IMG/VR virus record: IMGVR_UViG_3300012006_000003
Location: 1-64,000 of that record
DNA from: a virus
Strand: one strand, 5' to 3'
Length of the DNA stretch: 64,000 nt
Numbering within the stretch: the stretch's first letter is position 1; each line of letters starts with the position of its first letter. A model generated the notes under the pieces. It did no database searches. It was given only the letters and a program-made list of their open reading frames with translations, and was not told the DNA's origin. Below, one piece after another: positions 1 to 64,000 of the stretch. Position numbers and translations under genes: made by a program.

Positions 1-2098
1 TAATTTTTGCAGCAGAGAATCCAAATATTTCTTGAGCTTTTTGAGTCTCATTAAAAACTATCATATCAATGAAAGCATCAACATGTTTTTGAGAGTAGTT
101 TTCACCTTGTTTTTTAATATAAGACTTGATACCTAGTTTATTGGCAAACTTATCTACAATAGCATTACCTTTAGAATTTGTTTCAGCTATTTCTCTATCA
201 CCAATGATTGTTTTAAAAAGATTAATCTCTGGTTCAATATTGTTTAAAGCTTCATACTTAGTTGTCATTTGACTGAAAAGCATTACAGATCTTACTAAAT
301 CTAAACTAACTTCATCAGCATCCATGTCTTGTGTATAATACACAGGTAAGAATTTTTTATCACCTTCAGTTAAGTCAGCTGTTCCAAATCTGGTATCATC
401 AGCTCTTATAGAAGTAGCATCTTTCCATTTATCTTTTAATAAACCTTTTATATCATCTGTTCTTTCCTTATCCTGTTTATGAAGTGAAGGTAATATATAA
501 CCTCTTTTCTGAGCATCCGGTAATCTTTCTTGTGCTTCTAAGTAAGTATCTAGTAAAAACTTATGATATTCACCTTTTGGATTCTTAGGTTTTCCATCTA
601 AATTATATAAGTCTGTCCATTTACTATTGATATAATCATTTGACGGTTCACTGAATTCTTTCATGTAGATTTTAGTACCATCTTTTTTTATGATTAAAAC
701 TGATTTGTACCAATCATCATATTCTTGTTCTGTTAATACACCAGCATTTTTAAGCTTTTGCTTTTCAGCAATAATCTTATCAATCTCTTCATCACTTTTT
801 TTCTGAGCATTTTTACTATACCAGTTACTCATTATGCTTTTTACATTAGCGTCATGATCTGATTTTGCAAGTAACTCATCTCTTGTAGGATTAGCACTTA
901 ATTGTGGACCTTTTCTGGCAGTACGTTCTGCAGCATGATAATCACTCATGCGGTATTTTTGTACAAAAGCCATTCTAGTAGTTACTACAGGTTCACCTAA
1001 TTTATTTGTACTATAAAAAGATAATTTCTCATATATACCTTCATTAAATTTTGCAGTATTATTTCTACTAGCGGAATTGACAGCATTATATTTATCAAAT
1101 TCTTTACCAGCAATCTCTAATATTTTATCATCTTTTAAACGGGCACCTTCCAATTCAGTTTTAACTACTCTAGCAAATAATCCAAGTGATGCATCTTTAG
1201 AAGAGATCAATGGGTTAAACCAAAAGTCAAGCATACTTTCATCCTCAGAAGCAAATTTTAATAACTCTTCCATTGATGCTTGATCATAGGAAAAGCTTCT
1301 AAACTTTTGAATTCTTTCAGTAAGCTTTTTTATTTTTTTATCATTGGGTTTGCTAGAGTTTATTTCTTCTGCAAGTCTTTTCTCTAATAATTCTGCTTCC
1401 TGAAGTACTTGTTTATCAATATCTAAAGATTTATAGTTAAGTAAAAATGAAGCCATTAAGGGTATACCTTGTTGAATATATTTTTCTTTAACTGCTTTTC
1501 TAGTTGATATAGCATCAGTAAGCATTTGTTTTATAGTCTTTGTCTCACCTTCAGGTATTTCATCTGATTCTGCAGAGAAATAATTATAGATATCATCTTT
1601 ACTGATCTCATCAAGTATATTATATCCATTTACAAAAGTGTTAATAGCAGTCAACTCCTCAATCATTTTCTTTTTAAACTCAGGAGTACCATCATCAGCT
1701 TTACTTACTAAAGCTGCCATCCTTTTATAAACAGATTGTGACTTATCATATGTGTCTTTGACAAACATAGTGATAGCCTCAATACCATCCAGAACCTCAA
1801 AGTTATCAATTAAGTTTTTCTGTTTTTTCTCTTTATATGATTGATTAGGAATCTTTTGTTTTTCAAGTATATTTAATTGCTTTCTAAGATATACTCTGAT
1901 TTTATCAACCATTGTTGATATATCATCTTTTCTCTCTTCAACAGGTACATTAACTGACTCATCAATTAATTCATTCAAGCTCTCATTTTGGTCATAACCT
2001 TTATCAACCCATAACTCAAGTGCTCTTTCTTCATTACCGTTAACACTATCTAGTAAATCAACCCATTCTTTACTAGTCTTAATTGGACAACTTAACAT
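1..2098 (-). CDS. Giant crAss-like cargo protein, N-terminal part (runs off left edge)
   Basis: An open frame starts at an ATG at 2098 and stays open for 699 codons to the window edge, so only the N-terminal part is visible. The start overlaps the last 7 bases of the upstream gene, in the same ATATGTTAA string that holds that gene's stop codon. The opening residues (MLSCPIKTSKEWVDLLDSVN, then a Leu/Trp-containing helix) look like the N-terminus of other giant crAss-like virion proteins, which often begin with a Cys-Pro and a KEW helix. The rest is Lys/Glu-rich and mostly helical, with a coiled-coil-like stretch near residues 215-250. I recognised no catalytic motif. Position after the RNA polymerase chain suggests another ejected cargo or polymerase-associated protein. 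Its real function and length cannot be judged from this window. Confidence 0.85.
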   Translation of the reverse strand, partial: MLSCPIKTSKEWVDLLDSVNGNEERALELWVDKGYDQNESLNELIDESVNVPVEERKDDISTMVDKIRVYLRKQLNILEKQKIPNQSYKEKKQKNLIDNFEVLDGIEAITMFVKDTYDKSQSVYKRMAALVSKADDGTPEFKKKMIEELTAINTFVNGYNILDEISKDDIYNYFSAESDEIPEGETKTIKQMLTDAISTRKAVKEKYIQQGIPLMASFLLNYKSLDIDKQVLQEAELLEKRLAEEINSSKPNDKKIKKLTERIQKFRSFSYDQASMEELLKFASEDESMLDFWFNPLISSKDASLGLFARVVKTELEGARLKDDKILEIAGKEFDKYNAVNSASRNNTAKFNEGIYEKLSFYSTNKLGEPVVTTRMAFVQKYRMSDYHAAERTARKGPQLSANPTRDELLAKSDHDANVKSIMSNWYSKNAQKKSDEEIDKIIAEKQKLKNAGVLTEQEYDDWYKSVLIIKKDGTKIYMKEFSEPSNDYINSKWTDLYNLDGKPKNPKGEYHKFLLDTYLEAQERLPDAQKRGYILPSLHKQDKERTDDIKGLLKDKWKDATSIRADDTRFGTADLTEGDKKFLPVYYTQDMDADEVSLDLVRSVMLFSQMTTKYEALNNIEPEINLFKTIIGDREIAETNSKGNAIVDKFANKLGIKSYIKKQGENYSQKHVDAFIDMIVFNETQKAQEIFGFSAAKI

Positions 2099-4059
2099 AT
2101 GCTTTTTAATATTTTAGCCATTATTTTATTTAACTCAGATTCTGTTGTTATAGTGTTTAACTCATCAAATACATCAGCAATATCAATTCCTTTATTAGCA
2201 AGTAATACATCAGTGTATTCATTCATTAATGTACCTCTTACAAAGTTATCAAATATTTTATTATTGTATGGTTTAATTGATATAGGTTCAGCAACTATTT
2301 GCATAGTATCTAAATCTATATTTTTTTGCATAGTTGAGTTATTACTTCTATCAATTAAATCATATGTACCATTTGGATTTAAAAGAGCTTTAGTACCTTG
2401 AATTACAATAACTTTTGGCTTTATGCCATACTTTTCTAGTTCTTCTTTATATGCTGTTTCAATAGGAGACTCTTCTTCAACTTCATTTAATTGGTAATAT
2501 GTAAATTCTGGTGATGCTTCATTATAATTAGTTGGTTCACTTAAAACATAATCCTGTTGATCTTTTTCTCTTTGAAATAATCTTTCATTATTACCTGCAG
2601 TTGCTAAAGTAAGTTTACCTTTAAATATGTCATTTGTTGTTTTAAATATCCCTGAAGAAGTACTTTTATCTTCTCCTCTTTTATAAACAAAAAAGTCTAC
2701 TGCTACATGATTTTTACTGGTTTTTTCAACAATATCACCATTTTCATTTCTAATATTATATTGAGTTACCCAACCATTACCTCTATTAAAATCTCTTTCT
2801 AATACTTCTACAGTATAACCAGCTTTAGGTATTAAAAAAGCATATGTTGTATAATCTTTTTGAGCATTATCCCAACCATAATGATATGGTATACCATTTA
2901 TTGATTCAACTTTTTCAAGCATTGTTTCATATTCTTCAATACTATTTACATTAAAATCAATATCATGTATTGGTTCTTCTGAACTTCTATATATTGTATC
3001 ACCTTGACCTGCAACTGCTAATGAACCAGTAAGTTTACCATTTAAATCAGTAAATGTTTTAATTATATCTTGTGCAAACTCATTACCTTTTAATGCTTTA
3101 TCATAATCAAGTTTTTCAAAAGATGTATTAAGTTTAGCAATGTAATCTTTATCACCCATTAATATATTTATAGCAATATGATCAGCAAGATTTTCAGAGT
3201 ACTCCATCTGAGCTAATAGATTATTTCTAAATTTTCCAAATAATCTTTCTATAAATTCTTCTATAGCTGCTAATGCTTTTGCAAGTAATGTTTTATCAGT
3301 ACCGCTTGCTTTGTAGTTTTTAACAAGAGATTTAGCAATTATTTTACCAATTGCTTCAATTTTAACTTGTTTTACATTGTTATATATAGGCATATATTGC
3401 TCATATATTTTATCATATTCAGACCAGCTAGTAATATTTTCTAAAAGATCTTTTATAATAGGATTAGCCTCACCCATTAACATAGTTACCATGTGTCCTA
3501 CTTCTTCTGGTACTGTTTCAGCATTTCTATTTTTAGCATACCAGATAAGCTTATTTAATACATCAGTTGCACCTAATGCATCTACACCAAGTTTAGACTT
3601 TATATCTTCAAACTCTTTAGATTTAACACCAAAAGGTTTTAGAAAATCTAATAAGTACTTATCAAGTTCTTTTAGTGCAGGTTCAAGTACTTCTTTAGTA
3701 TCTAATTGATAGTATGTATCATCATCTTCTGTATTTTCTTGATCATACAAAGCTTGATCACCATTGTAGAATGATAAATCTTGTTTAGTACTAATACCCA
3801 TTTCAGCAAGTTCATCCTCAAGTTCATTTTGTGCGTCAAAGGCTTCATTAGCTATTTTTTCAAATACGGTATCAGATATATCAACTTTAGCTTTATCATT
3901 TCCAAATCTATCTACTCTAGATAAATTAGCCCAGCGGTCATTGATTTCTCTTGACCGCTTTTGTGCTTCAATATATGAATGAGAGGTGTCTCTATAGCCA
4001 CCAAGTATCTCATCAATTTTATTATTTATATCTTCCTTTATTACATCTATACAAGCCAT
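2092..4059 (-). CDS. Cargo protein with Pol-beta-type nucleotidyltransferase domain
   Basis: 655 aa. Residues 335-460 show the signature of the Pol-beta nucleotidyltransferase fold: G345-S346 in LTGSLAVAG, the acid pair D366/D368 in HDIDF, and a third acid D455 in AVDFFV on a later strand. The family transfers nucleotides to proteins, RNA or small molecules; the substrate here is unknown. Before it, residues 183-190 read VPEEVGHM, resembling the zinc-peptidase helix HExxH with the first His replaced by Glu, as in helix-rich domains of large phage polyvalent proteins. The string TYYQL occurs twice, near residues 118 and 540, on either side of the transferase. The start codon has the leader TTAATATT shared with two other giant genes. 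The 10-base gap to the polymerase gene implies co-transcription, so a virion or early-infection role is likely. Confidence 0.8.
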   Translation of the reverse strand: MACIDVIKEDINNKIDEILGGYRDTSHSYIEAQKRSREINDRWANLSRVDRFGNDKAKVDISDTVFEKIANEAFDAQNELEDELAEMGISTKQDLSFYNGDQALYDQENTEDDDTYYQLDTKEVLEPALKELDKYLLDFLKPFGVKSKEFEDIKSKLGVDALGATDVLNKLIWYAKNRNAETVPEEVGHMVTMLMGEANPIIKDLLENITSWSEYDKIYEQYMPIYNNVKQVKIEAIGKIIAKSLVKNYKASGTDKTLLAKALAAIEEFIERLFGKFRNNLLAQMEYSENLADHIAINILMGDKDYIAKLNTSFEKLDYDKALKGNEFAQDIIKTFTDLNGKLTGSLAVAGQGDTIYRSSEEPIHDIDFNVNSIEEYETMLEKVESINGIPYHYGWDNAQKDYTTYAFLIPKAGYTVEVLERDFNRGNGWVTQYNIRNENGDIVEKTSKNHVAVDFFVYKRGEDKSTSSGIFKTTNDIFKGKLTLATAGNNERLFQREKDQQDYVLSEPTNYNEASPEFTYYQLNEVEEESPIETAYKEELEKYGIKPKVIVIQGTKALLNPNGTYDLIDRSNNSTMQKNIDLDTMQIVAEPISIKPYNNKIFDNFVRGTLMNEYTDVLLANKGIDIADVFDELNTITTESELNKIMAKILKSIC

Positions 4060-4069
4060 AATATTAATT

Positions 4070-7000
4070 TTATATGTTACAGTTAGGTTTATAAGTTGTA
4101 GCTTTATCTAGTATTATCTTTTTAGTTTCAGCATCAAGTGTTGATTCTTGACCTCCCGTTTCTCCAGAATCAGCTATTGTGTTATCTGAAAGTATATAAT
4201 ACTTTTTGTTGTTAAAGTTAGACATTCTTAGTGTACCATCTTCTAATTCTTTTTTAATATTTATAATATTAATAGATGTTTTATCAGTCAACTCAGTACC
4301 ATTTGCATTAAATATTCTTCCATCAGGTTTAATAACAAAACTAGCTTTTTTAGTGCTTATTAGTCTATCCTCTATTTTTTCAACTACTTGTTCACCTGAT
4401 TGACCATCTGGTTCTTCATTAGTTTCACCTACTGGAGCTTGTTGTTGAGTAGATTGAGTACCTCTAAGTTCTTCTCTTACTTCCATAAGTAGTTTAGGAA
4501 ACTCTGTACCCCACTTACCTTTATCTTGTGTATGTGTAAGAGTAGCATTACCAGTAGCAAGAAGTTTAGCTAGAGCATCTGGGTTTTGTTCAAAAGATAA
4601 TTTAAGTATATTTTTCATTACTCCTGATGAATCTCTATCCCAGGTACCATCTGATAGATCCGTTATTTCTCTACCTAATGCTTTTGCTTGTTTACCTGAA
4701 GCAGTTTTTAATTTTTCAAGTATTTCTAAATTTTCTTTACTTGTAGGTGTACCTAATAAAACAGCATTAGTAAACCAAATTTTCATAGCTTGATAAGCAC
4801 CTTCAGGAGTTCTAAAAGTTTCATTACCAAGTTTAACAGGTCTTTCAGCAAAGTTACTTAACTCAGCATTTTCTCCTGTACCTGCATAAATGTTAATTTT
4901 AGTATCACTACCTTGTTGTTGAGTATTAAATCTAGCTTTAAAAGCTTGTTCATTTTTAACATTACCTTCATTAGTTCTAAACTCCCAATCTTTTGGTGCT
5001 AATACTATAGTAGGGATACCTAATTTCATACCCGCTTTTGCACCTGCTTCATCAAATCCTGTTTGACCACCACTTCTTATTAATGTGATTTTGTTTTTAA
5101 GGTTTGGTGAATTAACTATACCACTTAATAAAATATACATAAATTCATCAACTTCTTCTTGAGTGCGGCCTTTCATATCATATATACCGTTCCCTGCAAT
5201 ATTTAAAGTTTTTGCATTGAATTTGTTCAATATATCTACAGCACTGTTAATTGATGCGGACATCTTTTCTTTATTAAATTTACTCAGGTTTTGATTAGTT
5301 GTTGCTAGCTTAATATAAATCTTATCTTGTTCTTGAACAGATTTTTTAGTAAGTATTTCACCAGGAGTTTCAAAGTTATCTGCTAAATGTATTGTTGCAT
5401 CAGCAGAAGCATTAATTCTAGTTCTAGCTGGATAACCACCAGTTTGATTTTCTTCAAAATTAATTTTACCCGTAACATTTTCTTGTTGTTGTTGAGTAGA
5501 TATTTTAGTTGGTTGTGTTGGCATACCAGGTTCTAAATCAGCTGCTCTTCTAAATGTAAATGTTACAGTATAGTTACTAGTAACTGTACCATCAGGCAAT
5601 GTAATTGGAGGAAAACTTGAATCAGTTTTTGGTGCTTCAATAACATCATGTACAGCTTCAAATCTACCTTTACCATCCATACCAAAGGTATAGATATCAC
5701 CATTATGTAATGTAAGTGTTTTAGGATTTACCATTTGACCAGCACCTCTTACTGCTTTACCACCATTATCATCTACTCTTACTTTATGTTCATTACCTAA
5801 TACATATACTACAACTGGATAACCTTTTGCAGTATTAGATTCATCAATATCAGTATGTCTGAATAATTTTGTACCCTTAGTATATATATTATTTAAAGCA
5901 ATGTCATAGTTAGACATATCCTTACCTAATGTTTTTTCAATATGTTTTTTTAAGAAGTCAAGTTCTTTAATATTTGGTACTGGTGTGCCATCATTATATT
6001 TAGAGTCATAAAAATAATAAGGTTTAATTGGTTGTAATTTACCAGTAGCATTAAAGTCAACTTGAGCTGGTTGAACTTTTAATTTTTCTCCTGTAACCTT
6101 TTTAGTATTATTACCTTTCCACTGCCATCCATAACTAAACATTAAATTAGCCGTGCTACTACCGTTTTCAACATAAGCATTTTTCTTAATGTTGTCTGAT
6201 ATTGCATTTACTAATTTATTATCAAATTCTTTAGTAGGATTTGTTGAAGCTTGTATTACACCATATTGAGGTATAACTTCTTTAACTCCAATAGGTTGTA
6301 CTGTAGCTTGAGCAGATGGTTGAGTTGAAGGTGTCCCCCAATCATATTTATTAATTAAATAATCTAAAGCTATAGCATGAGACGGTTCTCCAAGTTCTGC
6401 ATAATATTGCAGTTGTCTTCCTTTTAATTTACCTGATTTTAAAACATCTAGAATAAATGCTTTTCTTTTTGGTTTAACATCTTTAAATTTATCAGTAGTT
6501 AACCAATCAATATAATTTATAACTGCTTCTTTAATAGTATTAGTTTTTATAGTACCTGTTCTAATAAAATGAGCCCAAGGATTACTAAAACTATTTATAT
6601 CACTAACCATTTCCATAGTATAAACTCTATTATTAGCTTTTGCTTCTTTTATATTAGCATCCCTATCATATTTACCATCTTTAGTTTTAATGTTAGAAAT
6701 AACTACATTTTTATTTTCTAATTGAGAATATATATCATTACTATTAACACTAGTAGATGGTTGAGTAGATCTTGTTGCAACTTTACCTACAATATAATTA
6801 TTTACATTAGGATCATTAGCAATCATCATCTCTGTAATCTTATTAAAAGTAACATTGTTCATGTTGTTTTCAATAAATGCTCTTGATGCTGGCTCAACTA
6901 TTTCAAAATATGTAGTATCTGGAAGCACATAACTTAATCCGTATTTAGTACTACCTACTCCATTTTGTAAAATAGATATAAGAGGTAATGCTTTAAACAT

Positions 7001-10000
7001 ATCAGATATCTCTTTATTTTTAACCGGGTCATTTACTTTGATAACTGTATCATCAGCTAAGTCAATTAAGTTTTGGTGATAAGCTGAAGCTAATTCACCT
7101 TTTACTACAGCTTTGTTATTTAAAGTTAAAACTGATATTTGATCTTTTATTTTTTTAGTTTTAGCATCAAATATATTAACAGGAACATCTGTAATTTGCT
7201 CTAATACAGAGTATAATTCTTTTAAGTGAGTATTCTCACTCAACATACTCATGAATTTAGTAACAAATTCTTGGTGATCCAATGATGTAAGTGATTGAGG
7301 AATACCTGGAAAAGACTCACCAGTAGATATAATCTCATTTAATCTGTTCTGATAAATGTAATTTACCATTGCATTCTTAAATGATGTAATGAAATTTGTT
7401 ACACCGTCTGCACCATCACCGTATTTAGCAGGGACTGTTTTATTTTTAAGATAGTCAAGTAAGTACTCAGATACTTTTCTATCATCAGTCAATGGAAATA
7501 TTGGCTCTACTAAATCTGGAGTAAGCGTGTTATCAAAGAAAGATCCAAGAATAGATTGATTTCTTAATTTACTTATTAAAGCAGGTTCTAACATAGATGA
7601 CTCAGTCAACATATCTAAACCAAGACGTTTTTGTAGTATCTCCTGTATAGTTTTAGATGTTGTTGTATCTGGATTAGACTGTCTTTTGAGATCACTCATT
7701 GCTTTTATTTGTTTCTCATACTCTAGATAGTGCATGAATGCGGCAACAGCTCTTCTACTTGTTGTATCTTTAGTTTCAATGATCTCTTCTAAATCTGATA
7801 AACTAAACTTGTCAATACCTTTAGTAGCTGCTAAAGCAACATCTTTATAGTTTGCCCAAGATAATGGGTGGTAAAACTCATCATTTGGGTTAGCAATTAT
7901 ATATTTAAATAGTGGAGCTTCTTTAGTGTTTATACTTTCAATATCATAAAGATTTATTTTATCTTTTTTGATATCACTTTTTAATTTTTTAATAGTAGTT
8001 TTAAAAACTTTACCTTTCTCACTAATACCACTTAGTCTTACAACCACTGCTGTATCAGGTTCAGCATTAGCCAATGCTTTAGTTAATCTTGTTTCATTTG
8101 CATCATATATTGCATTACTGATATCAGTTTGTCTTAAAGTAGCTTGTAGAGCATTATATTTAGCACTCTCATCTTGTTTAGTTGGTTTACCTGTAAGATT
8201 AGCATATGTACTACCATATAATCTTTGTTGATTAGCATACTCTATTACCAATGGTTGAGATATAAACAGGATTGCTTCTTCTTTTGGAACACCCGCTTTA
8301 AGTAAACCAAGCATCATTGGGATAAGTTCCTTATTAGCTTGGATAAAGAATATCCATGCATCTTTCTCAACATCCACAGATCCATTCATCAAGTGAGATA
8401 TTAAATCGGCTATCTTATCTTTGTTATCTTGACTGTTGATTCCAGATAAAGATATTCTACCATCTTTTGTTTTAGTATGATTAAGTAATAATCTCATATC
8501 ATAATCTATTGATGGGTCTTCTTCATACTTTTTAGTTACTTTATTTTTAACTAAACCTTTATATGTTTTTGGAAGAGCAGCACCTAATGATGTATATAAT
8601 GGATTCAATGCATTCTCAAGAGCAATGATACCTAATACATCTTTACCAATCATGTTAGCCTCATGCTTATGTAAGTTATAACCTACCTCTAATGTATTTG
8701 TTGGACTAATGGTTTTATATCTGCTGTATTCTGGTAACTGATCTACTAATTTATCAGCAATATCTTTCATCAAGTAAGTGTCATTAGGTCTGATCAATGT
8801 AGCATATGTTTCAGGTAATTCTAAAAGCCCTCTAATTGAGTCAATTAATCTATTTTCTAAAGCAGCTTTATGTAACTTGATTAATCTTGTCATTTCAGCT
8901 TTATCACCTTTCTTTTTAGAAGCAGCAATAAGTCTATCTAAAGTTTCTTCATCCATACCTGACTCAACATATTGACCATTTGCATCTATGTTAGGCATGA
9001 ATGTAGTAAGCTTATCAACGTCAAAATCGGCACCTGACTTAGCAACAATCTCTGATGGAGGTATAATAATGTTACCTGCAGCTGGATCCAAGAACTCATA
9101 TACTTCCATAAACTCCATAGAGTTTAATCCTTGTACTGGAATCCTTACAGCAGTCATAGTAACAGCCTTACGGTTATTACCTTTATTTAACCACTCATCA
9201 TTCTTGATCATCTCATTTAATCTTTCTCTTGTACCAATAACTTTTCCGTCATTGTCTTTAAGATTTAAAAGATTATTAAAGTCACCTTGTAATGCAATAG
9301 CAACTTTCATTGCAGTTGTTTTACCATCCTCACCTGGATAATAGAATGGTAAATTATTACTACCTAAGTATTTCTCTATATCTTTAGTTTGTGCTTTATC
9401 AAATTTTAAACCTGAATCCCATAAACCATTTGACATAGCACTAGATACTTGTACTAAAGGTTCACCTTTTACTTTTTGTTTTACAATTCTTTTTTCAATA
9501 ATTGATGTAATCATTTTTTCAATGTCTCCTGAGAGCATATGTAATGATAAATCTTTTGTAATCTTGTTATCTGAACCAACTTGGATATAGTCAATTAAAT
9601 GCTCAGGTATCTCTTTTCTTTCTAACTCTCTTTGAATTACATCCATGAATTTAGAAAGATCACCACTTACATATTTACCATCTACTTTTTCATATCCAAT
9701 TTCCTCAAGTAATTCTTTTTTAAGAATACTAGTATAGTTGTCAACAGCATTCTCATATGCTCTAATTTGTGACGTATATTGTTTATAGTTTTCAACTATT
9801 TCACCATTTTCATATAATCCTTCAAGAATAAGTTTTCTTAACTGAGTTGCAAATACAGTTTTACCTTTATATTTATCAGGTACTGCTGTAACATTTTTAA
9901 CATACTCTAAGTATACTGTATTAGGAGTAAACTGTATATCAGATCTTAGTGTCTTTTCAACACCGCCATCATTATATATTTTATCAGCTTTACCATCAGA

Positions 10001-13000
10001 TGTTACACTACCAACTTTAGAACCAGTCTGAAATGTAAAGTACTGTATATTACCTTTCATCATTTGATGATGTAAAGACTCTAAGTCAGATCCTTTAACT
10101 ACAGTTGGTATCAACGGCATTAAGGCAAACTTATGCATTGAATTAACTGGTAATGCTGTATTAGCTAAGTGACCAAAGTGTTGTAATTTATATACAGGAA
10201 AGAAATGAGTTATGTCTTCTGCTTTAACAGTTTTACCATTGATGATGTCTTGAAATAATTTCTCTTGATCAGCTGACCAATTTTTCTCAACAAGTCTTAA
10301 TGTACGGTATGCATCAAAAGTTATAAAACCTTGACCATCACCCTCTTCCATTTCCTTATAAGCTTTTAGCTCTTTCTTTAATCTATAATCAACTTCAGCT
10401 TGAGTCAAGTCTCTTTTCTTATAGTCATCTCTTAATGCTTTCTCAATATGATTAATGTATATTGATTTTCTTTTAATGTCTTGTGCTATAGCTGTATTGT
10501 AAGTACCATTATAATTAAACATTGCATAGTCTGCACCAAAGTCAGGAGAATCAGCTAATTTAGCACCATAAGACGTACCATTAATTTTACTACTATTAAT
10601 AAAGTTCTGAGTATAAAGATCTGTCATAAAACCTCTACCACCAGATGTAGAACCTGTATTTCTTTTATGTAACTCTTGTTTAGCATGATTATACTGCACT
10701 ATATCACCATATATTAAACTTGCAGTTTCAAAGTTATGAATCCAAGCATTCATTGTATGAGCTTTAATAAGCATCTTCTCTTCTTCTGCAGTGGATAACT
10801 CGTATCTTTTTAATTTATTAGTTAATGCAGGATCAATCCATTTAGATTTTTGAAAATCTTTTTGGTTAACATATGTTTGGTCATTGAAGTATTTTGTTAT
10901 TTGCTTAGTAATATCAGCTTTTAATTCTGAATCAGTTTTTAAGTAATCAATTAAATTACCATCTTTTACTTTATCAATGATCTCATTTTTAGTATCCTCA
11001 GTTAATACAGCATCAAAAGCAGTAAAGAATTCACCGGCCATTCCTAATACAGTCTTACCATCAGCTGATAAGATCTCTCTATTGTAACCAACATACTTTT
11101 TAAACTCATCTTTATTAGCTCTTATTTTTTGTATTCTCATTAACTCAGCTTGAATGTACCCTATGAAAATGTTATCTACAGCATATTTATCTGCATTACC
11201 GTTAGGAACAAACATATCAATATCCACATATAAGTTACTTTTTTTCTTACCTAGTCCACCAATTATATTATTTCCAGACTTCATACCAAAAGATGATGAC
11301 TTAGATGCATGTCTCATAAATTCTTGGAAACCTGATTTTAACATCATGTTTAACTCCTGAATATATTTACTATGAACATCAAGAGAAGTAGTATTTGCAC
11401 CTTCATTAGTACCTACCATCTGACTACCAGAGATCATTACAAAATCAATCTTACCATCTTTTCTTCTATCCCATGTATTTTCATCTACATAGAATATACT
11501 TTTAAGTAATTGAGACTGCTCAGTGAAACCATTAATTTTAGGATTAAGGTAACGCATATATTTATACTTACTTTTTCTCCATAAGTCTCTACCATTATCT
11601 ACTGTATTGATTGCATTTACAATCATACTTACAGTATTATCTTCAATAAATTCATTAACAAGATTCTTCTCTGCATTTAATACACTGAAACTAGCATACT
11701 CTGTACCAAATTTACTCTGCAATTTAGCTAGATTCTGTAGAACTCCTTTTTCACTTTCAACCTTTTTATATATACCATCAGGTATTTTACCATAAAGTGC
11801 TTCAACAGGATTAGCTAAAAACTTTTGTATAAACTCTTTCTGTACTTCTGTAGCATTTCCTTTTTTAATTAATGCATGTATAGACTTTGTAATTGCAAAT
11901 AAATAAGGTATACCATATTTCTTTTCATTATTACTTAGCTCATCTTTAATGCTTTTTAAATCTTGAAGATCAATTCCAATTGCTCTAGCAAATTCAATTT
12001 GTTCTTTAGCTGTAGATACCGTATTGAATGCAGCTATTACTTTACTTATTTTTAATATAGATTTGTTATCAGCTGTTTTACCAATATACTCTGTCTCAGC
12101 AGATGAATTAAAATTACTTTTAAATCTGTTTATAATATTTTTAAACTCAATAGAAGCATCAGTTACTTCTGATTTATAACCACCAGTATCATTATCCTTA
12201 TCAATTGTTAACTGTTTATATATTAGTTTAGTTTTCTTAAAGTCTTGCCAAAATGCAGCTTTAATATTAAACTCTTCTATTGTATCAATATCTCTTGGAT
12301 TTGGGATCTTACTATTAATAAGTTGTACCAACTCAGGATACATGCTACTTGCCTCAACAAGTTTATCATACATTTTATTTGGGTCCTTTTCACCACCAAT
12401 TACTTTAGTAACAATATTCCATGTTTTACTAAAGTCAGCTAGTTCAGGAAAACCTAATGATCCTGTAACTTGTTTACCATCAACTACTTTAAATAAACTT
12501 TTTAAAATATAAAGAGTTTCTTTTTCAGCTAATTGTAATAGTGATTTTTGACCTACTTCATTTTTTGCTACTGCCTCAGATGAATCTACATTTTCAGGAG
12601 CAGATGTATCATTGTCTATTTCTTCCTCTTCTTCAGATATCTCAATGTATTTTTGCTTAATTAAATCAAATGTACTATGCTCTTTGTGAAAAGCAAGAAC
12701 ACTATCCCAATTACTTATAGCTTTGTCAATGATTCTAATCTTATCATTTAATACAGTTCTTTTATTAAAGTCTTCATCTGGAGTTGCTTCCAATTCAGCA
12801 TTAAAGTTTTCAAGCTTATTAGCAAATCTTTTTTTGATTGTAGCATAAGCAGCAGCTCTATTTTTATCATCAGCAAGGATCTGAATAGTACCTGTTTTAT
12901 TAGCAGTAACTAGGTTACCTAATGCATCAACAACTTTATCATCACGTCTTTTTACCCTTACTGCGTACAACTGATCAATAAATACAGACATTGCTGAGTC

Positions 13001-16000
13001 AAGCTGATTAGATACTTTAAGACTATCTTGATAGTTTAAAGCTAATTCTTTTGTTTCTGCATTGACAATACCACGTGCTCTATTAAGAGTGTTGAACATA
13101 TGGTTATCAACAAGTGGAGTATATTTGTTTAAAAGTTTAGGATTTTTACCAGCAAAATATAATCTTTCAAATAAATCATCTTGCATAGATCTTTTACCAA
13201 GTAATGCTTTAATAAAATTCCAGATTTGTCTGAATATAGTATTTCTTATAGGAGCATCACTTTTAGGTGACGGATCTTTAGCATAATCTCTATACTCTTC
13301 AGCAAGTATTTCTTCTACCTCTTCTGGAGAAAGATCATAATTATTTAATCTTTTTCTAGTTTCAGCATATAACTTAGTTTTTTGGGCTTTAGTTAAATAT
13401 AACTGAGTAAATGCATGCCAAGCTTCATGGTATAAATCTACAGCAGAACTACCAGTAGCAGTATCTAATTGTATTTTAACATCCTCTAATCTTTTACCAG
13501 CTATAACAAATCTTGCATAAACATCAGAGTTAACAATGTTAGCCATGTGTTCAAGCTTAATAAACTTAGACAATGGAGAATTAGCCCACCACTCTTTAGC
13601 AGCAACTATCTGTTCTTTAGTAACACCATTAGGTAGTTTACTTGATCTATTTAAAGTTATGTCCCCTGAATCTAGCAAATCCATTATATCAGACATGTCA
13701 TCTGAAGCATTAATATCAGATGGTGCAAAATACTCAGCATCAATTTTTGGTGCCTCTTCTTTTTTAGCTTCAGGTGTCTTAGGTGTTTTAGGTAATAAAG
13801 TATAATCAGTTTCACTAACTTGACCTATTTTTTTATTATTTGAGTCATATATTGAAATTACACCTGTTTTTGGCACACCTTTGCTTGTAACAATATCATT
13901 AACAATAAATGTTACAGGATCACCAGATTTAATACCAGCAATTGGTTTACCACCCTCATATCTACCTTCTACAAGTACACCATCTACAGTTAATGTAAAT
14001 GTAGCATCTGTAAGAGATTTAAGAGCTGTTATAGTACCAGATAATTTATCATTTTTCTTAAGTTTGCCTATAAGTTCATCTTTTCTTATTTTTATTCTAG
14101 ACTCTCTATTATTGTTTACCTCTTCTTCAGCAATACTTATTTCATCATTAAAATCAGTATTTATATTAAATTGAAAGTATGGGTTGTTATTACTAGTTGC
14201 AACATCTTTTTTCTTTTGTCCAGCTACACCTACAATTTTTAAATTTTGAGCTAATAAAAAATCAATATATTGAGTTGGTCTTTTAAAAAATTCTTTGTTT
14301 GCAATATCATATAAATTAAATGTTGCAGAACCATTAAGTAAATTTTCATTAATGGTCATGTTTGTAGGATAGTATATTACTTCACTATCACTTTTTATAT
14401 ATGGACTTTCATATAGTAAAGAGTCAATAATTAATTGTTCCGCTTTAGGTTCTGAAAGAGTTATTTCTTTAGCACTTGTAGATGCATTTGCTTTAATCTT
14501 AACAGTTAACTCATTAGTAGTTGAATTATAATTTACCCATAATTTTCTTGTAGTTTGAGCATTAATTGCATTATTTGTAAACTGCATATAGAAATCATTT
14601 TTTACATTGTTTTCTATATTTGGATTCATTAATACAGCAGCAATTTGCTTAATATACTCTTCACCTAAATTAGGTCTATCAATTGTATACTCTACATCAT
14701 CAACACGGACATAAGCTTCACTTGTTGTAGTATTAATTTGAATATTAGGTTTTTTTATGTTATACTCTTGTAATAACATATCTAATGTTACTGTATTACC
14801 ATGTGAGAATATATCTGATATACCAGCACTTACACCTTTGATACTTAATAATGGTACCTTTTTTGGATCACCTGTTCTTACTTTATTAGTTAAAGCTTTT
14901 AAGTCTTGAAACTGCTCTTGTTGTTTTTTATCTACTATTTCAAGTTGAGCTTCATATGTAGTATTTTGATTCAGTAACCATTTCTTATAGGTATCAATTC
15001 CCATACCCATTTTATAAGCTACTTTCTCAAGGATGTCTTCAGGAGAAAGTATTCTATCTTCAATACCATAGATATCAGTAACTCTTAATCTATCTGAGTC
15101 TTTTTCATTTCTTACATCTCTTAAGAACTGATATACAATTTGACCACCTTCATTCTTTGTAGATATTTTACCAAACTCATCAAAGTATATTGGGTTACCA
15201 CCTGCATCAGATACTACTAAAGCAACTATATCTTTTATAGGAGTAATTCCTTTCTTACGTGTAACATCTTCTGAAATAGAATTACCTTTTTTTAATAGAT
15301 TTACAGTTGTTGTATCTAATAAACCTTTTGCATTAAGAGATCCTAATAATTCAGGTTTAAGTTTAATTACTCTACCTTCATATAATAATTCACCTAATGC
15401 AGAATCTCTTTTACTATTGTTTCTTATGCTTCTTATAGTTCTATAGATTCTTGCCTTATTAAGATCTTTTCTTTCTCTACCTAGAGTATCTTTTTCATCA
15501 GGGTTTCTTGGTTCAAGTTCTTGCATAGTGGATGTGAAAGCACTTGATGCTTGCCATCTAAACGGGTCATTTAATATCTCATCTAACTCATCATTGTTAG
15601 TAGATAAAGGATCATTTAAAATATTATTCTGGATTTGAATATCTATTTCTAAATCCTTTGCTGTAGCTTTTGGTCTAAAATATTTTAGTGTTTCAAGTAA
15701 ACCCTTATCAACATTTTTAAATTTTGCTATAAGCTCTCTAATAAAGTTTGCATCAAAGTCTAATGTTTCTAACTCAGCTTGATTACTTGCTTTGTTTATT
15801 AAAGTTGGTACAATCTGTAAAAAAGATGATGCTACATTAATATCTTTTCTTGACTCTATTTGTTCAAATAGATTCTTCATAAAAGTGTCAACTTCAGCCT
15901 TAGTAAAAGGTTTTCCTCCTTCTAAAGCTGTCAACATTTCTTTATATACTAACTTGTATAAGTTCTCAACTTGTGCTTCTGATAATGAACAGTGTAGCTT

Positions 16001-16003
16001 CAT
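4070..16003 (-). CDS. Giant virion RNA polymerase polyprotein with metallopeptidase and accessory enzyme modules
   Basis: 3977 aa. The RNA polymerase core is identified by DFDVDK at residues 2326-2331, preceded by RIPVQGLNSMEFMEV and PSEIVAKSGA. This matches the DxDxD metal-binding motif of the second double-psi barrel in crAss-like single-chain polymerases (phi14:2 gp66 type). A likely first-barrel segment (HKFALMPLIP) lies upstream, and a conserved helical block (KDAWIFFIQAN) follows near residues 2490-2510. Residues 859-863 are HEAWH, with EEILAEEY downstream as candidate third ligand: a gluzincin-like peptidase that could process this chain. Residues 3084-3850 hold DUF4326-like, AlkB-like, SLOG and NADAR modules separated by TQPS/TQQQ linkers. 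The start has leader TTAATATT, 4 bases after the previous stop. The polymerase call is strong, the peptidase good, and the C-terminal modules good to moderate. Confidence 0.92.
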   Translation of the reverse strand: MKLHCSLSEAQVENLYKLVYKEMLTALEGGKPFTKAEVDTFMKNLFEQIESRKDINVASSFLQIVPTLINKASNQAELETLDFDANFIRELIAKFKNVDKGLLETLKYFRPKATAKDLEIDIQIQNNILNDPLSTNNDELDEILNDPFRWQASSAFTSTMQELEPRNPDEKDTLGRERKDLNKARIYRTIRSIRNNSKRDSALGELLYEGRVIKLKPELLGSLNAKGLLDTTTVNLLKKGNSISEDVTRKKGITPIKDIVALVVSDAGGNPIYFDEFGKISTKNEGGQIVYQFLRDVRNEKDSDRLRVTDIYGIEDRILSPEDILEKVAYKMGMGIDTYKKWLLNQNTTYEAQLEIVDKKQQEQFQDLKALTNKVRTGDPKKVPLLSIKGVSAGISDIFSHGNTVTLDMLLQEYNIKKPNIQINTTTSEAYVRVDDVEYTIDRPNLGEEYIKQIAAVLMNPNIENNVKNDFYMQFTNNAINAQTTRKLWVNYNSTTNELTVKIKANASTSAKEITLSEPKAEQLIIDSLLYESPYIKSDSEVIYYPTNMTINENLLNGSATFNLYDIANKEFFKRPTQYIDFLLAQNLKIVGVAGQKKKDVATSNNNPYFQFNINTDFNDEISIAEEEVNNNRESRIKIRKDELIGKLKKNDKLSGTITALKSLTDATFTLTVDGVLVEGRYEGGKPIAGIKSGDPVTFIVNDIVTSKGVPKTGVISIYDSNNKKIGQVSETDYTLLPKTPKTPEAKKEEAPKIDAEYFAPSDINASDDMSDIMDLLDSGDITLNRSSKLPNGVTKEQIVAAKEWWANSPLSKFIKLEHMANIVNSDVYARFVIAGKRLEDVKIQLDTATGSSAVDLYHEAWHAFTQLYLTKAQKTKLYAETRKRLNNYDLSPEEVEEILAEEYRDYAKDPSPKSDAPIRNTIFRQIWNFIKALLGKRSMQDDLFERLYFAGKNPKLLNKYTPLVDNHMFNTLNRARGIVNAETKELALNYQDSLKVSNQLDSAMSVFIDQLYAVRVKRRDDKVVDALGNLVTANKTGTIQILADDKNRAAAYATIKKRFANKLENFNAELEATPDEDFNKRTVLNDKIRIIDKAISNWDSVLAFHKEHSTFDLIKQKYIEISEEEEEIDNDTSAPENVDSSEAVAKNEVGQKSLLQLAEKETLYILKSLFKVVDGKQVTGSLGFPELADFSKTWNIVTKVIGGEKDPNKMYDKLVEASSMYPELVQLINSKIPNPRDIDTIEEFNIKAAFWQDFKKTKLIYKQLTIDKDNDTGGYKSEVTDASIEFKNIINRFKSNFNSSAETEYIGKTADNKSILKISKVIAAFNTVSTAKEQIEFARAIGIDLQDLKSIKDELSNNEKKYGIPYLFAITKSIHALIKKGNATEVQKEFIQKFLANPVEALYGKIPDGIYKKVESEKGVLQNLAKLQSKFGTEYASFSVLNAEKNLVNEFIEDNTVSMIVNAINTVDNGRDLWRKSKYKYMRYLNPKINGFTEQSQLLKSIFYVDENTWDRRKDGKIDFVMISGSQMVGTNEGANTTSLDVHSKYIQELNMMLKSGFQEFMRHASKSSSFGMKSGNNIIGGLGKKKSNLYVDIDMFVPNGNADKYAVDNIFIGYIQAELMRIQKIRANKDEFKKYVGYNREILSADGKTVLGMAGEFFTAFDAVLTEDTKNEIIDKVKDGNLIDYLKTDSELKADITKQITKYFNDQTYVNQKDFQKSKWIDPALTNKLKRYELSTAEEEKMLIKAHTMNAWIHNFETASLIYGDIVQYNHAKQELHKRNTGSTSGGRGFMTDLYTQNFINSSKINGTSYGAKLADSPDFGADYAMFNYNGTYNTAIAQDIKRKSIYINHIEKALRDDYKKRDLTQAEVDYRLKKELKAYKEMEEGDGQGFITFDAYRTLRLVEKNWSADQEKLFQDIINGKTVKAEDITHFFPVYKLQHFGHLANTALPVNSMHKFALMPLIPTVVKGSDLESLHHQMMKGNIQYFTFQTGSKVGSVTSDGKADKIYNDGGVEKTLRSDIQFTPNTVYLEYVKNVTAVPDKYKGKTVFATQLRKLILEGLYENGEIVENYKQYTSQIRAYENAVDNYTSILKKELLEEIGYEKVDGKYVSGDLSKFMDVIQRELERKEIPEHLIDYIQVGSDNKITKDLSLHMLSGDIEKMITSIIEKRIVKQKVKGEPLVQVSSAMSNGLWDSGLKFDKAQTKDIEKYLGSNNLPFYYPGEDGKTTAMKVAIALQGDFNNLLNLKDNDGKVIGTRERLNEMIKNDEWLNKGNNRKAVTMTAVRIPVQGLNSMEFMEVYEFLDPAAGNIIIPPSEIVAKSGADFDVDKLTTFMPNIDANGQYVESGMDEETLDRLIAASKKKGDKAEMTRLIKLHKAALENRLIDSIRGLLELPETYATLIRPNDTYLMKDIADKLVDQLPEYSRYKTISPTNTLEVGYNLHKHEANMIGKDVLGIIALENALNPLYTSLGAALPKTYKGLVKNKVTKKYEEDPSIDYDMRLLLNHTKTKDGRISLSGINSQDNKDKIADLISHLMNGSVDVEKDAWIFFIQANKELIPMMLGLLKAGVPKEEAILFISQPLVIEYANQQRLYGSTYANLTGKPTKQDESAKYNALQATLRQTDISNAIYDANETRLTKALANAEPDTAVVVRLSGISEKGKVFKTTIKKLKSDIKKDKINLYDIESINTKEAPLFKYIIANPNDEFYHPLSWANYKDVALAATKGIDKFSLSDLEEIIETKDTTSRRAVAAFMHYLEYEKQIKAMSDLKRQSNPDTTTSKTIQEILQKRLGLDMLTESSMLEPALISKLRNQSILGSFFDNTLTPDLVEPIFPLTDDRKVSEYLLDYLKNKTVPAKYGDGADGVTNFITSFKNAMVNYIYQNRLNEIISTGESFPGIPQSLTSLDHQEFVTKFMSMLSENTHLKELYSVLEQITDVPVNIFDAKTKKIKDQISVLTLNNKAVVKGELASAYHQNLIDLADDTVIKVNDPVKNKEISDMFKALPLISILQNGVGSTKYGLSYVLPDTTYFEIVEPASRAFIENNMNNVTFNKITEMMIANDPNVNNYIVGKVATRSTQPSTSVNSNDIYSQLENKNVVISNIKTKDGKYDRDANIKEAKANNRVYTMEMVSDINSFSNPWAHFIRTGTIKTNTIKEAVINYIDWLTTDKFKDVKPKRKAFILDVLKSGKLKGRQLQYYAELGEPSHAIALDYLINKYDWGTPSTQPSAQATVQPIGVKEVIPQYGVIQASTNPTKEFDNKLVNAISDNIKKNAYVENGSSTANLMFSYGWQWKGNNTKKVTGEKLKVQPAQVDFNATGKLQPIKPYYFYDSKYNDGTPVPNIKELDFLKKHIEKTLGKDMSNYDIALNNIYTKGTKLFRHTDIDESNTAKGYPVVVYVLGNEHKVRVDDNGGKAVRGAGQMVNPKTLTLHNGDIYTFGMDGKGRFEAVHDVIEAPKTDSSFPPITLPDGTVTSNYTVTFTFRRAADLEPGMPTQPTKISTQQQQENVTGKINFEENQTGGYPARTRINASADATIHLADNFETPGEILTKKSVQEQDKIYIKLATTNQNLSKFNKEKMSASINSAVDILNKFNAKTLNIAGNGIYDMKGRTQEEVDEFMYILLSGIVNSPNLKNKITLIRSGGQTGFDEAGAKAGMKLGIPTIVLAPKDWEFRTNEGNVKNEQAFKARFNTQQQGSDTKINIYAGTGENAELSNFAERPVKLGNETFRTPEGAYQAMKIWFTNAVLLGTPTSKENLEILEKLKTASGKQAKALGREITDLSDGTWDRDSSGVMKNILKLSFEQNPDALAKLLATGNATLTHTQDKGKWGTEFPKLLMEVREELRGTQSTQQQAPVGETNEEPDGQSGEQVVEKIEDRLISTKKASFVIKPDGRIFNANGTELTDKTSINIINIKKELEDGTLRMSNFNNKKYYILSDNTIADSGETGGQESTLDAETKKIILDKATTYKPNCNI
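4454..4915 (-). other. NADAR (YbiA-like N-glycosidase) domain within the polymerase chain
   Basis: Residues about 3697-3850 of the 3977-aa protein. Family hallmarks are in order: NIYAGTG entry strand, LSNF at 3715-3718, GNETFRTPEGAYQAMK with E3734 as the probable catalytic Glu, then VMKNILKLSFEQNP, LLATG and KWGTEF with W3831. Known NADAR proteins cleave N-glycosidic bonds in riboflavin intermediates or remove ADP-ribose from guanine nucleotides and DNA. ADP-ribose removal would counter a DarT-like host defence, but the substrate is not determined by sequence. Confidence 0.85.
4934..5476 (-). other. YpsA/cpYpsA-type SLOG nucleotide-binding domain
   Basis: Residues about 3510-3690 of the 3977-aa protein. 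The key motif SGGQTGFDEAGAKAG begins at residue 3644 and is followed by LGIPTIVLAPKDWEFR; a beta-alpha unit KTLNIAGNGIYDMKGRTQEE precedes it. This fits the Rossmann-like SLOG superfamily, YpsA branch, which binds nucleotides or nucleotide-derived ligands. A role as sensor or sponge for a defence signal is possible but only inferred. Confidence 0.75.
5504..6313 (-). other. AlkB-like 2-oxoglutarate/Fe(II) dioxygenase domain
   Basis: Residues about 3231-3500 of the 3977-aa protein. The iron triad is visible: H3383-T-D3385 in KLFRHTDID and H3452 in FEAVHDV. The 2-oxoglutarate-binding Arg is at 3485 or 3486 in VTFTFRRA. The preceding NNIYTKGTKLFRH matches the AlkB pattern of Asn-x-Tyr before the HxD. 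AlkB-type enzymes repair alkylated nucleic-acid bases, and relatives hydroxylate bases. Which applies here cannot be told. Confidence 0.8.
6326..6754 (-). other. DUF4326-like module
   Basis: Residues about 3084-3226 of the 3977-aa protein, bordered by TQPS linkers on both sides. SNPWAHF (N3141-P-W) is followed by a helix with YIDWL, then LKGRQLQYYAELGEPSHAIALDYL with H3209. This resembles the NP, WL and GK.L.C.C...CH pattern of DUF4326, but the Cys residues typical of that family are absent, so the call is tentative. DUF4326 proteins have no settled function. Confidence 0.5.
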
Positions 16004-16007
16004 AATA

Positions 16008-19000
16008 TTAACAGTCTAAATCATTTAATAAATCTTCATAAATAGTGTCTAGTGATTTCTCACTAGCCTCAGTCTCAGCTTTCCCAAGGGCACCTTTTTT
16101 ATCAATAAAATCTTGCGCCTTCTTAATTGATTCAGCTATTACTTCTTTATCCATTTCATCAATTTTTTGCTCACCTAATTGAGCATCTTTTGCTTGTTGA
16201 ATTGAAAGGGTTGTAACATGTTTATCCAACTTAGACAAAGGTAATGTTTTTTTATCTTTTCCATATTGAAATTCTACACCAGTTTCTGTTGATTTAATAA
16301 CTGTAATTTTAGAACCTTTATCAGCAAAAAGTTTATCTTTTTCTCCTGGTATAGGTTCTTTAACTATTACAGTATCTCCTTTATGCAAGATTGTTTTAGA
16401 TAGCTTTGTATTTGCTAATTTAAACTCTTCTTTTTTAGCATTGACTAAATCAACAATAGCCGGTCTATCTTCAATTGTGATTTGATTGTTTACAAGACCC
16501 TCTCTTAAATTTACTAAATATTCTTCTAATACTGGTCCTTCATTGATAGATTCTAGTTTATTTTTAACCTCTTCAATAGTAATTCTAGGCCCTACTTGTT
16601 TTTCAACAACATTCTTTTTATTAACAGTTGTGCTTGTAGGTTGTACAGCACCATTCTTTATGTTTTTATTAATTAAATCTAACCATTCATCAAATTCTTT
16701 ATCTGTACCTGAACTATCTAATTCTGTTGTATTTAAACTTGTAATAAGAGCCATTAGTCCTGATTCAGTCCTTGTGTTTTCTTTTAAACCTTTAATTTTA
16801 TAATCTAATTTTGTACCTGTCTGAGATTGAAATTCTTTTTTCCAAAGCCTATTTATTTTAAAATGGTTGTTAAAATCGTATACAACTTTACCAGACTGGT
16901 CTTTAATTAGATTAGTTGCTCTATTAATATACATATCAGGAAATACAAAGTTTTTGTTTAATAACTCTGCAACCTTATCAATTTCAGGAGAATAAGGCAT
17001 TTTACCTGTTGCTTTGTCAACATTGCCTTTAACTAACCATGCTCCTGTATAACCAAAGAATGGATACCAATCACCTTGAATTTTATCAGATGTTCCAGCT
17101 GATGATTTATAGAAAGGTACAAGTTGTCCATTGATTTTTGCTACAACAAATAATCTACCTTGCATTGCTTCAAACACAACTGCACCTTCAGGATTAAGTT
17201 GAGTGTTAACTATTTCTTTATTTGTTTTTTTATCTATTACTGTTAATGTATTATCCGGTACAACAAGTATATCCTTTAAAGGAGCCATGTTGATATAAAT
17301 TCTACCTACTGGATCTTTATCTGCTGTAATGAAAAATTCTTTTGCATCTTTAATTTGATTTGTAACAGGTTTAGTTTTTACCGTGTCAATGATATTGTCA
17401 CCGTTAGATATACTGTTTACAGTAGGAGATTTTTTACTTAAAGCATCATTTTTAGTATAAAGCTTACCATTGCTAAAGTATCCATAATTGAACTTAGTAG
17501 GTATTTTACCTACGGTCATTTCTGGATATGTTTCAAGCATTTGATCTTCTATAGTATCCAGGCTTACCTTTTTTTCAAGAGTAGATTCACCAAATTCAGA
17601 TTTAGGAAAAGCAAGTATAAACATACCAAGCTGACCTCTATGTGGAGACTCACCTTTCTGTAATTTTAATAACGCATTATATAAAGATTCTTTACTACCT
17701 ACACCTACTGTACCTTGAAGTGCAGTACCTAAATTATATTTAAATTGTGTATCATATATATTTTTAGCAACATCGTCACCAGTTACATGTAAACCATAAA
17801 TCATATCATCAGGTAAAGCTCTTACTTGATCTCTCAAGGCTTCTTTATCTGCTAGTGATACTTCTTTTACTTTCTTTACTTGTTTACCTTTAGCTTCAGC
17901 TATTTCATCAGCAAAAGCTAATGCGTTTAAATCATTATCTAATTGTTCTTGGTATTTAATATATGGAATATCATCAGTGATTATATTCTTCTGGTCTTCT
18001 TTGCTTAGTGTCTTGATAACATCTTCTGGGTAACCCAATCTTTCAAACTCAGTTATAAGTTTTGGATTCATTGCTGTTGCAACTTTAATACCTAGCGTAT
18101 CACTGATTTTAATTACAGCATCAATCTTAGACTTAGCATCTCTAAACTCTGGATTCAATGGGAAATACCACTTATCAAGTCCAAGTAATTTTTGATTACT
18201 AGGTTGCTTAACTGAAGCAATCTTATACTCTTTTTGATTAATTGTAATCTCAAGAGGCATGATGTTTATTTCAGCATCAAGACCTGTCATCTTTTTCAAT
18301 AATCTTGCATAAGTATATTGTTGAAGTGTATAATCTTCAATTTTATTTAAGCCAGACTCTGTTCTTGTATCTTTTTGAAAACCGTTCCATTTCTTTTGCT
18401 CACCTGTTTTAAAGTCAACAATCTGTAACTTACCTGTTTGATCTATTAATAGTAAATCAATTTCACCAGCAACACCTGACTCTTCATCAAATACTTTAAT
18501 ATTATCTGCTAATACAAATAACTCACCTGAATCAATCTTTGCCTTAAGAGGTTTAATAAAACTATCTGGTCCAAATAATTCATCATAAGCTTCTCTAGAT
18601 ATTCTTGCCTCATCAAACTTAGGTGTTTGACCTGGTGTAAAAAAGCTTCTTAACTGTTTATCTAAGTACGTACCTGCAGTTCTTGTATACTCATAAGCAT
18701 TTTCTGATATAAAACTTTGAATATCAACAAGTAAATCTTTTTTAGATTTAATAGGAGTTGTTGCTTCTTCTTTTAATAAATCTTTTAAATACTTTTTAAC
18801 TAAAGTAGATGTAGATTTAATCCCGTCTATTGTATCTTTAGTATAACCGGAATTACTTAAAGCAGGTAAAGTTGTATCAATTTCTGCCATGAATTTATTT
18901 ATACTGTTGGTTGTAAGACCCTCTGTATCAATAGTTTTAGCAAAAGCTTCTGCAATTAATTTATTCCCTTTATATGTATACTTGTCTTCTTTAAACTTTT

Positions 19001-22000
19001 GTATAAAGTGTGTAACTCTTTCTAATGTTTTACCATTAGTAATATAATTGTCTTCCTTATTTTTTGCAATATTTTTTTGCTGTGCAATAAGTTTTTCTTT
19101 TAATACTTTAATTGTCTCCTGGATGTCTGGTGCAAAGCTTTTTCTTTTACGTGATGTAATAAGTTTTTCAAACTTGCTAATCATTGTAGAGTATTTCTCC
19201 TTAGTTACAGGATCTGTTTCTACATTTTTTAATTGTTTTAATTGATCTGACATTGCAATAAGCTCATCTGTTTTATACTTTGTAGTACTAACATCTTCAC
19301 CTTTACGTTTAAAGTTAAATTCATCACCTTCATCAGCTTTTTGTTTTTCAATTGCTTCTTCAGCTTTTGTATTATAAGCATCAATAATTTTTTTAGCTGC
19401 AGGGTTTCTTAAAATATAAGTTGCAAACATGTCGTTGATAATCTCATCATCAAACTCATCTGTTTCTACTGCTTGTGCTTCTTCTGAATTATTAAAAGCA
19501 TTTTGTAATTCTTTATATAAGTCTTTAGGTAACTGATCTACTGGAGTATTTACTGAGTATAATTCTGCTTTTCCTGTTTCTTTTTTAGCGTTGAAAGCAT
19601 TGATGTTTTCCTCTTTAAGCTTGTTATATTTTTCTTCAATAATTTTAACTTGCTCAGAATCAGCTTTTTGTTCAAGTTTATATATTGTATACTCAGAGAA
19701 TTTAGATGTAATATCCTTGATAGAGATTAACTCACCATCTGCATTATCACTTCTTAATCCATCTTCAGAACTGTATAGAGTAAATACATTACCTGTTTTA
19801 GCATCTGTGATATCTACATACTCTTTCATGTTAATCACAACTGCAATGTCTTTAATTGTTAAGCCATCTTTTTTTACAGTTTTAATAACAGTCTTTACTT
19901 CAGTTTTTTCTAACGCATCAAGTTCTTTTTTCTCACTGTTTTCTAAACCTTCAATAGTATCTTGTAGTTTTTCATCAAGTGTCTCTGTACTTACATTTTC
20001 TCCTTTTAAAGCTTTTGCTTGAGATAACATGAAAAACAATTGCTTGTATTTTTTACTTCCAATTGGAATTACTTGTTTATTTGTCTCATCTAGAAATTCT
20101 TTTGGTGGTATACCATTTTCCATAAACTCTTGAAATTGATCAAGATCTATGAATATATTCATGTCAGCAAGCTTATTCAATAACTCATTGCTTTCTAGTG
20201 CAGCCATTTGCTTATTAACCATATCTACAAAATAGTCTTTTCTATTATTGTACATATTAGTCATCCAAGCTTGTGTCTTACTTACATGATTCATGAAAGA
20301 TTGTGGATCATGTAATAAGTTAATTGATTCTACTAATCTTTTAGATTCAGCAAATAACTTGTAATAATCTTTTACTTTTACAAAGCTCTCATCAATATCA
20401 GTATCAAATACATAAGACGGATCAATACCATTAGTATTCTTTAAATAGTTTTTATAAGCTATTTCAAATTTTGAATTTAATTGTTGCTCACCTCTACTTG
20501 AATCAATGATATGTGATATTTCTTCATCACTTAACTCAACACCATATGTCTCTTTAAACATATCTTGAGTTTGATTAAGTATTTCTATTTTTTCTTCATC
20601 AGTTAACTCCTCAAGGTTTTGTTCTTTTTTAACAGCTTCAAATATAGCTTCAGCTGTTTTAACTTTTACAGGTCTTGTTTGAAACTGTTCATGTGCATCA
20701 GCAAACTCTGATAAAGCTTTTAACTTATTTTCTTTTTTAACTAAGTCTGATTTACTTGCTGGATCTGTAGATTGTTTTAAGGTATCTATCTCAGACTTAA
20801 GTAAATTTAATTCAACATCAATAGTTGATGGGTTCAATATAAAGTTCATGTCTTGTTGAGACATGTTTTTCATTGTAGGATTATTTAATACGCTACCAGA
20901 GATTTTTAACATTCTCTCTGAAGTATTCCTAAATGCATGATTAGCATAAACATAATCTCTTATACCTACTTTCCAGGCTTTATTCAAAAGAGCTGCACTT
21001 TCAAATTCAGGAGTATTTTCATCATACTTACTTAAGTCAACAGGATTAGGGAATCTTTCTTTAGCATAGTTATAAGATTTTTCTACTGAATCTATGTTAC
21101 CTAAAATAGTATCAATTTTTTGTTGTTCTTTAGCACCAGTACCTTTTTCAAATCCAAGGGCTTCTTCAAACTCTTCTGGAGATAATTCTTTGAAAGAAGT
21201 AATATGTTCTTTAAAATAGTTTAAAGTATTTGTATCTAAAGCTGTATGTATCTGTGATGCAAATGCTTCACTCAACTCATCTTTAGCTTCTTTAGTATCT
21301 GCATTATCAATGTTACTAATTATATTATTCTGTACACCATAGTTAAATATACGGGAGTTGAAGAACTCTTCAGGATTTTTATATAAAGCTGTTAACTGAT
21401 CAGAAACATCTTTACCATGTTTAGCTCTCAAGTCTTTATACTCTTGATACTTTTCTTTATTAAATGTATTATTGTATCCGTAATCAAGACCACCTTTAAC
21501 TAAGTTTAATCCACCAGAAAATAATCCCATCAATGCACCAGAAGCAAATGTCTCCAATCCTTGTGAAGAAAACTGATCTTTTAATCCTTCATACCTTAAT
21601 GAGCTTAAACTTTTATTGTATAAATGAGCTCCTAACTCTTTATTCATGTAAGCAGTCTCATAATATTTCTCATTAGCAATAGAGATTACATCTTGTAAGT
21701 TTTCTTGTACACCCTCCATTAAGTTAGCTTTCAAATATCTACCGGCTACTTTAGCAGTTACACTTACTGGTGCTTTTTTAAAACCTTTTAATGAATTTTT
21801 AAATGAGTCTTCAACAAATTTGAATTCCCCTTTAGCAAGTTTTTTACCTACCTCAGCTGTCTTTTCAAGTACAATTTTACCACCTTTAAATGAATATACA
21901 TCATCTATTCTAGACTGCATTGCTTTTTTAGATACACCTGATTTTAATAAATTTGGTATAACAATTTTATTTGTTAGAAGAATTAAACCTGTATTCCACT

Positions 22001-23231
22001 TTAAAGTGTTCATACCTGCATCCTTTGCTGTTTTAGTTAAAGTATATTGTTCATCATTATTTGGAGCTCTACCATTCTTTTTATAGAACTCATTATATAA
22101 ATCATCATATACTTTATTATCATTCATACCACCTTCAAGTCTAGCTTCAGAAAGGGCCATGTTGATATTCTTTATATCTCTAAATAATCCACCGGCAGTT
22201 TTATTAGTACCTTGAGCTAATCTTGCTAATCCTGTTAAGTTATCAGAGTTTTTTCCAATACCAATTATAGCATCATATGTATTTTCAAGTGGGTTTAAAA
22301 ATTTACCTACTTTACTTTTACCAATGTTTTCAGCTGCATTCCACATCTTTCTAGCTCCACCAATTGAATTAGCTTCTTTAAGTGTAGTATTAATAGCTTT
22401 GTAACCATCTGTGGCTAAACCAATTGCATCTCCAATTTTACCAATTTTTCTAGCATTGTTTGCAGTAGCTGCAAAGAAAGATCCACCACCAGTTACTGGA
22501 GCAAGTAAAGCACCAGCTGCTTCTTCTAGAATAGCTTCACTTATAATACCTGCAGTATAAGCAAAACTCATTGCTGTATTATTAAAGAATGCACCCATTC
22601 CTTTTTTAGATGATTGACCAATAGCTGCTGCATTTTCATATGCTCTTGCATCTTCAAGATCTGCACTGAAATCACCTTGCATCATTTTAATTAAACTCTT
22701 TGGACCTGCAACAAAACCTCTACCAAGTAATGGCATGAATGAATTCTTCATCATTCTTGTAAAGTCATCACCCATAGTAGTATTAGCATTGAACATAGCT
22801 TCATTATCTCTTATTGGAGAAAAACCTATAGCATCAAACTTTTCTTGACCATATGCTGCATATCTTTTATAAAATGAATTACCTGAAGGTCCTGCATTAT
22901 AGGCATTTACTTGAGCATATTGATTCTTATCATGATTTGTTGCAATACGCATTTGAAAACTTTTACCAATTGCTTCTTTCAAATCAGTTGGTGAAATCTT
23001 TTTGTTTGGATTCTGAGAAGCCGGTCTTCCAGGTGCATGTCCTGTGATACCATCCTGTATAACATAGTTAGGATTTGTGCTATTTAATGGAGGTGTGACT
23101 GGAAAATAATCAATTTTATTATCTTTTAAATCATCACCTTCAAAAGCAGACATGCTTTTACTATTAATTGCAGGACCACTTACTTTACCAAATTCTATTC
23201 CTAATGGGTTTAATGAGCTGTTGTTTTCCAT
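16008..23231 (-). CDS. Giant crAss-like virion protein with PD-(D/E)XK nuclease domain
   Basis: 2407 aa. The N-terminal 250 residues carry strings typical of a conserved crAss-like large cargo protein (NAGPSGNSFYKRYAAYGQEKF and SFMPLLGRGFVAGPKSL). They include Gly/Ala-rich amphipathic segments such as AAGALLAPVTGGGSFFAA that could interact with membranes on ejection. Residues about 1570-1680 form a RecB/Cas4-like nuclease: GEIDLLLID with D1592, IVDFKTG with D1606 and K1608, then QQYTYARLL. A short beta domain resembling KOW/SH3 (GDTVIVKEPIPGEKDKL) precedes the acidic C-terminus. Its start overlaps the previous stop as TAATG, implying translational coupling, and its stop is 4 bases before the polymerase gene. 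It probably travels with the polymerase in the virion. The exact role, ejection channel or polymerase partner, is unknown. Confidence 0.88.
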   Translation of the reverse strand: MENNSSLNPLGIEFGKVSGPAINSKSMSAFEGDDLKDNKIDYFPVTPPLNSTNPNYVIQDGITGHAPGRPASQNPNKKISPTDLKEAIGKSFQMRIATNHDKNQYAQVNAYNAGPSGNSFYKRYAAYGQEKFDAIGFSPIRDNEAMFNANTTMGDDFTRMMKNSFMPLLGRGFVAGPKSLIKMMQGDFSADLEDARAYENAAAIGQSSKKGMGAFFNNTAMSFAYTAGIISEAILEEAAGALLAPVTGGGSFFAATANNARKIGKIGDAIGLATDGYKAINTTLKEANSIGGARKMWNAAENIGKSKVGKFLNPLENTYDAIIGIGKNSDNLTGLARLAQGTNKTAGGLFRDIKNINMALSEARLEGGMNDNKVYDDLYNEFYKKNGRAPNNDEQYTLTKTAKDAGMNTLKWNTGLILLTNKIVIPNLLKSGVSKKAMQSRIDDVYSFKGGKIVLEKTAEVGKKLAKGEFKFVEDSFKNSLKGFKKAPVSVTAKVAGRYLKANLMEGVQENLQDVISIANEKYYETAYMNKELGAHLYNKSLSSLRYEGLKDQFSSQGLETFASGALMGLFSGGLNLVKGGLDYGYNNTFNKEKYQEYKDLRAKHGKDVSDQLTALYKNPEEFFNSRIFNYGVQNNIISNIDNADTKEAKDELSEAFASQIHTALDTNTLNYFKEHITSFKELSPEEFEEALGFEKGTGAKEQQKIDTILGNIDSVEKSYNYAKERFPNPVDLSKYDENTPEFESAALLNKAWKVGIRDYVYANHAFRNTSERMLKISGSVLNNPTMKNMSQQDMNFILNPSTIDVELNLLKSEIDTLKQSTDPASKSDLVKKENKLKALSEFADAHEQFQTRPVKVKTAEAIFEAVKKEQNLEELTDEEKIEILNQTQDMFKETYGVELSDEEISHIIDSSRGEQQLNSKFEIAYKNYLKNTNGIDPSYVFDTDIDESFVKVKDYYKLFAESKRLVESINLLHDPQSFMNHVSKTQAWMTNMYNNRKDYFVDMVNKQMAALESNELLNKLADMNIFIDLDQFQEFMENGIPPKEFLDETNKQVIPIGSKKYKQLFFMLSQAKALKGENVSTETLDEKLQDTIEGLENSEKKELDALEKTEVKTVIKTVKKDGLTIKDIAVVINMKEYVDITDAKTGNVFTLYSSEDGLRSDNADGELISIKDITSKFSEYTIYKLEQKADSEQVKIIEEKYNKLKEENINAFNAKKETGKAELYSVNTPVDQLPKDLYKELQNAFNNSEEAQAVETDEFDDEIINDMFATYILRNPAAKKIIDAYNTKAEEAIEKQKADEGDEFNFKRKGEDVSTTKYKTDELIAMSDQLKQLKNVETDPVTKEKYSTMISKFEKLITSRKRKSFAPDIQETIKVLKEKLIAQQKNIAKNKEDNYITNGKTLERVTHFIQKFKEDKYTYKGNKLIAEAFAKTIDTEGLTTNSINKFMAEIDTTLPALSNSGYTKDTIDGIKSTSTLVKKYLKDLLKEEATTPIKSKKDLLVDIQSFISENAYEYTRTAGTYLDKQLRSFFTPGQTPKFDEARISREAYDELFGPDSFIKPLKAKIDSGELFVLADNIKVFDEESGVAGEIDLLLIDQTGKLQIVDFKTGEQKKWNGFQKDTRTESGLNKIEDYTLQQYTYARLLKKMTGLDAEINIMPLEITINQKEYKIASVKQPSNQKLLGLDKWYFPLNPEFRDAKSKIDAVIKISDTLGIKVATAMNPKLITEFERLGYPEDVIKTLSKEDQKNIITDDIPYIKYQEQLDNDLNALAFADEIAEAKGKQVKKVKEVSLADKEALRDQVRALPDDMIYGLHVTGDDVAKNIYDTQFKYNLGTALQGTVGVGSKESLYNALLKLQKGESPHRGQLGMFILAFPKSEFGESTLEKKVSLDTIEDQMLETYPEMTVGKIPTKFNYGYFSNGKLYTKNDALSKKSPTVNSISNGDNIIDTVKTKPVTNQIKDAKEFFITADKDPVGRIYINMAPLKDILVVPDNTLTVIDKKTNKEIVNTQLNPEGAVVFEAMQGRLFVVAKINGQLVPFYKSSAGTSDKIQGDWYPFFGYTGAWLVKGNVDKATGKMPYSPEIDKVAELLNKNFVFPDMYINRATNLIKDQSGKVVYDFNNHFKINRLWKKEFQSQTGTKLDYKIKGLKENTRTESGLMALITSLNTTELDSSGTDKEFDEWLDLINKNIKNGAVQPTSTTVNKKNVVEKQVGPRITIEEVKNKLESINEGPVLEEYLVNLREGLVNNQITIEDRPAIVDLVNAKKEEFKLANTKLSKTILHKGDTVIVKEPIPGEKDKLFADKGSKITVIKSTETGVEFQYGKDKKTLPLSKLDKHVTTLSIQQAKDAQLGEQKIDEMDKEVIAESIKKAQDFIDKKGALGKAETEASEKSLDTIYEDLLNDLDC
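18192..18524 (-). other. PD-(D/E)XK nuclease domain in the 2407-aa protein
   Basis: Acid D1592 in GEIDLLLID, the DxK pair D1606/K1608 in IVDFKTG, and the Gln-Tyr helix QQYTYARLL are arranged as in RecB/Cas4-type nucleases. The spacing of 14 residues between the two acids is typical. All catalytic residues look intact. Confidence 0.8.
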
Positions 23232-26179
23232 TATTTTATACTTCTAAAGTTTTCATTATTCATATCTTGTACTTGAGACCAGTAGTTGAATGCATCAGTT
23301 CTACTTCTTTCTAACTCTTGACCTGAAACAATTCCATTACCAGGTGCTGAAGCTTGCTCATATCTTTTAGTTTCTGGATTATAAAATTTATAACCAAAGT
23401 TATATTTATAACCACCCATAATATCATCTTTTTCAAAAGTGATGTTATTCATGTTATCACCATCATTAGGATCTGATATAGTTACTTTTTTATTATAGTT
23501 AATATCAGCTTGCAATGGTGTTACATAAGTTGATTGGAATAAGTTATTTGTCCAATTTTTATTATCTGATACTAATGATATACCATTTTGTAAAATGTAA
23601 TCTGCTTGTTGTTGAGATATAAGTCCTGCAGATTTAACACCACTTTCTGTTTTAGTATAAGTTTGTTTCTTTAACCATTCAGCGTCAGGATAAATAATCA
23701 TTGCCCCTTTATTTGTTTTATTTTGAGCTAATGGTTGTGCAGCTAATCTGAATCCTTTAAATGTACTATTGTATTTTGCTGTTTCATTAAACATTGCATC
23801 TAATAATTGTTTACCTTCTTTGTTTCTATTAACTCCGGAAGTAACAGGACCCAAGAATCTTACATCAACATCTTTATCAAAATCAAGACTTTTAATATCT
23901 TTTTTAAATTCATTCCAGTTAGCAGCTCCAACTGAGTTATAAGCATTAGGGTATACAGTAATACCTTGTTGACCGATAGTAGTTAAACCAGCTCCTTTCA
24001 AATCTGTAAGAGCAGATATACCTGGAGGCGGTGTTAATTTAATATCTGTAGATTGGTATGCGTCATGAATAGCTTTTTTAAGTTCATTATATGGTGTTTC
24101 AGGTTTATTAGGTTTTACTTTACTATCTTTTATTTTAGTACCTGTTACTGGTGATACAGTAAACATTTCATTACTAATATTAGCCCATCTTTGTTTTTCT
24201 GCTTCTACTTTTGGATTTGAGTGAGGAGGTGTAATACCTGAACGCTTAATAAACTCTGCTTCAGAAACTTGATTACCATTCTCATCAAACATGAACTTAA
24301 CATAGTTTTTCATGTCTTTATCAAGAGTTCTTTCAAGATGATTCTTAACATCTTGTATTGTACCTTTTTTCCAGTTTTGTAAATTAGTAGTATAAGTGTA
24401 GTAATCATTTAAACCAGTATTATACTGATTCATATTTTTACCAACTTCATCAAATTCTTTAACTCCTTTATTATAATTTTGAGCAATAACCTTTTGAAAA
24501 CCTGATGTTATTTTTTTTAGTTTAGTAGTACCTAATTCACCTTTTATAAACTTATGTGGATCATTTTTTAACTGTTGATTAAATTTCTCAATAGTCATAT
24601 TTTTATCACCAAAGATTGTTTGCATATCATCAGCAGATAACTTACCTTTTAGAGACTCAAGTGATGATAACATATTAGTTAAATATGGTGTTACACCTTT
24701 ATCAATAAATCTATTAGAGTATGTAGCAGAAGCATCTTTTAAGTTTATAACATCAGTACTTGCTCCTTTTGTTTTTTGTTCAACAGTATATTGATCTGCA
24801 TCTTCACTAATAATAGCTCTACCATAAGTTGCACTAGCAGGATTCTGATCATAATGATATGCACCAGATTCAACTAAGTGTTTATCCATGTTTGCAAGAC
24901 TTGCAGTTTTTGCTGCACGTTCTCTACTAGCATTAGCAGAAGCAACTTCTTGCATTCTGTATTTATGAGCCTCTGCCTGTACAGCATAAGGATTGGCTGT
25001 GATATCTTGTTTAGAATCTTTAAATGCAAATACTTGAGCAGCTTCACCTAAATCTTTTTGCATCAATCTTGAAGCCATTGCATTATCAACTTTGTATCTT
25101 AAAGATTCAATGTCTCCATATGGATTCTCAAAACCAGTTGTAGTTGAAGGTGTTCCTGATTTTTCAGAAAGAGATTCAACATGACCATCTGTAGTTGCTA
25201 AAAGAGTTGAGTTTACTTGCTTTGCTTCATTTAATCTTTCTAGATAAGATGCTGTTTCAGGTGTAGCTGTGTTATTTGCTACAGCTTTTTCAGCTTCAGC
25301 AGTTTTAGTATTATATACCTTATCATTTTTTTGTAACTTAACTTGTCTAGCTTCATTCTCAGCTTTAAGCATTTTATAACTTTCAGAAAGATAACTCATT
25401 TCAGCAGCATTTTTATCTCCAGCAAATTGAGCTGCATTAGAATATGCATAATCTTTTCTATTTACATAAGCTTGAGTTTTATATACATCAATTACAGCAG
25501 GATCAGAACCTAGTGTAGCTTCAAACAAATGAGATAACTTAGGTATTAACACCTCTCCATTTGTTTTTTTAATAATCCATTTACCATCAGGACTAAACTC
25601 TGGTGGTGCTTCAACAGTTAAACCAGCATCTTTAGCAATCTTCTGTGCTTTCTCCATTACATTTACATAAGGAGTATAGTTTGCATTTCCAATTGACATT
25701 GTCTCCTCAAGAGAAGCGTTTTTAAACTCTTCAGTTTTATATTCAAGTGCTTTTAAACCAGCTTCCCAATATTGTGCTCTTTGTTTTTCATCTCTGTTAT
25801 TTTTTAATCCAGCTGCATATGACTTTTGACTATTTATATTTTTAGTCCAAGCCATGTCTTTCATAAGATGCTTATCTTCATAGAAAGGTTTAAATACTTG
25901 TTGAGCTTGAGTAACATTTTGTTCAAGAGATAAGTCTAAACCAGAGACACGCTTAAGATTAAAATCAATTGATTTAATTAATTCATCTTTTTTCTTAAGA
26001 TTATCACCGTGAGTTAAATCTGCATAAAAATATTGACCATAAACATTGTTTAATGCTTTATAGTTTGTATCATACTGATTTTGCTTAGTCTGCAATGCGT
26101 TTGCATAAAAGTTTAAATCAGGTTGAAATGGTTGAAACTGAGGTATATAATCGGTAACGCCTGAAATATATGTAGCCAT
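23231..26179 (-). CDS. crAss-like virion cargo protein, 982 aa
   Basis: No enzyme motif was found. The N-terminus (QPDLNFYANALQTKQNQYD, then NVYGQYF) is a pattern I recognise from crAss-like internal virion proteins encoded just before the giant polymerase proteins. The chain is rich in Lys, Asn and Gln and mostly helical in its first 450 residues. The second half has more beta character (KYNFGYKFYNPETKRYEQ). The start ATG has the TTAATATT leader shared with the 3977-aa and 655-aa genes. The stop codon overlaps the next start (TAATG). A 65-base gap upstream holds a hairpin, so this gene may begin a transcript carrying the giant proteins. It is probably structural or ejected cargo. Confidence 0.82.
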   Translation of the reverse strand: MATYISGVTDYIPQFQPFQPDLNFYANALQTKQNQYDTNYKALNNVYGQYFYADLTHGDNLKKKDELIKSIDFNLKRVSGLDLSLEQNVTQAQQVFKPFYEDKHLMKDMAWTKNINSQKSYAAGLKNNRDEKQRAQYWEAGLKALEYKTEEFKNASLEETMSIGNANYTPYVNVMEKAQKIAKDAGLTVEAPPEFSPDGKWIIKKTNGEVLIPKLSHLFEATLGSDPAVIDVYKTQAYVNRKDYAYSNAAQFAGDKNAAEMSYLSESYKMLKAENEARQVKLQKNDKVYNTKTAEAEKAVANNTATPETASYLERLNEAKQVNSTLLATTDGHVESLSEKSGTPSTTTGFENPYGDIESLRYKVDNAMASRLMQKDLGEAAQVFAFKDSKQDITANPYAVQAEAHKYRMQEVASANASRERAAKTASLANMDKHLVESGAYHYDQNPASATYGRAIISEDADQYTVEQKTKGASTDVINLKDASATYSNRFIDKGVTPYLTNMLSSLESLKGKLSADDMQTIFGDKNMTIEKFNQQLKNDPHKFIKGELGTTKLKKITSGFQKVIAQNYNKGVKEFDEVGKNMNQYNTGLNDYYTYTTNLQNWKKGTIQDVKNHLERTLDKDMKNYVKFMFDENGNQVSEAEFIKRSGITPPHSNPKVEAEKQRWANISNEMFTVSPVTGTKIKDSKVKPNKPETPYNELKKAIHDAYQSTDIKLTPPPGISALTDLKGAGLTTIGQQGITVYPNAYNSVGAANWNEFKKDIKSLDFDKDVDVRFLGPVTSGVNRNKEGKQLLDAMFNETAKYNSTFKGFRLAAQPLAQNKTNKGAMIIYPDAEWLKKQTYTKTESGVKSAGLISQQQADYILQNGISLVSDNKNWTNNLFQSTYVTPLQADINYNKKVTISDPNDGDNMNNITFEKDDIMGGYKYNFGYKFYNPETKRYEQASAPGNGIVSGQELERSRTDAFNYWSQVQDMNNENFRSIK

Positions 26180-26224
26180 AATATTAATGTTTGTCTATAC
26201 TGTAAATATATTAAAATTTTATAA

Positions 26225-26254
26225 GTTTACTAAACCTGGAAAGTTTAGGTAAAC
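26225..26254 (-). terminator. Hairpin at the end of the 863-aa gene
   Basis: Arms at 26225-26235 and 26243-26254 (GTTTACCTAAAC in transcript sense, pairing with one bulge) overlap the stop codon of the 863-aa gene. The downstream tract is A/T-rich but has no clean run of T, so this is a weak terminator or a processing or stability hairpin. Confidence 0.35.
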
Positions 26255-28836
26255 ATAAATGGGAATACATTAGAACCCATTACATAACCCATTTGAGTTG
26301 TCCCACCTTTTTTACCATATAGTTTCCCTATCATATCTGGATCAACTGCATCACCATTACCACTACTATTATATCTTTTAATACGATCTTTTAATAATAT
26401 TTGTTGTGACTCAGGATCTAACTTAGAATTTTGTAGTTGCATTGCATACTCATCTAAACTCATTTCATCAGTAGGTTTATAATTTTTACCTTTAGTAAAA
26501 CGCATTCTACCACCGCTTCTTGGATCTACTGCATATTGAGGATACATCTGATTCATTGCATCAGTTTTCATCATATTAGTTGTCAATGTATTTTCTGCAT
26601 CAGCAAGATTATGTCTAAGAGCACTTTTAGTATTTTTATACTGTTGATTAGCAACTGTATTTTGATCATACAGTTGTTTATTCTGTGCTTGATTAAATTT
26701 TTGTGCCTCATTCATTACTTGTGCATTATTACCTGCAAACTGATTAGCAACACCAACATTCATATTATTATATCTACCAAGTGTATCAGCTGCTTGTTTA
26801 GCAGCTTGACCTTGTGTTGATGCAGATCTTGCAGAAGCTGCTTGTGGTCCTGTAAATTGAGCAAGGGCAGTATTAGCAATATTTGCTTGTTCAGATTGAG
26901 CTGCTAATTCTCTTGTAGGATCATAAAAAGTAGGAGACATTAATTGTGGTTCATATCTTGCTGCCCATGGTAAAGTTTTATCAACATTAAAATAATCACC
27001 TGCTGCAAGAGCTAAATTTAATTTATCTTGTTTCCATGCTTCTGGTTCACCTGCATATGCTGCTTCAGGAGTTTCATCTTGAGTTGCAATAGCATCTGCT
27101 TCAGTAGTATCTTCAACAGGTTGTGCTTCATTTTCATATTGAAACTCTGGTTTACCACCTACTGCATCAAAATGCTCAAATCCTGCTAATTGTTCATCTC
27201 CAATTGCTGGTCTATAGTCACCTTCACCTAATGAATTTTCAATACCTTTTGTAACATCAGCGTAATTCTTTTTATAGAAATCTTCTGATAATAATGCTTT
27301 ATCATCTTCTGGTACATCTTTGATTCCTAGAGTACCTGCAAATTGTCTTCTAGCTTGTGCTTTTAATTTAGGATCTTTTTGTATACGGTCTGTTTCATCA
27401 AATGCTTCATCATCTGTCATACCTAAACCTTTAGCTTGCTCATATATGAATCTTTGCTCATATAAGTCAGGAGTAAATCCTGCAACAAATGAACCAGAAC
27501 CTTTAAGTTTACCATTGTTTAATTTAGAATAAGGACCTGTTGCACCTTGACTAACAACTTTATATTTATCAGTACCAAATACACCTTTAGCATTAGTAGC
27601 ATTAAGAGCTCTTGATAATGTTACTCTATCTCTAAAGTTACCATCCCACTTACCTGTAATTTTTACATTACCATTTTTATCTGTAGTAATACCTCCAGCT
27701 TTTATTCCTTTTGCAATAATAGCATTAGCATCCTCAATAAGTTGAGCATTTTCAGGAGACTGTTTTTTAAATTCTTCTACTGATATACCTAAAGACTTTG
27801 TATCTGCAGTAGGAGTTTTACCAAGTGTTGCTACTGTTACTTTCTTGTATGTTCCATCTTCTTGTTTAACATAGTCACCGGCTCTAGTATCAGTAGTAAT
27901 TCTTTCTCTTACAACGGCATCTTTAGGTAAGTTATCTTTAGTGTAAACTTTTGATTTTACTTCACCTTTACTTTGGTATCTATCTAATGAACCACCATTT
28001 CTGTATAATTGTTGAGCAGGACGACTATAATCACCTGTCATTATACCGTATTGAGCCATAGGAGGTACTTCCATCATCTCTTCTTGAGGATTCTGCATAC
28101 CAGGTCCTTGCTCCATCATTTCTTCTTCAGGAGATTGTTGACCCATACCTTGATTCTCATATGGATTTTGCATAGCTTGATTATTCATCTGAGCTTCTGC
28201 TTGAGGTTTCTGTGGTATTAAGTCTTCTTCTCTAATACCCATTTGCTCCATATATGGTTGAGCTACTTCAGGTATACCTTGTGGGAAACCTTTTTTAGCT
28301 TCTTGTGCTAATGCTAATGCACCAAGTTTAAGATTAATATTCTTAATCATTAACTCAGCAGTTTTTTTATCTACTTTATCTGAGTTAGGATCTTCTAATA
28401 TCTTTCTATACTTATTGATATCATATGGCTTTGCTAATTCAGCAGGAGTATATCCTTTTTTACCACATGCTTTTCCAAACATTTTTAGAATATTACAATC
28501 AGTAATTTTCATAGATGCCGTATCACTAAAAATAAATGTACCATCAGGTAAATTTAAAGGTGTTCCTCCTGAATGATGTCTTTTACCACCAATAAGCATA
28601 TGTTCAGTGAAACCGTCACCATTGATATCACCAAATGCAGATTCGCCTTTTTCAGCTTCTAGATTAGCTTCATCTCTTGGTACTTGTTTCAAGTATCTTG
28701 TATTCTCAAGATGTCTTGATGCAGCATTCATATCAGCTCCACCAAAACTAATTACTTGTTTATTTAAATTGTTACCTGTAAAACCTCCCGATTTTGCTTG
28801 TGGTAATCTCTTAGTTATTTTTACTTTAAAGTGCAT
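26245..28836 (-). CDS. crAss-like virion cargo protein, 863 aa
   Basis: The N-terminal 120 residues contain FGDINGDGFTEHMLIGGK followed by HHSGGTPLNLPDGTFIFSDT. The block H-S/N-G-G...G-x-F-I-F-S-D recurs in crAss-like internal proteins. The DxNxDG loop could bind calcium. Residues about 215-265 are a Met/Gln/Pro/Glu-rich low-complexity linker. Several Gly-Gly motifs after a basic or polar residue occur (QAKSGGFT, YRNGGSLD, GKKGGTTQ), as in the neighbouring 835- and 940-aa proteins. A Gln/Asn/Ala-rich helical region (roughly 660-740) follows, ending in a hydrophobic tail FPFMFT. No catalytic motif was found. Gene position among structural and cargo genes and a 9-base gap to the 835-aa gene suggest a shared virion role. 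Confidence 0.8.
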   Translation of the reverse strand: MHFKVKITKRLPQAKSGGFTGNNLNKQVISFGGADMNAASRHLENTRYLKQVPRDEANLEAEKGESAFGDINGDGFTEHMLIGGKRHHSGGTPLNLPDGTFIFSDTASMKITDCNILKMFGKACGKKGYTPAELAKPYDINKYRKILEDPNSDKVDKKTAELMIKNINLKLGALALAQEAKKGFPQGIPEVAQPYMEQMGIREEDLIPQKPQAEAQMNNQAMQNPYENQGMGQQSPEEEMMEQGPGMQNPQEEMMEVPPMAQYGIMTGDYSRPAQQLYRNGGSLDRYQSKGEVKSKVYTKDNLPKDAVVRERITTDTRAGDYVKQEDGTYKKVTVATLGKTPTADTKSLGISVEEFKKQSPENAQLIEDANAIIAKGIKAGGITTDKNGNVKITGKWDGNFRDRVTLSRALNATNAKGVFGTDKYKVVSQGATGPYSKLNNGKLKGSGSFVAGFTPDLYEQRFIYEQAKGLGMTDDEAFDETDRIQKDPKLKAQARRQFAGTLGIKDVPEDDKALLSEDFYKKNYADVTKGIENSLGEGDYRPAIGDEQLAGFEHFDAVGGKPEFQYENEAQPVEDTTEADAIATQDETPEAAYAGEPEAWKQDKLNLALAAGDYFNVDKTLPWAARYEPQLMSPTFYDPTRELAAQSEQANIANTALAQFTGPQAASARSASTQGQAAKQAADTLGRYNNMNVGVANQFAGNNAQVMNEAQKFNQAQNKQLYDQNTVANQQYKNTKSALRHNLADAENTLTTNMMKTDAMNQMYPQYAVDPRSGGRMRFTKGKNYKPTDEMSLDEYAMQLQNSKLDPESQQILLKDRIKRYNSSGNGDAVDPDMIGKLYGKKGGTTQMGYVMGSNVFPFMFT

Positions 28837-28845
28837 AATACAAAA

Positions 28846-31353
28846 TTATAAGTATTCTAATTCTCCTCCATTAGCCATGAAGTCGTCTATCTCTTCTTGA
28901 GTCATGTATTGAATATCCTCATCTTCATCTTCAGTGTTACCACCCATAGCATAAACACCACCACCATATCTTGAAACATCTTTAAATCCAGTATCATCAG
29001 GTCTAAAATTACCAGCTTGATCATAATCACCTCTATCATCTTCATTACTAATACCAAAATTAGATTCAGCTGACTTTAAATTATTTATCATTTGATTCTC
29101 TTGTTTTTTAGCATTAATTTGATTTGCTTGATCTGCAATACCTTTTACTAAATATGAACCGCCTGTAAGATTAGCACCTAGATTGCTTCTATCTTTTTTA
29201 ACTTGAAAATCTTGTGAGTATGCATCATCTTCTTTTTTAATTGTAGTATTACCTGGCTGCATACTTTCAGGTACTGTAGCTTGAATTTGATTACCAGTTA
29301 CATCTTTTGTAGGGGCTTTATCAAAATAACCTTGAAGATTACTAATACTCATATTATTAGCATTAGGGTCAAAACCTACTTCAGTACCTATTTGTGCTCT
29401 ATATAATTCAGGAATAGAAACATCTCCACCATAAGCATATTCTGTATAATCTACAGGGCCTCCATATTCTTTAAGTTTTTCTGGATGTTCAAATAGATAA
29501 TGATGACCATATGTATTAGGATTTAATCCCATAGTATACATTTTTTCAGCTTTGTCCTTAGAATATTGAATAGTACCTTCAGGTTGTTGTTGAGACCAGA
29601 ACTCTTCATTTCTTCCATTACTAAAAGCTGGATATTTATTTTGAAATTCTTTAGCACCTCTATCACTACCATAATTATAATTCATGGCTTTTTGTCTTCT
29701 TTCCTCTTTTTCTTTAGCTAATTCTTCATGTGCTTTATCAAAACCTGTCTTAAAGTCAGTTTTAGTTGATTCTTCTTTAGGCATTGATTTTATTGCAGGA
29801 GTTTGTATTTGAACATTTTGTACAGTAGGTGTACCTGTTAAAGAAGAAGCCTGGTTAGCTATTGCTTGTGCTTTATTAGCATCACCAAATGGTACATAAC
29901 CTGGATTACTTTGTTGTATTCTTGCAACTTCTTTAGGATCATTAAATACATCTGCATCTTTATTACCTAAGAATCTATTAAGTTGTGCATCATCTCTTCT
30001 TTCTCTTCTTTGAGCACGTGCATCCATTGGAGGATAATAAGGCATATCACTTGCTTGTGCTGCAGCAGGAGTTGTAGGTTGTGCACCTTGAGGTACTTCA
30101 GGTACCATTCCTGACCTAGTCATACGTGCACCCAATTGCTTTATACCAGGAATACCAGATCTCATCATCATATCTGCAACAGGTTGTCTATTACCTTTTC
30201 TGTCTTGAGCAGCGTATTTAGCATCAAGTGCTTTTGCTTCATCTTCAGTAGGCATTTTAATTTGTGGTGTAGTACCCGCTGCTGTTGCATTTGGATTACC
30301 ATAATTTACAGTATATGCTTTTGGTCTACCTAATAATCCTCTTTTAGTTACATCAACACTTGTTACTTGTCTACCTGCAAGATTAGGATTAACTGCTGCT
30401 TGACCTGTAGCAGTATAGTAAGGAGAGTTAACTGCTTGAGTATATTGTCTACCTGATCTTTTAGGCATTTTGAAACCACCTTCAGCATATTCATTATAAT
30501 CTATATCACCATCTTGATATTCTTCATTAACAGATTCATTATCTCCACCACCAATGAATTTATATAAACCGGAATCAGTATCTGTAAACCCACCAAATTG
30601 TTCTCTATTAAAATCTATATTTGTACCTACTTGTGGATTATCAAATATATCATGTATACCAGTCGCATATGCACCAATGTGATGCATTAGATTTTCTGGA
30701 TCTGGTTGATTTTCTTGAACACCTCCATTTTGGTATCTACCATACTGAGCTTCAGCTGCTTGTTTTAATGCTGCTTCATTAGCTGTATTTTTAACTGCAC
30801 CTAAGAATCCTTTTACATGTGATTCTCTACCATTAAGTACATCATCTGCACCTGGAGAAGGTGTATCACCACCCTGACCCATTTTAGCAAACTTAGTATA
30901 CTCTTTAATAAAACTTCTTTTACTAAGTTTAGAACCACCTTGTTTCATATAGTTAGCTTCATCTTCTGGAGTATCTTCAGTAGTTGACATATCTATATCA
31001 GTATTATACATAGCTGCAAGTTGTTGCTGTCTTGCTTCTTCCTCAGCTGCTTCTTGTTCTTCAAGTAAAGCTTGTTCTTCTTCTTGTGCTCTTGCTTGTT
31101 CTTCTGCTGCAAGTTGTTGTTCTTCAACAGATACAGTATTTTCATTTAAACCAAGATCATTACTAACACTTGTTATATAATCATCAGCAACGTCTTCATC
31201 AATACCAGCACCAGCTAAGTCATCTCTTAATGTATCAGTATCACCGTCATAATCATCAGCTGACATCTTTTGTGTAAGATATGCTTCAATCTGTTCTTGA
31301 GTAGGTTGGTTAGTTTGCCCACCTGGTTTATATACTCTTACTCTCTTTTTCAT
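28846..31353 (-). CDS. Gly-Gly-motif virion protein, 835 aa
   Basis: Function not recognised. Residues about 75-115 are a Glu/Gln/Ala coiled coil. Around it are many short Gly-Gly motifs: YKPGGQT near the N-terminus, KQGGSKL, GQGGDTP, QNGGVQE, AEGGFKM, EYGGPVD, AYGGDVS and AMGGNTE. The last 32 residues (GGNTEDEDED..YMTQEEIDDFMANGGELEYL) are an acidic helix between Gly-Gly pairs. They closely resemble one internal and one C-terminal segment of the 940-aa protein encoded just upstream, pointing to a shared tag or interaction module. The chain is rich in Tyr, Gln and Asn and looks partly disordered. It is probably internal virion cargo by position. The start at 31353 follows a 60-base A/T-rich spacer. 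Confidence 0.78.
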   Translation of the reverse strand: MKKRVRVYKPGGQTNQPTQEQIEAYLTQKMSADDYDGDTDTLRDDLAGAGIDEDVADDYITSVSNDLGLNENTVSVEEQQLAAEEQARAQEEEQALLEEQEAAEEEARQQQLAAMYNTDIDMSTTEDTPEDEANYMKQGGSKLSKRSFIKEYTKFAKMGQGGDTPSPGADDVLNGRESHVKGFLGAVKNTANEAALKQAAEAQYGRYQNGGVQENQPDPENLMHHIGAYATGIHDIFDNPQVGTNIDFNREQFGGFTDTDSGLYKFIGGGDNESVNEEYQDGDIDYNEYAEGGFKMPKRSGRQYTQAVNSPYYTATGQAAVNPNLAGRQVTSVDVTKRGLLGRPKAYTVNYGNPNATAAGTTPQIKMPTEDEAKALDAKYAAQDRKGNRQPVADMMMRSGIPGIKQLGARMTRSGMVPEVPQGAQPTTPAAAQASDMPYYPPMDARAQRRERRDDAQLNRFLGNKDADVFNDPKEVARIQQSNPGYVPFGDANKAQAIANQASSLTGTPTVQNVQIQTPAIKSMPKEESTKTDFKTGFDKAHEELAKEKEERRQKAMNYNYGSDRGAKEFQNKYPAFSNGRNEEFWSQQQPEGTIQYSKDKAEKMYTMGLNPNTYGHHYLFEHPEKLKEYGGPVDYTEYAYGGDVSIPELYRAQIGTEVGFDPNANNMSISNLQGYFDKAPTKDVTGNQIQATVPESMQPGNTTIKKEDDAYSQDFQVKKDRSNLGANLTGGSYLVKGIADQANQINAKKQENQMINNLKSAESNFGISNEDDRGDYDQAGNFRPDDTGFKDVSRYGGGVYAMGGNTEDEDEDIQYMTQEEIDDFMANGGELEYL

Positions 31354-31413
31354 ATAATGTGTAATATATATTAAATATAATAAATTTTGGTTTACTCAAT
31401 AAACATTAAAAGT

Positions 31414-34236
31414 TTAATCAAGTTCTTCAACAGTATATCCTGCTTTTCTTAATAATGCTATAGTATGTTCATCTAATTCATCTTCCCAAACTTCTTCTAT
31501 TGTACCACCTTGTTTTAAATTTCCTTTTATAGCTTCACCTGTTGCTCCTATAATATTAGGAATAAACCCTTCTTTTAAATATTCAGATGGTGCCCCCATT
31601 GCATCTGTAGCACCTTTCATTATTGCCTCTGTTCTTGTAGGAAGATCTACATAGTCATTAGGATCACCATTTTCTAAACGTATTTGATCAGCAACATCTT
31701 GATCTTTTACATAACTCATAGGATCATAAGTAGATCCAGCAATTGCACCAGCACCAATACCAGTTGTTAAAGCAGCAGCACCAAATTTTTCTCCTGCTTT
31801 TTGTAAACCTGCACCAGTAGTAGCCCATTGAAACTTATTGTTCATAAGCTTTTCTTTATCAATAGGTACATATCTATTTGAAAAAGGTAACCTTCTATTC
31901 AATGATACGCCAGCATCTGTTAAAGGTACTTGCTTTACACTAGTACCCCAGTTATTTTGAATTGGATATGATGCATTACCTTTTCTAAAATTCCTACCTA
32001 TAAAACCTTGTTGATTAGCAGAACCTAAACCTATTTTAGAACCATCTACTGAACCATCTATTTTAGCTGAGTATATATCTGATGCATTTGTTTTACCTAC
32101 TTTTGTTGTTAAATCAGCATCTGGACCTTTTTTAACTAATCCTTTGGCTTTATTGAATAATGATTTAGATTCTACTAGTTTACCATTTTCAATTGAGTTA
32201 CCTATTACATTACCTAATGGTTTAATTGCACCTTCTAATTTTTTACCATAACCTGGAACCCAGTTTAATGGACTAATTCTATTCATTGCTTTATTTAAAA
32301 AAGGCATGTAAGATTTATCAGCAATATTTGCTATTACTTTATTCTTAGGACCAATAGCACCTTGAATAAGTTCAGGAGAGAAACCTGCATTTAAATTACC
32401 TCCTCCTGTACTTGGTGCACTAGGAACATTAGGAGCTTTTTCAGGTATAAATTTAGCTAACTTACCTTCTGCTTTATTAAGTAAATTTGCACTTCCTTTT
32501 ACAAGACCGCTTGCTGTTTTAAGACCTTTTAATCCAAGTAATCCTAATCCCATTTCAGTTACACCAGATGCCACATTTCCTTTATTTATTTCATTTCTTG
32601 AATGTGCTCCCCAGTTTCCAGGATTAAAAGTATTAAATACATCATTGACACCTAAGCCTCTTGTTTGTTTAGTTGCTGCCAACCATTTATCATAGTCAGG
32701 ACTTTCTGTATTCATTAAACCTTCATGCATACCTGGTACATAAGCTTGATCACCCGATATAGCATTAGCAGCCATTAACAATGGTTGAGATAATGCAGCT
32801 TGAGTTCTATCTACAAATTTTTCCATTGTAGATGCTTTGTTATATTTTTTCCACTGCTCTCTTTCAAATGCAGCTTGAGCATCTTTTTTAGCTTTTTCTT
32901 GAGCTTTATATTCTGCTGAGTTTAATATTGCAGTATTTTTTATATCACTTACTGCTTGCTTAGGAGTTACAGTACGTGTATTATCACTTACTTGAGTTTT
33001 AGGCACACCCTTCATTAACTCAATTTCTTTTTGTTTAGCAGCAGCTTGTTGTTTTTTCTGTTCTTGTAATTTATAAAACTGTTCTAATTTTTTAGCATTG
33101 GCTACTGAAGGTGAAGTATCTGTTTTTTTAACTTTTGCTTTAGGACTTGATGGACCTTGTAAACCAAACTTAGGACCAGAATATGTTTCTAAACCACCTT
33201 GAGCTTTAACTAATTCATGTTGTATATAACCTCCTATTTCATGTTCAGGTAATTCTTCTACTATATAACCTCCATCTCTATATGCTTGTATTTCTTCATC
33301 AGTAAGATCCATGTATTCATCTTCATTCTCTCCACCTTCTTGAAAGCTATATGTTAGTCCTGCTTGTACACCTGGCTTAAATAGTTTTCCTGGTACCATA
33401 GTATTATTAACTCCAGCATTAAAATTAATATGATCACCAAGATTTTTATTATAACCTACACCTGTTGTAAAACTTGGATTAAATTTACTACCTGGTTCTG
33501 TATAATTTTTTAATGTAGCATCAGCATCAAAGTTTTTAAATCTTTTATTATAACCTAATTCTGAATATAGATTACCCATAGCATTTTTATTAAAAAATGG
33601 TAACTCAACATTAGTACTTCCATGTAATCCAGATTTATGTTGAAAGTCAGCACCTAGTCCAATTACTTGTCCTGGTTCTCTATCTTCACTTTGTTGATTA
33701 TATGTATATAACCAGGGGTTACTATGTACTCCACCATTTTGTTCAGTTGGTAGATTGTATCCGTAGTTTAATTCATAGTGACTTAATGGATTTGGATTAA
33801 GATTAATTGGACCTAGTTTAGAACCACCTGACTTAAACTCAGCATTAGGATCAAATATCTTACTCTTCATGTTTTTAAATAACTTATTCTTAGCAAATAG
33901 TTTATTAGTAGCAGACATACTCTTAGAGTACTTCTTACTTTTAAGAGTCCCACCTTTCCTACCAATTTGTGTTTCATCTACATAAGATGCACCTTTAAAA
34001 TTATAATTTTTTTCTGGTTCCATTAAGACACCGGGACCTACATTAGGTTGAGCCCACACTGGAGCTTTAACATTATGCATAGTAATCTCATTACCAGGTA
34101 CTCTTACTGGTTGTCCTTGATTAGCAGGATTCCAATAACCCATAGGATCAACAGTTATATCTCTTGGCTTTGCCGGTGCTTTTGCTTTACCTAATTCTGA
34201 TACAGCTTTAGATAATACTTTTTTATTGTATGCCAT
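31414..34236 (-). CDS. Gly-Gly-motif virion protein, 940 aa
   Basis: Function not recognised. The first 130 residues are basic with GRKGGTLKSKKYSKS and FKSGGSKLG. Residues about 160-300 read like repeated beta strands with Tyr, Asn and Gly (GVGYNKNLGDHINFNAGVNN), resembling an outer-membrane-barrel or beta-solenoid segment. Residues 300-333 carry an acidic helix flanked by Gly-Gly (LTDEEIQAYRDGGYIVEEL). A variant of it closes the protein at residues 910-940. The middle (370-480) is Lys/Gln-rich coiled coil, and the last third has Gly/Ala segments such as AALTTGIGAGAIAGS that could contact a membrane. Start and previous stop overlap as TAATG, so translation is coupled to the 1757-aa tail protein. 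An internal or ejected tail-associated protein is plausible. Confidence 0.78.
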   Translation of the reverse strand: MAYNKKVLSKAVSELGKAKAPAKPRDITVDPMGYWNPANQGQPVRVPGNEITMHNVKAPVWAQPNVGPGVLMEPEKNYNFKGASYVDETQIGRKGGTLKSKKYSKSMSATNKLFAKNKLFKNMKSKIFDPNAEFKSGGSKLGPINLNPNPLSHYELNYGYNLPTEQNGGVHSNPWLYTYNQQSEDREPGQVIGLGADFQHKSGLHGSTNVELPFFNKNAMGNLYSELGYNKRFKNFDADATLKNYTEPGSKFNPSFTTGVGYNKNLGDHINFNAGVNNTMVPGKLFKPGVQAGLTYSFQEGGENEDEYMDLTDEEIQAYRDGGYIVEELPEHEIGGYIQHELVKAQGGLETYSGPKFGLQGPSSPKAKVKKTDTSPSVANAKKLEQFYKLQEQKKQQAAAKQKEIELMKGVPKTQVSDNTRTVTPKQAVSDIKNTAILNSAEYKAQEKAKKDAQAAFEREQWKKYNKASTMEKFVDRTQAALSQPLLMAANAISGDQAYVPGMHEGLMNTESPDYDKWLAATKQTRGLGVNDVFNTFNPGNWGAHSRNEINKGNVASGVTEMGLGLLGLKGLKTASGLVKGSANLLNKAEGKLAKFIPEKAPNVPSAPSTGGGNLNAGFSPELIQGAIGPKNKVIANIADKSYMPFLNKAMNRISPLNWVPGYGKKLEGAIKPLGNVIGNSIENGKLVESKSLFNKAKGLVKKGPDADLTTKVGKTNASDIYSAKIDGSVDGSKIGLGSANQQGFIGRNFRKGNASYPIQNNWGTSVKQVPLTDAGVSLNRRLPFSNRYVPIDKEKLMNNKFQWATTGAGLQKAGEKFGAAALTTGIGAGAIAGSTYDPMSYVKDQDVADQIRLENGDPNDYVDLPTRTEAIMKGATDAMGAPSEYLKEGFIPNIIGATGEAIKGNLKQGGTIEEVWEDELDEHTIALLRKAGYTVEELD

Positions 34237-37200
34237 TATCTTAGTGATATTTGATTTTTACTATTGCTTAACTTAACTATCATGTTGATATCCTTAGAAT
34301 CAATTTTACTCAAAAATAAGAAATTTAAATAGTGTCTAAACTTTTTTCTTTCTAATTGAGGTTTATTATAGTTTAAATTAACAGCATTTAAAGTTTTAAT
34401 GTAACCATTTGACTGAGTATTCCATATTACTTCTTGAATATAGTTACCTGCAAGAATAGTAGTACCTGGAAATAGTGGTCCAGTAGGAGGATAATTAGAA
34501 CCTATAGGAAACTCTCCTCTATTTTTAGTTATATCCCAGAACTGGTTAAACCTATATTTGTTTTCTTCTTTACTAAAAAGTATATCAATTGATCCTGTGT
34601 TTATCTTTGGATATGTATTAGCTAGTGTAATATTATTCTTAGGGAATATATTAAGATTCAAGTATCCAGAAACTTGCTCAGTATTATATATTACTGCTTT
34701 ATCAAAGTTAAAATCTAATACATGAAATTGATCAACACAATTTAATGTACTATTTTTATAACATTCAAGTATGTATTCCATAGATTTTAAAGTAGTAACT
34801 GTTTGTCCAGTAATTAATGGAATCTCAATCTCAAATGGATATTGTACACCATAAAAGTTACAGTAACTATCACATACATAATTATGTTTCCATAGTTTAC
34901 CTCCTTTAGTAGACATAAAGTATTGTCTACCAGGAAACACAAAGTCAGGAGACCAATCATGATGAGAGACCCAATAATCATTTTTAGGGTCAAAACTTGT
35001 AGTCCAAGATGCATTTTCAAATATAAGGGGATCACCTAAGTCTACTTTAGTAATACCATTAACTAAAAAGTAATTACTATATTCAATATACTCTACTCTA
35101 GTATTTGCTGGTAAATCTTTTCTTAATTGATAATCTTTTTTAGAGAAATAAATTACACCATTGTAGTTATCATACACGGCTTGTGTACCAATACCAGCAA
35201 CAGGATTATCTGTATGTGGATAATTAGGAAAATCTTCAATAAGCTTATAGGGTAAGAATAAACTAAACCACCATTTCATACCTTGTTGAGATATTTCTTT
35301 AAGACCACCTTCAAATGCAAATACTCTTCCTTGATTTTGAGAGATATAATACATACCCGCTGGCGTAGCAATAACACCAAACTTGTTTTGAGATGAGCCA
35401 TATTCATATTCAGCATCAGAAATTGTTACATTCTGAGGAGGATTAGCAAATAAACCACCATCACCTATTGTAATCTTAGTACCTAAATCTGTTTCAAGAG
35501 TATCAACACCTTGATAAACTAAAGGACTAGCATTCTGGAATGTAATAAACATACCTGTTTTAGCATATGCTTTTATACTAGTAATTCTATTTTTAAAATC
35601 TTTATAGTTATTTACAAGATATACAAACCATGAATCTTTTGATGATTCATTTTGTTGAGGTAATGAATATATAACTCTATCAGGATAGTAAGTATAACAT
35701 AACTGAGATACAGTAGGATTATAATATCTAGACTGTAAATTACCTTGTGAAAAGTATTGAGTAAACACTTTAGATATACTTAATGAATAGTCATATGCAT
35801 AATAGTTACCCCTTGAAATAGTATCAGGGTTTATATTAAACATTGCATTCAAATTAGTATATGTATATTTATCATAGTGTTGTTCATATACTGCAGTACC
35901 TGGTTGTCTAAAATCTACTAATACATCTGACTCAACAAAGAAATCTCTTACTGATGAGTTAGCTAAATAAAAGTATGAATCTTTAGCACCAAATATTCCA
36001 GGATATGTATCTGGATTAGGAGGATCATTGTCTGGTGTATCAGTTGCATAATTATATTTTCTACTACTATTTATATAATAATCTAAATTATAGTAATCTG
36101 TTGGTCTTGGGCCTGCACCTGGGCTAGGATTTACAAAATCTGATGGTGATAATTGTCCGGCATCATATGTTTGACTGTTTGCCCAGAATCTTGGTTCAGC
36201 AATCATACTTCTTAAAATGTAGTTATACTCATATCCATCTGGTTGACCATATAACCAATCATAGAAGAAGAACATGTTATTCTTTTCAGTGTATCTATTA
36301 ACATAAGTATCACCTCCAAAGAATACTGGAGTCTGATTAATTACATTTAATGGTACTAGAACAGCTCTATTACCGGCAGGTGTATTTATATTACACCAAA
36401 ATGAGCGCACTAAAACAGGTATATTCTCTCCATTATAATTTAACTTTTGCTCTGATGGAGTAATTGGTATTTGTTTAATAGAATCAAGTTGACCATACTG
36501 GTTTCTTAATCTTACTTTTATACCACCATAGTGACTTGTAATAGGTAAGTTAAATGAATTACTTTTATTATTAGTCATATCTACAGGAAGGTTGTTACCT
36601 ACCTGTATAGCTGTACCCAAAGTTACTAAAGATTTATCTGCTGTAGGACCTGTAATAAAAGCAGGACCATTATCAACTTTAACTGTACTACCTGATTGTG
36701 TTCTTAATGTAACTGTTGTTTGTCTTTTAAGATTATTAATTATATAATTTATACCACTAAAAGGTTTTACATTTTGAATATTATTTTTTAAGTAAAAACT
36801 ATCATCAATAGTAAATCTTTGTATTTGTGATAAATTAGGTGCATTAAAATTACTATAGAAACCTTCAGCTATTGCCTGCAAAGCATATTGTCTATAAGGT
36901 AAAGCTGCGTAAATTAATCTTGCTGTTGTAGAAGCACCTTCTAAAAAATAAGATAAACCTAGAGGTATACCATATGCAAGACCTAATAAACCAGTATAAG
37001 CAAGTTTAGGTACTTCTCTTTGATATTCATTTGTTATACCTAATGTTGCATTACTTGGAGCTACAAGATTTACTGCTGAAATATATGTACCATTTATTGT
37101 AGATAATATTGGATTAAGACCAAAAGTAAAGGCATCACCAATTGCACCACTACCTACTAGATAAGTTTTCATTGCAGTATTATAAGCTGCTTGAGCAAGT

Positions 37201-39509
37201 CCTGTAGCAGTAGAACCAACAGTTGCAGCAGCATATGCTACACCAAGTGAGTCACTGGCACCTGATCCTGTAGCAGGTTTACCAAGTGTAGTTGTCATTT
37301 TACCTACATTCTGTATAACAAGTTCAATGATACCGCCAATGAACATTGCAAATAGTGCAATATCAGCTATTAATTTAAAGTTAGGATGTTGATCCGGTTC
37401 TTGAAAGTATTGTACTGATGTACCAGATAGTGAACCATATAGTTTTAACTCAGTAATAGATAAGTATGGATTTCTAAAATTAGTATCAGGAGAATGAAAA
37501 GTTGTCATATTAAGTGGCACACTTTGATCTACAATTCTAGTAAAAGGAAATGTACCATCTGTTATTCTAATATAAGGATCATTTTGACCAGCTACAGCTC
37601 CACCTAATGATGCTGACAATGGTTCAATAGTATTAAAAGGATAGTTAGGATATAATCCAATTCTCCCTTGAGCACTATTACCTTTAATTTTATAAGTACG
37701 CATGTTATTAAGCATACCTTTAGCTATGATAGATCTATTACCTTCTCTTGAACCTCTTAGTATTTCATAACCTACTATTCCTGGTATATCAAAACCATCA
37801 TTATCTTTTGGTAAAATAATATTCACAAAGTTAACACCCATCAGTCTAATTGCTTGACCTCCTTGTGCATAATGATTAGTTAAATCAGAACCATTAGTTA
37901 TATTATCAGGAAACTTGTGATGTCTTATTGGTTTACCACATAAGTCAAACTGAGGATCAGTTGTTCCTGTCCAACAATGAGATGATGCATTCCATACTTC
38001 ATCTTTATTATCTGGATACTTTTCAGTAGATTCCCAGTAACCCATAGTACCTTGAGCCTTTATTATACCCCCGTCTGGTAAAGTTCCAGATGCAGCATTT
38101 GCTGTAGCTGTATTATATATTTCAAATACTCTATCATCTGTATTAATTGCATTTTGATCACTTAAAGGTGATGTTTCAGGTAATGTACCTCCACCTGGAA
38201 CATTAAAGTCTACTGGAGCTCTACCTGGTATATGATATGATGCAGACTTATCACCTGTATTATATATCCATCTTATAAAGAATGTATATACTTCATCTCT
38301 TAAGTAACTAGTATTACTTCCCCCTTGTACATAATAATCTGCAGGATACTCAACAGAAACCCATTGAGCTTGTATTTGATTAGCTAAAGGCTGATAGTTA
38401 AAATCAAACTTAGACCTTGGAGCTATTCTTAATAGATAATTATTAACCTCAGTAATTTGATCTGATGTTTCATACACAGCATTTCTCAAAGGTATTTGCT
38501 CAATAGGAACAGCTATTAAATCAGTTTTAATCTGATCAAGATGTATTACTGAAGTCTTAGTAGAATATAAACCAATTCTTTTTGCTACTGCACCTTGGTT
38601 AATAATCTGTACTATTACTAATTCAAATTCATCAAAATTAGTTGAGTCAGCTGTAATAAGAATATCTATAGCTCCTTGTGAGTTATCAACACTCCAGATA
38701 GGTTGTGTATTACTTGGTGAAAAATAATCTGTAACTTTTTGTCCTTTTATAGTATATGCAATAGTAGCAAAGTAAGACCCATTTAATAATACCCCACCAC
38801 CAACTCCTGGTTTAACCTGAATTGTCGGTGTTTGCATTAAACGTGCAAGTCTTATATCTTCACAATTTAATGTAGTTAAGTCAGTACATATTATACAATC
38901 ATTAATTGTTTGACAGTTCTGATTCCATGCTACACCTGGCCATTGTAATGTAGCTGATGTACCATTACTATATGTATTATTTCCAATCCATTGATATGTA
39001 TCTCCTGGCCATAATGCATTATCACCAATGTTTAAATATCTATCTGGATTATTTCCATCAGCAAAGTATACAGCCCAAGAGCAATCTTCTTTTTCTCTTG
39101 ATGCTCCTGTTATTAAATATCTTTTGTCAAAGTTTAAACAAGCATCTTGTACAATAATTCTATACTTACAAGTATCTTCTTCATATAATCCTATTTCATG
39201 TCCTGTAGGTAAACCTATACCATTAGACGGATAAGCCACTGTAAATATTATCCATTTATCAGAATATAAATGTATTGTACCTATAATATATTTTTTACCA
39301 GATAGTGTTGCACCTGCTTCACCACATAAGACATTAGATACTTCATTAGATAAAGTACCTATGTTACCTTCAATAGTATTGTTCACAGCATTACGTGCAT
39401 GTGTCCACATACCTTCAGCAATGAATGTAGGATCAGAATCTTTATTTAATCCTTTTACAAAGGTGTTTGTTTTATTTTGACTAGTATCTTGTATATTTTT
39501 CTTTGCCAT
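34236..39509 (-). CDS. Tail muzzle-type protein of crAss-like phages, 1757 aa
   Basis: The N-terminus (TNTFVKGLNKDSDPTFIAEGMWTHARNA, then GNIGTLSNEVSN) is the conserved opening of the very large tail protein of crAss-like phages, which in the phiCrAss001 virion forms the muzzle at the tail end. The chain is Tyr/Asn/Gly/Pro-rich and mostly beta, as expected for a large tail structural protein. Two hydrophobic stretches occur, near residues 713-730 (ALFAMFIGGIIELVI) and 841-855 (GLAYGIPLGLSYFL). The gene follows two ring-type proteins by 12 bases and overlaps the 940-aa gene by one base. Family assignment is from pattern recognition of the N-terminus and the gene order, so the precise structural role is inferred. 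Confidence 0.82.
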   Translation of the reverse strand: MAKKNIQDTSQNKTNTFVKGLNKDSDPTFIAEGMWTHARNAVNNTIEGNIGTLSNEVSNVLCGEAGATLSGKKYIIGTIHLYSDKWIIFTVAYPSNGIGLPTGHEIGLYEEDTCKYRIIVQDACLNFDKRYLITGASREKEDCSWAVYFADGNNPDRYLNIGDNALWPGDTYQWIGNNTYSNGTSATLQWPGVAWNQNCQTINDCIICTDLTTLNCEDIRLARLMQTPTIQVKPGVGGGVLLNGSYFATIAYTIKGQKVTDYFSPSNTQPIWSVDNSQGAIDILITADSTNFDEFELVIVQIINQGAVAKRIGLYSTKTSVIHLDQIKTDLIAVPIEQIPLRNAVYETSDQITEVNNYLLRIAPRSKFDFNYQPLANQIQAQWVSVEYPADYYVQGGSNTSYLRDEVYTFFIRWIYNTGDKSASYHIPGRAPVDFNVPGGGTLPETSPLSDQNAINTDDRVFEIYNTATANAASGTLPDGGIIKAQGTMGYWESTEKYPDNKDEVWNASSHCWTGTTDPQFDLCGKPIRHHKFPDNITNGSDLTNHYAQGGQAIRLMGVNFVNIILPKDNDGFDIPGIVGYEILRGSREGNRSIIAKGMLNNMRTYKIKGNSAQGRIGLYPNYPFNTIEPLSASLGGAVAGQNDPYIRITDGTFPFTRIVDQSVPLNMTTFHSPDTNFRNPYLSITELKLYGSLSGTSVQYFQEPDQHPNFKLIADIALFAMFIGGIIELVIQNVGKMTTTLGKPATGSGASDSLGVAYAAATVGSTATGLAQAAYNTAMKTYLVGSGAIGDAFTFGLNPILSTINGTYISAVNLVAPSNATLGITNEYQREVPKLAYTGLLGLAYGIPLGLSYFLEGASTTARLIYAALPYRQYALQAIAEGFYSNFNAPNLSQIQRFTIDDSFYLKNNIQNVKPFSGINYIINNLKRQTTVTLRTQSGSTVKVDNGPAFITGPTADKSLVTLGTAIQVGNNLPVDMTNNKSNSFNLPITSHYGGIKVRLRNQYGQLDSIKQIPITPSEQKLNYNGENIPVLVRSFWCNINTPAGNRAVLVPLNVINQTPVFFGGDTYVNRYTEKNNMFFFYDWLYGQPDGYEYNYILRSMIAEPRFWANSQTYDAGQLSPSDFVNPSPGAGPRPTDYYNLDYYINSSRKYNYATDTPDNDPPNPDTYPGIFGAKDSYFYLANSSVRDFFVESDVLVDFRQPGTAVYEQHYDKYTYTNLNAMFNINPDTISRGNYYAYDYSLSISKVFTQYFSQGNLQSRYYNPTVSQLCYTYYPDRVIYSLPQQNESSKDSWFVYLVNNYKDFKNRITSIKAYAKTGMFITFQNASPLVYQGVDTLETDLGTKITIGDGGLFANPPQNVTISDAEYEYGSSQNKFGVIATPAGMYYISQNQGRVFAFEGGLKEISQQGMKWWFSLFLPYKLIEDFPNYPHTDNPVAGIGTQAVYDNYNGVIYFSKKDYQLRKDLPANTRVEYIEYSNYFLVNGITKVDLGDPLIFENASWTTSFDPKNDYWVSHHDWSPDFVFPGRQYFMSTKGGKLWKHNYVCDSYCNFYGVQYPFEIEIPLITGQTVTTLKSMEYILECYKNSTLNCVDQFHVLDFNFDKAVIYNTEQVSGYLNLNIFPKNNITLANTYPKINTGSIDILFSKEENKYRFNQFWDITKNRGEFPIGSNYPPTGPLFPGTTILAGNYIQEVIWNTQSNGYIKTLNAVNLNYNKPQLERKKFRHYLNFLFLSKIDSKDINMIVKLSNSKNQISLR

Positions 39510-39521
39510 AATGTAAAAGTA

Positions 39522-40538
39522 TTATAATATTCTTGTGCTATTGTAGTTATAACTTTTAAACATGTCATAATACTTAGCATACTGTGCTCTTCTGTTAGCC
39601 ATCCATAAGCCTTTCATTTCTGCAAAGTTTGGAGTATTCACAATTGATAAAGCATAATTTCTAGCAGCTTTAAGTCTTTGCTCAATAAGTGATAACTTTT
39701 GAGATACATCCTCACCATTAAGATACAAGTTTTCAAATATTCTTTGCTTCATAGCATACTCATAGTATTCATTGATCTCATCATGATCTGGAACTAATAA
39801 GTTACCATCAGTATCTTCTAGTGCTCCTTGGTAATTAAGATATACTTTACCACATTCAAATGTAGTATGTAAAAATCCGTCTTTAAGCCATGCAGTATTT
39901 GCTGCATTTAAATAAAGATTTGGACAATCACATTCTATATTCTGAGATGCTTTAAATCTTAATGGTAGTATTGCTGTATAAACTCTTGTTACTCCTGTAG
40001 GTAATACTTGTATCAATTCAAATTGTTCACCTTTACAGTTAGAGAATACCCTAGGTTTAATACATGTATCACCAAATGGGTTATTAGGATCAAATCCAGG
40101 AACTACTACTGGAGAACAATCTGTAACATGACCTTGACAAGCTGCAGTATGATTACATGGATTAGCATTACATGTTCTACAGTTAACAGTTGGAGGAGCA
40201 CATTGATCTATAGTACTTGGTACCTCATTATACGGTACTTCCATTATAGTAGTACCACCGTGTTGGTAACCCACATGTTCTTCAAAAGTACCACATATAG
40301 ATCCAAAGTTCATAGTAAAGAAATCATCAGGTAATTTAACCTTATGATGCTCTACTTCTAATATAACTTCTTTAGTCATATTGATTCTTAACCCTAAGTC
40401 ATATGTGACTCTCCTAGCAACTTTAATAAGTTGTTGAGGCTCTATCATATTTTCAAGAGCAAATGTGTTTAAATCAATTGTAACATCTTCCAGTAGCTGG
40501 TCAAATGTTCTTAGCTTTAGAGTATAATTAAAGTCCAT
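39522..40538 (-). CDS. Ring/collar-type tail protein, 338 aa
   Basis: The protein begins with a helical region (TFDQLLEDVTIDLNTF, then PQQLIKVARRVTYDLGLRI) and a strand pair ending in KLPDDFF, and closes with a long helical segment (IEQRLKAARNYALSIVNTP). This layout fits the ring proteins that stack between portal and muzzle in crAss-like tails and resembles the P22 gp4-like adaptor family. Residues 113-141 hold six Cys (C113, C120, C123, C128, C134, C141) plus H130, a compact insertion that could form disulfides or bind zinc. The start is TAATG-coupled to the 223-aa gene. Function is structural by family and context; which ring it forms is unknown. Confidence 0.75.
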   Translation of the reverse strand: MDFNYTLKLRTFDQLLEDVTIDLNTFALENMIEPQQLIKVARRVTYDLGLRINMTKEVILEVEHHKVKLPDDFFTMNFGSICGTFEEHVGYQHGGTTIMEVPYNEVPSTIDQCAPPTVNCRTCNANPCNHTAACQGHVTDCSPVVVPGFDPNNPFGDTCIKPRVFSNCKGEQFELIQVLPTGVTRVYTAILPLRFKASQNIECDCPNLYLNAANTAWLKDGFLHTTFECGKVYLNYQGALEDTDGNLLVPDHDEINEYYEYAMKQRIFENLYLNGEDVSQKLSLIEQRLKAARNYALSIVNTPNFAEMKGLWMANRRAQYAKYYDMFKSYNYNSTRIL

Positions 40539-41209
40539 TATCTTAATGAGTTTTGACTATCATCTGAACCATTAGTAGGTATACTGATAGACATAGTTAA
40601 TTCTTTTAATACATATTGTTCAATCTCACCAAATAGATAATCTGGAAAAGGTAATTGATCATCATTTCTAAACTTGCATTCCTCTGAAGTATCACAGGTA
40701 AAACCTGATATATTACCTTCAAATACACCTTCAACTTTAATTGCTTCCCACTGTACATTTGGCATATATAAGTAACCATTCAAATACCAGAAATATTTTC
40801 TAGTATTATATTTAAAACTTGTAACTTTAGTCATTGATGAATATGTACCTGGATCAGTTCTGAATAATTCTACTGATGTATCTAATGAAGATACAGTACG
40901 TATAAGTGGACCATTAAGTCCATCAAAAAACTTAGGTAGCTTTTCTTTAGTTCTTTTTATATAGCATCCAGATGTAATTCCTACACATCCAGCTTCAACT
41001 TTATCTATGTCAATTAACTCAACATAAGTCAATGTAGAAAATATTGAACTAATCTTCATTAACCTATTCTGATTGTCTTCTCTTTTTAATAGAGACTTGC
41101 CATATTTAGATATAGCAAAGTATATAGTTCTATCAGTTAAGAATGGATCTTCCTTAACTGCTTTAAGAGCATTTCTTACTCTTGATATTGCTTCTCCTAT
41201 AGTTGTCAT
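40538..41209 (-). CDS. Ring/adaptor-type tail protein, 223 aa
   Basis: The opening helices (TIGEAISRVRNALKAVKEDPFLTDRTIYFAI, split by the Pro-Phe) and the closing acidic helix FGEIEQYVLKELT match the pattern of crAss-like ring or adaptor proteins, in which an N-terminal helical bundle is followed by a beta domain and a C-terminal helix. Cys residues appear in the middle (AGCVGITSGC) and near the end (CDTSEEC). The start overlaps the previous stop by 4 bases (ATGA) and the stop overlaps the next start (TAATG). Both neighbours are therefore probably made in fixed ratio. No enzymatic motif was found. Confidence 0.72.
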   Translation of the reverse strand: MTTIGEAISRVRNALKAVKEDPFLTDRTIYFAISKYGKSLLKREDNQNRLMKISSIFSTLTYVELIDIDKVEAGCVGITSGCYIKRTKEKLPKFFDGLNGPLIRTVSSLDTSVELFRTDPGTYSSMTKVTSFKYNTRKYFWYLNGYLYMPNVQWEAIKVEGVFEGNISGFTCDTSEECKFRNDDQLPFPDYLFGEIEQYVLKELTMSISIPTNGSDDSQNSLR

Positions 41210-41793
41210 ATGTCAAATTCATTATATGTTTCTAATCTTTTATTATCTCTATCTTGTGCATAGCTTTTTTTAATAGCATACTCAAACATCTTACGTATTT
41301 TTTTCATTGGATCAACCTGAATATAAATAGGCCAATTTGTTGAATATGTTTTAGCAACTCCTCTTTTAAATAATCTACATCCATTGAATGCCCAGCATTC
41401 TCTATTGCTGAATCTGTATTTATTTTGTAGTGTTGTATAAAATATCTTTGCTAGTTTACCGTCTGTATCCCAGTTATTATTTGTAACTATTACACCGTAC
41501 TTAGTTGACTTAGCAAAATCAATATTTTTTTTCTTGCTTGTTTGACAGGTCCCTATAAATATGTGCCCAATGTTTTCTGGTAACTCTACACCATCTCTTG
41601 TATCAATTACAGTTTCCCAAAACACTTTATGAAAAGTATTGCAAATAGTTCTTAGGTCTTTATCACTTACATCTTTAAATCTTTTATGCTTTTCTCTAAA
41701 TGCATTGAAGAATTTTTGATTCAAGATGTGATGTACTTCAGGTCTAAATCTTTTACCTTTTACATCTGGCCCTTTAAATACTTTACTTTCCAT
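41206..41793 (-). CDS. Conserved crAss-like tail-region protein, 195 aa
   Basis: A basic protein of unknown function. Recognisable strings are GKRFRPEVHHILNQKFFNAF, DGVELPENIGHIFIG and RECWAFNGCRLFKRG, which I associate with a small conserved gene encoded beside the ring proteins in crAss-like genomes. It has mixed helix and strand, no membrane segment and no clear catalytic motif. It is the first gene after the strongest terminator in the window and a candidate promoter, so it probably starts a transcript covering the ring, muzzle and cargo genes. It overlaps the next gene by 4 bases. Possibly a tail assembly or structural factor. Confidence 0.7.
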   Translation of the reverse strand: MESKVFKGPDVKGKRFRPEVHHILNQKFFNAFREKHKRFKDVSDKDLRTICNTFHKVFWETVIDTRDGVELPENIGHIFIGTCQTSKKKNIDFAKSTKYGVIVTNNNWDTDGKLAKIFYTTLQNKYRFSNRECWAFNGCRLFKRGVAKTYSTNWPIYIQVDPMKKIRKMFEYAIKKSYAQDRDNKRLETYNEFDI

Positions 41794-41849
41794 ATCCTAT
41801 ATATTAATATACTAAAAATTTCAGACTTATAAAAGTTTACAAGTCAAAA

Positions 41850-41857
41850 CAAATATA
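41850..41857 (-). promoter_or_regulatory. Candidate Bacteroidota-type -7 box (TATATTTG)
   Basis: In the 159-base spacer after a strong terminator, the minus strand reads TATATTTG, matching the Bacteroidota sigma-ABfr -7 consensus TAnnTTTG. It lies about 57 bases before the start codon of the 195-aa gene. No clear TTTG -33 box was found upstream, so support is modest. A late crAss promoter may use the phage's own recognition instead. Confidence 0.3.
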
Positions 41858-41874
41858 GTACTTATAACTCATAT

Positions 41875-41911
41875 ATAAAAAATAACCCCGGTAATGAGCA
41901 CATACCGGGGT
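41875..41911 (-). terminator. Strong intrinsic terminator after the fibre genes
   Basis: A perfect 9-bp stem ACCCCGGTA/TACCGGGGT (41885-41893 and 41903-41911) with a 9-base loop is followed on the minus strand by TATTTTTT. It is the most GC-rich hairpin in the window and lies about 40 bases after the stop of the 342-aa gene. It should end the fibre transcript and separate it from the tail/cargo unit. Confidence 0.88.
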
Positions 41912-41952
41912 CTTGTTGTTAGCCACAGAAACCAACAAACTGCGACATATTT

Positions 41953-42981
41953 TTAAACTATACTAGTTATTAATCCATTGGTTACTGTAATTGTTTGAGC
42001 ACCTACTACAAAAGAACCTGAAGCTCCAGTTGTATATGCTGAAGTAACTTTATTCCAATTTGCTTCCCCATTTCCAGTAACATCAGTTAACACTTTACCT
42101 ATACCTTCAGTACCGTCAACTAATTTTAAAGAATAATTTAAAGCAGCACCAGTAGCAGAAAATATAGCTCCTGTATTTTTAGTTCCTGCACCTGTAAGAA
42201 AACTAAAAACACCAATATTAGTACCTGAAGAACCCACAACAGTATTATATATACCTATTCCTTGACCAGCCAAAGATGCATCTAAAGTTGTGCGAATACC
42301 TGTGTTATTAAGAACATTTGCAGTATTTTCTAAAAATAAAATAGCTGGTCTATTAGTAGCATTTAGTATTTTAACATAACCATCTTGTGCTGCTGGTGCA
42401 GGAGCAACTCCAATACCTATAGATGAATTGTTATCTTGAATCAAACCGGTTCCTAATGCAGTACCACTTGGAGTCCAACGTGCAAGATAATTATTTGTAC
42501 CTGAACCTGTAATACTACTAGTAGAAGATAAAACTCCTGACCCATCAATACTTAATCCAGTTCCAACTTTTATACCTCCTAATACTGTAGAACTAGCTGT
42601 TGGTAGTGTGTATGGAGTACTAGTTGCAACAAGTGGACTAGCTGGTGTACCAAGACCAGTGATAGTTGTACCATCTACTGAAATTCTAATAATAGGGTTT
42701 CGTGGATCAGTATTATCAGTATTTAAACCTGTAACAGATTGAACAAGTCCAGATATTTCTTCACAGAAATAAGACACAATACTATCTAGTGCTTCAGCTA
42801 CTGAAGAGTCTTGTGCTACTACAATATCTAAACCACATTCTATATCAGGTAATGTAAATACGATACACTGTGCATCAAATACTTCTGAACACGGTTGAGG
42901 ATTTGGACAAGCCGCTGGAGTTGGGCATGGTGGTAAAGAAGGATAAGCTTCTTGACAACCGCATTTTATACATGTATTCAT
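41953..42981 (-). CDS. Fibre-like virion protein with Cys-rich anchor, 342 aa
   Basis: The N-terminus is Cys/Pro-rich (CIKCGCQEAYPSLPPCPTP). It is followed by CIVFTLPDIECGLDIVV and a helix with SSVAEALDSIVSYFCEEI. That arrangement parallels the start of the 482-aa protein encoded just upstream, suggesting a common attachment domain. The remainder is Thr/Ser/Gly-rich beta sequence typical of fibres: LGGIKVGTGLSIDGSGVLSS, YLARWTPSGTALG, SIGIGVAPAP. The C-terminus repeats short beta units (GASGSFVVGAQTITVTNGLI). No chaperone or S74 peptidase domain was seen. It probably forms head or tail fibres; the receptor or ligand is unknown. It is the last gene before the strong terminator. Confidence 0.75.
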   Translation of the reverse strand: MNTCIKCGCQEAYPSLPPCPTPAACPNPQPCSEVFDAQCIVFTLPDIECGLDIVVAQDSSVAEALDSIVSYFCEEISGLVQSVTGLNTDNTDPRNPIIRISVDGTTITGLGTPASPLVATSTPYTLPTASSTVLGGIKVGTGLSIDGSGVLSSTSSITGSGTNNYLARWTPSGTALGTGLIQDNNSSIGIGVAPAPAAQDGYVKILNATNRPAILFLENTANVLNNTGIRTTLDASLAGQGIGIYNTVVGSSGTNIGVFSFLTGAGTKNTGAIFSATGAALNYSLKLVDGTEGIGKVLTDVTGNGEANWNKVTSAYTTGASGSFVVGAQTITVTNGLITSIV

Positions 42982-42989
42982 AATATTTT

Positions 42990-44438
42990 TTATTTAACTT
43001 TTTGAATTGTCATTCTTGCTGTATCACTTGCGTTTGATACATATGAAGCATCTGTAAAATTAACTATTGTAAGACATAATTGAGTACCTGCTGTAATTGT
43101 AACGCCTAACATACAACCGTTTAAATAAACAAGTCTTGTAATGTTTCCTATTGCAACAGTTGATGCTATTTCAATATCTGTTGCACCTACATTAGTTATA
43201 CCAGCTACTACAGAACCACTATTAAAACATGATACTGGTTTTTGAAGTTGTATAAAAAAACTTAAATTATATACGCCTGTAGCAGGACAAGTCCATATAC
43301 CTGTTATTGGATTATATGCATTATCTTCATCATAAATCTCAGGCATTATTTGTATAGTACCATCTGCTAAACTAGTAGATATTGTAGGAGTAATATTAGC
43401 AAGATCAGTTGGAGCACCACTTGCAAACATAGCACCTGGTACAATAACATCAGCTGTTAAAGTATACGTTGGTCCTACACCTACTGATAAATTAACAGTA
43501 GCTGTATCAGCTATTGATGGAGCTTGAGGTATTACATCGGCACTTACTATATAAGTTGGCCCACCTGTAACAGTCATATTGATTGTTGTAGTATCTAATG
43601 CAGCTACTGTAACTGGAGTTTGATTTCTTAAATCCTCTATACATGCCCAGATATTATTTATTGTACCAGCAATAGTTCCAGTTGGTGCAGTCCATAAACC
43701 TGCATACTGTGCAGACATTTGTGCAGCTGGATTAACTTTAGATAAGTCAGTAGATGCAACAGTTTGATTTGAAATTGTTGCAGCTAATTGGCCACTGTTA
43801 CCAGTAATAGCAACAAAAGGAAACCATATTTGATTAATGTATGATTGAACAACAGTTTCAACAGGTTGTGTACCACTTAATGATGGTATTGAAGGTAATG
43901 TTTGAGATAATGTTACTTCTAATACTGGAATAACAGGAGCAGGTGCATCTTCTAATGTAGTTACCCTAACATCCAAATCATTAATAGCAGCTTGTTGTAA
44001 TGTATTTGTATCAATGATTGCACAAACCTTTTCTCCAATAGCAATTGCATATTCAGTAAGAGTCATTGTTGTTGCAGTTCCTACAACAAAACAAGAAGCT
44101 ACAGTAACAATACAATCAGTTGGACAACCAGTTGAATCACCAGGTGTACTTGGCGTACTTGGAACATTTTCAAGTTCACAAATCTTTACAATTAAAAAGT
44201 TAATTAAATCAGTAAATGTTTGTGGAGCACAGTTGACTAAATTGAAACAACTTATATCATATGCTGAAATATTAAATGTATCTAACAGAGTACATAGTTC
44301 AGTAGCTAGTTTTGCAACTACATCTGTAACACTATCACCTTTACATACATTTATACATGCTAAATCAGGACCACCCCAAATTACACAATTTGAAGATGTT
44401 GGTGAGCATGGAGAATTATCAAAGTTTAATGGTTTCAT
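42990..44438 (-). CDS. Head/tail fibre protein with Cys-rich anchor and C1q-like tip, 482 aa
   Basis: The N-terminal block (SNCVIWGGPDLACINVCKGDSV, split around Gly-Gly, then a helix VVAKLATELCTLL) is a conserved anchor I recognise from crAss-like appendage proteins. A short coiled stretch (AAINDLDVRVTTLED) and a Val/Thr/Pro-rich shaft follow. The C-terminal 140 residues look like a C1q/TNF-type jelly-roll: YNPITGIWTCPATGVYNLSFFIQL, then strands ending in ARMTIQKVK. Such tips bind host surface sugars or proteins in other fibres. Cys residues are frequent throughout. The 8-base gap to the 342-aa gene indicates co-expression. Fibre identity is likely; position on head or tail is not resolved. 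Confidence 0.76.
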   Translation of the reverse strand: MKPLNFDNSPCSPTSSNCVIWGGPDLACINVCKGDSVTDVVAKLATELCTLLDTFNISAYDISCFNLVNCAPQTFTDLINFLIVKICELENVPSTPSTPGDSTGCPTDCIVTVASCFVVGTATTMTLTEYAIAIGEKVCAIIDTNTLQQAAINDLDVRVTTLEDAPAPVIPVLEVTLSQTLPSIPSLSGTQPVETVVQSYINQIWFPFVAITGNSGQLAATISNQTVASTDLSKVNPAAQMSAQYAGLWTAPTGTIAGTINNIWACIEDLRNQTPVTVAALDTTTINMTVTGGPTYIVSADVIPQAPSIADTATVNLSVGVGPTYTLTADVIVPGAMFASGAPTDLANITPTISTSLADGTIQIMPEIYDEDNAYNPITGIWTCPATGVYNLSFFIQLQKPVSCFNSGSVVAGITNVGATDIEIASTVAIGNITRLVYLNGCMLGVTITAGTQLCLTIVNFTDASYVSNASDTARMTIQKVK

Positions 44439-44472
44439 ATCTTTTGTATATATTATAATATAAGTATTTTAA

Positions 44473-45993
44473 TTAAGAATTACAACCACATCCACAATCA
44501 TTATCTCTTTGACAACAGTTGCTTGTTGGCGCACATAAATAATCAGGGTTGTTAATTGCTTGTAATTCAAGTAATTGGAACTTGATGTCAAGGCGCATGA
44601 TTTCTTCTTCAGGACAACATGGTGCTATACCATATCTTTGTGATATAACATCTCTATAAAGTATCTCAGAATACTCACATGCAATTCTTTCATAGTATTG
44701 AGTTGTACACGCAGGTGAATTATATCCTGGTCTTACACTTCTTATAGGTTTTGGAACTACACATTGACCATCTACACAGTCTCCACAGTTTGTAGTTATT
44801 TTTGGTAAAGTCCAGTCTCCTGGAAAGATCCATTTTAATACACACTGTTGTGCACTTTGTTCACCAGCTGTAAGTATAATGCTTCCATAAACATTATCAC
44901 AATCCAAATATCCAAATGTTTGAGTAGTAGTAGAGTTATTAGTTATAGCACTACATATACATGGAGAAGTAAGTGCACACTCTAAACATGTAGCATAAGT
45001 ATCTCCAACTATTACTAAATCATCTGATGTATTAACTGTAGTTTCCTCAATAGTCCAACATGTATCAGGGTAAAATGTAAGTTTAATTATTTGACCAACA
45101 TATACTGCTAAATTTGTTGTTGTGTAGATAGCACCTCTTATTTCATCACAATCATATAAAACATATCTTTGAGCTTCACACTCAGGACAACTATCAAAAC
45201 TACTTATTATAGTTACTACTGATGGTGAAGGGTAAATACTTGAAAATACAGTAACATTAAAACATCCTGGATGTTCTTCCATTGTTACAGTCTTACCTAT
45301 ATAAGCAGATAAGTCTTGTTGAGTAAATACTGTTAATGGGTTTGATGTTCCACAAGATTGTAATTTATAATAATTAGGAGGATTACATGTAGCACATGAA
45401 TCAAATGTTTGTGTAACTGTTGTACTTACATAAGGCAACTCTTCATCACATGCTAGCAATAAAACAATTGTCCAGCATCCTGTAAATTCTGCTAACTTAA
45501 CAGTTTCATTTAATGCATAAGGAAAAGCAAGATCTTGATTGTATGAATATATTACTTCATCTGTATCACAGTTTGTTAATTCATAACATGATGTTGGACA
45601 ACCTGATATTAAATTACATGTTTCACCTACAAATATTTCATTATCTAATCCTGATACTATAGGATAAGAGTATGAACAAATTTTAACTGGTGCTGTTACT
45701 GTTTCAACAACATAACCATCATTAATTGTAATATAAGAAACATTACCTGTACCTGTAATAGTATAGCATTTAGGCACACAAGCACCACAGGGTATTTCAT
45801 AGAATATTGAAACCGGAGTAATAATACTTGGTGCAGAATCATAATTTAATATATACCAACAGGGAACTGGGTCTAAATTAGTATAGGCTAAGTCACCAAC
45901 ATTAGCTGCACACTCTGGACAACCTGCATCATCAGTATATACAACTTGATCATTAATACAATTGACTAACTTATAAAAAAAATTTCTTGCCAT
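44473..45993 (-). CDS. Cys-rich tandem-repeat appendage protein, 506 aa
   Basis: The chain is built of about five imperfect repeats of 70-80 residues. Each opens with Y-x-L-x-x-C-[DG], has a middle L-x-x-Y-[VI]-G-x-x-[VI]-x-[LM] segment, then G/T-C-[WF]-x-[IV], and closes with S/T-C-x-x-C (examples: YYKLQSCGTSNP, YVLYDCDEI, FDSCPECE, YATCLECA). The C-terminal domain (RSVRPGYNSPACTTQYYE, then RYGIAPCCPEEEIMRLDIKF and INNPDYLC) is a module I have seen closing appendage proteins of large tailed phages. It ends with CCQRDNDCGCGCNS. The regular Cys pairs suggest disulfide-stabilised beta modules exposed on the virion. Binding target is unknown. The gene starts 6 bases after the 44-aa zinc-ribbon gene. 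Confidence 0.74.
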   Translation of the reverse strand: MARNFFYKLVNCINDQVVYTDDAGCPECAANVGDLAYTNLDPVPCWYILNYDSAPSIITPVSIFYEIPCGACVPKCYTITGTGNVSYITINDGYVVETVTAPVKICSYSYPIVSGLDNEIFVGETCNLISGCPTSCYELTNCDTDEVIYSYNQDLAFPYALNETVKLAEFTGCWTIVLLLACDEELPYVSTTVTQTFDSCATCNPPNYYKLQSCGTSNPLTVFTQQDLSAYIGKTVTMEEHPGCFNVTVFSSIYPSPSVVTIISSFDSCPECEAQRYVLYDCDEIRGAIYTTTNLAVYVGQIIKLTFYPDTCWTIEETTVNTSDDLVIVGDTYATCLECALTSPCICSAITNNSTTTQTFGYLDCDNVYGSIILTAGEQSAQQCVLKWIFPGDWTLPKITTNCGDCVDGQCVVPKPIRSVRPGYNSPACTTQYYERIACEYSEILYRDVISQRYGIAPCCPEEEIMRLDIKFQLLELQAINNPDYLCAPTSNCCQRDNDCGCGCNS

Positions 45994-45999
45994 TATGTT

Positions 46000-46134
46000 T
46001 TATTTTTTTGGTTGTTGCTTAAGCTTCACTTCATATGCTGTAATACAGTTAGTACATACTTGAGCTTTATTTGATGCAACTCTTTTTTGACATCCGCAAG
46101 AAAGAGCTTTTTTACAATTAGGACATGCTGCCAT
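46000..46134 (-). CDS. 44-aa zinc-ribbon-like peptide
   Basis: A short open frame in the gap between the 506- and 180-aa genes, reading MAACPNCKKALSCGC, then KRVASNKAQVCTNC and a Lys-rich tail. CxxC at residues 4-7, CxC at 13-15 and CxxC at 27-30 give a plausible four- to six-Cys zinc site. The start has a TAAAAATGG leader, 19 bases after the previous stop, and the stop is 6 bases before the next start, so the spacing fits a true gene. Function is unknown. It may be a small virion or assembly component, in keeping with the Cys-rich proteins around it. Confidence 0.72.
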   Translation of the reverse strand: MAACPNCKKALSCGCQKRVASNKAQVCTNCITAYEVKLKQQPKK

Positions 46135-46153
46135 TTTTATTGGTTTTAATGGG

Positions 46154-46696
46154 TTAACAACTTTTACAATTAATTTTTTTCATCAACTTTACAGCATAGT
46201 TGTAAAGAGACATTCCTTGATTAGCTTCATGACAGAATTCTACTTTTGCTTTAGCAGCATCCAAGTACATCTTAGCCATTTTAAGACTCTCAAGTTTTTG
46301 TTGAATTACTTGAGACGGTTCACATGCAGCAAGATCTAAGTTACATAAAATAGTATTATAAGTATTTAATGCTTTAGATATTCTTAAGTGATTGTATTCT
46401 ACAAATACTATATCATTAGGTGATACACTATACTTGATAACGTATATACCATCAGGTATATCAGCTAATACAGTTGCACAATTCTGTGTTTGTAATTGTA
46501 AATCACATGCTGTAAGTATTGTATTATCACCTGGTACAATTGTAAGTTGTGTAGAATAATTAAATCCTGGTACCGTTACATTTAATGTAGGGCACGTAAC
46601 TGGAATTAACGGTGTATAAATACTTGTATCAAGTATAGACATGATGCAAGGATTTAATACAGTTGGGACTTCTAAACTTAATATATGTTGAGCCAT
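46154..46696 (-). CDS. Conserved phage virion-associated protein, 180 aa
   Basis: The sequence contains SILDTSIYTPLIPVTCPTL, PGFNYS, LTACDLQLQTQNC and the very characteristic IPDGIYVIKYSVSPND followed by VEYNHLRI. I recognise these as a family found in crAss-like and other large Bacteroidota phages, without assigned function. The first 120 residues are beta-rich and the last 60 a helical segment with AAKAKVEFC ending in KINCKSC. The regular Cys and location among appendage genes suggest a structural adaptor or chaperone for the Cys-rich fibres. It follows the terminator of the 434-aa gene, so its expression depends on read-through or an unseen promoter in the 70-base gap. Confidence 0.75.
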   Translation of the reverse strand: MAQHILSLEVPTVLNPCIMSILDTSIYTPLIPVTCPTLNVTVPGFNYSTQLTIVPGDNTILTACDLQLQTQNCATVLADIPDGIYVIKYSVSPNDIVFVEYNHLRISKALNTYNTILCNLDLAACEPSQVIQQKLESLKMAKMYLDAAKAKVEFCHEANQGMSLYNYAVKLMKKINCKSC

Positions 46697-46704
46697 AATG
46701 TTTT

Positions 46705-46741
46705 ATAAAAAAAGGGAGGGAAAACTAATTCACCTCCCTTT
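46705..46741 (-). terminator. Intrinsic terminator after the 434-aa virion protein gene
   Basis: A 9-bp stem AAAGGGAGG/CCTCCCTTT (46711-46719 and 46733-46741) with a 13-base loop is followed on the minus strand by a T tract reading into TTTTATAAAA. It lies 26 bases after the stop of the 434-aa gene. Confidence 0.85.
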
Positions 46742-46766
46742 GTTAGTATTGTAAGATAACTACTTA

Positions 46767-48071
46767 TTAAGCAGTAATGTCAATTAAAGGAACACAAGCT
46801 GTGATAGCTTCAATTACTTCTAACTCAACACATTGACCACAGTTTGCAGTCCACTCATTAACAAATTGTTCAAATGTAGCATCAGGACCATTAGTAATAA
46901 TCTCTAATAAATATTGATCATTATCAAATGTACCAGTTGGGTTATTGAAACGTGGAACTGAATGTTGTAAATAGTATCTTGTATAGAAAGCTGTTCTATT
47001 GATAGTATTTAAGATTTGATCTCCTTGAGTCACCTCTCTGATTCTGAAATCTGTAGCAAAGAAGTTTTGTCTGTATCTCTCAGATAAGATTACATCTCTA
47101 GCAACTGATTCACCAAGACCCATTGCTTGTAAACCTGTACACTCAGTAACAACACATAATCCTTCAAATTCACATGGAGCACCATTGTAATCAACTAATG
47201 AAGCATACAATTTAACTGGCTCTTTTTCAAAGAAGTCAGAAGTTTGGAATGTACAGTCATTGAAGTCTGTACCAACATAAGCACCAAATAAAGTAATACC
47301 TGCGTATTGACCTATTACGTGTCCTGGAGATACATAGTTATCCCAAGTACCACCGATTGTGTAACCAGCTGGAGCAACAAATGTACTTGTATCTGTTCCT
47401 GGAGCATACCATAAAGAATTATCTTCAGCAGTAACTACTGGTAATACAAATGGAGAGATAACTGTTCTTGCAGAATTTACAATTGTATTTGGTAAAATCT
47501 CACCAACAATTGCTTGAGCCCATTGGATCATTACTAAAGTACCATCAACATCTACTGGAGCAATTGCTCCTGCTGGACAACATCCTGTGTAAGCTTCAAC
47601 AGTTAAGTATGCATTGTGATTTAAGAATCTTAATGCTGGAGATCCTTTAACGTCAATACGTAAAGAATAAGTCTCATCACATAAAAAATCTCTTTCACAT
47701 GTACCACCTTGAGCTTCAGTGAATGGAGTGAATCCAATGTTAATTACATTTTGTTGAGCTGGATTAGGATCTACTCTGTAAAATCTATTAATGTATTTAG
47801 GATTAATAGTTTTAGATTTGTTAGATTCTAAGTACCCACCATGAGAACCAATCTTGTCTTTAGAATACAATGATCCTGAAGCAAGAATTAAAGGGCAACA
47901 TCCTGTAGGTGCTGAGTTAATATTAACTAAATCCCAAGTTTTTGGATCAACAAAAGCAAAGTCACCTGTAGCAAGAATGTTACCTGGTGTACCTAGTTGT
48001 CCATTTCCTAAATCTGTGAAACCTTGTGTTCCAACAAAAGCCTTTTGAAAGGCATGATTAAAATAAGCCAT
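46767..48071 (-). CDS. Abundant-type virion protein (auxiliary capsid or sheath-like), 434 aa
   Basis: No catalytic motif. It begins AYFNHAFQKAFVGTQGF and contains GDFAFVDPKTWDLV, repeated Cys pairs (TGCCPLILA, GTCERDFLC, TGCCPAG) and a C-terminal block with CGQCVELE. I associate this protein with crAss-like structural modules, where it is a major non-capsid virion protein. The coding sequence uses more C/G-ending codons such as TTC and AAC than most neighbours, as does the capsid gene, and has its own terminator; both suggest high expression. The 63-base A/T-rich spacer upstream has a hairpin. Auxiliary head protein is the best guess, but tail or fibre placement cannot be excluded. Confidence 0.72.
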   Translation of the reverse strand: MAYFNHAFQKAFVGTQGFTDLGNGQLGTPGNILATGDFAFVDPKTWDLVNINSAPTGCCPLILASGSLYSKDKIGSHGGYLESNKSKTINPKYINRFYRVDPNPAQQNVINIGFTPFTEAQGGTCERDFLCDETYSLRIDVKGSPALRFLNHNAYLTVEAYTGCCPAGAIAPVDVDGTLVMIQWAQAIVGEILPNTIVNSARTVISPFVLPVVTAEDNSLWYAPGTDTSTFVAPAGYTIGGTWDNYVSPGHVIGQYAGITLFGAYVGTDFNDCTFQTSDFFEKEPVKLYASLVDYNGAPCEFEGLCVVTECTGLQAMGLGESVARDVILSERYRQNFFATDFRIREVTQGDQILNTINRTAFYTRYYLQHSVPRFNNPTGTFDNDQYLLEIITNGPDATFEQFVNEWTANCGQCVELEVIEAITACVPLIDITA

Positions 48072-48110
48072 AACTTTTTAATTTTAATTTATAAACATAT
48101 ATATAATATA

Positions 48111-48129
48111 CTAAAACATTTTGTTTTAG
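48111..48129 (-). terminator. A/T-rich hairpin between the Dps-like and 434-aa genes
   Basis: A 7-bp stem CTAAAAC/GTTTTAG with a 5-base loop lies just after the Dps-like gene and is followed by TATATTATATATATG. The stem is A/T-rich and the trailing tract alternates T and A, so it may be a weak terminator, a 5' stability hairpin for the 434-aa mRNA, or chance. Confidence 0.35.
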
Positions 48130-48134
48130 CAAAA

Positions 48135-48587
48135 TTATTTTAAAAATAATAATTTATACTTAGCTGAGTTAAGAGATGACTTAACTAAATCTAAATCATT
48201 TACTATCTCAGAGTAAGGCATTTTAGATTGCAAACTTGTTACCATTGTAACTAAGTCTCTAATATAACTTAAACCTTCTGTAGGTGATGCAAGAGTTCTT
48301 GGTGCTACTTCTGAATACTCAAGTATTCTTTCTGCTGCTCCTTGATATCCTTCTGCTAGGTCATCTGCATGTCCTGGTAAGGCATCATATAATTCATTTA
48401 AAGCTTTATGTGCAGCAAATGCTCCGGCACCTTGAACTTTTAAATGTAGTTTATGAAAACTAGTTGCAGCATTCATTAATTCAGTTACACAAGCAGCGGT
48501 AGTAGAATCTATTGATCCTCCACTTGGAGCTGAATAAGATGCAGTAGATGATGTAGTATCTCTTTTAAGTAATTTGGGTTTTTCCAT
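48135..48587 (-). CDS. Dps-like ferritin-family protein, 150 aa
   Basis: The segment HKLHLKVQGAGAFAAHKALN followed by LPGHADDLAEGYQG matches the first two helices of Dps. H48, H60, D75 and E79 have exactly the spacing of the inter-subunit ferroxidase ligands of Listeria Dps (H31, H43, D58, E62); only the D47 equivalent is changed, to N64. The length of 150 aa and the all-helical remainder (AAERILEYSEV, LSYIRDLVTMV) fit the family, with a 30-residue Ser/Thr-rich N-terminal tail. Dps proteins form 12-mers that oxidise iron with peroxide and shield DNA. Encoded between an adaptor and an abundant virion protein, it may be a virion component or a symmetric building block reused structurally. Iron binding is predicted, not proven. 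Confidence 0.78.
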   Translation of the reverse strand: MEKPKLLKRDTTSSTASYSAPSGGSIDSTTAACVTELMNAATSFHKLHLKVQGAGAFAAHKALNELYDALPGHADDLAEGYQGAAERILEYSEVAPRTLASPTEGLSYIRDLVTMVTSLQSKMPYSEIVNDLDLVKSSLNSAKYKLLFLK

Positions 48588-48598
48588 TGTTATATATA

Positions 48599-49297
48599 TT
48601 AATTATTTCTTTCTGCTGTTTCTGTTCCTCTAGAGAATTGGTTACCAGATTCAATATCACCAGCTAATACACTTACAGCCTCATCAATTAAAACCTCTAC
48701 AATATCATCTTTAAATTCACATTCAACATTAGTTACCGTTTGTGTTCCTGTATAAGGATCTACACAACCTTGTACTTCTATTCTTACTGGTTGTCTGTAA
48801 TACGTTAATGCACCAGAACTAATATCAAAATCATTATTGGTATATACATTAACTCTATTACTCTTTAAAGTAGCAAATGTTTCTGCCCATTCAAAGCTAG
48901 GTTTCTTAGCATCATCAAAAAGCAACTGATTTAAGTTACCTTCCTCTGCAAGATACACTGACATTCTTCTATCATCACAACATCCTTTCTTAGCAGTAAC
49001 ATCTACACGTTTCCATTGTAGATAATCAGCAGGTAAGTCTGAGTAAGATGATATATCAGATTTAACAAATGGTATATTAATAGTACCTAGTAATAATTGT
49101 AAATCATCTATTCTTCTAGTTGATTGTTCATCACCTTCTTGCACAACATTAATACCGTGAAGTTGTCTTCTGACCCATTCTACTTGAGCTTTATTAAACG
49201 CCTCTACAACCTGCCAACATTCAATGTTGTCATAGTCTTGACTATCTAATTTGTTTAGCCTTTGTTTTACTTTTATTACTAATACACTATTTTGCAT
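48599..49297 (-). CDS. Head-tail adaptor or ring-type protein, 232 aa
   Basis: The N-terminal helices (VIKVKQRLNKLDSQDYDNIECWQVV, interrupted by Asp-rich turns) and AFNKAQVEWVRRQL, a central beta region with YSDLPADYLQWKRV, and a closing helix EFKDDIVEVLIDEAVSVLAGDIES match the layout of crAss-like adaptor/ring proteins related to P22 gp4-type connectors. The sequence GCCDDRR in the middle could be a loop. The gene precedes the Dps-like gene by 11 bases and follows the 124-aa gene by 3. A structural connector between portal and tail is the most likely role. Confidence 0.72.
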   Translation of the reverse strand: MQNSVLVIKVKQRLNKLDSQDYDNIECWQVVEAFNKAQVEWVRRQLHGINVVQEGDEQSTRRIDDLQLLLGTINIPFVKSDISSYSDLPADYLQWKRVDVTAKKGCCDDRRMSVYLAEEGNLNQLLFDDAKKPSFEWAETFATLKSNRVNVYTNNDFDISSGALTYYRQPVRIEVQGCVDPYTGTQTVTNVECEFKDDIVEVLIDEAVSVLAGDIESGNQFSRGTETAERNN

Positions 49298-49300
49298 GTG

Positions 49301-49675
49301 TTATCCTTTTACACGTTTAAGTCTTGGATTTTTAGCTTTAGCTTTAGCACTAGCTTTTCTAGTTGATGCAGCTAATATAGCTCCAGCAGCTTGTTTACTT
49401 ACACCTTGTTTAGCAGCTATCTTAGATTGTACAGCTTTAAAACCTGGATGTGTAGTACCTCCAGCTTTCATTTTTTTATTTTGCATTTTAGCTCCAGAAA
49501 TTCTATCAGCTGCAGTTGGTTTAGGATTATTATCTATACCAGCTATAATAGATAAGATACCAAATGTAGACCCACCTTTTTTCATAGTAGGTCTTTCAGT
49601 TACACATTTACGTGAAGCTGATCTTACTTTAGCATTTTTGCAAGATGTTAAAACTGCTTTATTTGTAGTTGCCAT
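49301..49675 (-). CDS. Small basic virion-type protein, 124 aa
   Basis: A Lys/Ala-rich protein with two Gly-Gly motifs after basic residues (MKKGGSTFG, KMKAGGTTHP). The C-terminal 50 residues (FKAVQSKIAAKQGVSKQAAG, then ILAASTRKASAKAKAKNPRL) form a helical basic module that I have seen at the end of small proteins in many unrelated large phages; its function is not known. The charge suggests DNA contact or packing inside the capsid. It lies in a run of five such genes separated by 2-11 bases. Confidence 0.7.
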   Translation of the reverse strand: MATTNKAVLTSCKNAKVRSASRKCVTERPTMKKGGSTFGILSIIAGIDNNPKPTAADRISGAKMQNKKMKAGGTTHPGFKAVQSKIAAKQGVSKQAAGAILAASTRKASAKAKAKNPRLKRVKG

Positions 49676-49677
49676 AA

Positions 49678-50568
49678 CTATTTCTTTTTAGATTTAACTA
49701 CTCCACCTTTCTTTTTTGTCATGTCATATACCTTCTTAGCTACATAACCTATAGGACTACCAGAAATTACACCTTCTTTGAACGCTGCTGCTGCACTTCT
49801 AGGTTTTGGTTTTGCGTCTCCAGCTATTTTACTTTTAAGGGCACTATATTTTTTTATATTAGCTTCACGCATCTCATCTACTGAAGGTCTTGGACCAACA
49901 GTTTTTTTAATAGGTGCTGTTGCACCTCTCTTTGGTATATTACCACTAGTTTTAGTAGATGGAGATTTAGTATTTATAACAGCATCTTCATATTTAGTTT
50001 TAGGCAGAGGTTTGTTATACTTAAAACCAACATTTGGATCTCCAAATTCTATACTTGGTTTTCTAACTGGTTCAGTACTTTTAGGAGCAGCTGTTGTTTT
50101 AGCACTTACGCCAGCTCTTACTCTTGATGAATCAACTTTTGACTTAATACCTTTTGAGTTAGGACCTTTAGGAGAAGTAGCGTTTATTCTTGTCATTGCT
50201 GCTCTTGGAGTTTCACCAGGTATACTTGTTGGTGTTGTTTCAAACATTCCTACACCAGCATTAGAAGCTCCTTTTTTTGGTGTTGCTTTAGCAGCTGGTT
50301 TTCTAGGATAACCCGTTGACATACCATCTTCAGCTTTAGGTAAAGATTTCATTACCATTGCATTTCTAGCATCATTAGCTTTTCTAAAAGTAGTTAATAC
50401 ATGTTCTTTTTTTACTGAACCACCTTTTCTACCAAATCCCATTTGACTTGATGTACCCATATTTTCTTGTGGAATACCAAATATATTTACTGGAGCTTTT
50501 GCTACTGCAGAACCTCCTAGTTTCATTTTCATTGCACCACCGCATTTAGCGCATCCTAACTTTTTCAT
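49678..50568 (-). CDS. Basic Gly-Gly-motif protein with zinc-knuckle-like N-terminus, 296 aa
   Basis: The chosen start at 50568 (MKKLGCAKCGG) has a TATATTATG leader and avoids overlap with the previous gene; an in-frame ATG at 50592 would add eight residues that overlap it. CAKCGG at residues 6-11 resembles half of a zinc knuckle. Basic Gly-Gly motifs follow (KMKLGGSAV, FGRKGGSVKK). Most of the chain is Lys/Pro/Ser/Thr-rich and probably disordered. The C-terminus KKKGGVVKSKKK nearly repeats the end of the 513-aa protein. No enzyme motif was found. It may be an internal head protein that binds DNA. Confidence 0.68.
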   Translation of the reverse strand: MKKLGCAKCGGAMKMKLGGSAVAKAPVNIFGIPQENMGTSSQMGFGRKGGSVKKEHVLTTFRKANDARNAMVMKSLPKAEDGMSTGYPRKPAAKATPKKGASNAGVGMFETTPTSIPGETPRAAMTRINATSPKGPNSKGIKSKVDSSRVRAGVSAKTTAAPKSTEPVRKPSIEFGDPNVGFKYNKPLPKTKYEDAVINTKSPSTKTSGNIPKRGATAPIKKTVGPRPSVDEMREANIKKYSALKSKIAGDAKPKPRSAAAAFKEGVISGSPIGYVAKKVYDMTKKKGGVVKSKKK

Positions 50569-50579
50569 AATATATAAAT

Positions 50580-50852
50580 TTAACAGTTCCACTTTCTTAA
50601 AGCAAGAGCCTTTCTAGTTGGCTTTCCTTTTTCATCTTTCATTGGTCCATCAACTCCTGACATTCTAGCACAAAAACTTTTACGTCTCTTAGCATCTTTG
50701 CTATCAGGATTTAATTTAGATGGTTTAGTAGTAACTGCCATCTTAAGTTTAGAACCAGGATTAGCTTTTCTATAGGAAGCAACACCTTTAGCATTTAAGC
50801 CTCCGGTTTTGCTTTTTCCTACAGATCTTGTCCATGCAGGTGTCTTTGCCAT
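50580..50852 (-). CDS. DUF6321-like small phage protein, 90 aa
   Basis: The sequence pattern SKTGGLNAKGVASYRKANPG, then RRKSFCARMSGVDGPMKDEK and KPTRKALALRKWNC is a small basic family found across many unrelated large phages (cyanophages, pelagiphages, crAss-like phages), catalogued as a domain of unknown function; I believe DUF6321, though the number is from memory. Conserved Cys residues sit at FCARM and at the C-terminus. The length is typical. Given its charge and position beside other basic structural-type proteins, a virion or DNA-packaging role is likely. It follows the 513-aa gene by 2 bases. Confidence 0.8.
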   Translation of the reverse strand: MAKTPAWTRSVGKSKTGGLNAKGVASYRKANPGSKLKMAVTTKPSKLNPDSKDAKRRKSFCARMSGVDGPMKDEKGKPTRKALALRKWNC

Positions 50853-50854
50853 GG

Positions 50855-52396
50855 TTATTTCTTTTTATTTCTTTTAACAATACCACCTTTTTTCATCATC
50901 ATTTTTTTCTCTGTCTCAGAAATCTTTTCTTTTAATCTTTCTGATCTATCTTCATTACCTCTTGAAGCAGCTCTTCCTGCTCTTCTTTCTCTACTTTCAT
51001 TCAACATACCTCTTACCTTATTACCAAAAGTTGCTCTTGGTTGTGCACCACTTACAGGGTTTGAACTTGAAGGTGTACTTGATGAAGTACTTGGACTTGT
51101 ACTTGTACTTGCAGTTGATGTTGCTGCAGCTTTTGGTTGAATGATTTCTTTTTTAGCTTCAATAGTATTAGCAATTGGTGCTATAGGTTTCATTTCCATT
51201 TTGTCAACCTTATTATCTGCTTTTGGAGTTGCAGGTGTTACAGGTTTTTTAACTACAGGTTTTTTAACTACAGGTTTAGTTTCAGCTTTCTTAGTATCCG
51301 CTTTCACCATTGTTGGTGCTTCATACTTTTTCTTATCTGGATTAAAACCATACCATTTATCTGATGGAGATCTACCCCACTTATCTTTTCCAGCAACTTT
51401 GCTTCTGTCACCTGTGAATTTTACTGAACTACCATCACCTTTTTTATTACCGGCAAGTTTATCAAGCATATCTGGAATTGTACTTTTTTTAGATTTACTT
51501 TTATCATCAACAACAGGTTTAGTATCTTCTTTCTTTTTACCAGCTTCAGGTTTTTTAGTATCTTTTTTAGCTTTATCCTCTTTGCTTTTAGAAGAGTCAT
51601 ATAGTTTTTTAATACCATATGCTGCTGCTGCAGCACCTACAATAGTAGCACCTATTTTACCAGCTTTAACTAGTTTAGCTTTTTTAGCAAGTTTAATAGC
51701 AAGTTGATTACCTTTAGTTACACCACCTCTATTGGTATTCTTACCTAATGTTTTTTTAAGTACTTCTTTAGGCTGTTTTAATGGATCTCTTGTAACACCT
51801 CTACTTACACCACCTCTTGTTCTAGGTTTAGATACACTAGTTGCAGATTTTTCAGCAGTTGCTTTTTCAGAAGCAAGTCTTTCATTTGCTCTTGCTTTTA
51901 TATCAGCTAAAGCTTTTCTTTTAGAACCTACACCTGGAGTTTCACCTTTAGAAGCACCTGCACGAGTTCTTGGTTTAGTGTCTACTAGTGGTTTCTTTTC
52001 TAATGGTGTTTTCTTTGCATACTTACCAGATGTACCTGGAGTATTTCCTTTACTTACACCACCACGTGTTCTTGGAGTAGTTGCAGTAGTTGTAGTAGTA
52101 ACTGGTTTAGATGCAATAGGTTTAACTGGTTTTTTAACTGCAGGTTTAGGTGCTGGTTTAGAAGCCGTAGTAGTTGGTCTAACAGGAGCTTTATATCCTT
52201 GACCTTTTACAACTTGTCCCATAGTTTTTGGATCAGTAGGTTTTAATTTAGTTGAACTTACTACAGGTTTGGGAGCTGGCTTAGGCTTAGGCGCAGGTTT
52301 GTTATTTATCCCACCAGGATTAATACCTTTTGGGTTAGGACCTTTAGATCTTGAGTTAGATTTTAATATCCCTTTTGGATTTATTTTACTTGCCAT
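50855..52396 (-). CDS. Long disordered Lys/Pro/Thr-rich protein, 513 aa
   Basis: Low-complexity and strongly basic. A short unit of the form [PK]-RTRGG-[VA]-[ST]-KG-[NE]-TPG recurs about four times in residues 110-240 (TPRTRGGVSKGNTPG, KPRTRAGASKGETPG, KPRTRGGVSRG, TNRGGVTKGN). A single hydrophobic stretch (IGATIVGAAAAAYGIKKLY, near residue 255) could be a membrane or amphipathic segment. A Ser/Thr-rich stretch follows. The C-terminus MMMKKGGIVKRNKKK matches the tail of the 296-aa protein. No known domain. Features suggest an internal head protein condensing DNA, with the hydrophobic segment perhaps acting during ejection. Its function is unproven. Confidence 0.68.
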   Translation of the reverse strand: MASKINPKGILKSNSRSKGPNPKGINPGGINNKPAPKPKPAPKPVVSSTKLKPTDPKTMGQVVKGQGYKAPVRPTTTASKPAPKPAVKKPVKPIASKPVTTTTTATTPRTRGGVSKGNTPGTSGKYAKKTPLEKKPLVDTKPRTRAGASKGETPGVGSKRKALADIKARANERLASEKATAEKSATSVSKPRTRGGVSRGVTRDPLKQPKEVLKKTLGKNTNRGGVTKGNQLAIKLAKKAKLVKAGKIGATIVGAAAAAYGIKKLYDSSKSKEDKAKKDTKKPEAGKKKEDTKPVVDDKSKSKKSTIPDMLDKLAGNKKGDGSSVKFTGDRSKVAGKDKWGRSPSDKWYGFNPDKKKYEAPTMVKADTKKAETKPVVKKPVVKKPVTPATPKADNKVDKMEMKPIAPIANTIEAKKEIIQPKAAATSTASTSTSPSTSSSTPSSSNPVSGAQPRATFGNKVRGMLNESRERRAGRAASRGNEDRSERLKEKISETEKKMMMKKGGIVKRNKKK

Positions 52397-52407
52397 GATC
52401 TTTCAGA

Positions 52408-52578
52408 TTAACATTTTTTACCTTTACTTCCACCCATCTTCATTTTAGGTGAAGCTTGTGGTTTGTTAACTTTACCCGGTGTTTTACCACCTGCATTTTT
52501 TAATGCATAAACTGGAGTGTTGGTTCCACCAACTCTACCTGTTGCTTTTTGCTGTACGTTTACTTTTGCGTTAGCCAT
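52408..52578 (-). CDS. Small basic Gly-Gly-motif protein, 56 aa
   Basis: The start is taken at 52578 (MANAKVNVQQKATGRVGG) because the in-frame ATG at 52602 lies in the terminator hairpin region and adds only MLFLKLYI. The product is Lys/Gly-rich and ends KMKMGGSKGKKC, sharing the basic Gly-Gly motif and a terminal Cys with neighbours. No domain was recognised. It is the first gene of the basic cluster after the 336-aa gene. Confidence 0.6.
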   Translation of the reverse strand: MANAKVNVQQKATGRVGGTNTPVYALKNAGGKTPGKVNKPQASPKMKMGGSKGKKC

Positions 52579-52591
52579 GATATATAGTTTT

Positions 52592-52619
52592 AAAAAAAGC
52601 ATACCAGCATTACTGGTAT
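52592..52619 (-). terminator. Intrinsic terminator after the 336-aa gene
   Basis: A 7-bp stem ATACCAG/CTGGTAT (52601-52607 and 52613-52619) with a 5-base loop is followed on the minus strand by GC and seven T. It lies 14 bases after the stop of the 336-aa gene. Confidence 0.75.
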
Positions 52620-52632
52620 ACTCTAGAGTTAT

Positions 52633-53643
52633 TTACATATTCCACAGTTTTTCAACTTGTGCATTTAAATCTTTTAAAATATCCTCATTTAAAGGACTTT
52701 TTAAGAACTCAATTACATCTGATACATTTCTACCTAACAAGCTATTTGTTCTTGCATGGTAGATATAACCATCTGCCTTATTTATAATATACTTAAAAAA
52801 TATGGAATCTTTAACAATTGCTTTGATTTTTAATGTTTCCATATCTAAAGCTGCTGCATCTAAGAAACCTTTTGCTGCTCTTTCTTTGTTACCTTCAGTA
52901 CCTTCACCATTAATATGTCTATCCATGTTGTCATAGATAACATCATTAGGTGTATGTTTTTTATACTGTACACTAGCTGTATCAACTGCTTTTGCAATAT
53001 AGAATAACTTAGTACTATTTTTATCAAATAGTTTCTGTAACTCAGCAAGTGCTTTATTTTTAAGTTTTTTGTATTCAGTTTTAACACCACTTGTTTCAGT
53101 TACTTTATCCAAGTAAAATTTTGGTGGTACTGCTTTTGATCTAGCATCTTCATAACTTCTTGATATAAGTGAGAATCCACCTGCTTCAACAGCATATAGT
53201 TTAATTCTATCATATGGATTTGCAGGATCTAAATATACTGGATCATTACCACATGACATTGTAATCTTATTCCAGAATTCTTTATTACTTGGTTTAAGTA
53301 ATACTACATCATTCCAGAATGTTGGACTGTTAACATCCAATACATTTGCAGCTAATTCTCTTTCTAGTTCAGCAACTGCATTTCTAATTTCTCTTACCTT
53401 AGCTTCTTTCTCTTCAGCAGGTAATAATTTAATCTCAGGAGCAAACTCATTCAATCCTGTTACATATCTTACTACTCCATTTTGTTCTAAGCAAGCTAAT
53501 TGCTCAAAATGTTTAACACCATCAAATAATGATTGGCCATAATGTTCTAATCCCATGTTTGACATTGAGTTGTCAAAATAAGGTTTAACAGAGATCTTGT
53601 TACTCTTGTTAGTGTTTAATACTTCTACGTGTGTGAAATCCAT
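52633..53643 (-). CDS. Conserved crAss-like capsid-region protein, 336 aa
   Basis: Function not recognised. It begins MDFTHVEVLNTNKSNKISVK. It has a charged helix (PAEEKEAKVREIRNAVAELE), a central segment naming a small domain (YLDPANPYDRIKLYAVEAGG), and a long Lys-rich helix (EYKKLKNKALAELQKLFDKN). The C-terminal third resembles a helical pack ending in LKDLNAQVEKLWNM. It is the gene right after the major capsid protein, has terminators both before and after, and has no membrane segment, so it is probably expressed as its own unit and may be a capsid-associated or assembly protein. Confidence 0.7.
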   Translation of the reverse strand: MDFTHVEVLNTNKSNKISVKPYFDNSMSNMGLEHYGQSLFDGVKHFEQLACLEQNGVVRYVTGLNEFAPEIKLLPAEEKEAKVREIRNAVAELERELAANVLDVNSPTFWNDVVLLKPSNKEFWNKITMSCGNDPVYLDPANPYDRIKLYAVEAGGFSLISRSYEDARSKAVPPKFYLDKVTETSGVKTEYKKLKNKALAELQKLFDKNSTKLFYIAKAVDTASVQYKKHTPNDVIYDNMDRHINGEGTEGNKERAAKGFLDAAALDMETLKIKAIVKDSIFFKYIINKADGYIYHARTNSLLGRNVSDVIEFLKSPLNEDILKDLNAQVEKLWNM

Positions 53644-53682
53644 TTTGTGTTGGTTTTAAAATGTTTATAATTGTAAATATAT

Positions 53683-53716
53683 AAAAAAAGGAGGAGAATA
53701 AACCCCTCCTTTTTTT
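53683..53716 (-). terminator. Strong intrinsic terminator after the major capsid gene
   Basis: A 12-bp perfect stem AAAAAAAGGAGG/CCTCCTTTTTTT (53683-53694 and 53705-53716) with a 10-base loop. On the minus strand the second arm ends in seven T followed by ATATATTT. It lies about 20 bases after the stop of the capsid gene and can function on either strand. Confidence 0.88.
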
Positions 53717-53734
53717 ATTTTCTAGTTTGACATA

Positions 53735-55351
53735 TTAGAATGATCCACCTGTGATTGGATTTCTCATAACAATTTTCAATACTTTAGTTGGATCTTTAAC
53801 CCAAATAGCTGGCATTGTTTGAGACATCATTACACGGTAACCGTTGAATTGTCCAGAAGATTGGAATCCTTGAGATCTACCCATGTAATCCATTGTTCCA
53901 TTTTGGTACCACCATTTCAATTGATTATCCCAAGATAATTTCAACATGTAAATGTTGTCATTAGTGTTATCTGTGATATCAAAGATAATGAATGAGTAAG
54001 AAGATAATGGGAAACCATCAATGATTGGGTTCTCAATATCATTAGTATGAACATTGTCAAATGCAGGATTCAATACAAATTTCACATTAGCCAAGAATGG
54101 AATAACGTAAGAAGTGTAAGCAAATCCAAAGTTTAAGTCCATACCTTTACCAGTGATAGCACCGATATCAGCAGCTTGAATCAATAAACCTGAAGAAATA
54201 GCTTCTTGTTTAATTGCTTCATTAACCATTCTCATACCACCCATACCTGTTTGAACAACAAGTTGACGTTTAGGATCTGGTCCTTGGAACTCAACTTTAC
54301 CATTGAAGAAGTTATATAACTCTCCTCTGAATAAATCTAAGTTAAAGTTGTTTTTGTTGTAGATACGTTTGAAAGAGTTATCTAACTGTTTCCATAAACC
54401 TACAGATAATCTTACATCATCTGGTCCGTCTTGACGTACTCTACCCCCGTGACCCCACATAAGGTAAGTCTCAATATCAGAAGCAATCTTAGTTAAGTGA
54501 GCAGCCTCCATGTTAGTTAAGAAAGTTCTTGATAAATCACCATTATCAAATGCTTTTTTAACTGAGTCTTTACCCATTACTTTAACCATATCATCCAAAG
54601 ATGAAATAGATGGATCTAATCCTTTCAAGTGAGATCTCCAGATTTCAGTTACAGGAACTGTACCATCTGCATTCATACCACCTTTGATCATTAAATCTGC
54701 TCTAGAAGAGATAGAGTAATGAACGTGAGCTTCAGCACCACCAACAAAGTTATAATACTCACGGAATCCTGTGTTAGTTTGGATGTCTGAGAATCTCTCA
54801 CCATACTCACCTCTAGCAGAACCTTTACGGAATACTTTAGTACCATTAGCTAAATAAGCATTATCAATGTACTTGTAGTTATCATTGTTAACTAACTGTA
54901 CTGTATAGATGAATCCGTCACCAATTGGTAAGATATCATCAGCAGTAATGTACATCTCAACTCCATTGTATTTGTCATAAGTGATGATATCACCATGTCC
55001 AAATTCTCTTTTGTTAAGCTTGATTTTGAAAGTAGTACCTTCAATACCTTTAGCATCATTACCTGGTTCAATGTCTTCAACAATGTAAGGAAGATCAATT
55101 GAAACTGGAGTTTGCCATTTGTACTCACCTCTTGCGTTATCTACATTGATAACGTTTTTTCCACCAAAAGAAGATAACTGGTATAAAGGCATTTCAACTT
55201 TCTGAGCCATAGCCCATAAGTCTACTGGACCTAAATCCATTGGTTCTGCATCTTTTAGCATGTTTTGTAAATGGTAAGAATCAACATGTGAACTAGCATT
55301 GTATGCTGTATCACGTAGGAAAATACCATTATTTAATACTGGAGTTGCCAT
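53735..55351 (-). CDS. Major capsid protein (HK97-fold, crAss-like), 538 aa
   Basis: Length, place after portal and probable scaffold, and the sequence itself fit the crAss-like major capsid protein: an N-terminal arm (DTAYNASSHVDSYHLQNML), a beta-rich body with GEYKWQTPVSIDLPYI and EGTTFKIKLNKREFGHGD, a helical spine segment (KKAFDNGDLSRTFLTNMEAA), and a C-terminal beta region with SQTMPAIWVKDP. It self-assembles into the icosahedral shell. Codons ending in C (TTC, AAC) are visibly more common than in neighbouring genes, and a strong terminator follows at once; both fit very high expression. The 32-base A/T-rich leader has no Shine-Dalgarno. Confidence 0.9.
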   Translation of the reverse strand: MATPVLNNGIFLRDTAYNASSHVDSYHLQNMLKDAEPMDLGPVDLWAMAQKVEMPLYQLSSFGGKNVINVDNARGEYKWQTPVSIDLPYIVEDIEPGNDAKGIEGTTFKIKLNKREFGHGDIITYDKYNGVEMYITADDILPIGDGFIYTVQLVNNDNYKYIDNAYLANGTKVFRKGSARGEYGERFSDIQTNTGFREYYNFVGGAEAHVHYSISSRADLMIKGGMNADGTVPVTEIWRSHLKGLDPSISSLDDMVKVMGKDSVKKAFDNGDLSRTFLTNMEAAHLTKIASDIETYLMWGHGGRVRQDGPDDVRLSVGLWKQLDNSFKRIYNKNNFNLDLFRGELYNFFNGKVEFQGPDPKRQLVVQTGMGGMRMVNEAIKQEAISSGLLIQAADIGAITGKGMDLNFGFAYTSYVIPFLANVKFVLNPAFDNVHTNDIENPIIDGFPLSSYSFIIFDITDNTNDNIYMLKLSWDNQLKWWYQNGTMDYMGRSQGFQSSGQFNGYRVMMSQTMPAIWVKDPTKVLKIVMRNPITGGSF

Positions 55352-55383
55352 TTGTTTTTATTTATTTATTTATATTATTTATT

Positions 55384-56637
55384 TTAAAATCTTTTAAACA
55401 TACTACTACCAGATGATCTTGATATTGTATTGTTACTTGTAGTTTTTCTTGCTTGTTGTTTTTCATCTACAGTATTTGAAGATGCAATCTTTTTAGCCTC
55501 TTCAGTTTTTAACATTCTTACTGTTTTTTCTGTTGCAACTTTAGTACCCTGATCTTTTATCTTAGCTCTGTATCCTTCTGGATCTGCTAATAACCATAGT
55601 GCTTCAGCAATAAGATCATGTCTTGGTTCTACAAACTGATACTTCTCTAATAGGTGACCTAACATATTTGTAGGCTTACCTGATATTGAAGGATAGTTTG
55701 GTTGAACTAATCCACTATACAGCATGTTCTGTGTTTTCTTATCAAGCTTAACTCCATCAAGTTCTCCTGTTGACAATACGTTATATACATTATCCGTATA
55801 TACTTTTGCAGCTTGAACTTGTTGCTCTTTCTTAGTTTCTTGTTCTGCTAGTTTTCTAGATACAATCTCTTCCTGCATTCTATCCAACTTAGGTTTAAAC
55901 TGTTTAGCTTTTTGTCCTAACTTATCTACATCTGCCCAGTCTTCAATCTCTGACTCTATTTCCTCTGGTGTACCAAAGTTTGTAGCGTATAAGTATTGTC
56001 TAGCAATCTCAGCTTGATGATTCTCATCTTCTGGATCTAATTCAAATACTTCTTCTACTTGAGCAAGAGTTCTAAACAATCCTTTAAGATCTTGTCCACC
56101 ATCAGCTACATATTTAGCTGCAGTTTTCAATTCATCTGGTAAAGCATTAAAAAACTCTTTTGGCACATCTTCTTTAATCTTTCTCTCTTTCTCTTGAAAG
56201 TTAGCTTCAAACAATTCTCTAAAGTCTTTAGTTGTATATTCCTCTAGATCTTTGTCATCATCAAAACCAAAAAGTGTACCTTCTTCAATCATCTTAGAAG
56301 CTAACTCATATAAACCTGATTTATCTACTTTAGGTCTACCTTTATTACCTGCTTCTTCTTCCTGAGCAATAAGTCCATCCAATTCATCAATTGTTTCTTG
56401 AACTTCTTCCTTAGTGATTGTTTGCTCTGCTGTATCTGGTTTAGTTGTTACACCAGTTTTACTATCAAGGAACTCATAATCAGTTTTAGCATCTTTAGAA
56501 AAAAGAGACTTTTTCTCTTCTTCCTCTTCTGGTAGCATCACGTTATCCGCTCCAGGCATTCCAAATAATTCATCCAAGTTTACATCTACCTGTGAAACGG
56601 TAGTGTTGTCTTGTGTTGCTTGCTCATCAGTATTCAT
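55384..56637 (-). CDS. Probable capsid scaffold/assembly protein, 417 aa
   Basis: An acidic, Lys/Glu/Gln-rich, largely helical protein. Its N-terminal region (LDELFGMPGADNVMLPEEEE) and long charged helices (FKPKLDRMQEEIVSRKLAEQ) plus a basic C-terminus ending SGSSMFKRF follow the usual layout of tailed-phage scaffolds, which bind capsid protein through a short basic C-terminal helix. Its place between portal and capsid genes supports this. No protease motif is visible in it or nearby, so scaffold removal may be by exit rather than cleavage, or by a protease encoded elsewhere. Confidence 0.72.
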   Translation of the reverse strand: MNTDEQATQDNTTVSQVDVNLDELFGMPGADNVMLPEEEEEKKSLFSKDAKTDYEFLDSKTGVTTKPDTAEQTITKEEVQETIDELDGLIAQEEEAGNKGRPKVDKSGLYELASKMIEEGTLFGFDDDKDLEEYTTKDFRELFEANFQEKERKIKEDVPKEFFNALPDELKTAAKYVADGGQDLKGLFRTLAQVEEVFELDPEDENHQAEIARQYLYATNFGTPEEIESEIEDWADVDKLGQKAKQFKPKLDRMQEEIVSRKLAEQETKKEQQVQAAKVYTDNVYNVLSTGELDGVKLDKKTQNMLYSGLVQPNYPSISGKPTNMLGHLLEKYQFVEPRHDLIAEALWLLADPEGYRAKIKDQGTKVATEKTVRMLKTEEAKKIASSNTVDEKQQARKTTSNNTISRSSGSSMFKRF

Positions 56638-56703
56638 ATGTTGGTCTTTATGTTACTATTAATAATATAAGTATTTTTTTTACAAATAAACTTCATATAT
56701 TTA

Positions 56704-56756
56704 AAATAGACTATTTTTTAATATTGTTTTTTGCCACTATATAGCTAAGTCTATTT
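56704..56756. repeat. Inverted repeat around the portal stop codon
   Basis: Perfect 9-base arms AAATAGACT/AGTCTATTT (56704-56712 and 56748-56756) separated by 35 bases, one arm spanning the portal gene's TAG stop. On the minus strand the distal arm runs into TTTTAAA. It may be a weak terminator, an RNA processing hairpin or chance in an A/T-rich gap. The surrounding 113-base gap holds nothing else clear. Confidence 0.3.
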
Positions 56757-59504
56757 CTTCTTATTATCAGTTTTGCTTTTAGCATCAAATTTGTTCTTAT
56801 TCTCTCTAGCAATTTGTAATTGTTTATCTGCTATTGACTGTTGTGCTTGTAGTTTTTCTCTTTCAAGTTGCATCTTTTGAGAATCTGAAGATTGTCTATT
56901 TGATTCTTTTTGTCTTTCAAGATTCATCTGACTAGTAAATTGCTCAGATTTTTGTATATCTCTTAATGAATCATTATAGTCAGACATCTGATTTTGATTA
57001 ATATCTTGAGTAGCACCAAATCCAGCAGCTCTAATTTCAGCAACAAGTATATCTCTTTGTCTATTTTTCTCTTCTCTGATGTCTGTATTATCAGCTTTAA
57101 GTTTTTCTGCTTGAGCTTGAGCTTGTAATTGCTGTTCTTGCATTTGTTGTTGATGTTGCATTTCTGCATCTTTCTGCGCTTTGATTTTTTGCTCAGAATC
57201 TTTAAGTACTGTATTTAACTCAGCTATACTTTCTGATTGTACTAATTTACCTAAGTCATAGATAGATGCACCTGTAGTATTATTATTTAAGGCCATATTT
57301 TTTAACTGTTCTAATACGGCTCTGTAATTAGCTTTAGTAGTTGCAAATATGTTTAAGTCTCTCATAAGCAAATCTGTACCATTAATCTGGAAGTTTACTT
57401 TCTCGTCTGCACCAGTAACATAAGTTAATCTTGCTGATGGTTTAGTTGAGTGATAGAATTGAGCTAAGTCAGTTCTCATCTGATGTACTCTTGGCATTAA
57501 GTAATCTGAGTGTTGTATGAAATACATTTCAGTCTGTGCATAAGAAGCACCTACTGCTTGCTCAACTCCTGTTGCAGTTTGTTGAGATAGTTGTTGACCC
57601 ATTCTTTGTGGGTTAATACCTATAACTTCATATGCTTGTTGTTTCATATATGTAGCTAACTGGATCCTTGACATTAACCTATTAGTCTGTTCTAGGTCTA
57701 ATTTCTGAAAGTGTTGAAAGTTAAGAGCATTCTCTGTATTAGTAATACTGGTATCTAAAGGGAGCATCTGAAAATTCTTCATTGCTACATATGCTTTAGC
57801 TAAGTTGTTCTTACCCCAATCTTCACCCATTGAGTGTCTTGGTAATGCATTCTGATCAAGTAAGATAACTGTACCTAGTTCATCTACTAGTATATCCGCT
57901 ATTTGGTTATTAACAATGTTATATCCTATCTGGAATGGTTTCATTAAATCAATCAATGCTGTAGACTTAGTATTTCTATCTGAGAATACTGCACCCTCTA
58001 CTGGTAGTTTACATCCGTAGATAGAGTTATCACCTTTAAATTGAAATCTTAATGGGCCTATATTTTGTTTATCAATACCAATATACAGAGGAGTAAAACC
58101 ACCAGGATTATTCATACCCCAGAATGATGGAATATTAGGTCCAATTTTTACACCACCCCATACTTCATTAATCCAGATCCAATCTATGTGCTCTCCATAT
58201 ACTAGATTATCTTTAGTTTTGTTTTTAAAGAGTCTTGTATCATATATAGGATTATCAGTTACTTTATAGTCTTCTGTAATAATCTCTGTTATTACTTCAC
58301 CTGAGTCAGTAATTTTAGTTAGGTGACCTACTTTTCTCTGAGATTTCCAGTAACCTGTAGTTACTCTCAACAAGTATGCAGTACCTTGATCATAATAATC
58401 TTCACCTTCTCTTAAGATGTAGTTTACAATATCACCCGCGTTGAAAATATTATTAGCTGCTGCAGTAGAATATTGACGCATACCTAGTGAAGGCATGTTA
58501 GTATTCCACTCATGTGATTTAGTAGCATCATAAAATGATCCATCATTTTGTACACCACCAATATTATATCCTGCTGATCTAATTGGATAGATAGCTTCTA
58601 GTGATGCCATCTGATCTTCATTCATCATATAACCATACTTATCAATAACATCTGATACTGTAAGCATATCTGTTTTACCAACCCAGTTAGATTGTGATAT
58701 ATATCTTGCATCAGGAGATTTGTGATAAAATGTAAGTACAGGATTCCATAACTCAACATCATAGTCATCTTCCATCATACGCATATGCCAGAATTCTCTA
58801 TCTGTAATAAGCATATCTCTGAAACCTCTTTCCTCTAACTCATCCATTCTAAATCTTTCAACATCTACTTCATGTTGGTGAGTAGCCCATTGCTCTACCA
58901 TTGATCTATAATCCTTTTTAAAGAATTGTTCAATCTCTGGTAATGATTTTAATTTTTCTGGATTCAATTGTTGTTGTGCCTCTTCAGATTCAGGATCCAT
59001 ACCTTGTTCTACCATTGCAGCAATAATTTTCATGCTTGCATCAGACATAAGTACATCCTCTACCATCTGTCTTTTTTGTTCCATCATCTCATTATAAGAT
59101 CCTTCATCTACTGCACGGTAAGATAACTTACTTGATCTTTTAGCAAACTCAGCTACAAGAACATTAATAACATTAGGAATAATTGGATAAAACTTTAACT
59201 CAAGTGCGGATGCATCTTCTTTAGTAAGCGTCTCAATGATATCTCTGTAGTCATTGTCTTCTTCAACTATATAGTCAGTTCTATCAATAACACCTTTAGC
59301 TAACTTATAGTTTTTCATTAGCCTACGCGCATTTCTTTTAATCTGTTTAAGACCATTCCACTCTAACCAATCAAGATTCCATGCAGCCCACTTGTCATCT
59401 TTTTCCTTTTTAGGAATAAACTGTAATGGTTGCGTAATACTACCTAATCTATTGTGTTCTGTTTTAGCTCCGTTTTTGAGCTGTAATGCGTTGAAAACCT
59501 GCAT
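56751..59504 (-). CDS. Portal protein, 917 aa
   Basis: The portal forms the dodecameric DNA channel at one capsid vertex. The N-terminal region (AAWNLDWLEWNGLKQIKRNA, then YKLAKGVIDRTDYI) and the wing/stem sequence with PIIPNVINVLVAEFAKRSSK and YDVELWNPVLTFYHKSPDAR are typical of crAss-like portals. A clip/stem-like block with NPQRMGQQLSQQTATGVEQA follows. The last 140 residues are a Gln/Glu/Lys-rich coiled coil (QQQMQEQQLQAQAQAEKLKA), as in the long barrel that extends P22-type portals into the head. It ends one base after the preceding gene's stop. The homing endonuclease gene separates it from TerL. Confidence is high from sequence and order. Confidence 0.9.
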   Translation of the reverse strand: MQVFNALQLKNGAKTEHNRLGSITQPLQFIPKKEKDDKWAAWNLDWLEWNGLKQIKRNARRLMKNYKLAKGVIDRTDYIVEEDNDYRDIIETLTKEDASALELKFYPIIPNVINVLVAEFAKRSSKLSYRAVDEGSYNEMMEQKRQMVEDVLMSDASMKIIAAMVEQGMDPESEEAQQQLNPEKLKSLPEIEQFFKKDYRSMVEQWATHQHEVDVERFRMDELEERGFRDMLITDREFWHMRMMEDDYDVELWNPVLTFYHKSPDARYISQSNWVGKTDMLTVSDVIDKYGYMMNEDQMASLEAIYPIRSAGYNIGGVQNDGSFYDATKSHEWNTNMPSLGMRQYSTAAANNIFNAGDIVNYILREGEDYYDQGTAYLLRVTTGYWKSQRKVGHLTKITDSGEVITEIITEDYKVTDNPIYDTRLFKNKTKDNLVYGEHIDWIWINEVWGGVKIGPNIPSFWGMNNPGGFTPLYIGIDKQNIGPLRFQFKGDNSIYGCKLPVEGAVFSDRNTKSTALIDLMKPFQIGYNIVNNQIADILVDELGTVILLDQNALPRHSMGEDWGKNNLAKAYVAMKNFQMLPLDTSITNTENALNFQHFQKLDLEQTNRLMSRIQLATYMKQQAYEVIGINPQRMGQQLSQQTATGVEQAVGASYAQTEMYFIQHSDYLMPRVHQMRTDLAQFYHSTKPSARLTYVTGADEKVNFQINGTDLLMRDLNIFATTKANYRAVLEQLKNMALNNNTTGASIYDLGKLVQSESIAELNTVLKDSEQKIKAQKDAEMQHQQQMQEQQLQAQAQAEKLKADNTDIREEKNRQRDILVAEIRAAGFGATQDINQNQMSDYNDSLRDIQKSEQFTSQMNLERQKESNRQSSDSQKMQLEREKLQAQQSIADKQLQIARENKNKFDAKSKTDNKKK

Positions 59505-59505
59505 A

Positions 59506-60150
59506 TTATAAAAATTTTAAATTAAATCTATTGTCTTTAATAAGTCTTGTCATATGACTTGGTGATTTTTTAAAAACACTAGCCACGTCTTGAATTGAAT
59601 TGTAAATAATATTATTAACTGTATCTATTACTTTTTTTCTAGTTTTTGAATAAATTTTTTCTTTTTCTTCTTGTGTTTTTACACGACCTATTTGAGCATT
59701 ACCTATTATTACTTTTTGATTTTGAGAAATGGTTTTACCAAAATTAGGATTATTTATACCAGTCATACGGTTTATCATGTATTCTCTTTTTTCTATTGAC
59801 CAGGTTTTACCATACATGGGATTTTTACTCCCTTTTTTACTTTCTGATATTTTTTTAATTATATCAATATTTGGCTCAAATAAACCTTCTCCACCACTTG
59901 TTAAATTTACTAATTTTATATTGCATGCTTTATAAAGTTTAATAAATTCCTTTTCTTTTTTGCAAGCAGTTTCCCATGATATATCAGTAATTAATATATC
60001 AATACTATAATCAATTTTATTAGTTACATTTTTCCAATATTTGTTTCTACTATGTTTTGAATAAGCTCTTTTAAAAAAAGCATCAGAACCTATACCAATA
60101 TAAAATGGTAAATTTGTATCTTTTCTTATATGTCTATATAAATATGGCAT
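59506..60150 (-). CDS. GIY-YIG homing endonuclease with NUMOD motifs, 214 aa
   Basis: A selfish nuclease that cleaves related phage genomes lacking it. The GIY-YIG module occupies residues 3-90: YLYRHI, YIG at 17-19, R28, the Glu-rich helix KKEKEFIKLY and NLTSGGEG. Two NUMOD3 DNA-binding motifs follow (GSKNPMYGKT at 107-116, GINNPNFGKT at 131-140). Residues 174-209 form a NUMOD1/helix-turn-helix-like end (IQDVASVFKKSPSHMTRLIK). The gene fits between TerL and portal with gaps of 6 and 1 bases and is visibly more A/T-rich than both, which suggests insertion of a free-standing homing gene into an operon that is otherwise contiguous. No intron or intein was seen. Catalytic residues look intact. 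Confidence 0.9.
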   Translation of the reverse strand: MPYLYRHIRKDTNLPFYIGIGSDAFFKRAYSKHSRNKYWKNVTNKIDYSIDILITDISWETACKKEKEFIKLYKACNIKLVNLTSGGEGLFEPNIDIIKKISESKKGSKNPMYGKTWSIEKREYMINRMTGINNPNFGKTISQNQKVIIGNAQIGRVKTQEEKEKIYSKTRKKVIDTVNNIIYNSIQDVASVFKKSPSHMTRLIKDNRFNLKFL

Positions 60151-60156
60151 ATCTTT

Positions 60157-62361
60157 TTATTTTAAATTTTTAAATGGTGACCGGTTTAGTTTTTGACCTT
60201 CACCTAATCCACTTCTTCCCATATGTCTAAAAGGACTACTCTTTAATTTATACAAATTTTTTGACTTATCCAATTTTAAACTTGCATCATCCATAACAAC
60301 TCTCTTTGCATAACCAATATTTGCTTGTTGTATTTTTAAGAAAGACACTAATGCAGCAAAGGCTACAAGCCTATCCACGTTGAGTCCATCTTGATAAGCT
60401 TGCATTTCTTTAAGTAACATAATATCTGGAATCCTTTCTACTCCATAATGTATCTTAACAGTAGTACCATCATCTTTCTGTATATGATCTATTTCTTCAG
60501 ATAAGAAATCTTGAGTATAACTGATCATATGATTCTTGAATAGTACACCTGTATTTCTCCATCCATACTCTTGGAATACATTAGCATTAGCTCCTAAATC
60601 TTTTAAGAATACTATTTGAGTTCTTGGTACTAGATATCTCTGTTTCTTTCTTGCTATCATATGATTAATAAACTGAGATATGTTATTCTCTACTATAGTC
60701 CAGGCGTTATACCATTCAATAATAAGTTCTAGTCTCTCATGTGTTTTATTGATATCATCAAATCTTCCACACCATGCTGCTACAATCTTGTCTCTTTCTA
60801 TAAATGTCTCAGGTTCACCATTGGTAATCTTAGTCACTTCAACCGGTGCTTTCATTACATATATGGAACATAGTGATTCTGAGGTTGTTGTGCGACCCTC
60901 TGCAACAGGGTCAATACTTGCATAGTACATTCCATATGTAGGATCCGGTACTGGTCTTTCCCATACTACTAGTGTACCAGTTTTATCTTCTGTCTTTTTA
61001 GATATAGGAAACTCAGATATAGGTAATTTACTTGTACCTTTTACTTTTACTTTACCTGTTTCATCTCTAGATATATCTAAGTGCTCTGATGAATATTCTT
61101 TATCTTCAATTCTTCTTATCTGTGCATTTACTAAGTGAGGAGGAAACTTAGCTGCTTTTCTAAATGCAAATGCTTCTTCTATATTTCTTGGATGCTGAGA
61201 TACTTCAAGTTGATAATCTTTAGCTTCTTTGCTTCTTTTTATCTCTTCAAAATATTCATCTAATGCTACTAATGCTTCTTCAACAAGTGAATTACCATAG
61301 TCATCTATGTAAGGTGGCATTGACCATTGCTCAGGTATAAATAAACCTGACTGACCTATTGTACCATCCTTATCTATAAGATTAGTGTCTACAGGATATA
61401 TATCATTACTAGTAGGATCAAGTATCATTTTCTTCAAAGGACCACATTGATCCAAATCCCCAACTGATCCTGCAGCTATAAATAACCCAGTAGTTATCAT
61501 ACCAGATTTAAGTGCAGGTTTAATATATCCAAATGTTGTATCCATCTTAGGAGCAATTCCTGCTTCCTCATGAAAGAAGAACTTAACGGGACCCCCTACA
61601 CCATTTGTTGGATCTTTCTCAAATGACATACCTTGCATAGTACCTTTAAGTCCTACTTCAGCTTTTCTATCACCTTTTCTTATCTCAATCTTTTGTTGCC
61701 ACATCATTACTTTGTCTGGAGACATAGGTCTATACCATGCCGTGTGCTCATTTAAGAATGCTGCGTACTCTGATAAAAATTTCCATGTACCTTTCTCATT
61801 AATGTAATCTTTCAGAGAGGCACCCATCTTTAAAGTAACCCCTGCTTCAAACCATAACTGATTAATAAGCTTACCTGCGTGAAAATATGATGATGCTATC
61901 TGACGTTTTTTAAGAATAGCTACGTGCATGTAATTTATCTCTGCAAGTATTTCATATAACGCCATATGATACTGTGCATCTCTTATCTTAGCAAATCCAA
62001 ACTTTTGCTCCTCCTTATCAAAGATAGGTAAGAAGTTTAACCACATGTAATAATCTCTAGTAAGATACCAAGACTTATTATTTGCTTTAACTATTACACC
62101 TAATCTGCATTTAGCTTTCTGATCATCCCAGTATTTAATAAAATCTTTAGATTTAAATGGAGCTACACAATATACCTTATCCCTGTTGAATTTTGTAGAC
62201 TCAGAATTAAATACAATATTAGTACTTTCATCAAATTCATACTCACCTGGTTCTCTAAATATTGACTTTATATAATCACCAAAATCTTTTCTACTATCAA
62301 ATGTAGTAGTAGTCCAGGTACCATTATCCCAGGTTGGTATATTTGTATATATGTTTTCCAT
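60157..62361 (-). CDS. terL: Terminase large subunit (TerL), 734 aa
   Basis: The packaging motor ATPase and headful nuclease. The ATPase has KKRQIASSYFHAGK (residues 151-164) as a divergent Walker A and KFFFHEEAG (His264-Glu265-Glu266) as Walker B, with His in place of the usual Asp. The C-terminal RNase H-type nuclease carries D484 in YASIDPVAEG, D588 in LKDLGANANV and D663 in NVDRLVAFAAL, the three expected metal ligands. The length is within the crAss-like range. The gene is 2 bases after the 171-aa gene and is followed by the homing endonuclease. A very secure call. Confidence 0.93.
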   Translation of the reverse strand: MENIYTNIPTWDNGTWTTTTFDSRKDFGDYIKSIFREPGEYEFDESTNIVFNSESTKFNRDKVYCVAPFKSKDFIKYWDDQKAKCRLGVIVKANNKSWYLTRDYYMWLNFLPIFDKEEQKFGFAKIRDAQYHMALYEILAEINYMHVAILKKRQIASSYFHAGKLINQLWFEAGVTLKMGASLKDYINEKGTWKFLSEYAAFLNEHTAWYRPMSPDKVMMWQQKIEIRKGDRKAEVGLKGTMQGMSFEKDPTNGVGGPVKFFFHEEAGIAPKMDTTFGYIKPALKSGMITTGLFIAAGSVGDLDQCGPLKKMILDPTSNDIYPVDTNLIDKDGTIGQSGLFIPEQWSMPPYIDDYGNSLVEEALVALDEYFEEIKRSKEAKDYQLEVSQHPRNIEEAFAFRKAAKFPPHLVNAQIRRIEDKEYSSEHLDISRDETGKVKVKGTSKLPISEFPISKKTEDKTGTLVVWERPVPDPTYGMYYASIDPVAEGRTTTSESLCSIYVMKAPVEVTKITNGEPETFIERDKIVAAWCGRFDDINKTHERLELIIEWYNAWTIVENNISQFINHMIARKKQRYLVPRTQIVFLKDLGANANVFQEYGWRNTGVLFKNHMISYTQDFLSEEIDHIQKDDGTTVKIHYGVERIPDIMLLKEMQAYQDGLNVDRLVAFAALVSFLKIQQANIGYAKRVVMDDASLKLDKSKNLYKLKSSPFRHMGRSGLGEGQKLNRSPFKNLK

Positions 62362-62363
62362 AA

Positions 62364-62879
62364 TTAACTATCATAAGATAAACCAATTCCTCCACGTACT
62401 TTACTAGACTGCTCATCTTGTAAATCTTTATATACACCTTTGAAAGATAATCTTATCTGATCAAAGTTTTTAGCTGCTGCTACTAGTGAGTTTATATTCC
62501 CATCTCTACCTGCAGTAATAGGTGTAGTTTCCATGTATCTAGCTAATCTATCTAACATAGATGCCATACCTTTATACGCTCTAGATGTTGCAGTACTATA
62601 CATATCATCACAGAATCTTAATGCATTTCTGATTGCTTCATCTTCTGTAGAGAAATCTGCTTCTATCTCTTGTAGTACAATCTCTTCTTTATCTATTTCT
62701 GGAGTATGAAAAAATGGATTAGAGTCTGGACTAGGACAAGTCATATAAAATAAATATTGATATATCTTAAGATAATTATCAGGATACTTATCCATTATAT
62801 TTTTAAGAGTACTTAGAGTATAACAATGTTCTGTAGGTATTACAACCCCGTTATCAATGTCAAATAGTTTAGTGTACAT
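62364..62879 (-). CDS. Unknown protein upstream of TerL (possible small terminase), 171 aa
   Basis: A mainly helical acidic protein. Distinct strings are PTEHCYTLSTLKNIMDKYPD, YLKIYQYLFYMTCPSPDSNP and a C-terminal helix with FDQIRLSFKGVYKDLQDEQS. I associate this with a conserved crAss-like gene placed directly before TerL. Position and size would suit a small terminase subunit or packaging factor, but no helix-turn-helix was identified. Gaps of 1 and 2 bases to its neighbours indicate co-translation. Confidence 0.68.
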   Translation of the reverse strand: MYTKLFDIDNGVVIPTEHCYTLSTLKNIMDKYPDNYLKIYQYLFYMTCPSPDSNPFFHTPEIDKEEIVLQEIEADFSTEDEAIRNALRFCDDMYSTATSRAYKGMASMLDRLARYMETTPITAGRDGNINSLVAAAKNFDQIRLSFKGVYKDLQDEQSSKVRGGIGLSYDS

Positions 62880-62880
62880 G

Positions 62881-63687
62881 TTATAAGCTTTTTAAAATTG
62901 CTATTACTTCTTCTTTTAAATATGGCATCTCCATAGGTATTACCTGTTTGATTACAGGATCACCTCCGTCATCATATTTGGTAATAGGATAACCATTATT
63001 ATCTTCACCTTCTAATTCAAATAGTACATGGTGTATAAACATCTTTCCTGGTTTTAATCTAGGATTATGCTTTAACATAATATACATGTAAATACTTAAT
63101 TGTAATGCATAATGATTAAAGTTACAGTCATCTAAATGAGATACCGGATGTTGTAGTTTATCACTGATACCATCCCAGTCTTTATATGATTCTGTATCAA
63201 TTTTCTTATTAGTCTTGTAATCTATGATGTTTATCTTATCATTTACTACTTCTACTAAATCTGATTGTCCACATATTCCAACTGATTTTAAATATACCAT
63301 ATGCTCAGGATATACACCTGGATCTAATTTCTGTAATGGTGCATACTTTAAACTGTTCTCTTCAGGTACAGGAGGTACAATAGGAATGATAACTCCATCC
63401 ACTTCTAATGAAGATAGACTGCATAGATCAGCTTCTCTTTGATTATGGTAGTAAGTACCAAGAGTAGTAGCTCTAAGGGCTTCATTATCCCATATCTTAA
63501 TGATATCTTCAGGTTTAATACCGTACCATTTAGATTTTTTATTCTTAGAAACCTTTTTAGCTACACCTTCTTTATCAAAATGCTTCTTTAGTTTTGATAT
63601 AAGACTTGTTACACTAGTCCATTTGATTTGTTCTTCACCTTCAATGCTAGTGTAACTGTGATCATCTGCTTTAAATACTATACTCAT
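62881..63687 (-). CDS. PD-(D/E)XK nuclease, RecB/Cas4-like, 268 aa
   Basis: Catalytic residues are D143 in CGQSDLVEV and D156-x-K158 in IIDYKTNK, followed by the helix HYALQLSIYMYIM with the Gln-Tyr of the RecB motif. An upstream GTYYHNQREADL offers the conserved His. The architecture matches Cas4/RecB-type exonucleases, which trim DNA ends. Its gene lies just before TerL, suggesting a role in DNA processing for packaging or in recombination. It overlaps the previous gene by 4 bases (ATGA). No Cys cluster for an iron-sulfur centre is visible, unlike Cas4 proper. Confidence 0.87.
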   Translation of the reverse strand: MSIVFKADDHSYTSIEGEEQIKWTSVTSLISKLKKHFDKEGVAKKVSKNKKSKWYGIKPEDIIKIWDNEALRATTLGTYYHNQREADLCSLSSLEVDGVIIPIVPPVPEENSLKYAPLQKLDPGVYPEHMVYLKSVGICGQSDLVEVVNDKINIIDYKTNKKIDTESYKDWDGISDKLQHPVSHLDDCNFNHYALQLSIYMYIMLKHNPRLKPGKMFIHHVLFELEGEDNNGYPITKYDDGGDPVIKQVIPMEMPYLKEEVIAILKSL

Positions 63688-63983
63688 GCTGTCTCAAGAT
63701 TATCAATTATTTCTTTAGCTAATATTACAGATGCTTCATCATTTGATTCCAACATAGCTTTTAAATTAGCACATTCTTCTTTAGTCATTTTATTTTCAAG
63801 TTCTATAATACGTATACTTTGTTTATATATTTTTAACCCAAGTTTTTGAATATAAACTGATATACCGTCATGACGAGAAATACCATCCATTGCAAATGCA
63901 CTACTACCTATATCAGTAGCAACACTACCAATATGATTAGATGTATATAGACCTTGTGCTGTTAAATTTCCTAGAGTTGCCAT
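63684..63983 (-). CDS. Small helical protein of unknown function, 99 aa
   Basis: Not recognised. It begins MATLGNLTAQGLYTSNHIGS and has a predicted coiled coil in the second half (KQSIRIIELENKMTKEECAN). A Gly/Asp segment (TDIGSSAFAMDGISRHDGIS) lies between. The start has an A/T-rich leader and the end overlaps the nuclease start by 4 bases, so the two are translationally coupled. It could be a packaging or structural accessory protein. Confidence 0.62.
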   Translation of the reverse strand: MATLGNLTAQGLYTSNHIGSVATDIGSSAFAMDGISRHDGISVYIQKLGLKIYKQSIRIIELENKMTKEECANLKAMLESNDEASVILAKEIIDNLETA

Positions 63984-64000
63984 AATTATAATGCGTTAAG

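What the first reader, a model, noticed from the sequence alone, without database searches (positions are those of the whole stretch)
48135..48587. Phage Dps-like protein with conserved ferroxidase spacing in a structural operon
Seen: H48, H60, D75 and E79 reproduce the spacing of Dps ferroxidase ligands, with one change (N64 for Asp). Established: Dps 12-mers oxidise iron with peroxide and protect DNA. Inference: it may protect phage DNA from oxidative damage in the host, or be built into the head.
Basis: partly seen in the sequence, partly recalled or inferred. Interest (0 to 1): 0.7.

Follow-up and report, generated by a model that had tools for sequence, protein, structure and literature searches.

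The report
Phage mini-ferritin in capsid operon
A freshwater crAss-like phage carries, between a tail-ring gene and a capsid gene, a small protein built like the bacterial iron-oxidising, DNA-protecting protein Dps, with its iron site almost intact but altered in one fixed way; the family was already known in phages, but this placement and this altered iron site had not been described in anything I could search.

Summary
ORF 48135-48587(-) (150 aa) has H48, H60, D75 and E79 at exactly the Dps ferroxidase spacing, with N64 for Asp. It belongs to DUF5856 (PF19174, E 9e-13) and phrog_858, and an AlphaFold model (core pLDDT 93-99) is a four-helix bundle whose nearest solved structures are almost all Dps. 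In 193 unique relatives the four ligands never change, and in the deepest alignment (down to 12% identity) they are four of only five invariant columns. Position 64 is never Asp. Instead His45, at the E. coli Lys48 position of the same low-affinity iron site, is fixed. crAss001-type gut DpsA proteins have the reverse pair (Lys45/Asp64). The gene sits between a ring gene and the gp36-like auxiliary capsid gene; it is there in 49 of 81 loci collected by the ring gene and absent without visible remnant in 30, so it is an accessory gene, not an assembly essential. Best reading: a late-expressed Dps-type mini-ferritin that oxidises Fe2+ and removes peroxide in the infected cell; virion packaging is possible but unproven. 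Dps-like proteins in crAss-like phages were already annotated (crAss001 gp7, 'putative DpsA'). New here: the site-B swap and the operon position.

The parts
48135..48587 (-). Dps-like (DUF5856 / phrog_858) gene, 150 aa
48522..48587 (-). residues 1-22: disordered N-tail with conserved K/R (K3, K5, K8, R9), net charge +1 to +4 across the clade
   Evidence: pLDDT about 45; charge count
48453..48455 (-). His45, invariant, E. coli Lys48 position (low-affinity iron site)
   Evidence: PMC9140674
48444..48446 (-). His48, ligand (E. coli H51)
   Evidence: invariant
48408..48410 (-). His60, ligand (E. coli H63)
   Evidence: invariant
48396..48398 (-). Asn64 (E. coli D67), N/Q/G/E/K in relatives, never Asp
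48363..48365 (-). Asp75, ligand (E. coli D78)
   Evidence: invariant
48351..48353 (-). Glu79, ligand (E. coli E82)
   Evidence: invariant
48599..49297 (-). tail ring protein gene (232 aa), directly upstream, 11-bp gap
   Evidence: phrog_29507; matches csAssE-Sib ring protein E 2e-17 and Lbo-JY46 protein E 9e-12
46767..48071 (-). auxiliary capsid protein gene (434 aa), directly downstream, 63-bp gap
   Evidence: AF2 model best match 7qof chain a, crAss001 capsid, 333 aa = length of gp36, E 1.4e-10, prob 1.00
53735..55351 (-). major capsid protein of the same operon
   Evidence: PF23898 Crass_capsid E 5e-32

Best explanation
The ORF encodes a Dps-type mini-ferritin of the phage family DUF5856, translated late together with the ring and auxiliary capsid proteins. 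Subunits pair across a two-fold axis, so that H48 and H60 (with H45) of one subunit and D75 and E79 of its partner form an iron site. That site binds Fe2+, oxidises it with peroxide or oxygen, and so keeps Fenton chemistry away from phage DNA while it is being replicated and packaged. The second iron sub-site is altered: the Lys/Asp pair of E. coli and gut crAss DpsA is replaced by His45/Asn64. Shown here: homology, fold, ligand invariance, the paired exchange, operon position, purifying selection, accessory distribution. Inferred: dimer or 12-mer, metal, activity, timing, benefit.
For: DUF5856 49.5 bits over a 34.6 cut-off; phrog_858 E 3e-19. AF2 helices 26-50, 56-85, 102-122, 126-148, pTM 0.79. 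PDB fold matches almost all Dps, prob 1.00, TM mostly 0.5-0.7. H48, H60, D75, E79 unchanged in 193 unique sequences and, with G83, the only invariant columns in a 15-sequence alignment reaching 12% identity. In the predicted A-B hairpin (turn at 51-55), D75/E79 lie 15-19 residues along helix B from H60, too far to share a site with H48/H60 in one chain; their joint invariance therefore fits the Dps inter-subunit centre (PMC9140674). Dps proteins with Asn at this position exist: Asn67 of Nostoc Dps4 takes no part in the iron site of an enzyme that oxidises iron (PMC6675082). The gene is accessory within a conserved operon, as expected of a fitness gene rather than a scaffold part.
Against: No activity, oligomer or timing data. 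The generic Ferritin family hit is below cut-off (15.8 of 24.5 bits) and no PDB fold match reaches E 0.001. The model has no BC helix. A site without Asp64 might bind Zn or Mn instead. Position between two virion genes also fits a virion role.
Confidence: 0.58

Rival explanations
1. It is a virion protein: a Dps-like particle or dimer held in or on the head, made in register with the ring and auxiliary capsid proteins, and carried into the next host.
For: Gene lies between the ring gene and the gp36-like auxiliary capsid gene, 2-11 bp behind the ring gene in most relatives. cr108_1 has its copy in the structural block too.
Against: Absent without a substitute in 30 of 81 related operons. The crAss001 homologue gp7 lies outside the structural block and is not among the virion proteins named in the passages I read of the two virion papers. 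The phiR1-37 proteome paper was not available, so the basis of its note is unverified.
Confidence: 0.25
2. It is a DNA-condensing or assembly helper: the basic N-tail binds DNA and the Dps-like core multimerises to compact the genome before packaging; the metal site only stabilises the dimer.
For: Conserved K/R-rich disordered N-tail, net +1 to +4 in all 70 sequences counted; Lys-rich neighbours at 49301-52602; E. coli Dps condenses DNA through such a tail (general knowledge).
Against: Ligands are the most conserved residues of the whole protein, more than structure alone would need. Relatives in other phages mostly have N-tail charge 0 or +1. Whole protein net charge is -2.
Confidence: 0.12
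3. The ligand spacing is a chance coincidence in an unrelated helical protein.
For: Single-sequence Dps match is weak (E 0.004).
Against: Profile match 7e-5, fold match, invariance P 1.8e-5.
Confidence: 0.02

Closest known systems
crAss001 gp7 'putative DpsA protein' (NC_049977 4551-5000) and other Steigviridae copies
   Same: phrog_858/DUF5856-like (tested on the cr106_1 copy); H48, H60, D75, E79, G83 all present; crAss-like phage
   Different: Has Lys45 and Asp64 (canonical) where the window clade has His45 and Asn64; lies among tRNA genes upstream of the terminase, not in the capsid operon; 12-18% identity to the window for this type
cr108_1 'DNA-binding protein' QOR58977.1
   Same: Dps fold match, DUF5856-like (32.7 bits, just below cut-off), inside the structural block
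   Different: Lys45/Asp64 type; other neighbours (small ORFs, then HU/IHF and tail tubular genes)
Yersinia phage phiR1-37 g280
   Same: DUF5856, 34% identity in A1, His45 type, noted as structural protein
   Different: Glu at 64, A-B loop three residues shorter, jumbo myovirus, no crAss operon
Bacterial Dps (E. coli Dps; H. pylori NAP)
   Same: Fold and four of five ferroxidase ligands at identical spacing
   Different: Asp/Glu at position 64 lost, no BC helix in the model, weak sequence similarity
Cyanobacterial His-type Dps (NpDps4, TeDpsA, TlDps1)
   Same: Asn at the E. coli 67 position in NpDps4, more His in the centre (PMC6675082)
   Different: Extra His is 78 and 164 there; the phage keeps Asp75 and puts the extra His at 45

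Membership tests
DUF5856 (PF19174) / phrog_858 | profile score over curated cut-off (DUF5856); significant phrog hit | tested here: met
   49.5 bits vs 34.6; phrog_858 E 2.9e-19
Dps (ferritin superfamily) | ferritin-like four-helix bundle | tested here: met
   AF2 model and Foldseek vs PDB
Dps (ferritin superfamily) | inter-subunit ligands H51, H63, D78, E82 | tested here: met
   H48, H60, D75, E79 invariant in 193 sequences; that they meet between subunits is inferred
Dps (ferritin superfamily) | acidic residue at position 67 | tested here: not met
   N64; relatives N/Q/G, E in 4 sequences, no Asp
Dps (ferritin superfamily) | short BC helix at the two-fold interface | tested here: not met
   no helix between residues 86 and 101 in the model
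Dps (ferritin superfamily) | Pfam Ferritin PF00210 over cut-off | tested here: not met
   15.8 bits vs 24.5
Dps (ferritin superfamily) | dodecameric shell | not testable with these tools
   single-chain prediction only
Dps (ferritin superfamily) | iron oxidation | not testable with these tools
   needs assay
Dps (ferritin superfamily) | DNA binding | tested here: inconclusive
   basic N-tail conserved, core net charge -4
crAss001-type DpsA | Lys45/Asp64 canonical site B | tested here: not met
   His45/Asn64
His-type Dps | His78 in place of Asp | tested here: not met
   D75 is kept in every relative

The most novel reading that the evidence does not exclude
A mini-ferritin is a regular, optional virion component of an aquatic crAss-like lineage: made in register with the ring and the auxiliary capsid protein, held in the head, with a remodelled His45/Asn64 ferroxidase centre that acts on iron or peroxide in the particle or on entry into the next host.
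Probability: 0.22. Interest if true: 0.75.

Novelty: new variant of a known kind. Interest (0 to 1): 0.48.

Why it matters
Phage Dps-like proteins are usually treated as stray metabolic genes. Here one sits at a fixed place between two virion genes across many genomes, is missing in several branches of one part of the lineage, and keeps its metal site more strictly than anything else in the protein. That makes 'what does a phage want with iron and peroxide late in infection?' a testable question. The clean alternation Lys/Asp versus His/Asn at one iron sub-site gives a natural experiment on how Dps enzymes tune their second iron.

Tried and rejected
Chance spacing: rejected. Core structural protein needed for assembly: rejected, since 30 of 81 ring-anchored loci pass straight from ring to auxiliary capsid gene. 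Recent pick-up in one genome: rejected, since ring and Dps distances correlate (Mantel r 0.55, 0 of 500 shuffles) and the position is constant. A terminator hairpin behind the gene: a perfect stem exists in the window, but such stems are no commoner than in shuffles (14 vs 22 expected). Homologue in csAssE-Sib or Lbo-JY46: none found. Direct sequence match of the ring or the auxiliary protein to PDB: none useful; the auxiliary protein needed a model. Papers on DUF5856: none held. The phiR1-37 proteome paper is not held. The widest alignment was too diverse for a genome scan; a narrower one gave a single locus.

Full report
What is there. The window is almost the whole of a 64,095-base virus record. 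Its portal (phrog_6547), major capsid protein (Crass_capsid, E 5e-32) and ring protein 2 (CrAss_Ring_2) mark it as a crAss-like phage. The ORF at 48135-48587 on the minus strand encodes 150 aa.

Family. It belongs to Pfam DUF5856 (49.5 bits, cut-off 34.6) and to phrog_858, named 'starvation-inducible transcriptional regulator'; the generic Ferritin profile is hit only weakly. Single-sequence and profile searches of the PDB return Dps proteins first. AlphaFold2 on 106 aligned relatives gives four helices with core pLDDT 93-99 and a disordered tail of about 22 residues. Foldseek's best PDB matches are almost all Dps with probability 1.00, TM 0.5-0.7 in most rows, though none below E 0.001. In the viral model library the best matches are uncharacterised phage proteins and several Dps-annotated ones.

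Ligands. 348 viral stretches encode relatives. Adding distant phages and loci collected by the ring gene gives 193 unique proteins, mean pairwise identity 41% (sampled). H48, H60, D75, E79 and G83 do not vary. In an alignment that also includes crAss001 gp7 and other gut proteins, down to 12% identity, these five are the only invariant columns. The chance that four of the seven near-invariant folded positions fall on the five Dps ligand positions is 1.8e-5. Position 64 is N 86, Q 63, G 29, E 4, K 1, gap 10, and never Asp.

The site-B exchange. In E. coli Dps the low-affinity site is Lys48 and Asp67 of one subunit with Asp78 of the other (PMC9140674). Window position 45 corresponds to Lys48. 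In the aquatic and other-phage DUF5856 set it is His in 192 of 193 (one gap), with no Asp at 64. In the seven gut proteins examined it is Lys with Asp at 64. An Asn at this place is compatible with activity: Nostoc Dps4 has Asn67, which takes no part in its iron site, and still oxidises iron (PMC6675082). That His45 binds metal is my inference. H. pylori NAP also has His there, with Glu at the Asp67 place (seen in the alignments).

Place in the genome. Upstream, 11 bases away, is a ring protein (phrog_29507; matches the csAssE-Sib ring protein). Downstream, 63 bases away, is a 434-aa protein whose model best matches a 333-residue chain of the crAss001 icosahedral capsid (E 1.4e-10); crAss001 gp36, the auxiliary capsid protein, is 333 aa and follows the ring genes gp34/gp35 directly (PMC10172136). 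The Dps-like gene is therefore inserted between two genes that are neighbours in crAss001. The loci fetched with the Dps-like protein (80 of 80) all keep ring then Dps-like, followed by the auxiliary gene wherever the contig reaches that far. Because those were collected by the gene itself, I repeated the sampling with the ring protein of a divergent relative: 49 of 81 have the gene, 30 lack it with the auxiliary gene following at once, 2 were undecided. On a ring-protein tree this needs 7 changes, at least 3 on well supported branches, confined to one part of the tree.

Function. Ligand invariance above all other residues argues for a working metal centre. Given the hairpin of helices A and B, the H48/H60 pair and the D75/E79 pair cannot meet within one chain, so the conserved set makes sense only in a Dps-like dimer (inference from the model's helix limits). 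The accessory distribution argues against an essential head part and for a fitness function during infection, most simply iron and peroxide control around replicating DNA. The operon position and the 'structural protein' note on phiR1-37 g280 keep virion packaging open. A gut-phage survey made a related oxidative-stress proposal for DPS genes of other phages (PMC8008677).

Known or new. crAss001 gp7 is annotated 'putative DpsA' and many Steigviridae carry it, so 'a crAss-like phage has a Dps-like protein' is not new. I found no text on DUF5856 and none on Dps in the crAss genome papers and review searched. The fixed His45/Asn64 variant and the ring/auxiliary capsid position across a lineage are, within what I could search, undescribed.

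Limits. No multimer prediction; the search for related loci keeps only the best 80 per scan; metagenome habitats are not given by the tools, so 'aquatic' or 'freshwater' rests on my recollection of the IMG sample numbers and not on a test; the FastTree ring tree has many weak forks; the host of the window phage is unknown, though a related contig is binned with a Chitinophagaceae genome.

Noticed in passing
49301-52602: Block of Lys-rich small and large proteins (64, 513, 90, 304, 124 aa) between the 336-aa gene and the ring gene; size and number differ strongly among relatives and no homologue was found in L205. The 90-aa one is DUF6321 (E 1e-24). Possibly DNA-binding.
   Followed up: partly
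48072-48134: The 63-base gap behind the Dps-like gene starts with TTTTG and holds TATATTATATATA in the window and similar letters in many relatives; could be a promoter for the auxiliary capsid gene.
   Followed up: partly
56751-59504: Nearest named portal is that of Leptolyngbya phage Lbo-JY46, a cyanophage (33% identity over 82%), though crAss-like phages are described as infecting Bacteroidetes.
   Followed up: no
L205: A relative of the operon lies on a 45-kb contig binned with a Chitinophagaceae genome, a hint to the host phylum.
   Followed up: partly
L205, L208, L215-L218, L221, L223: Within the crAss-like lineage the Dps-like protein comes with a normal or a 3-residue shorter A-B loop at the same locus, which suggests replacement by recombination.
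   Followed up: no
59506-60150: NUMOD3/HNH-type homing endonuclease gene between portal and terminase.
   Followed up: no
4070-16003 and 16008-23231: Very long ORFs of 3977 and 2407 aa on the minus strand, not examined.
   Followed up: no
BFVD models A0A6J7WIS1, A0A6J7XDU5, A0A6J7WPK9: Uncultured phage proteins named prohead protease match the Dps-like model: possible fusions of a Dps-like domain with a head-maturation protease.
   Followed up: no
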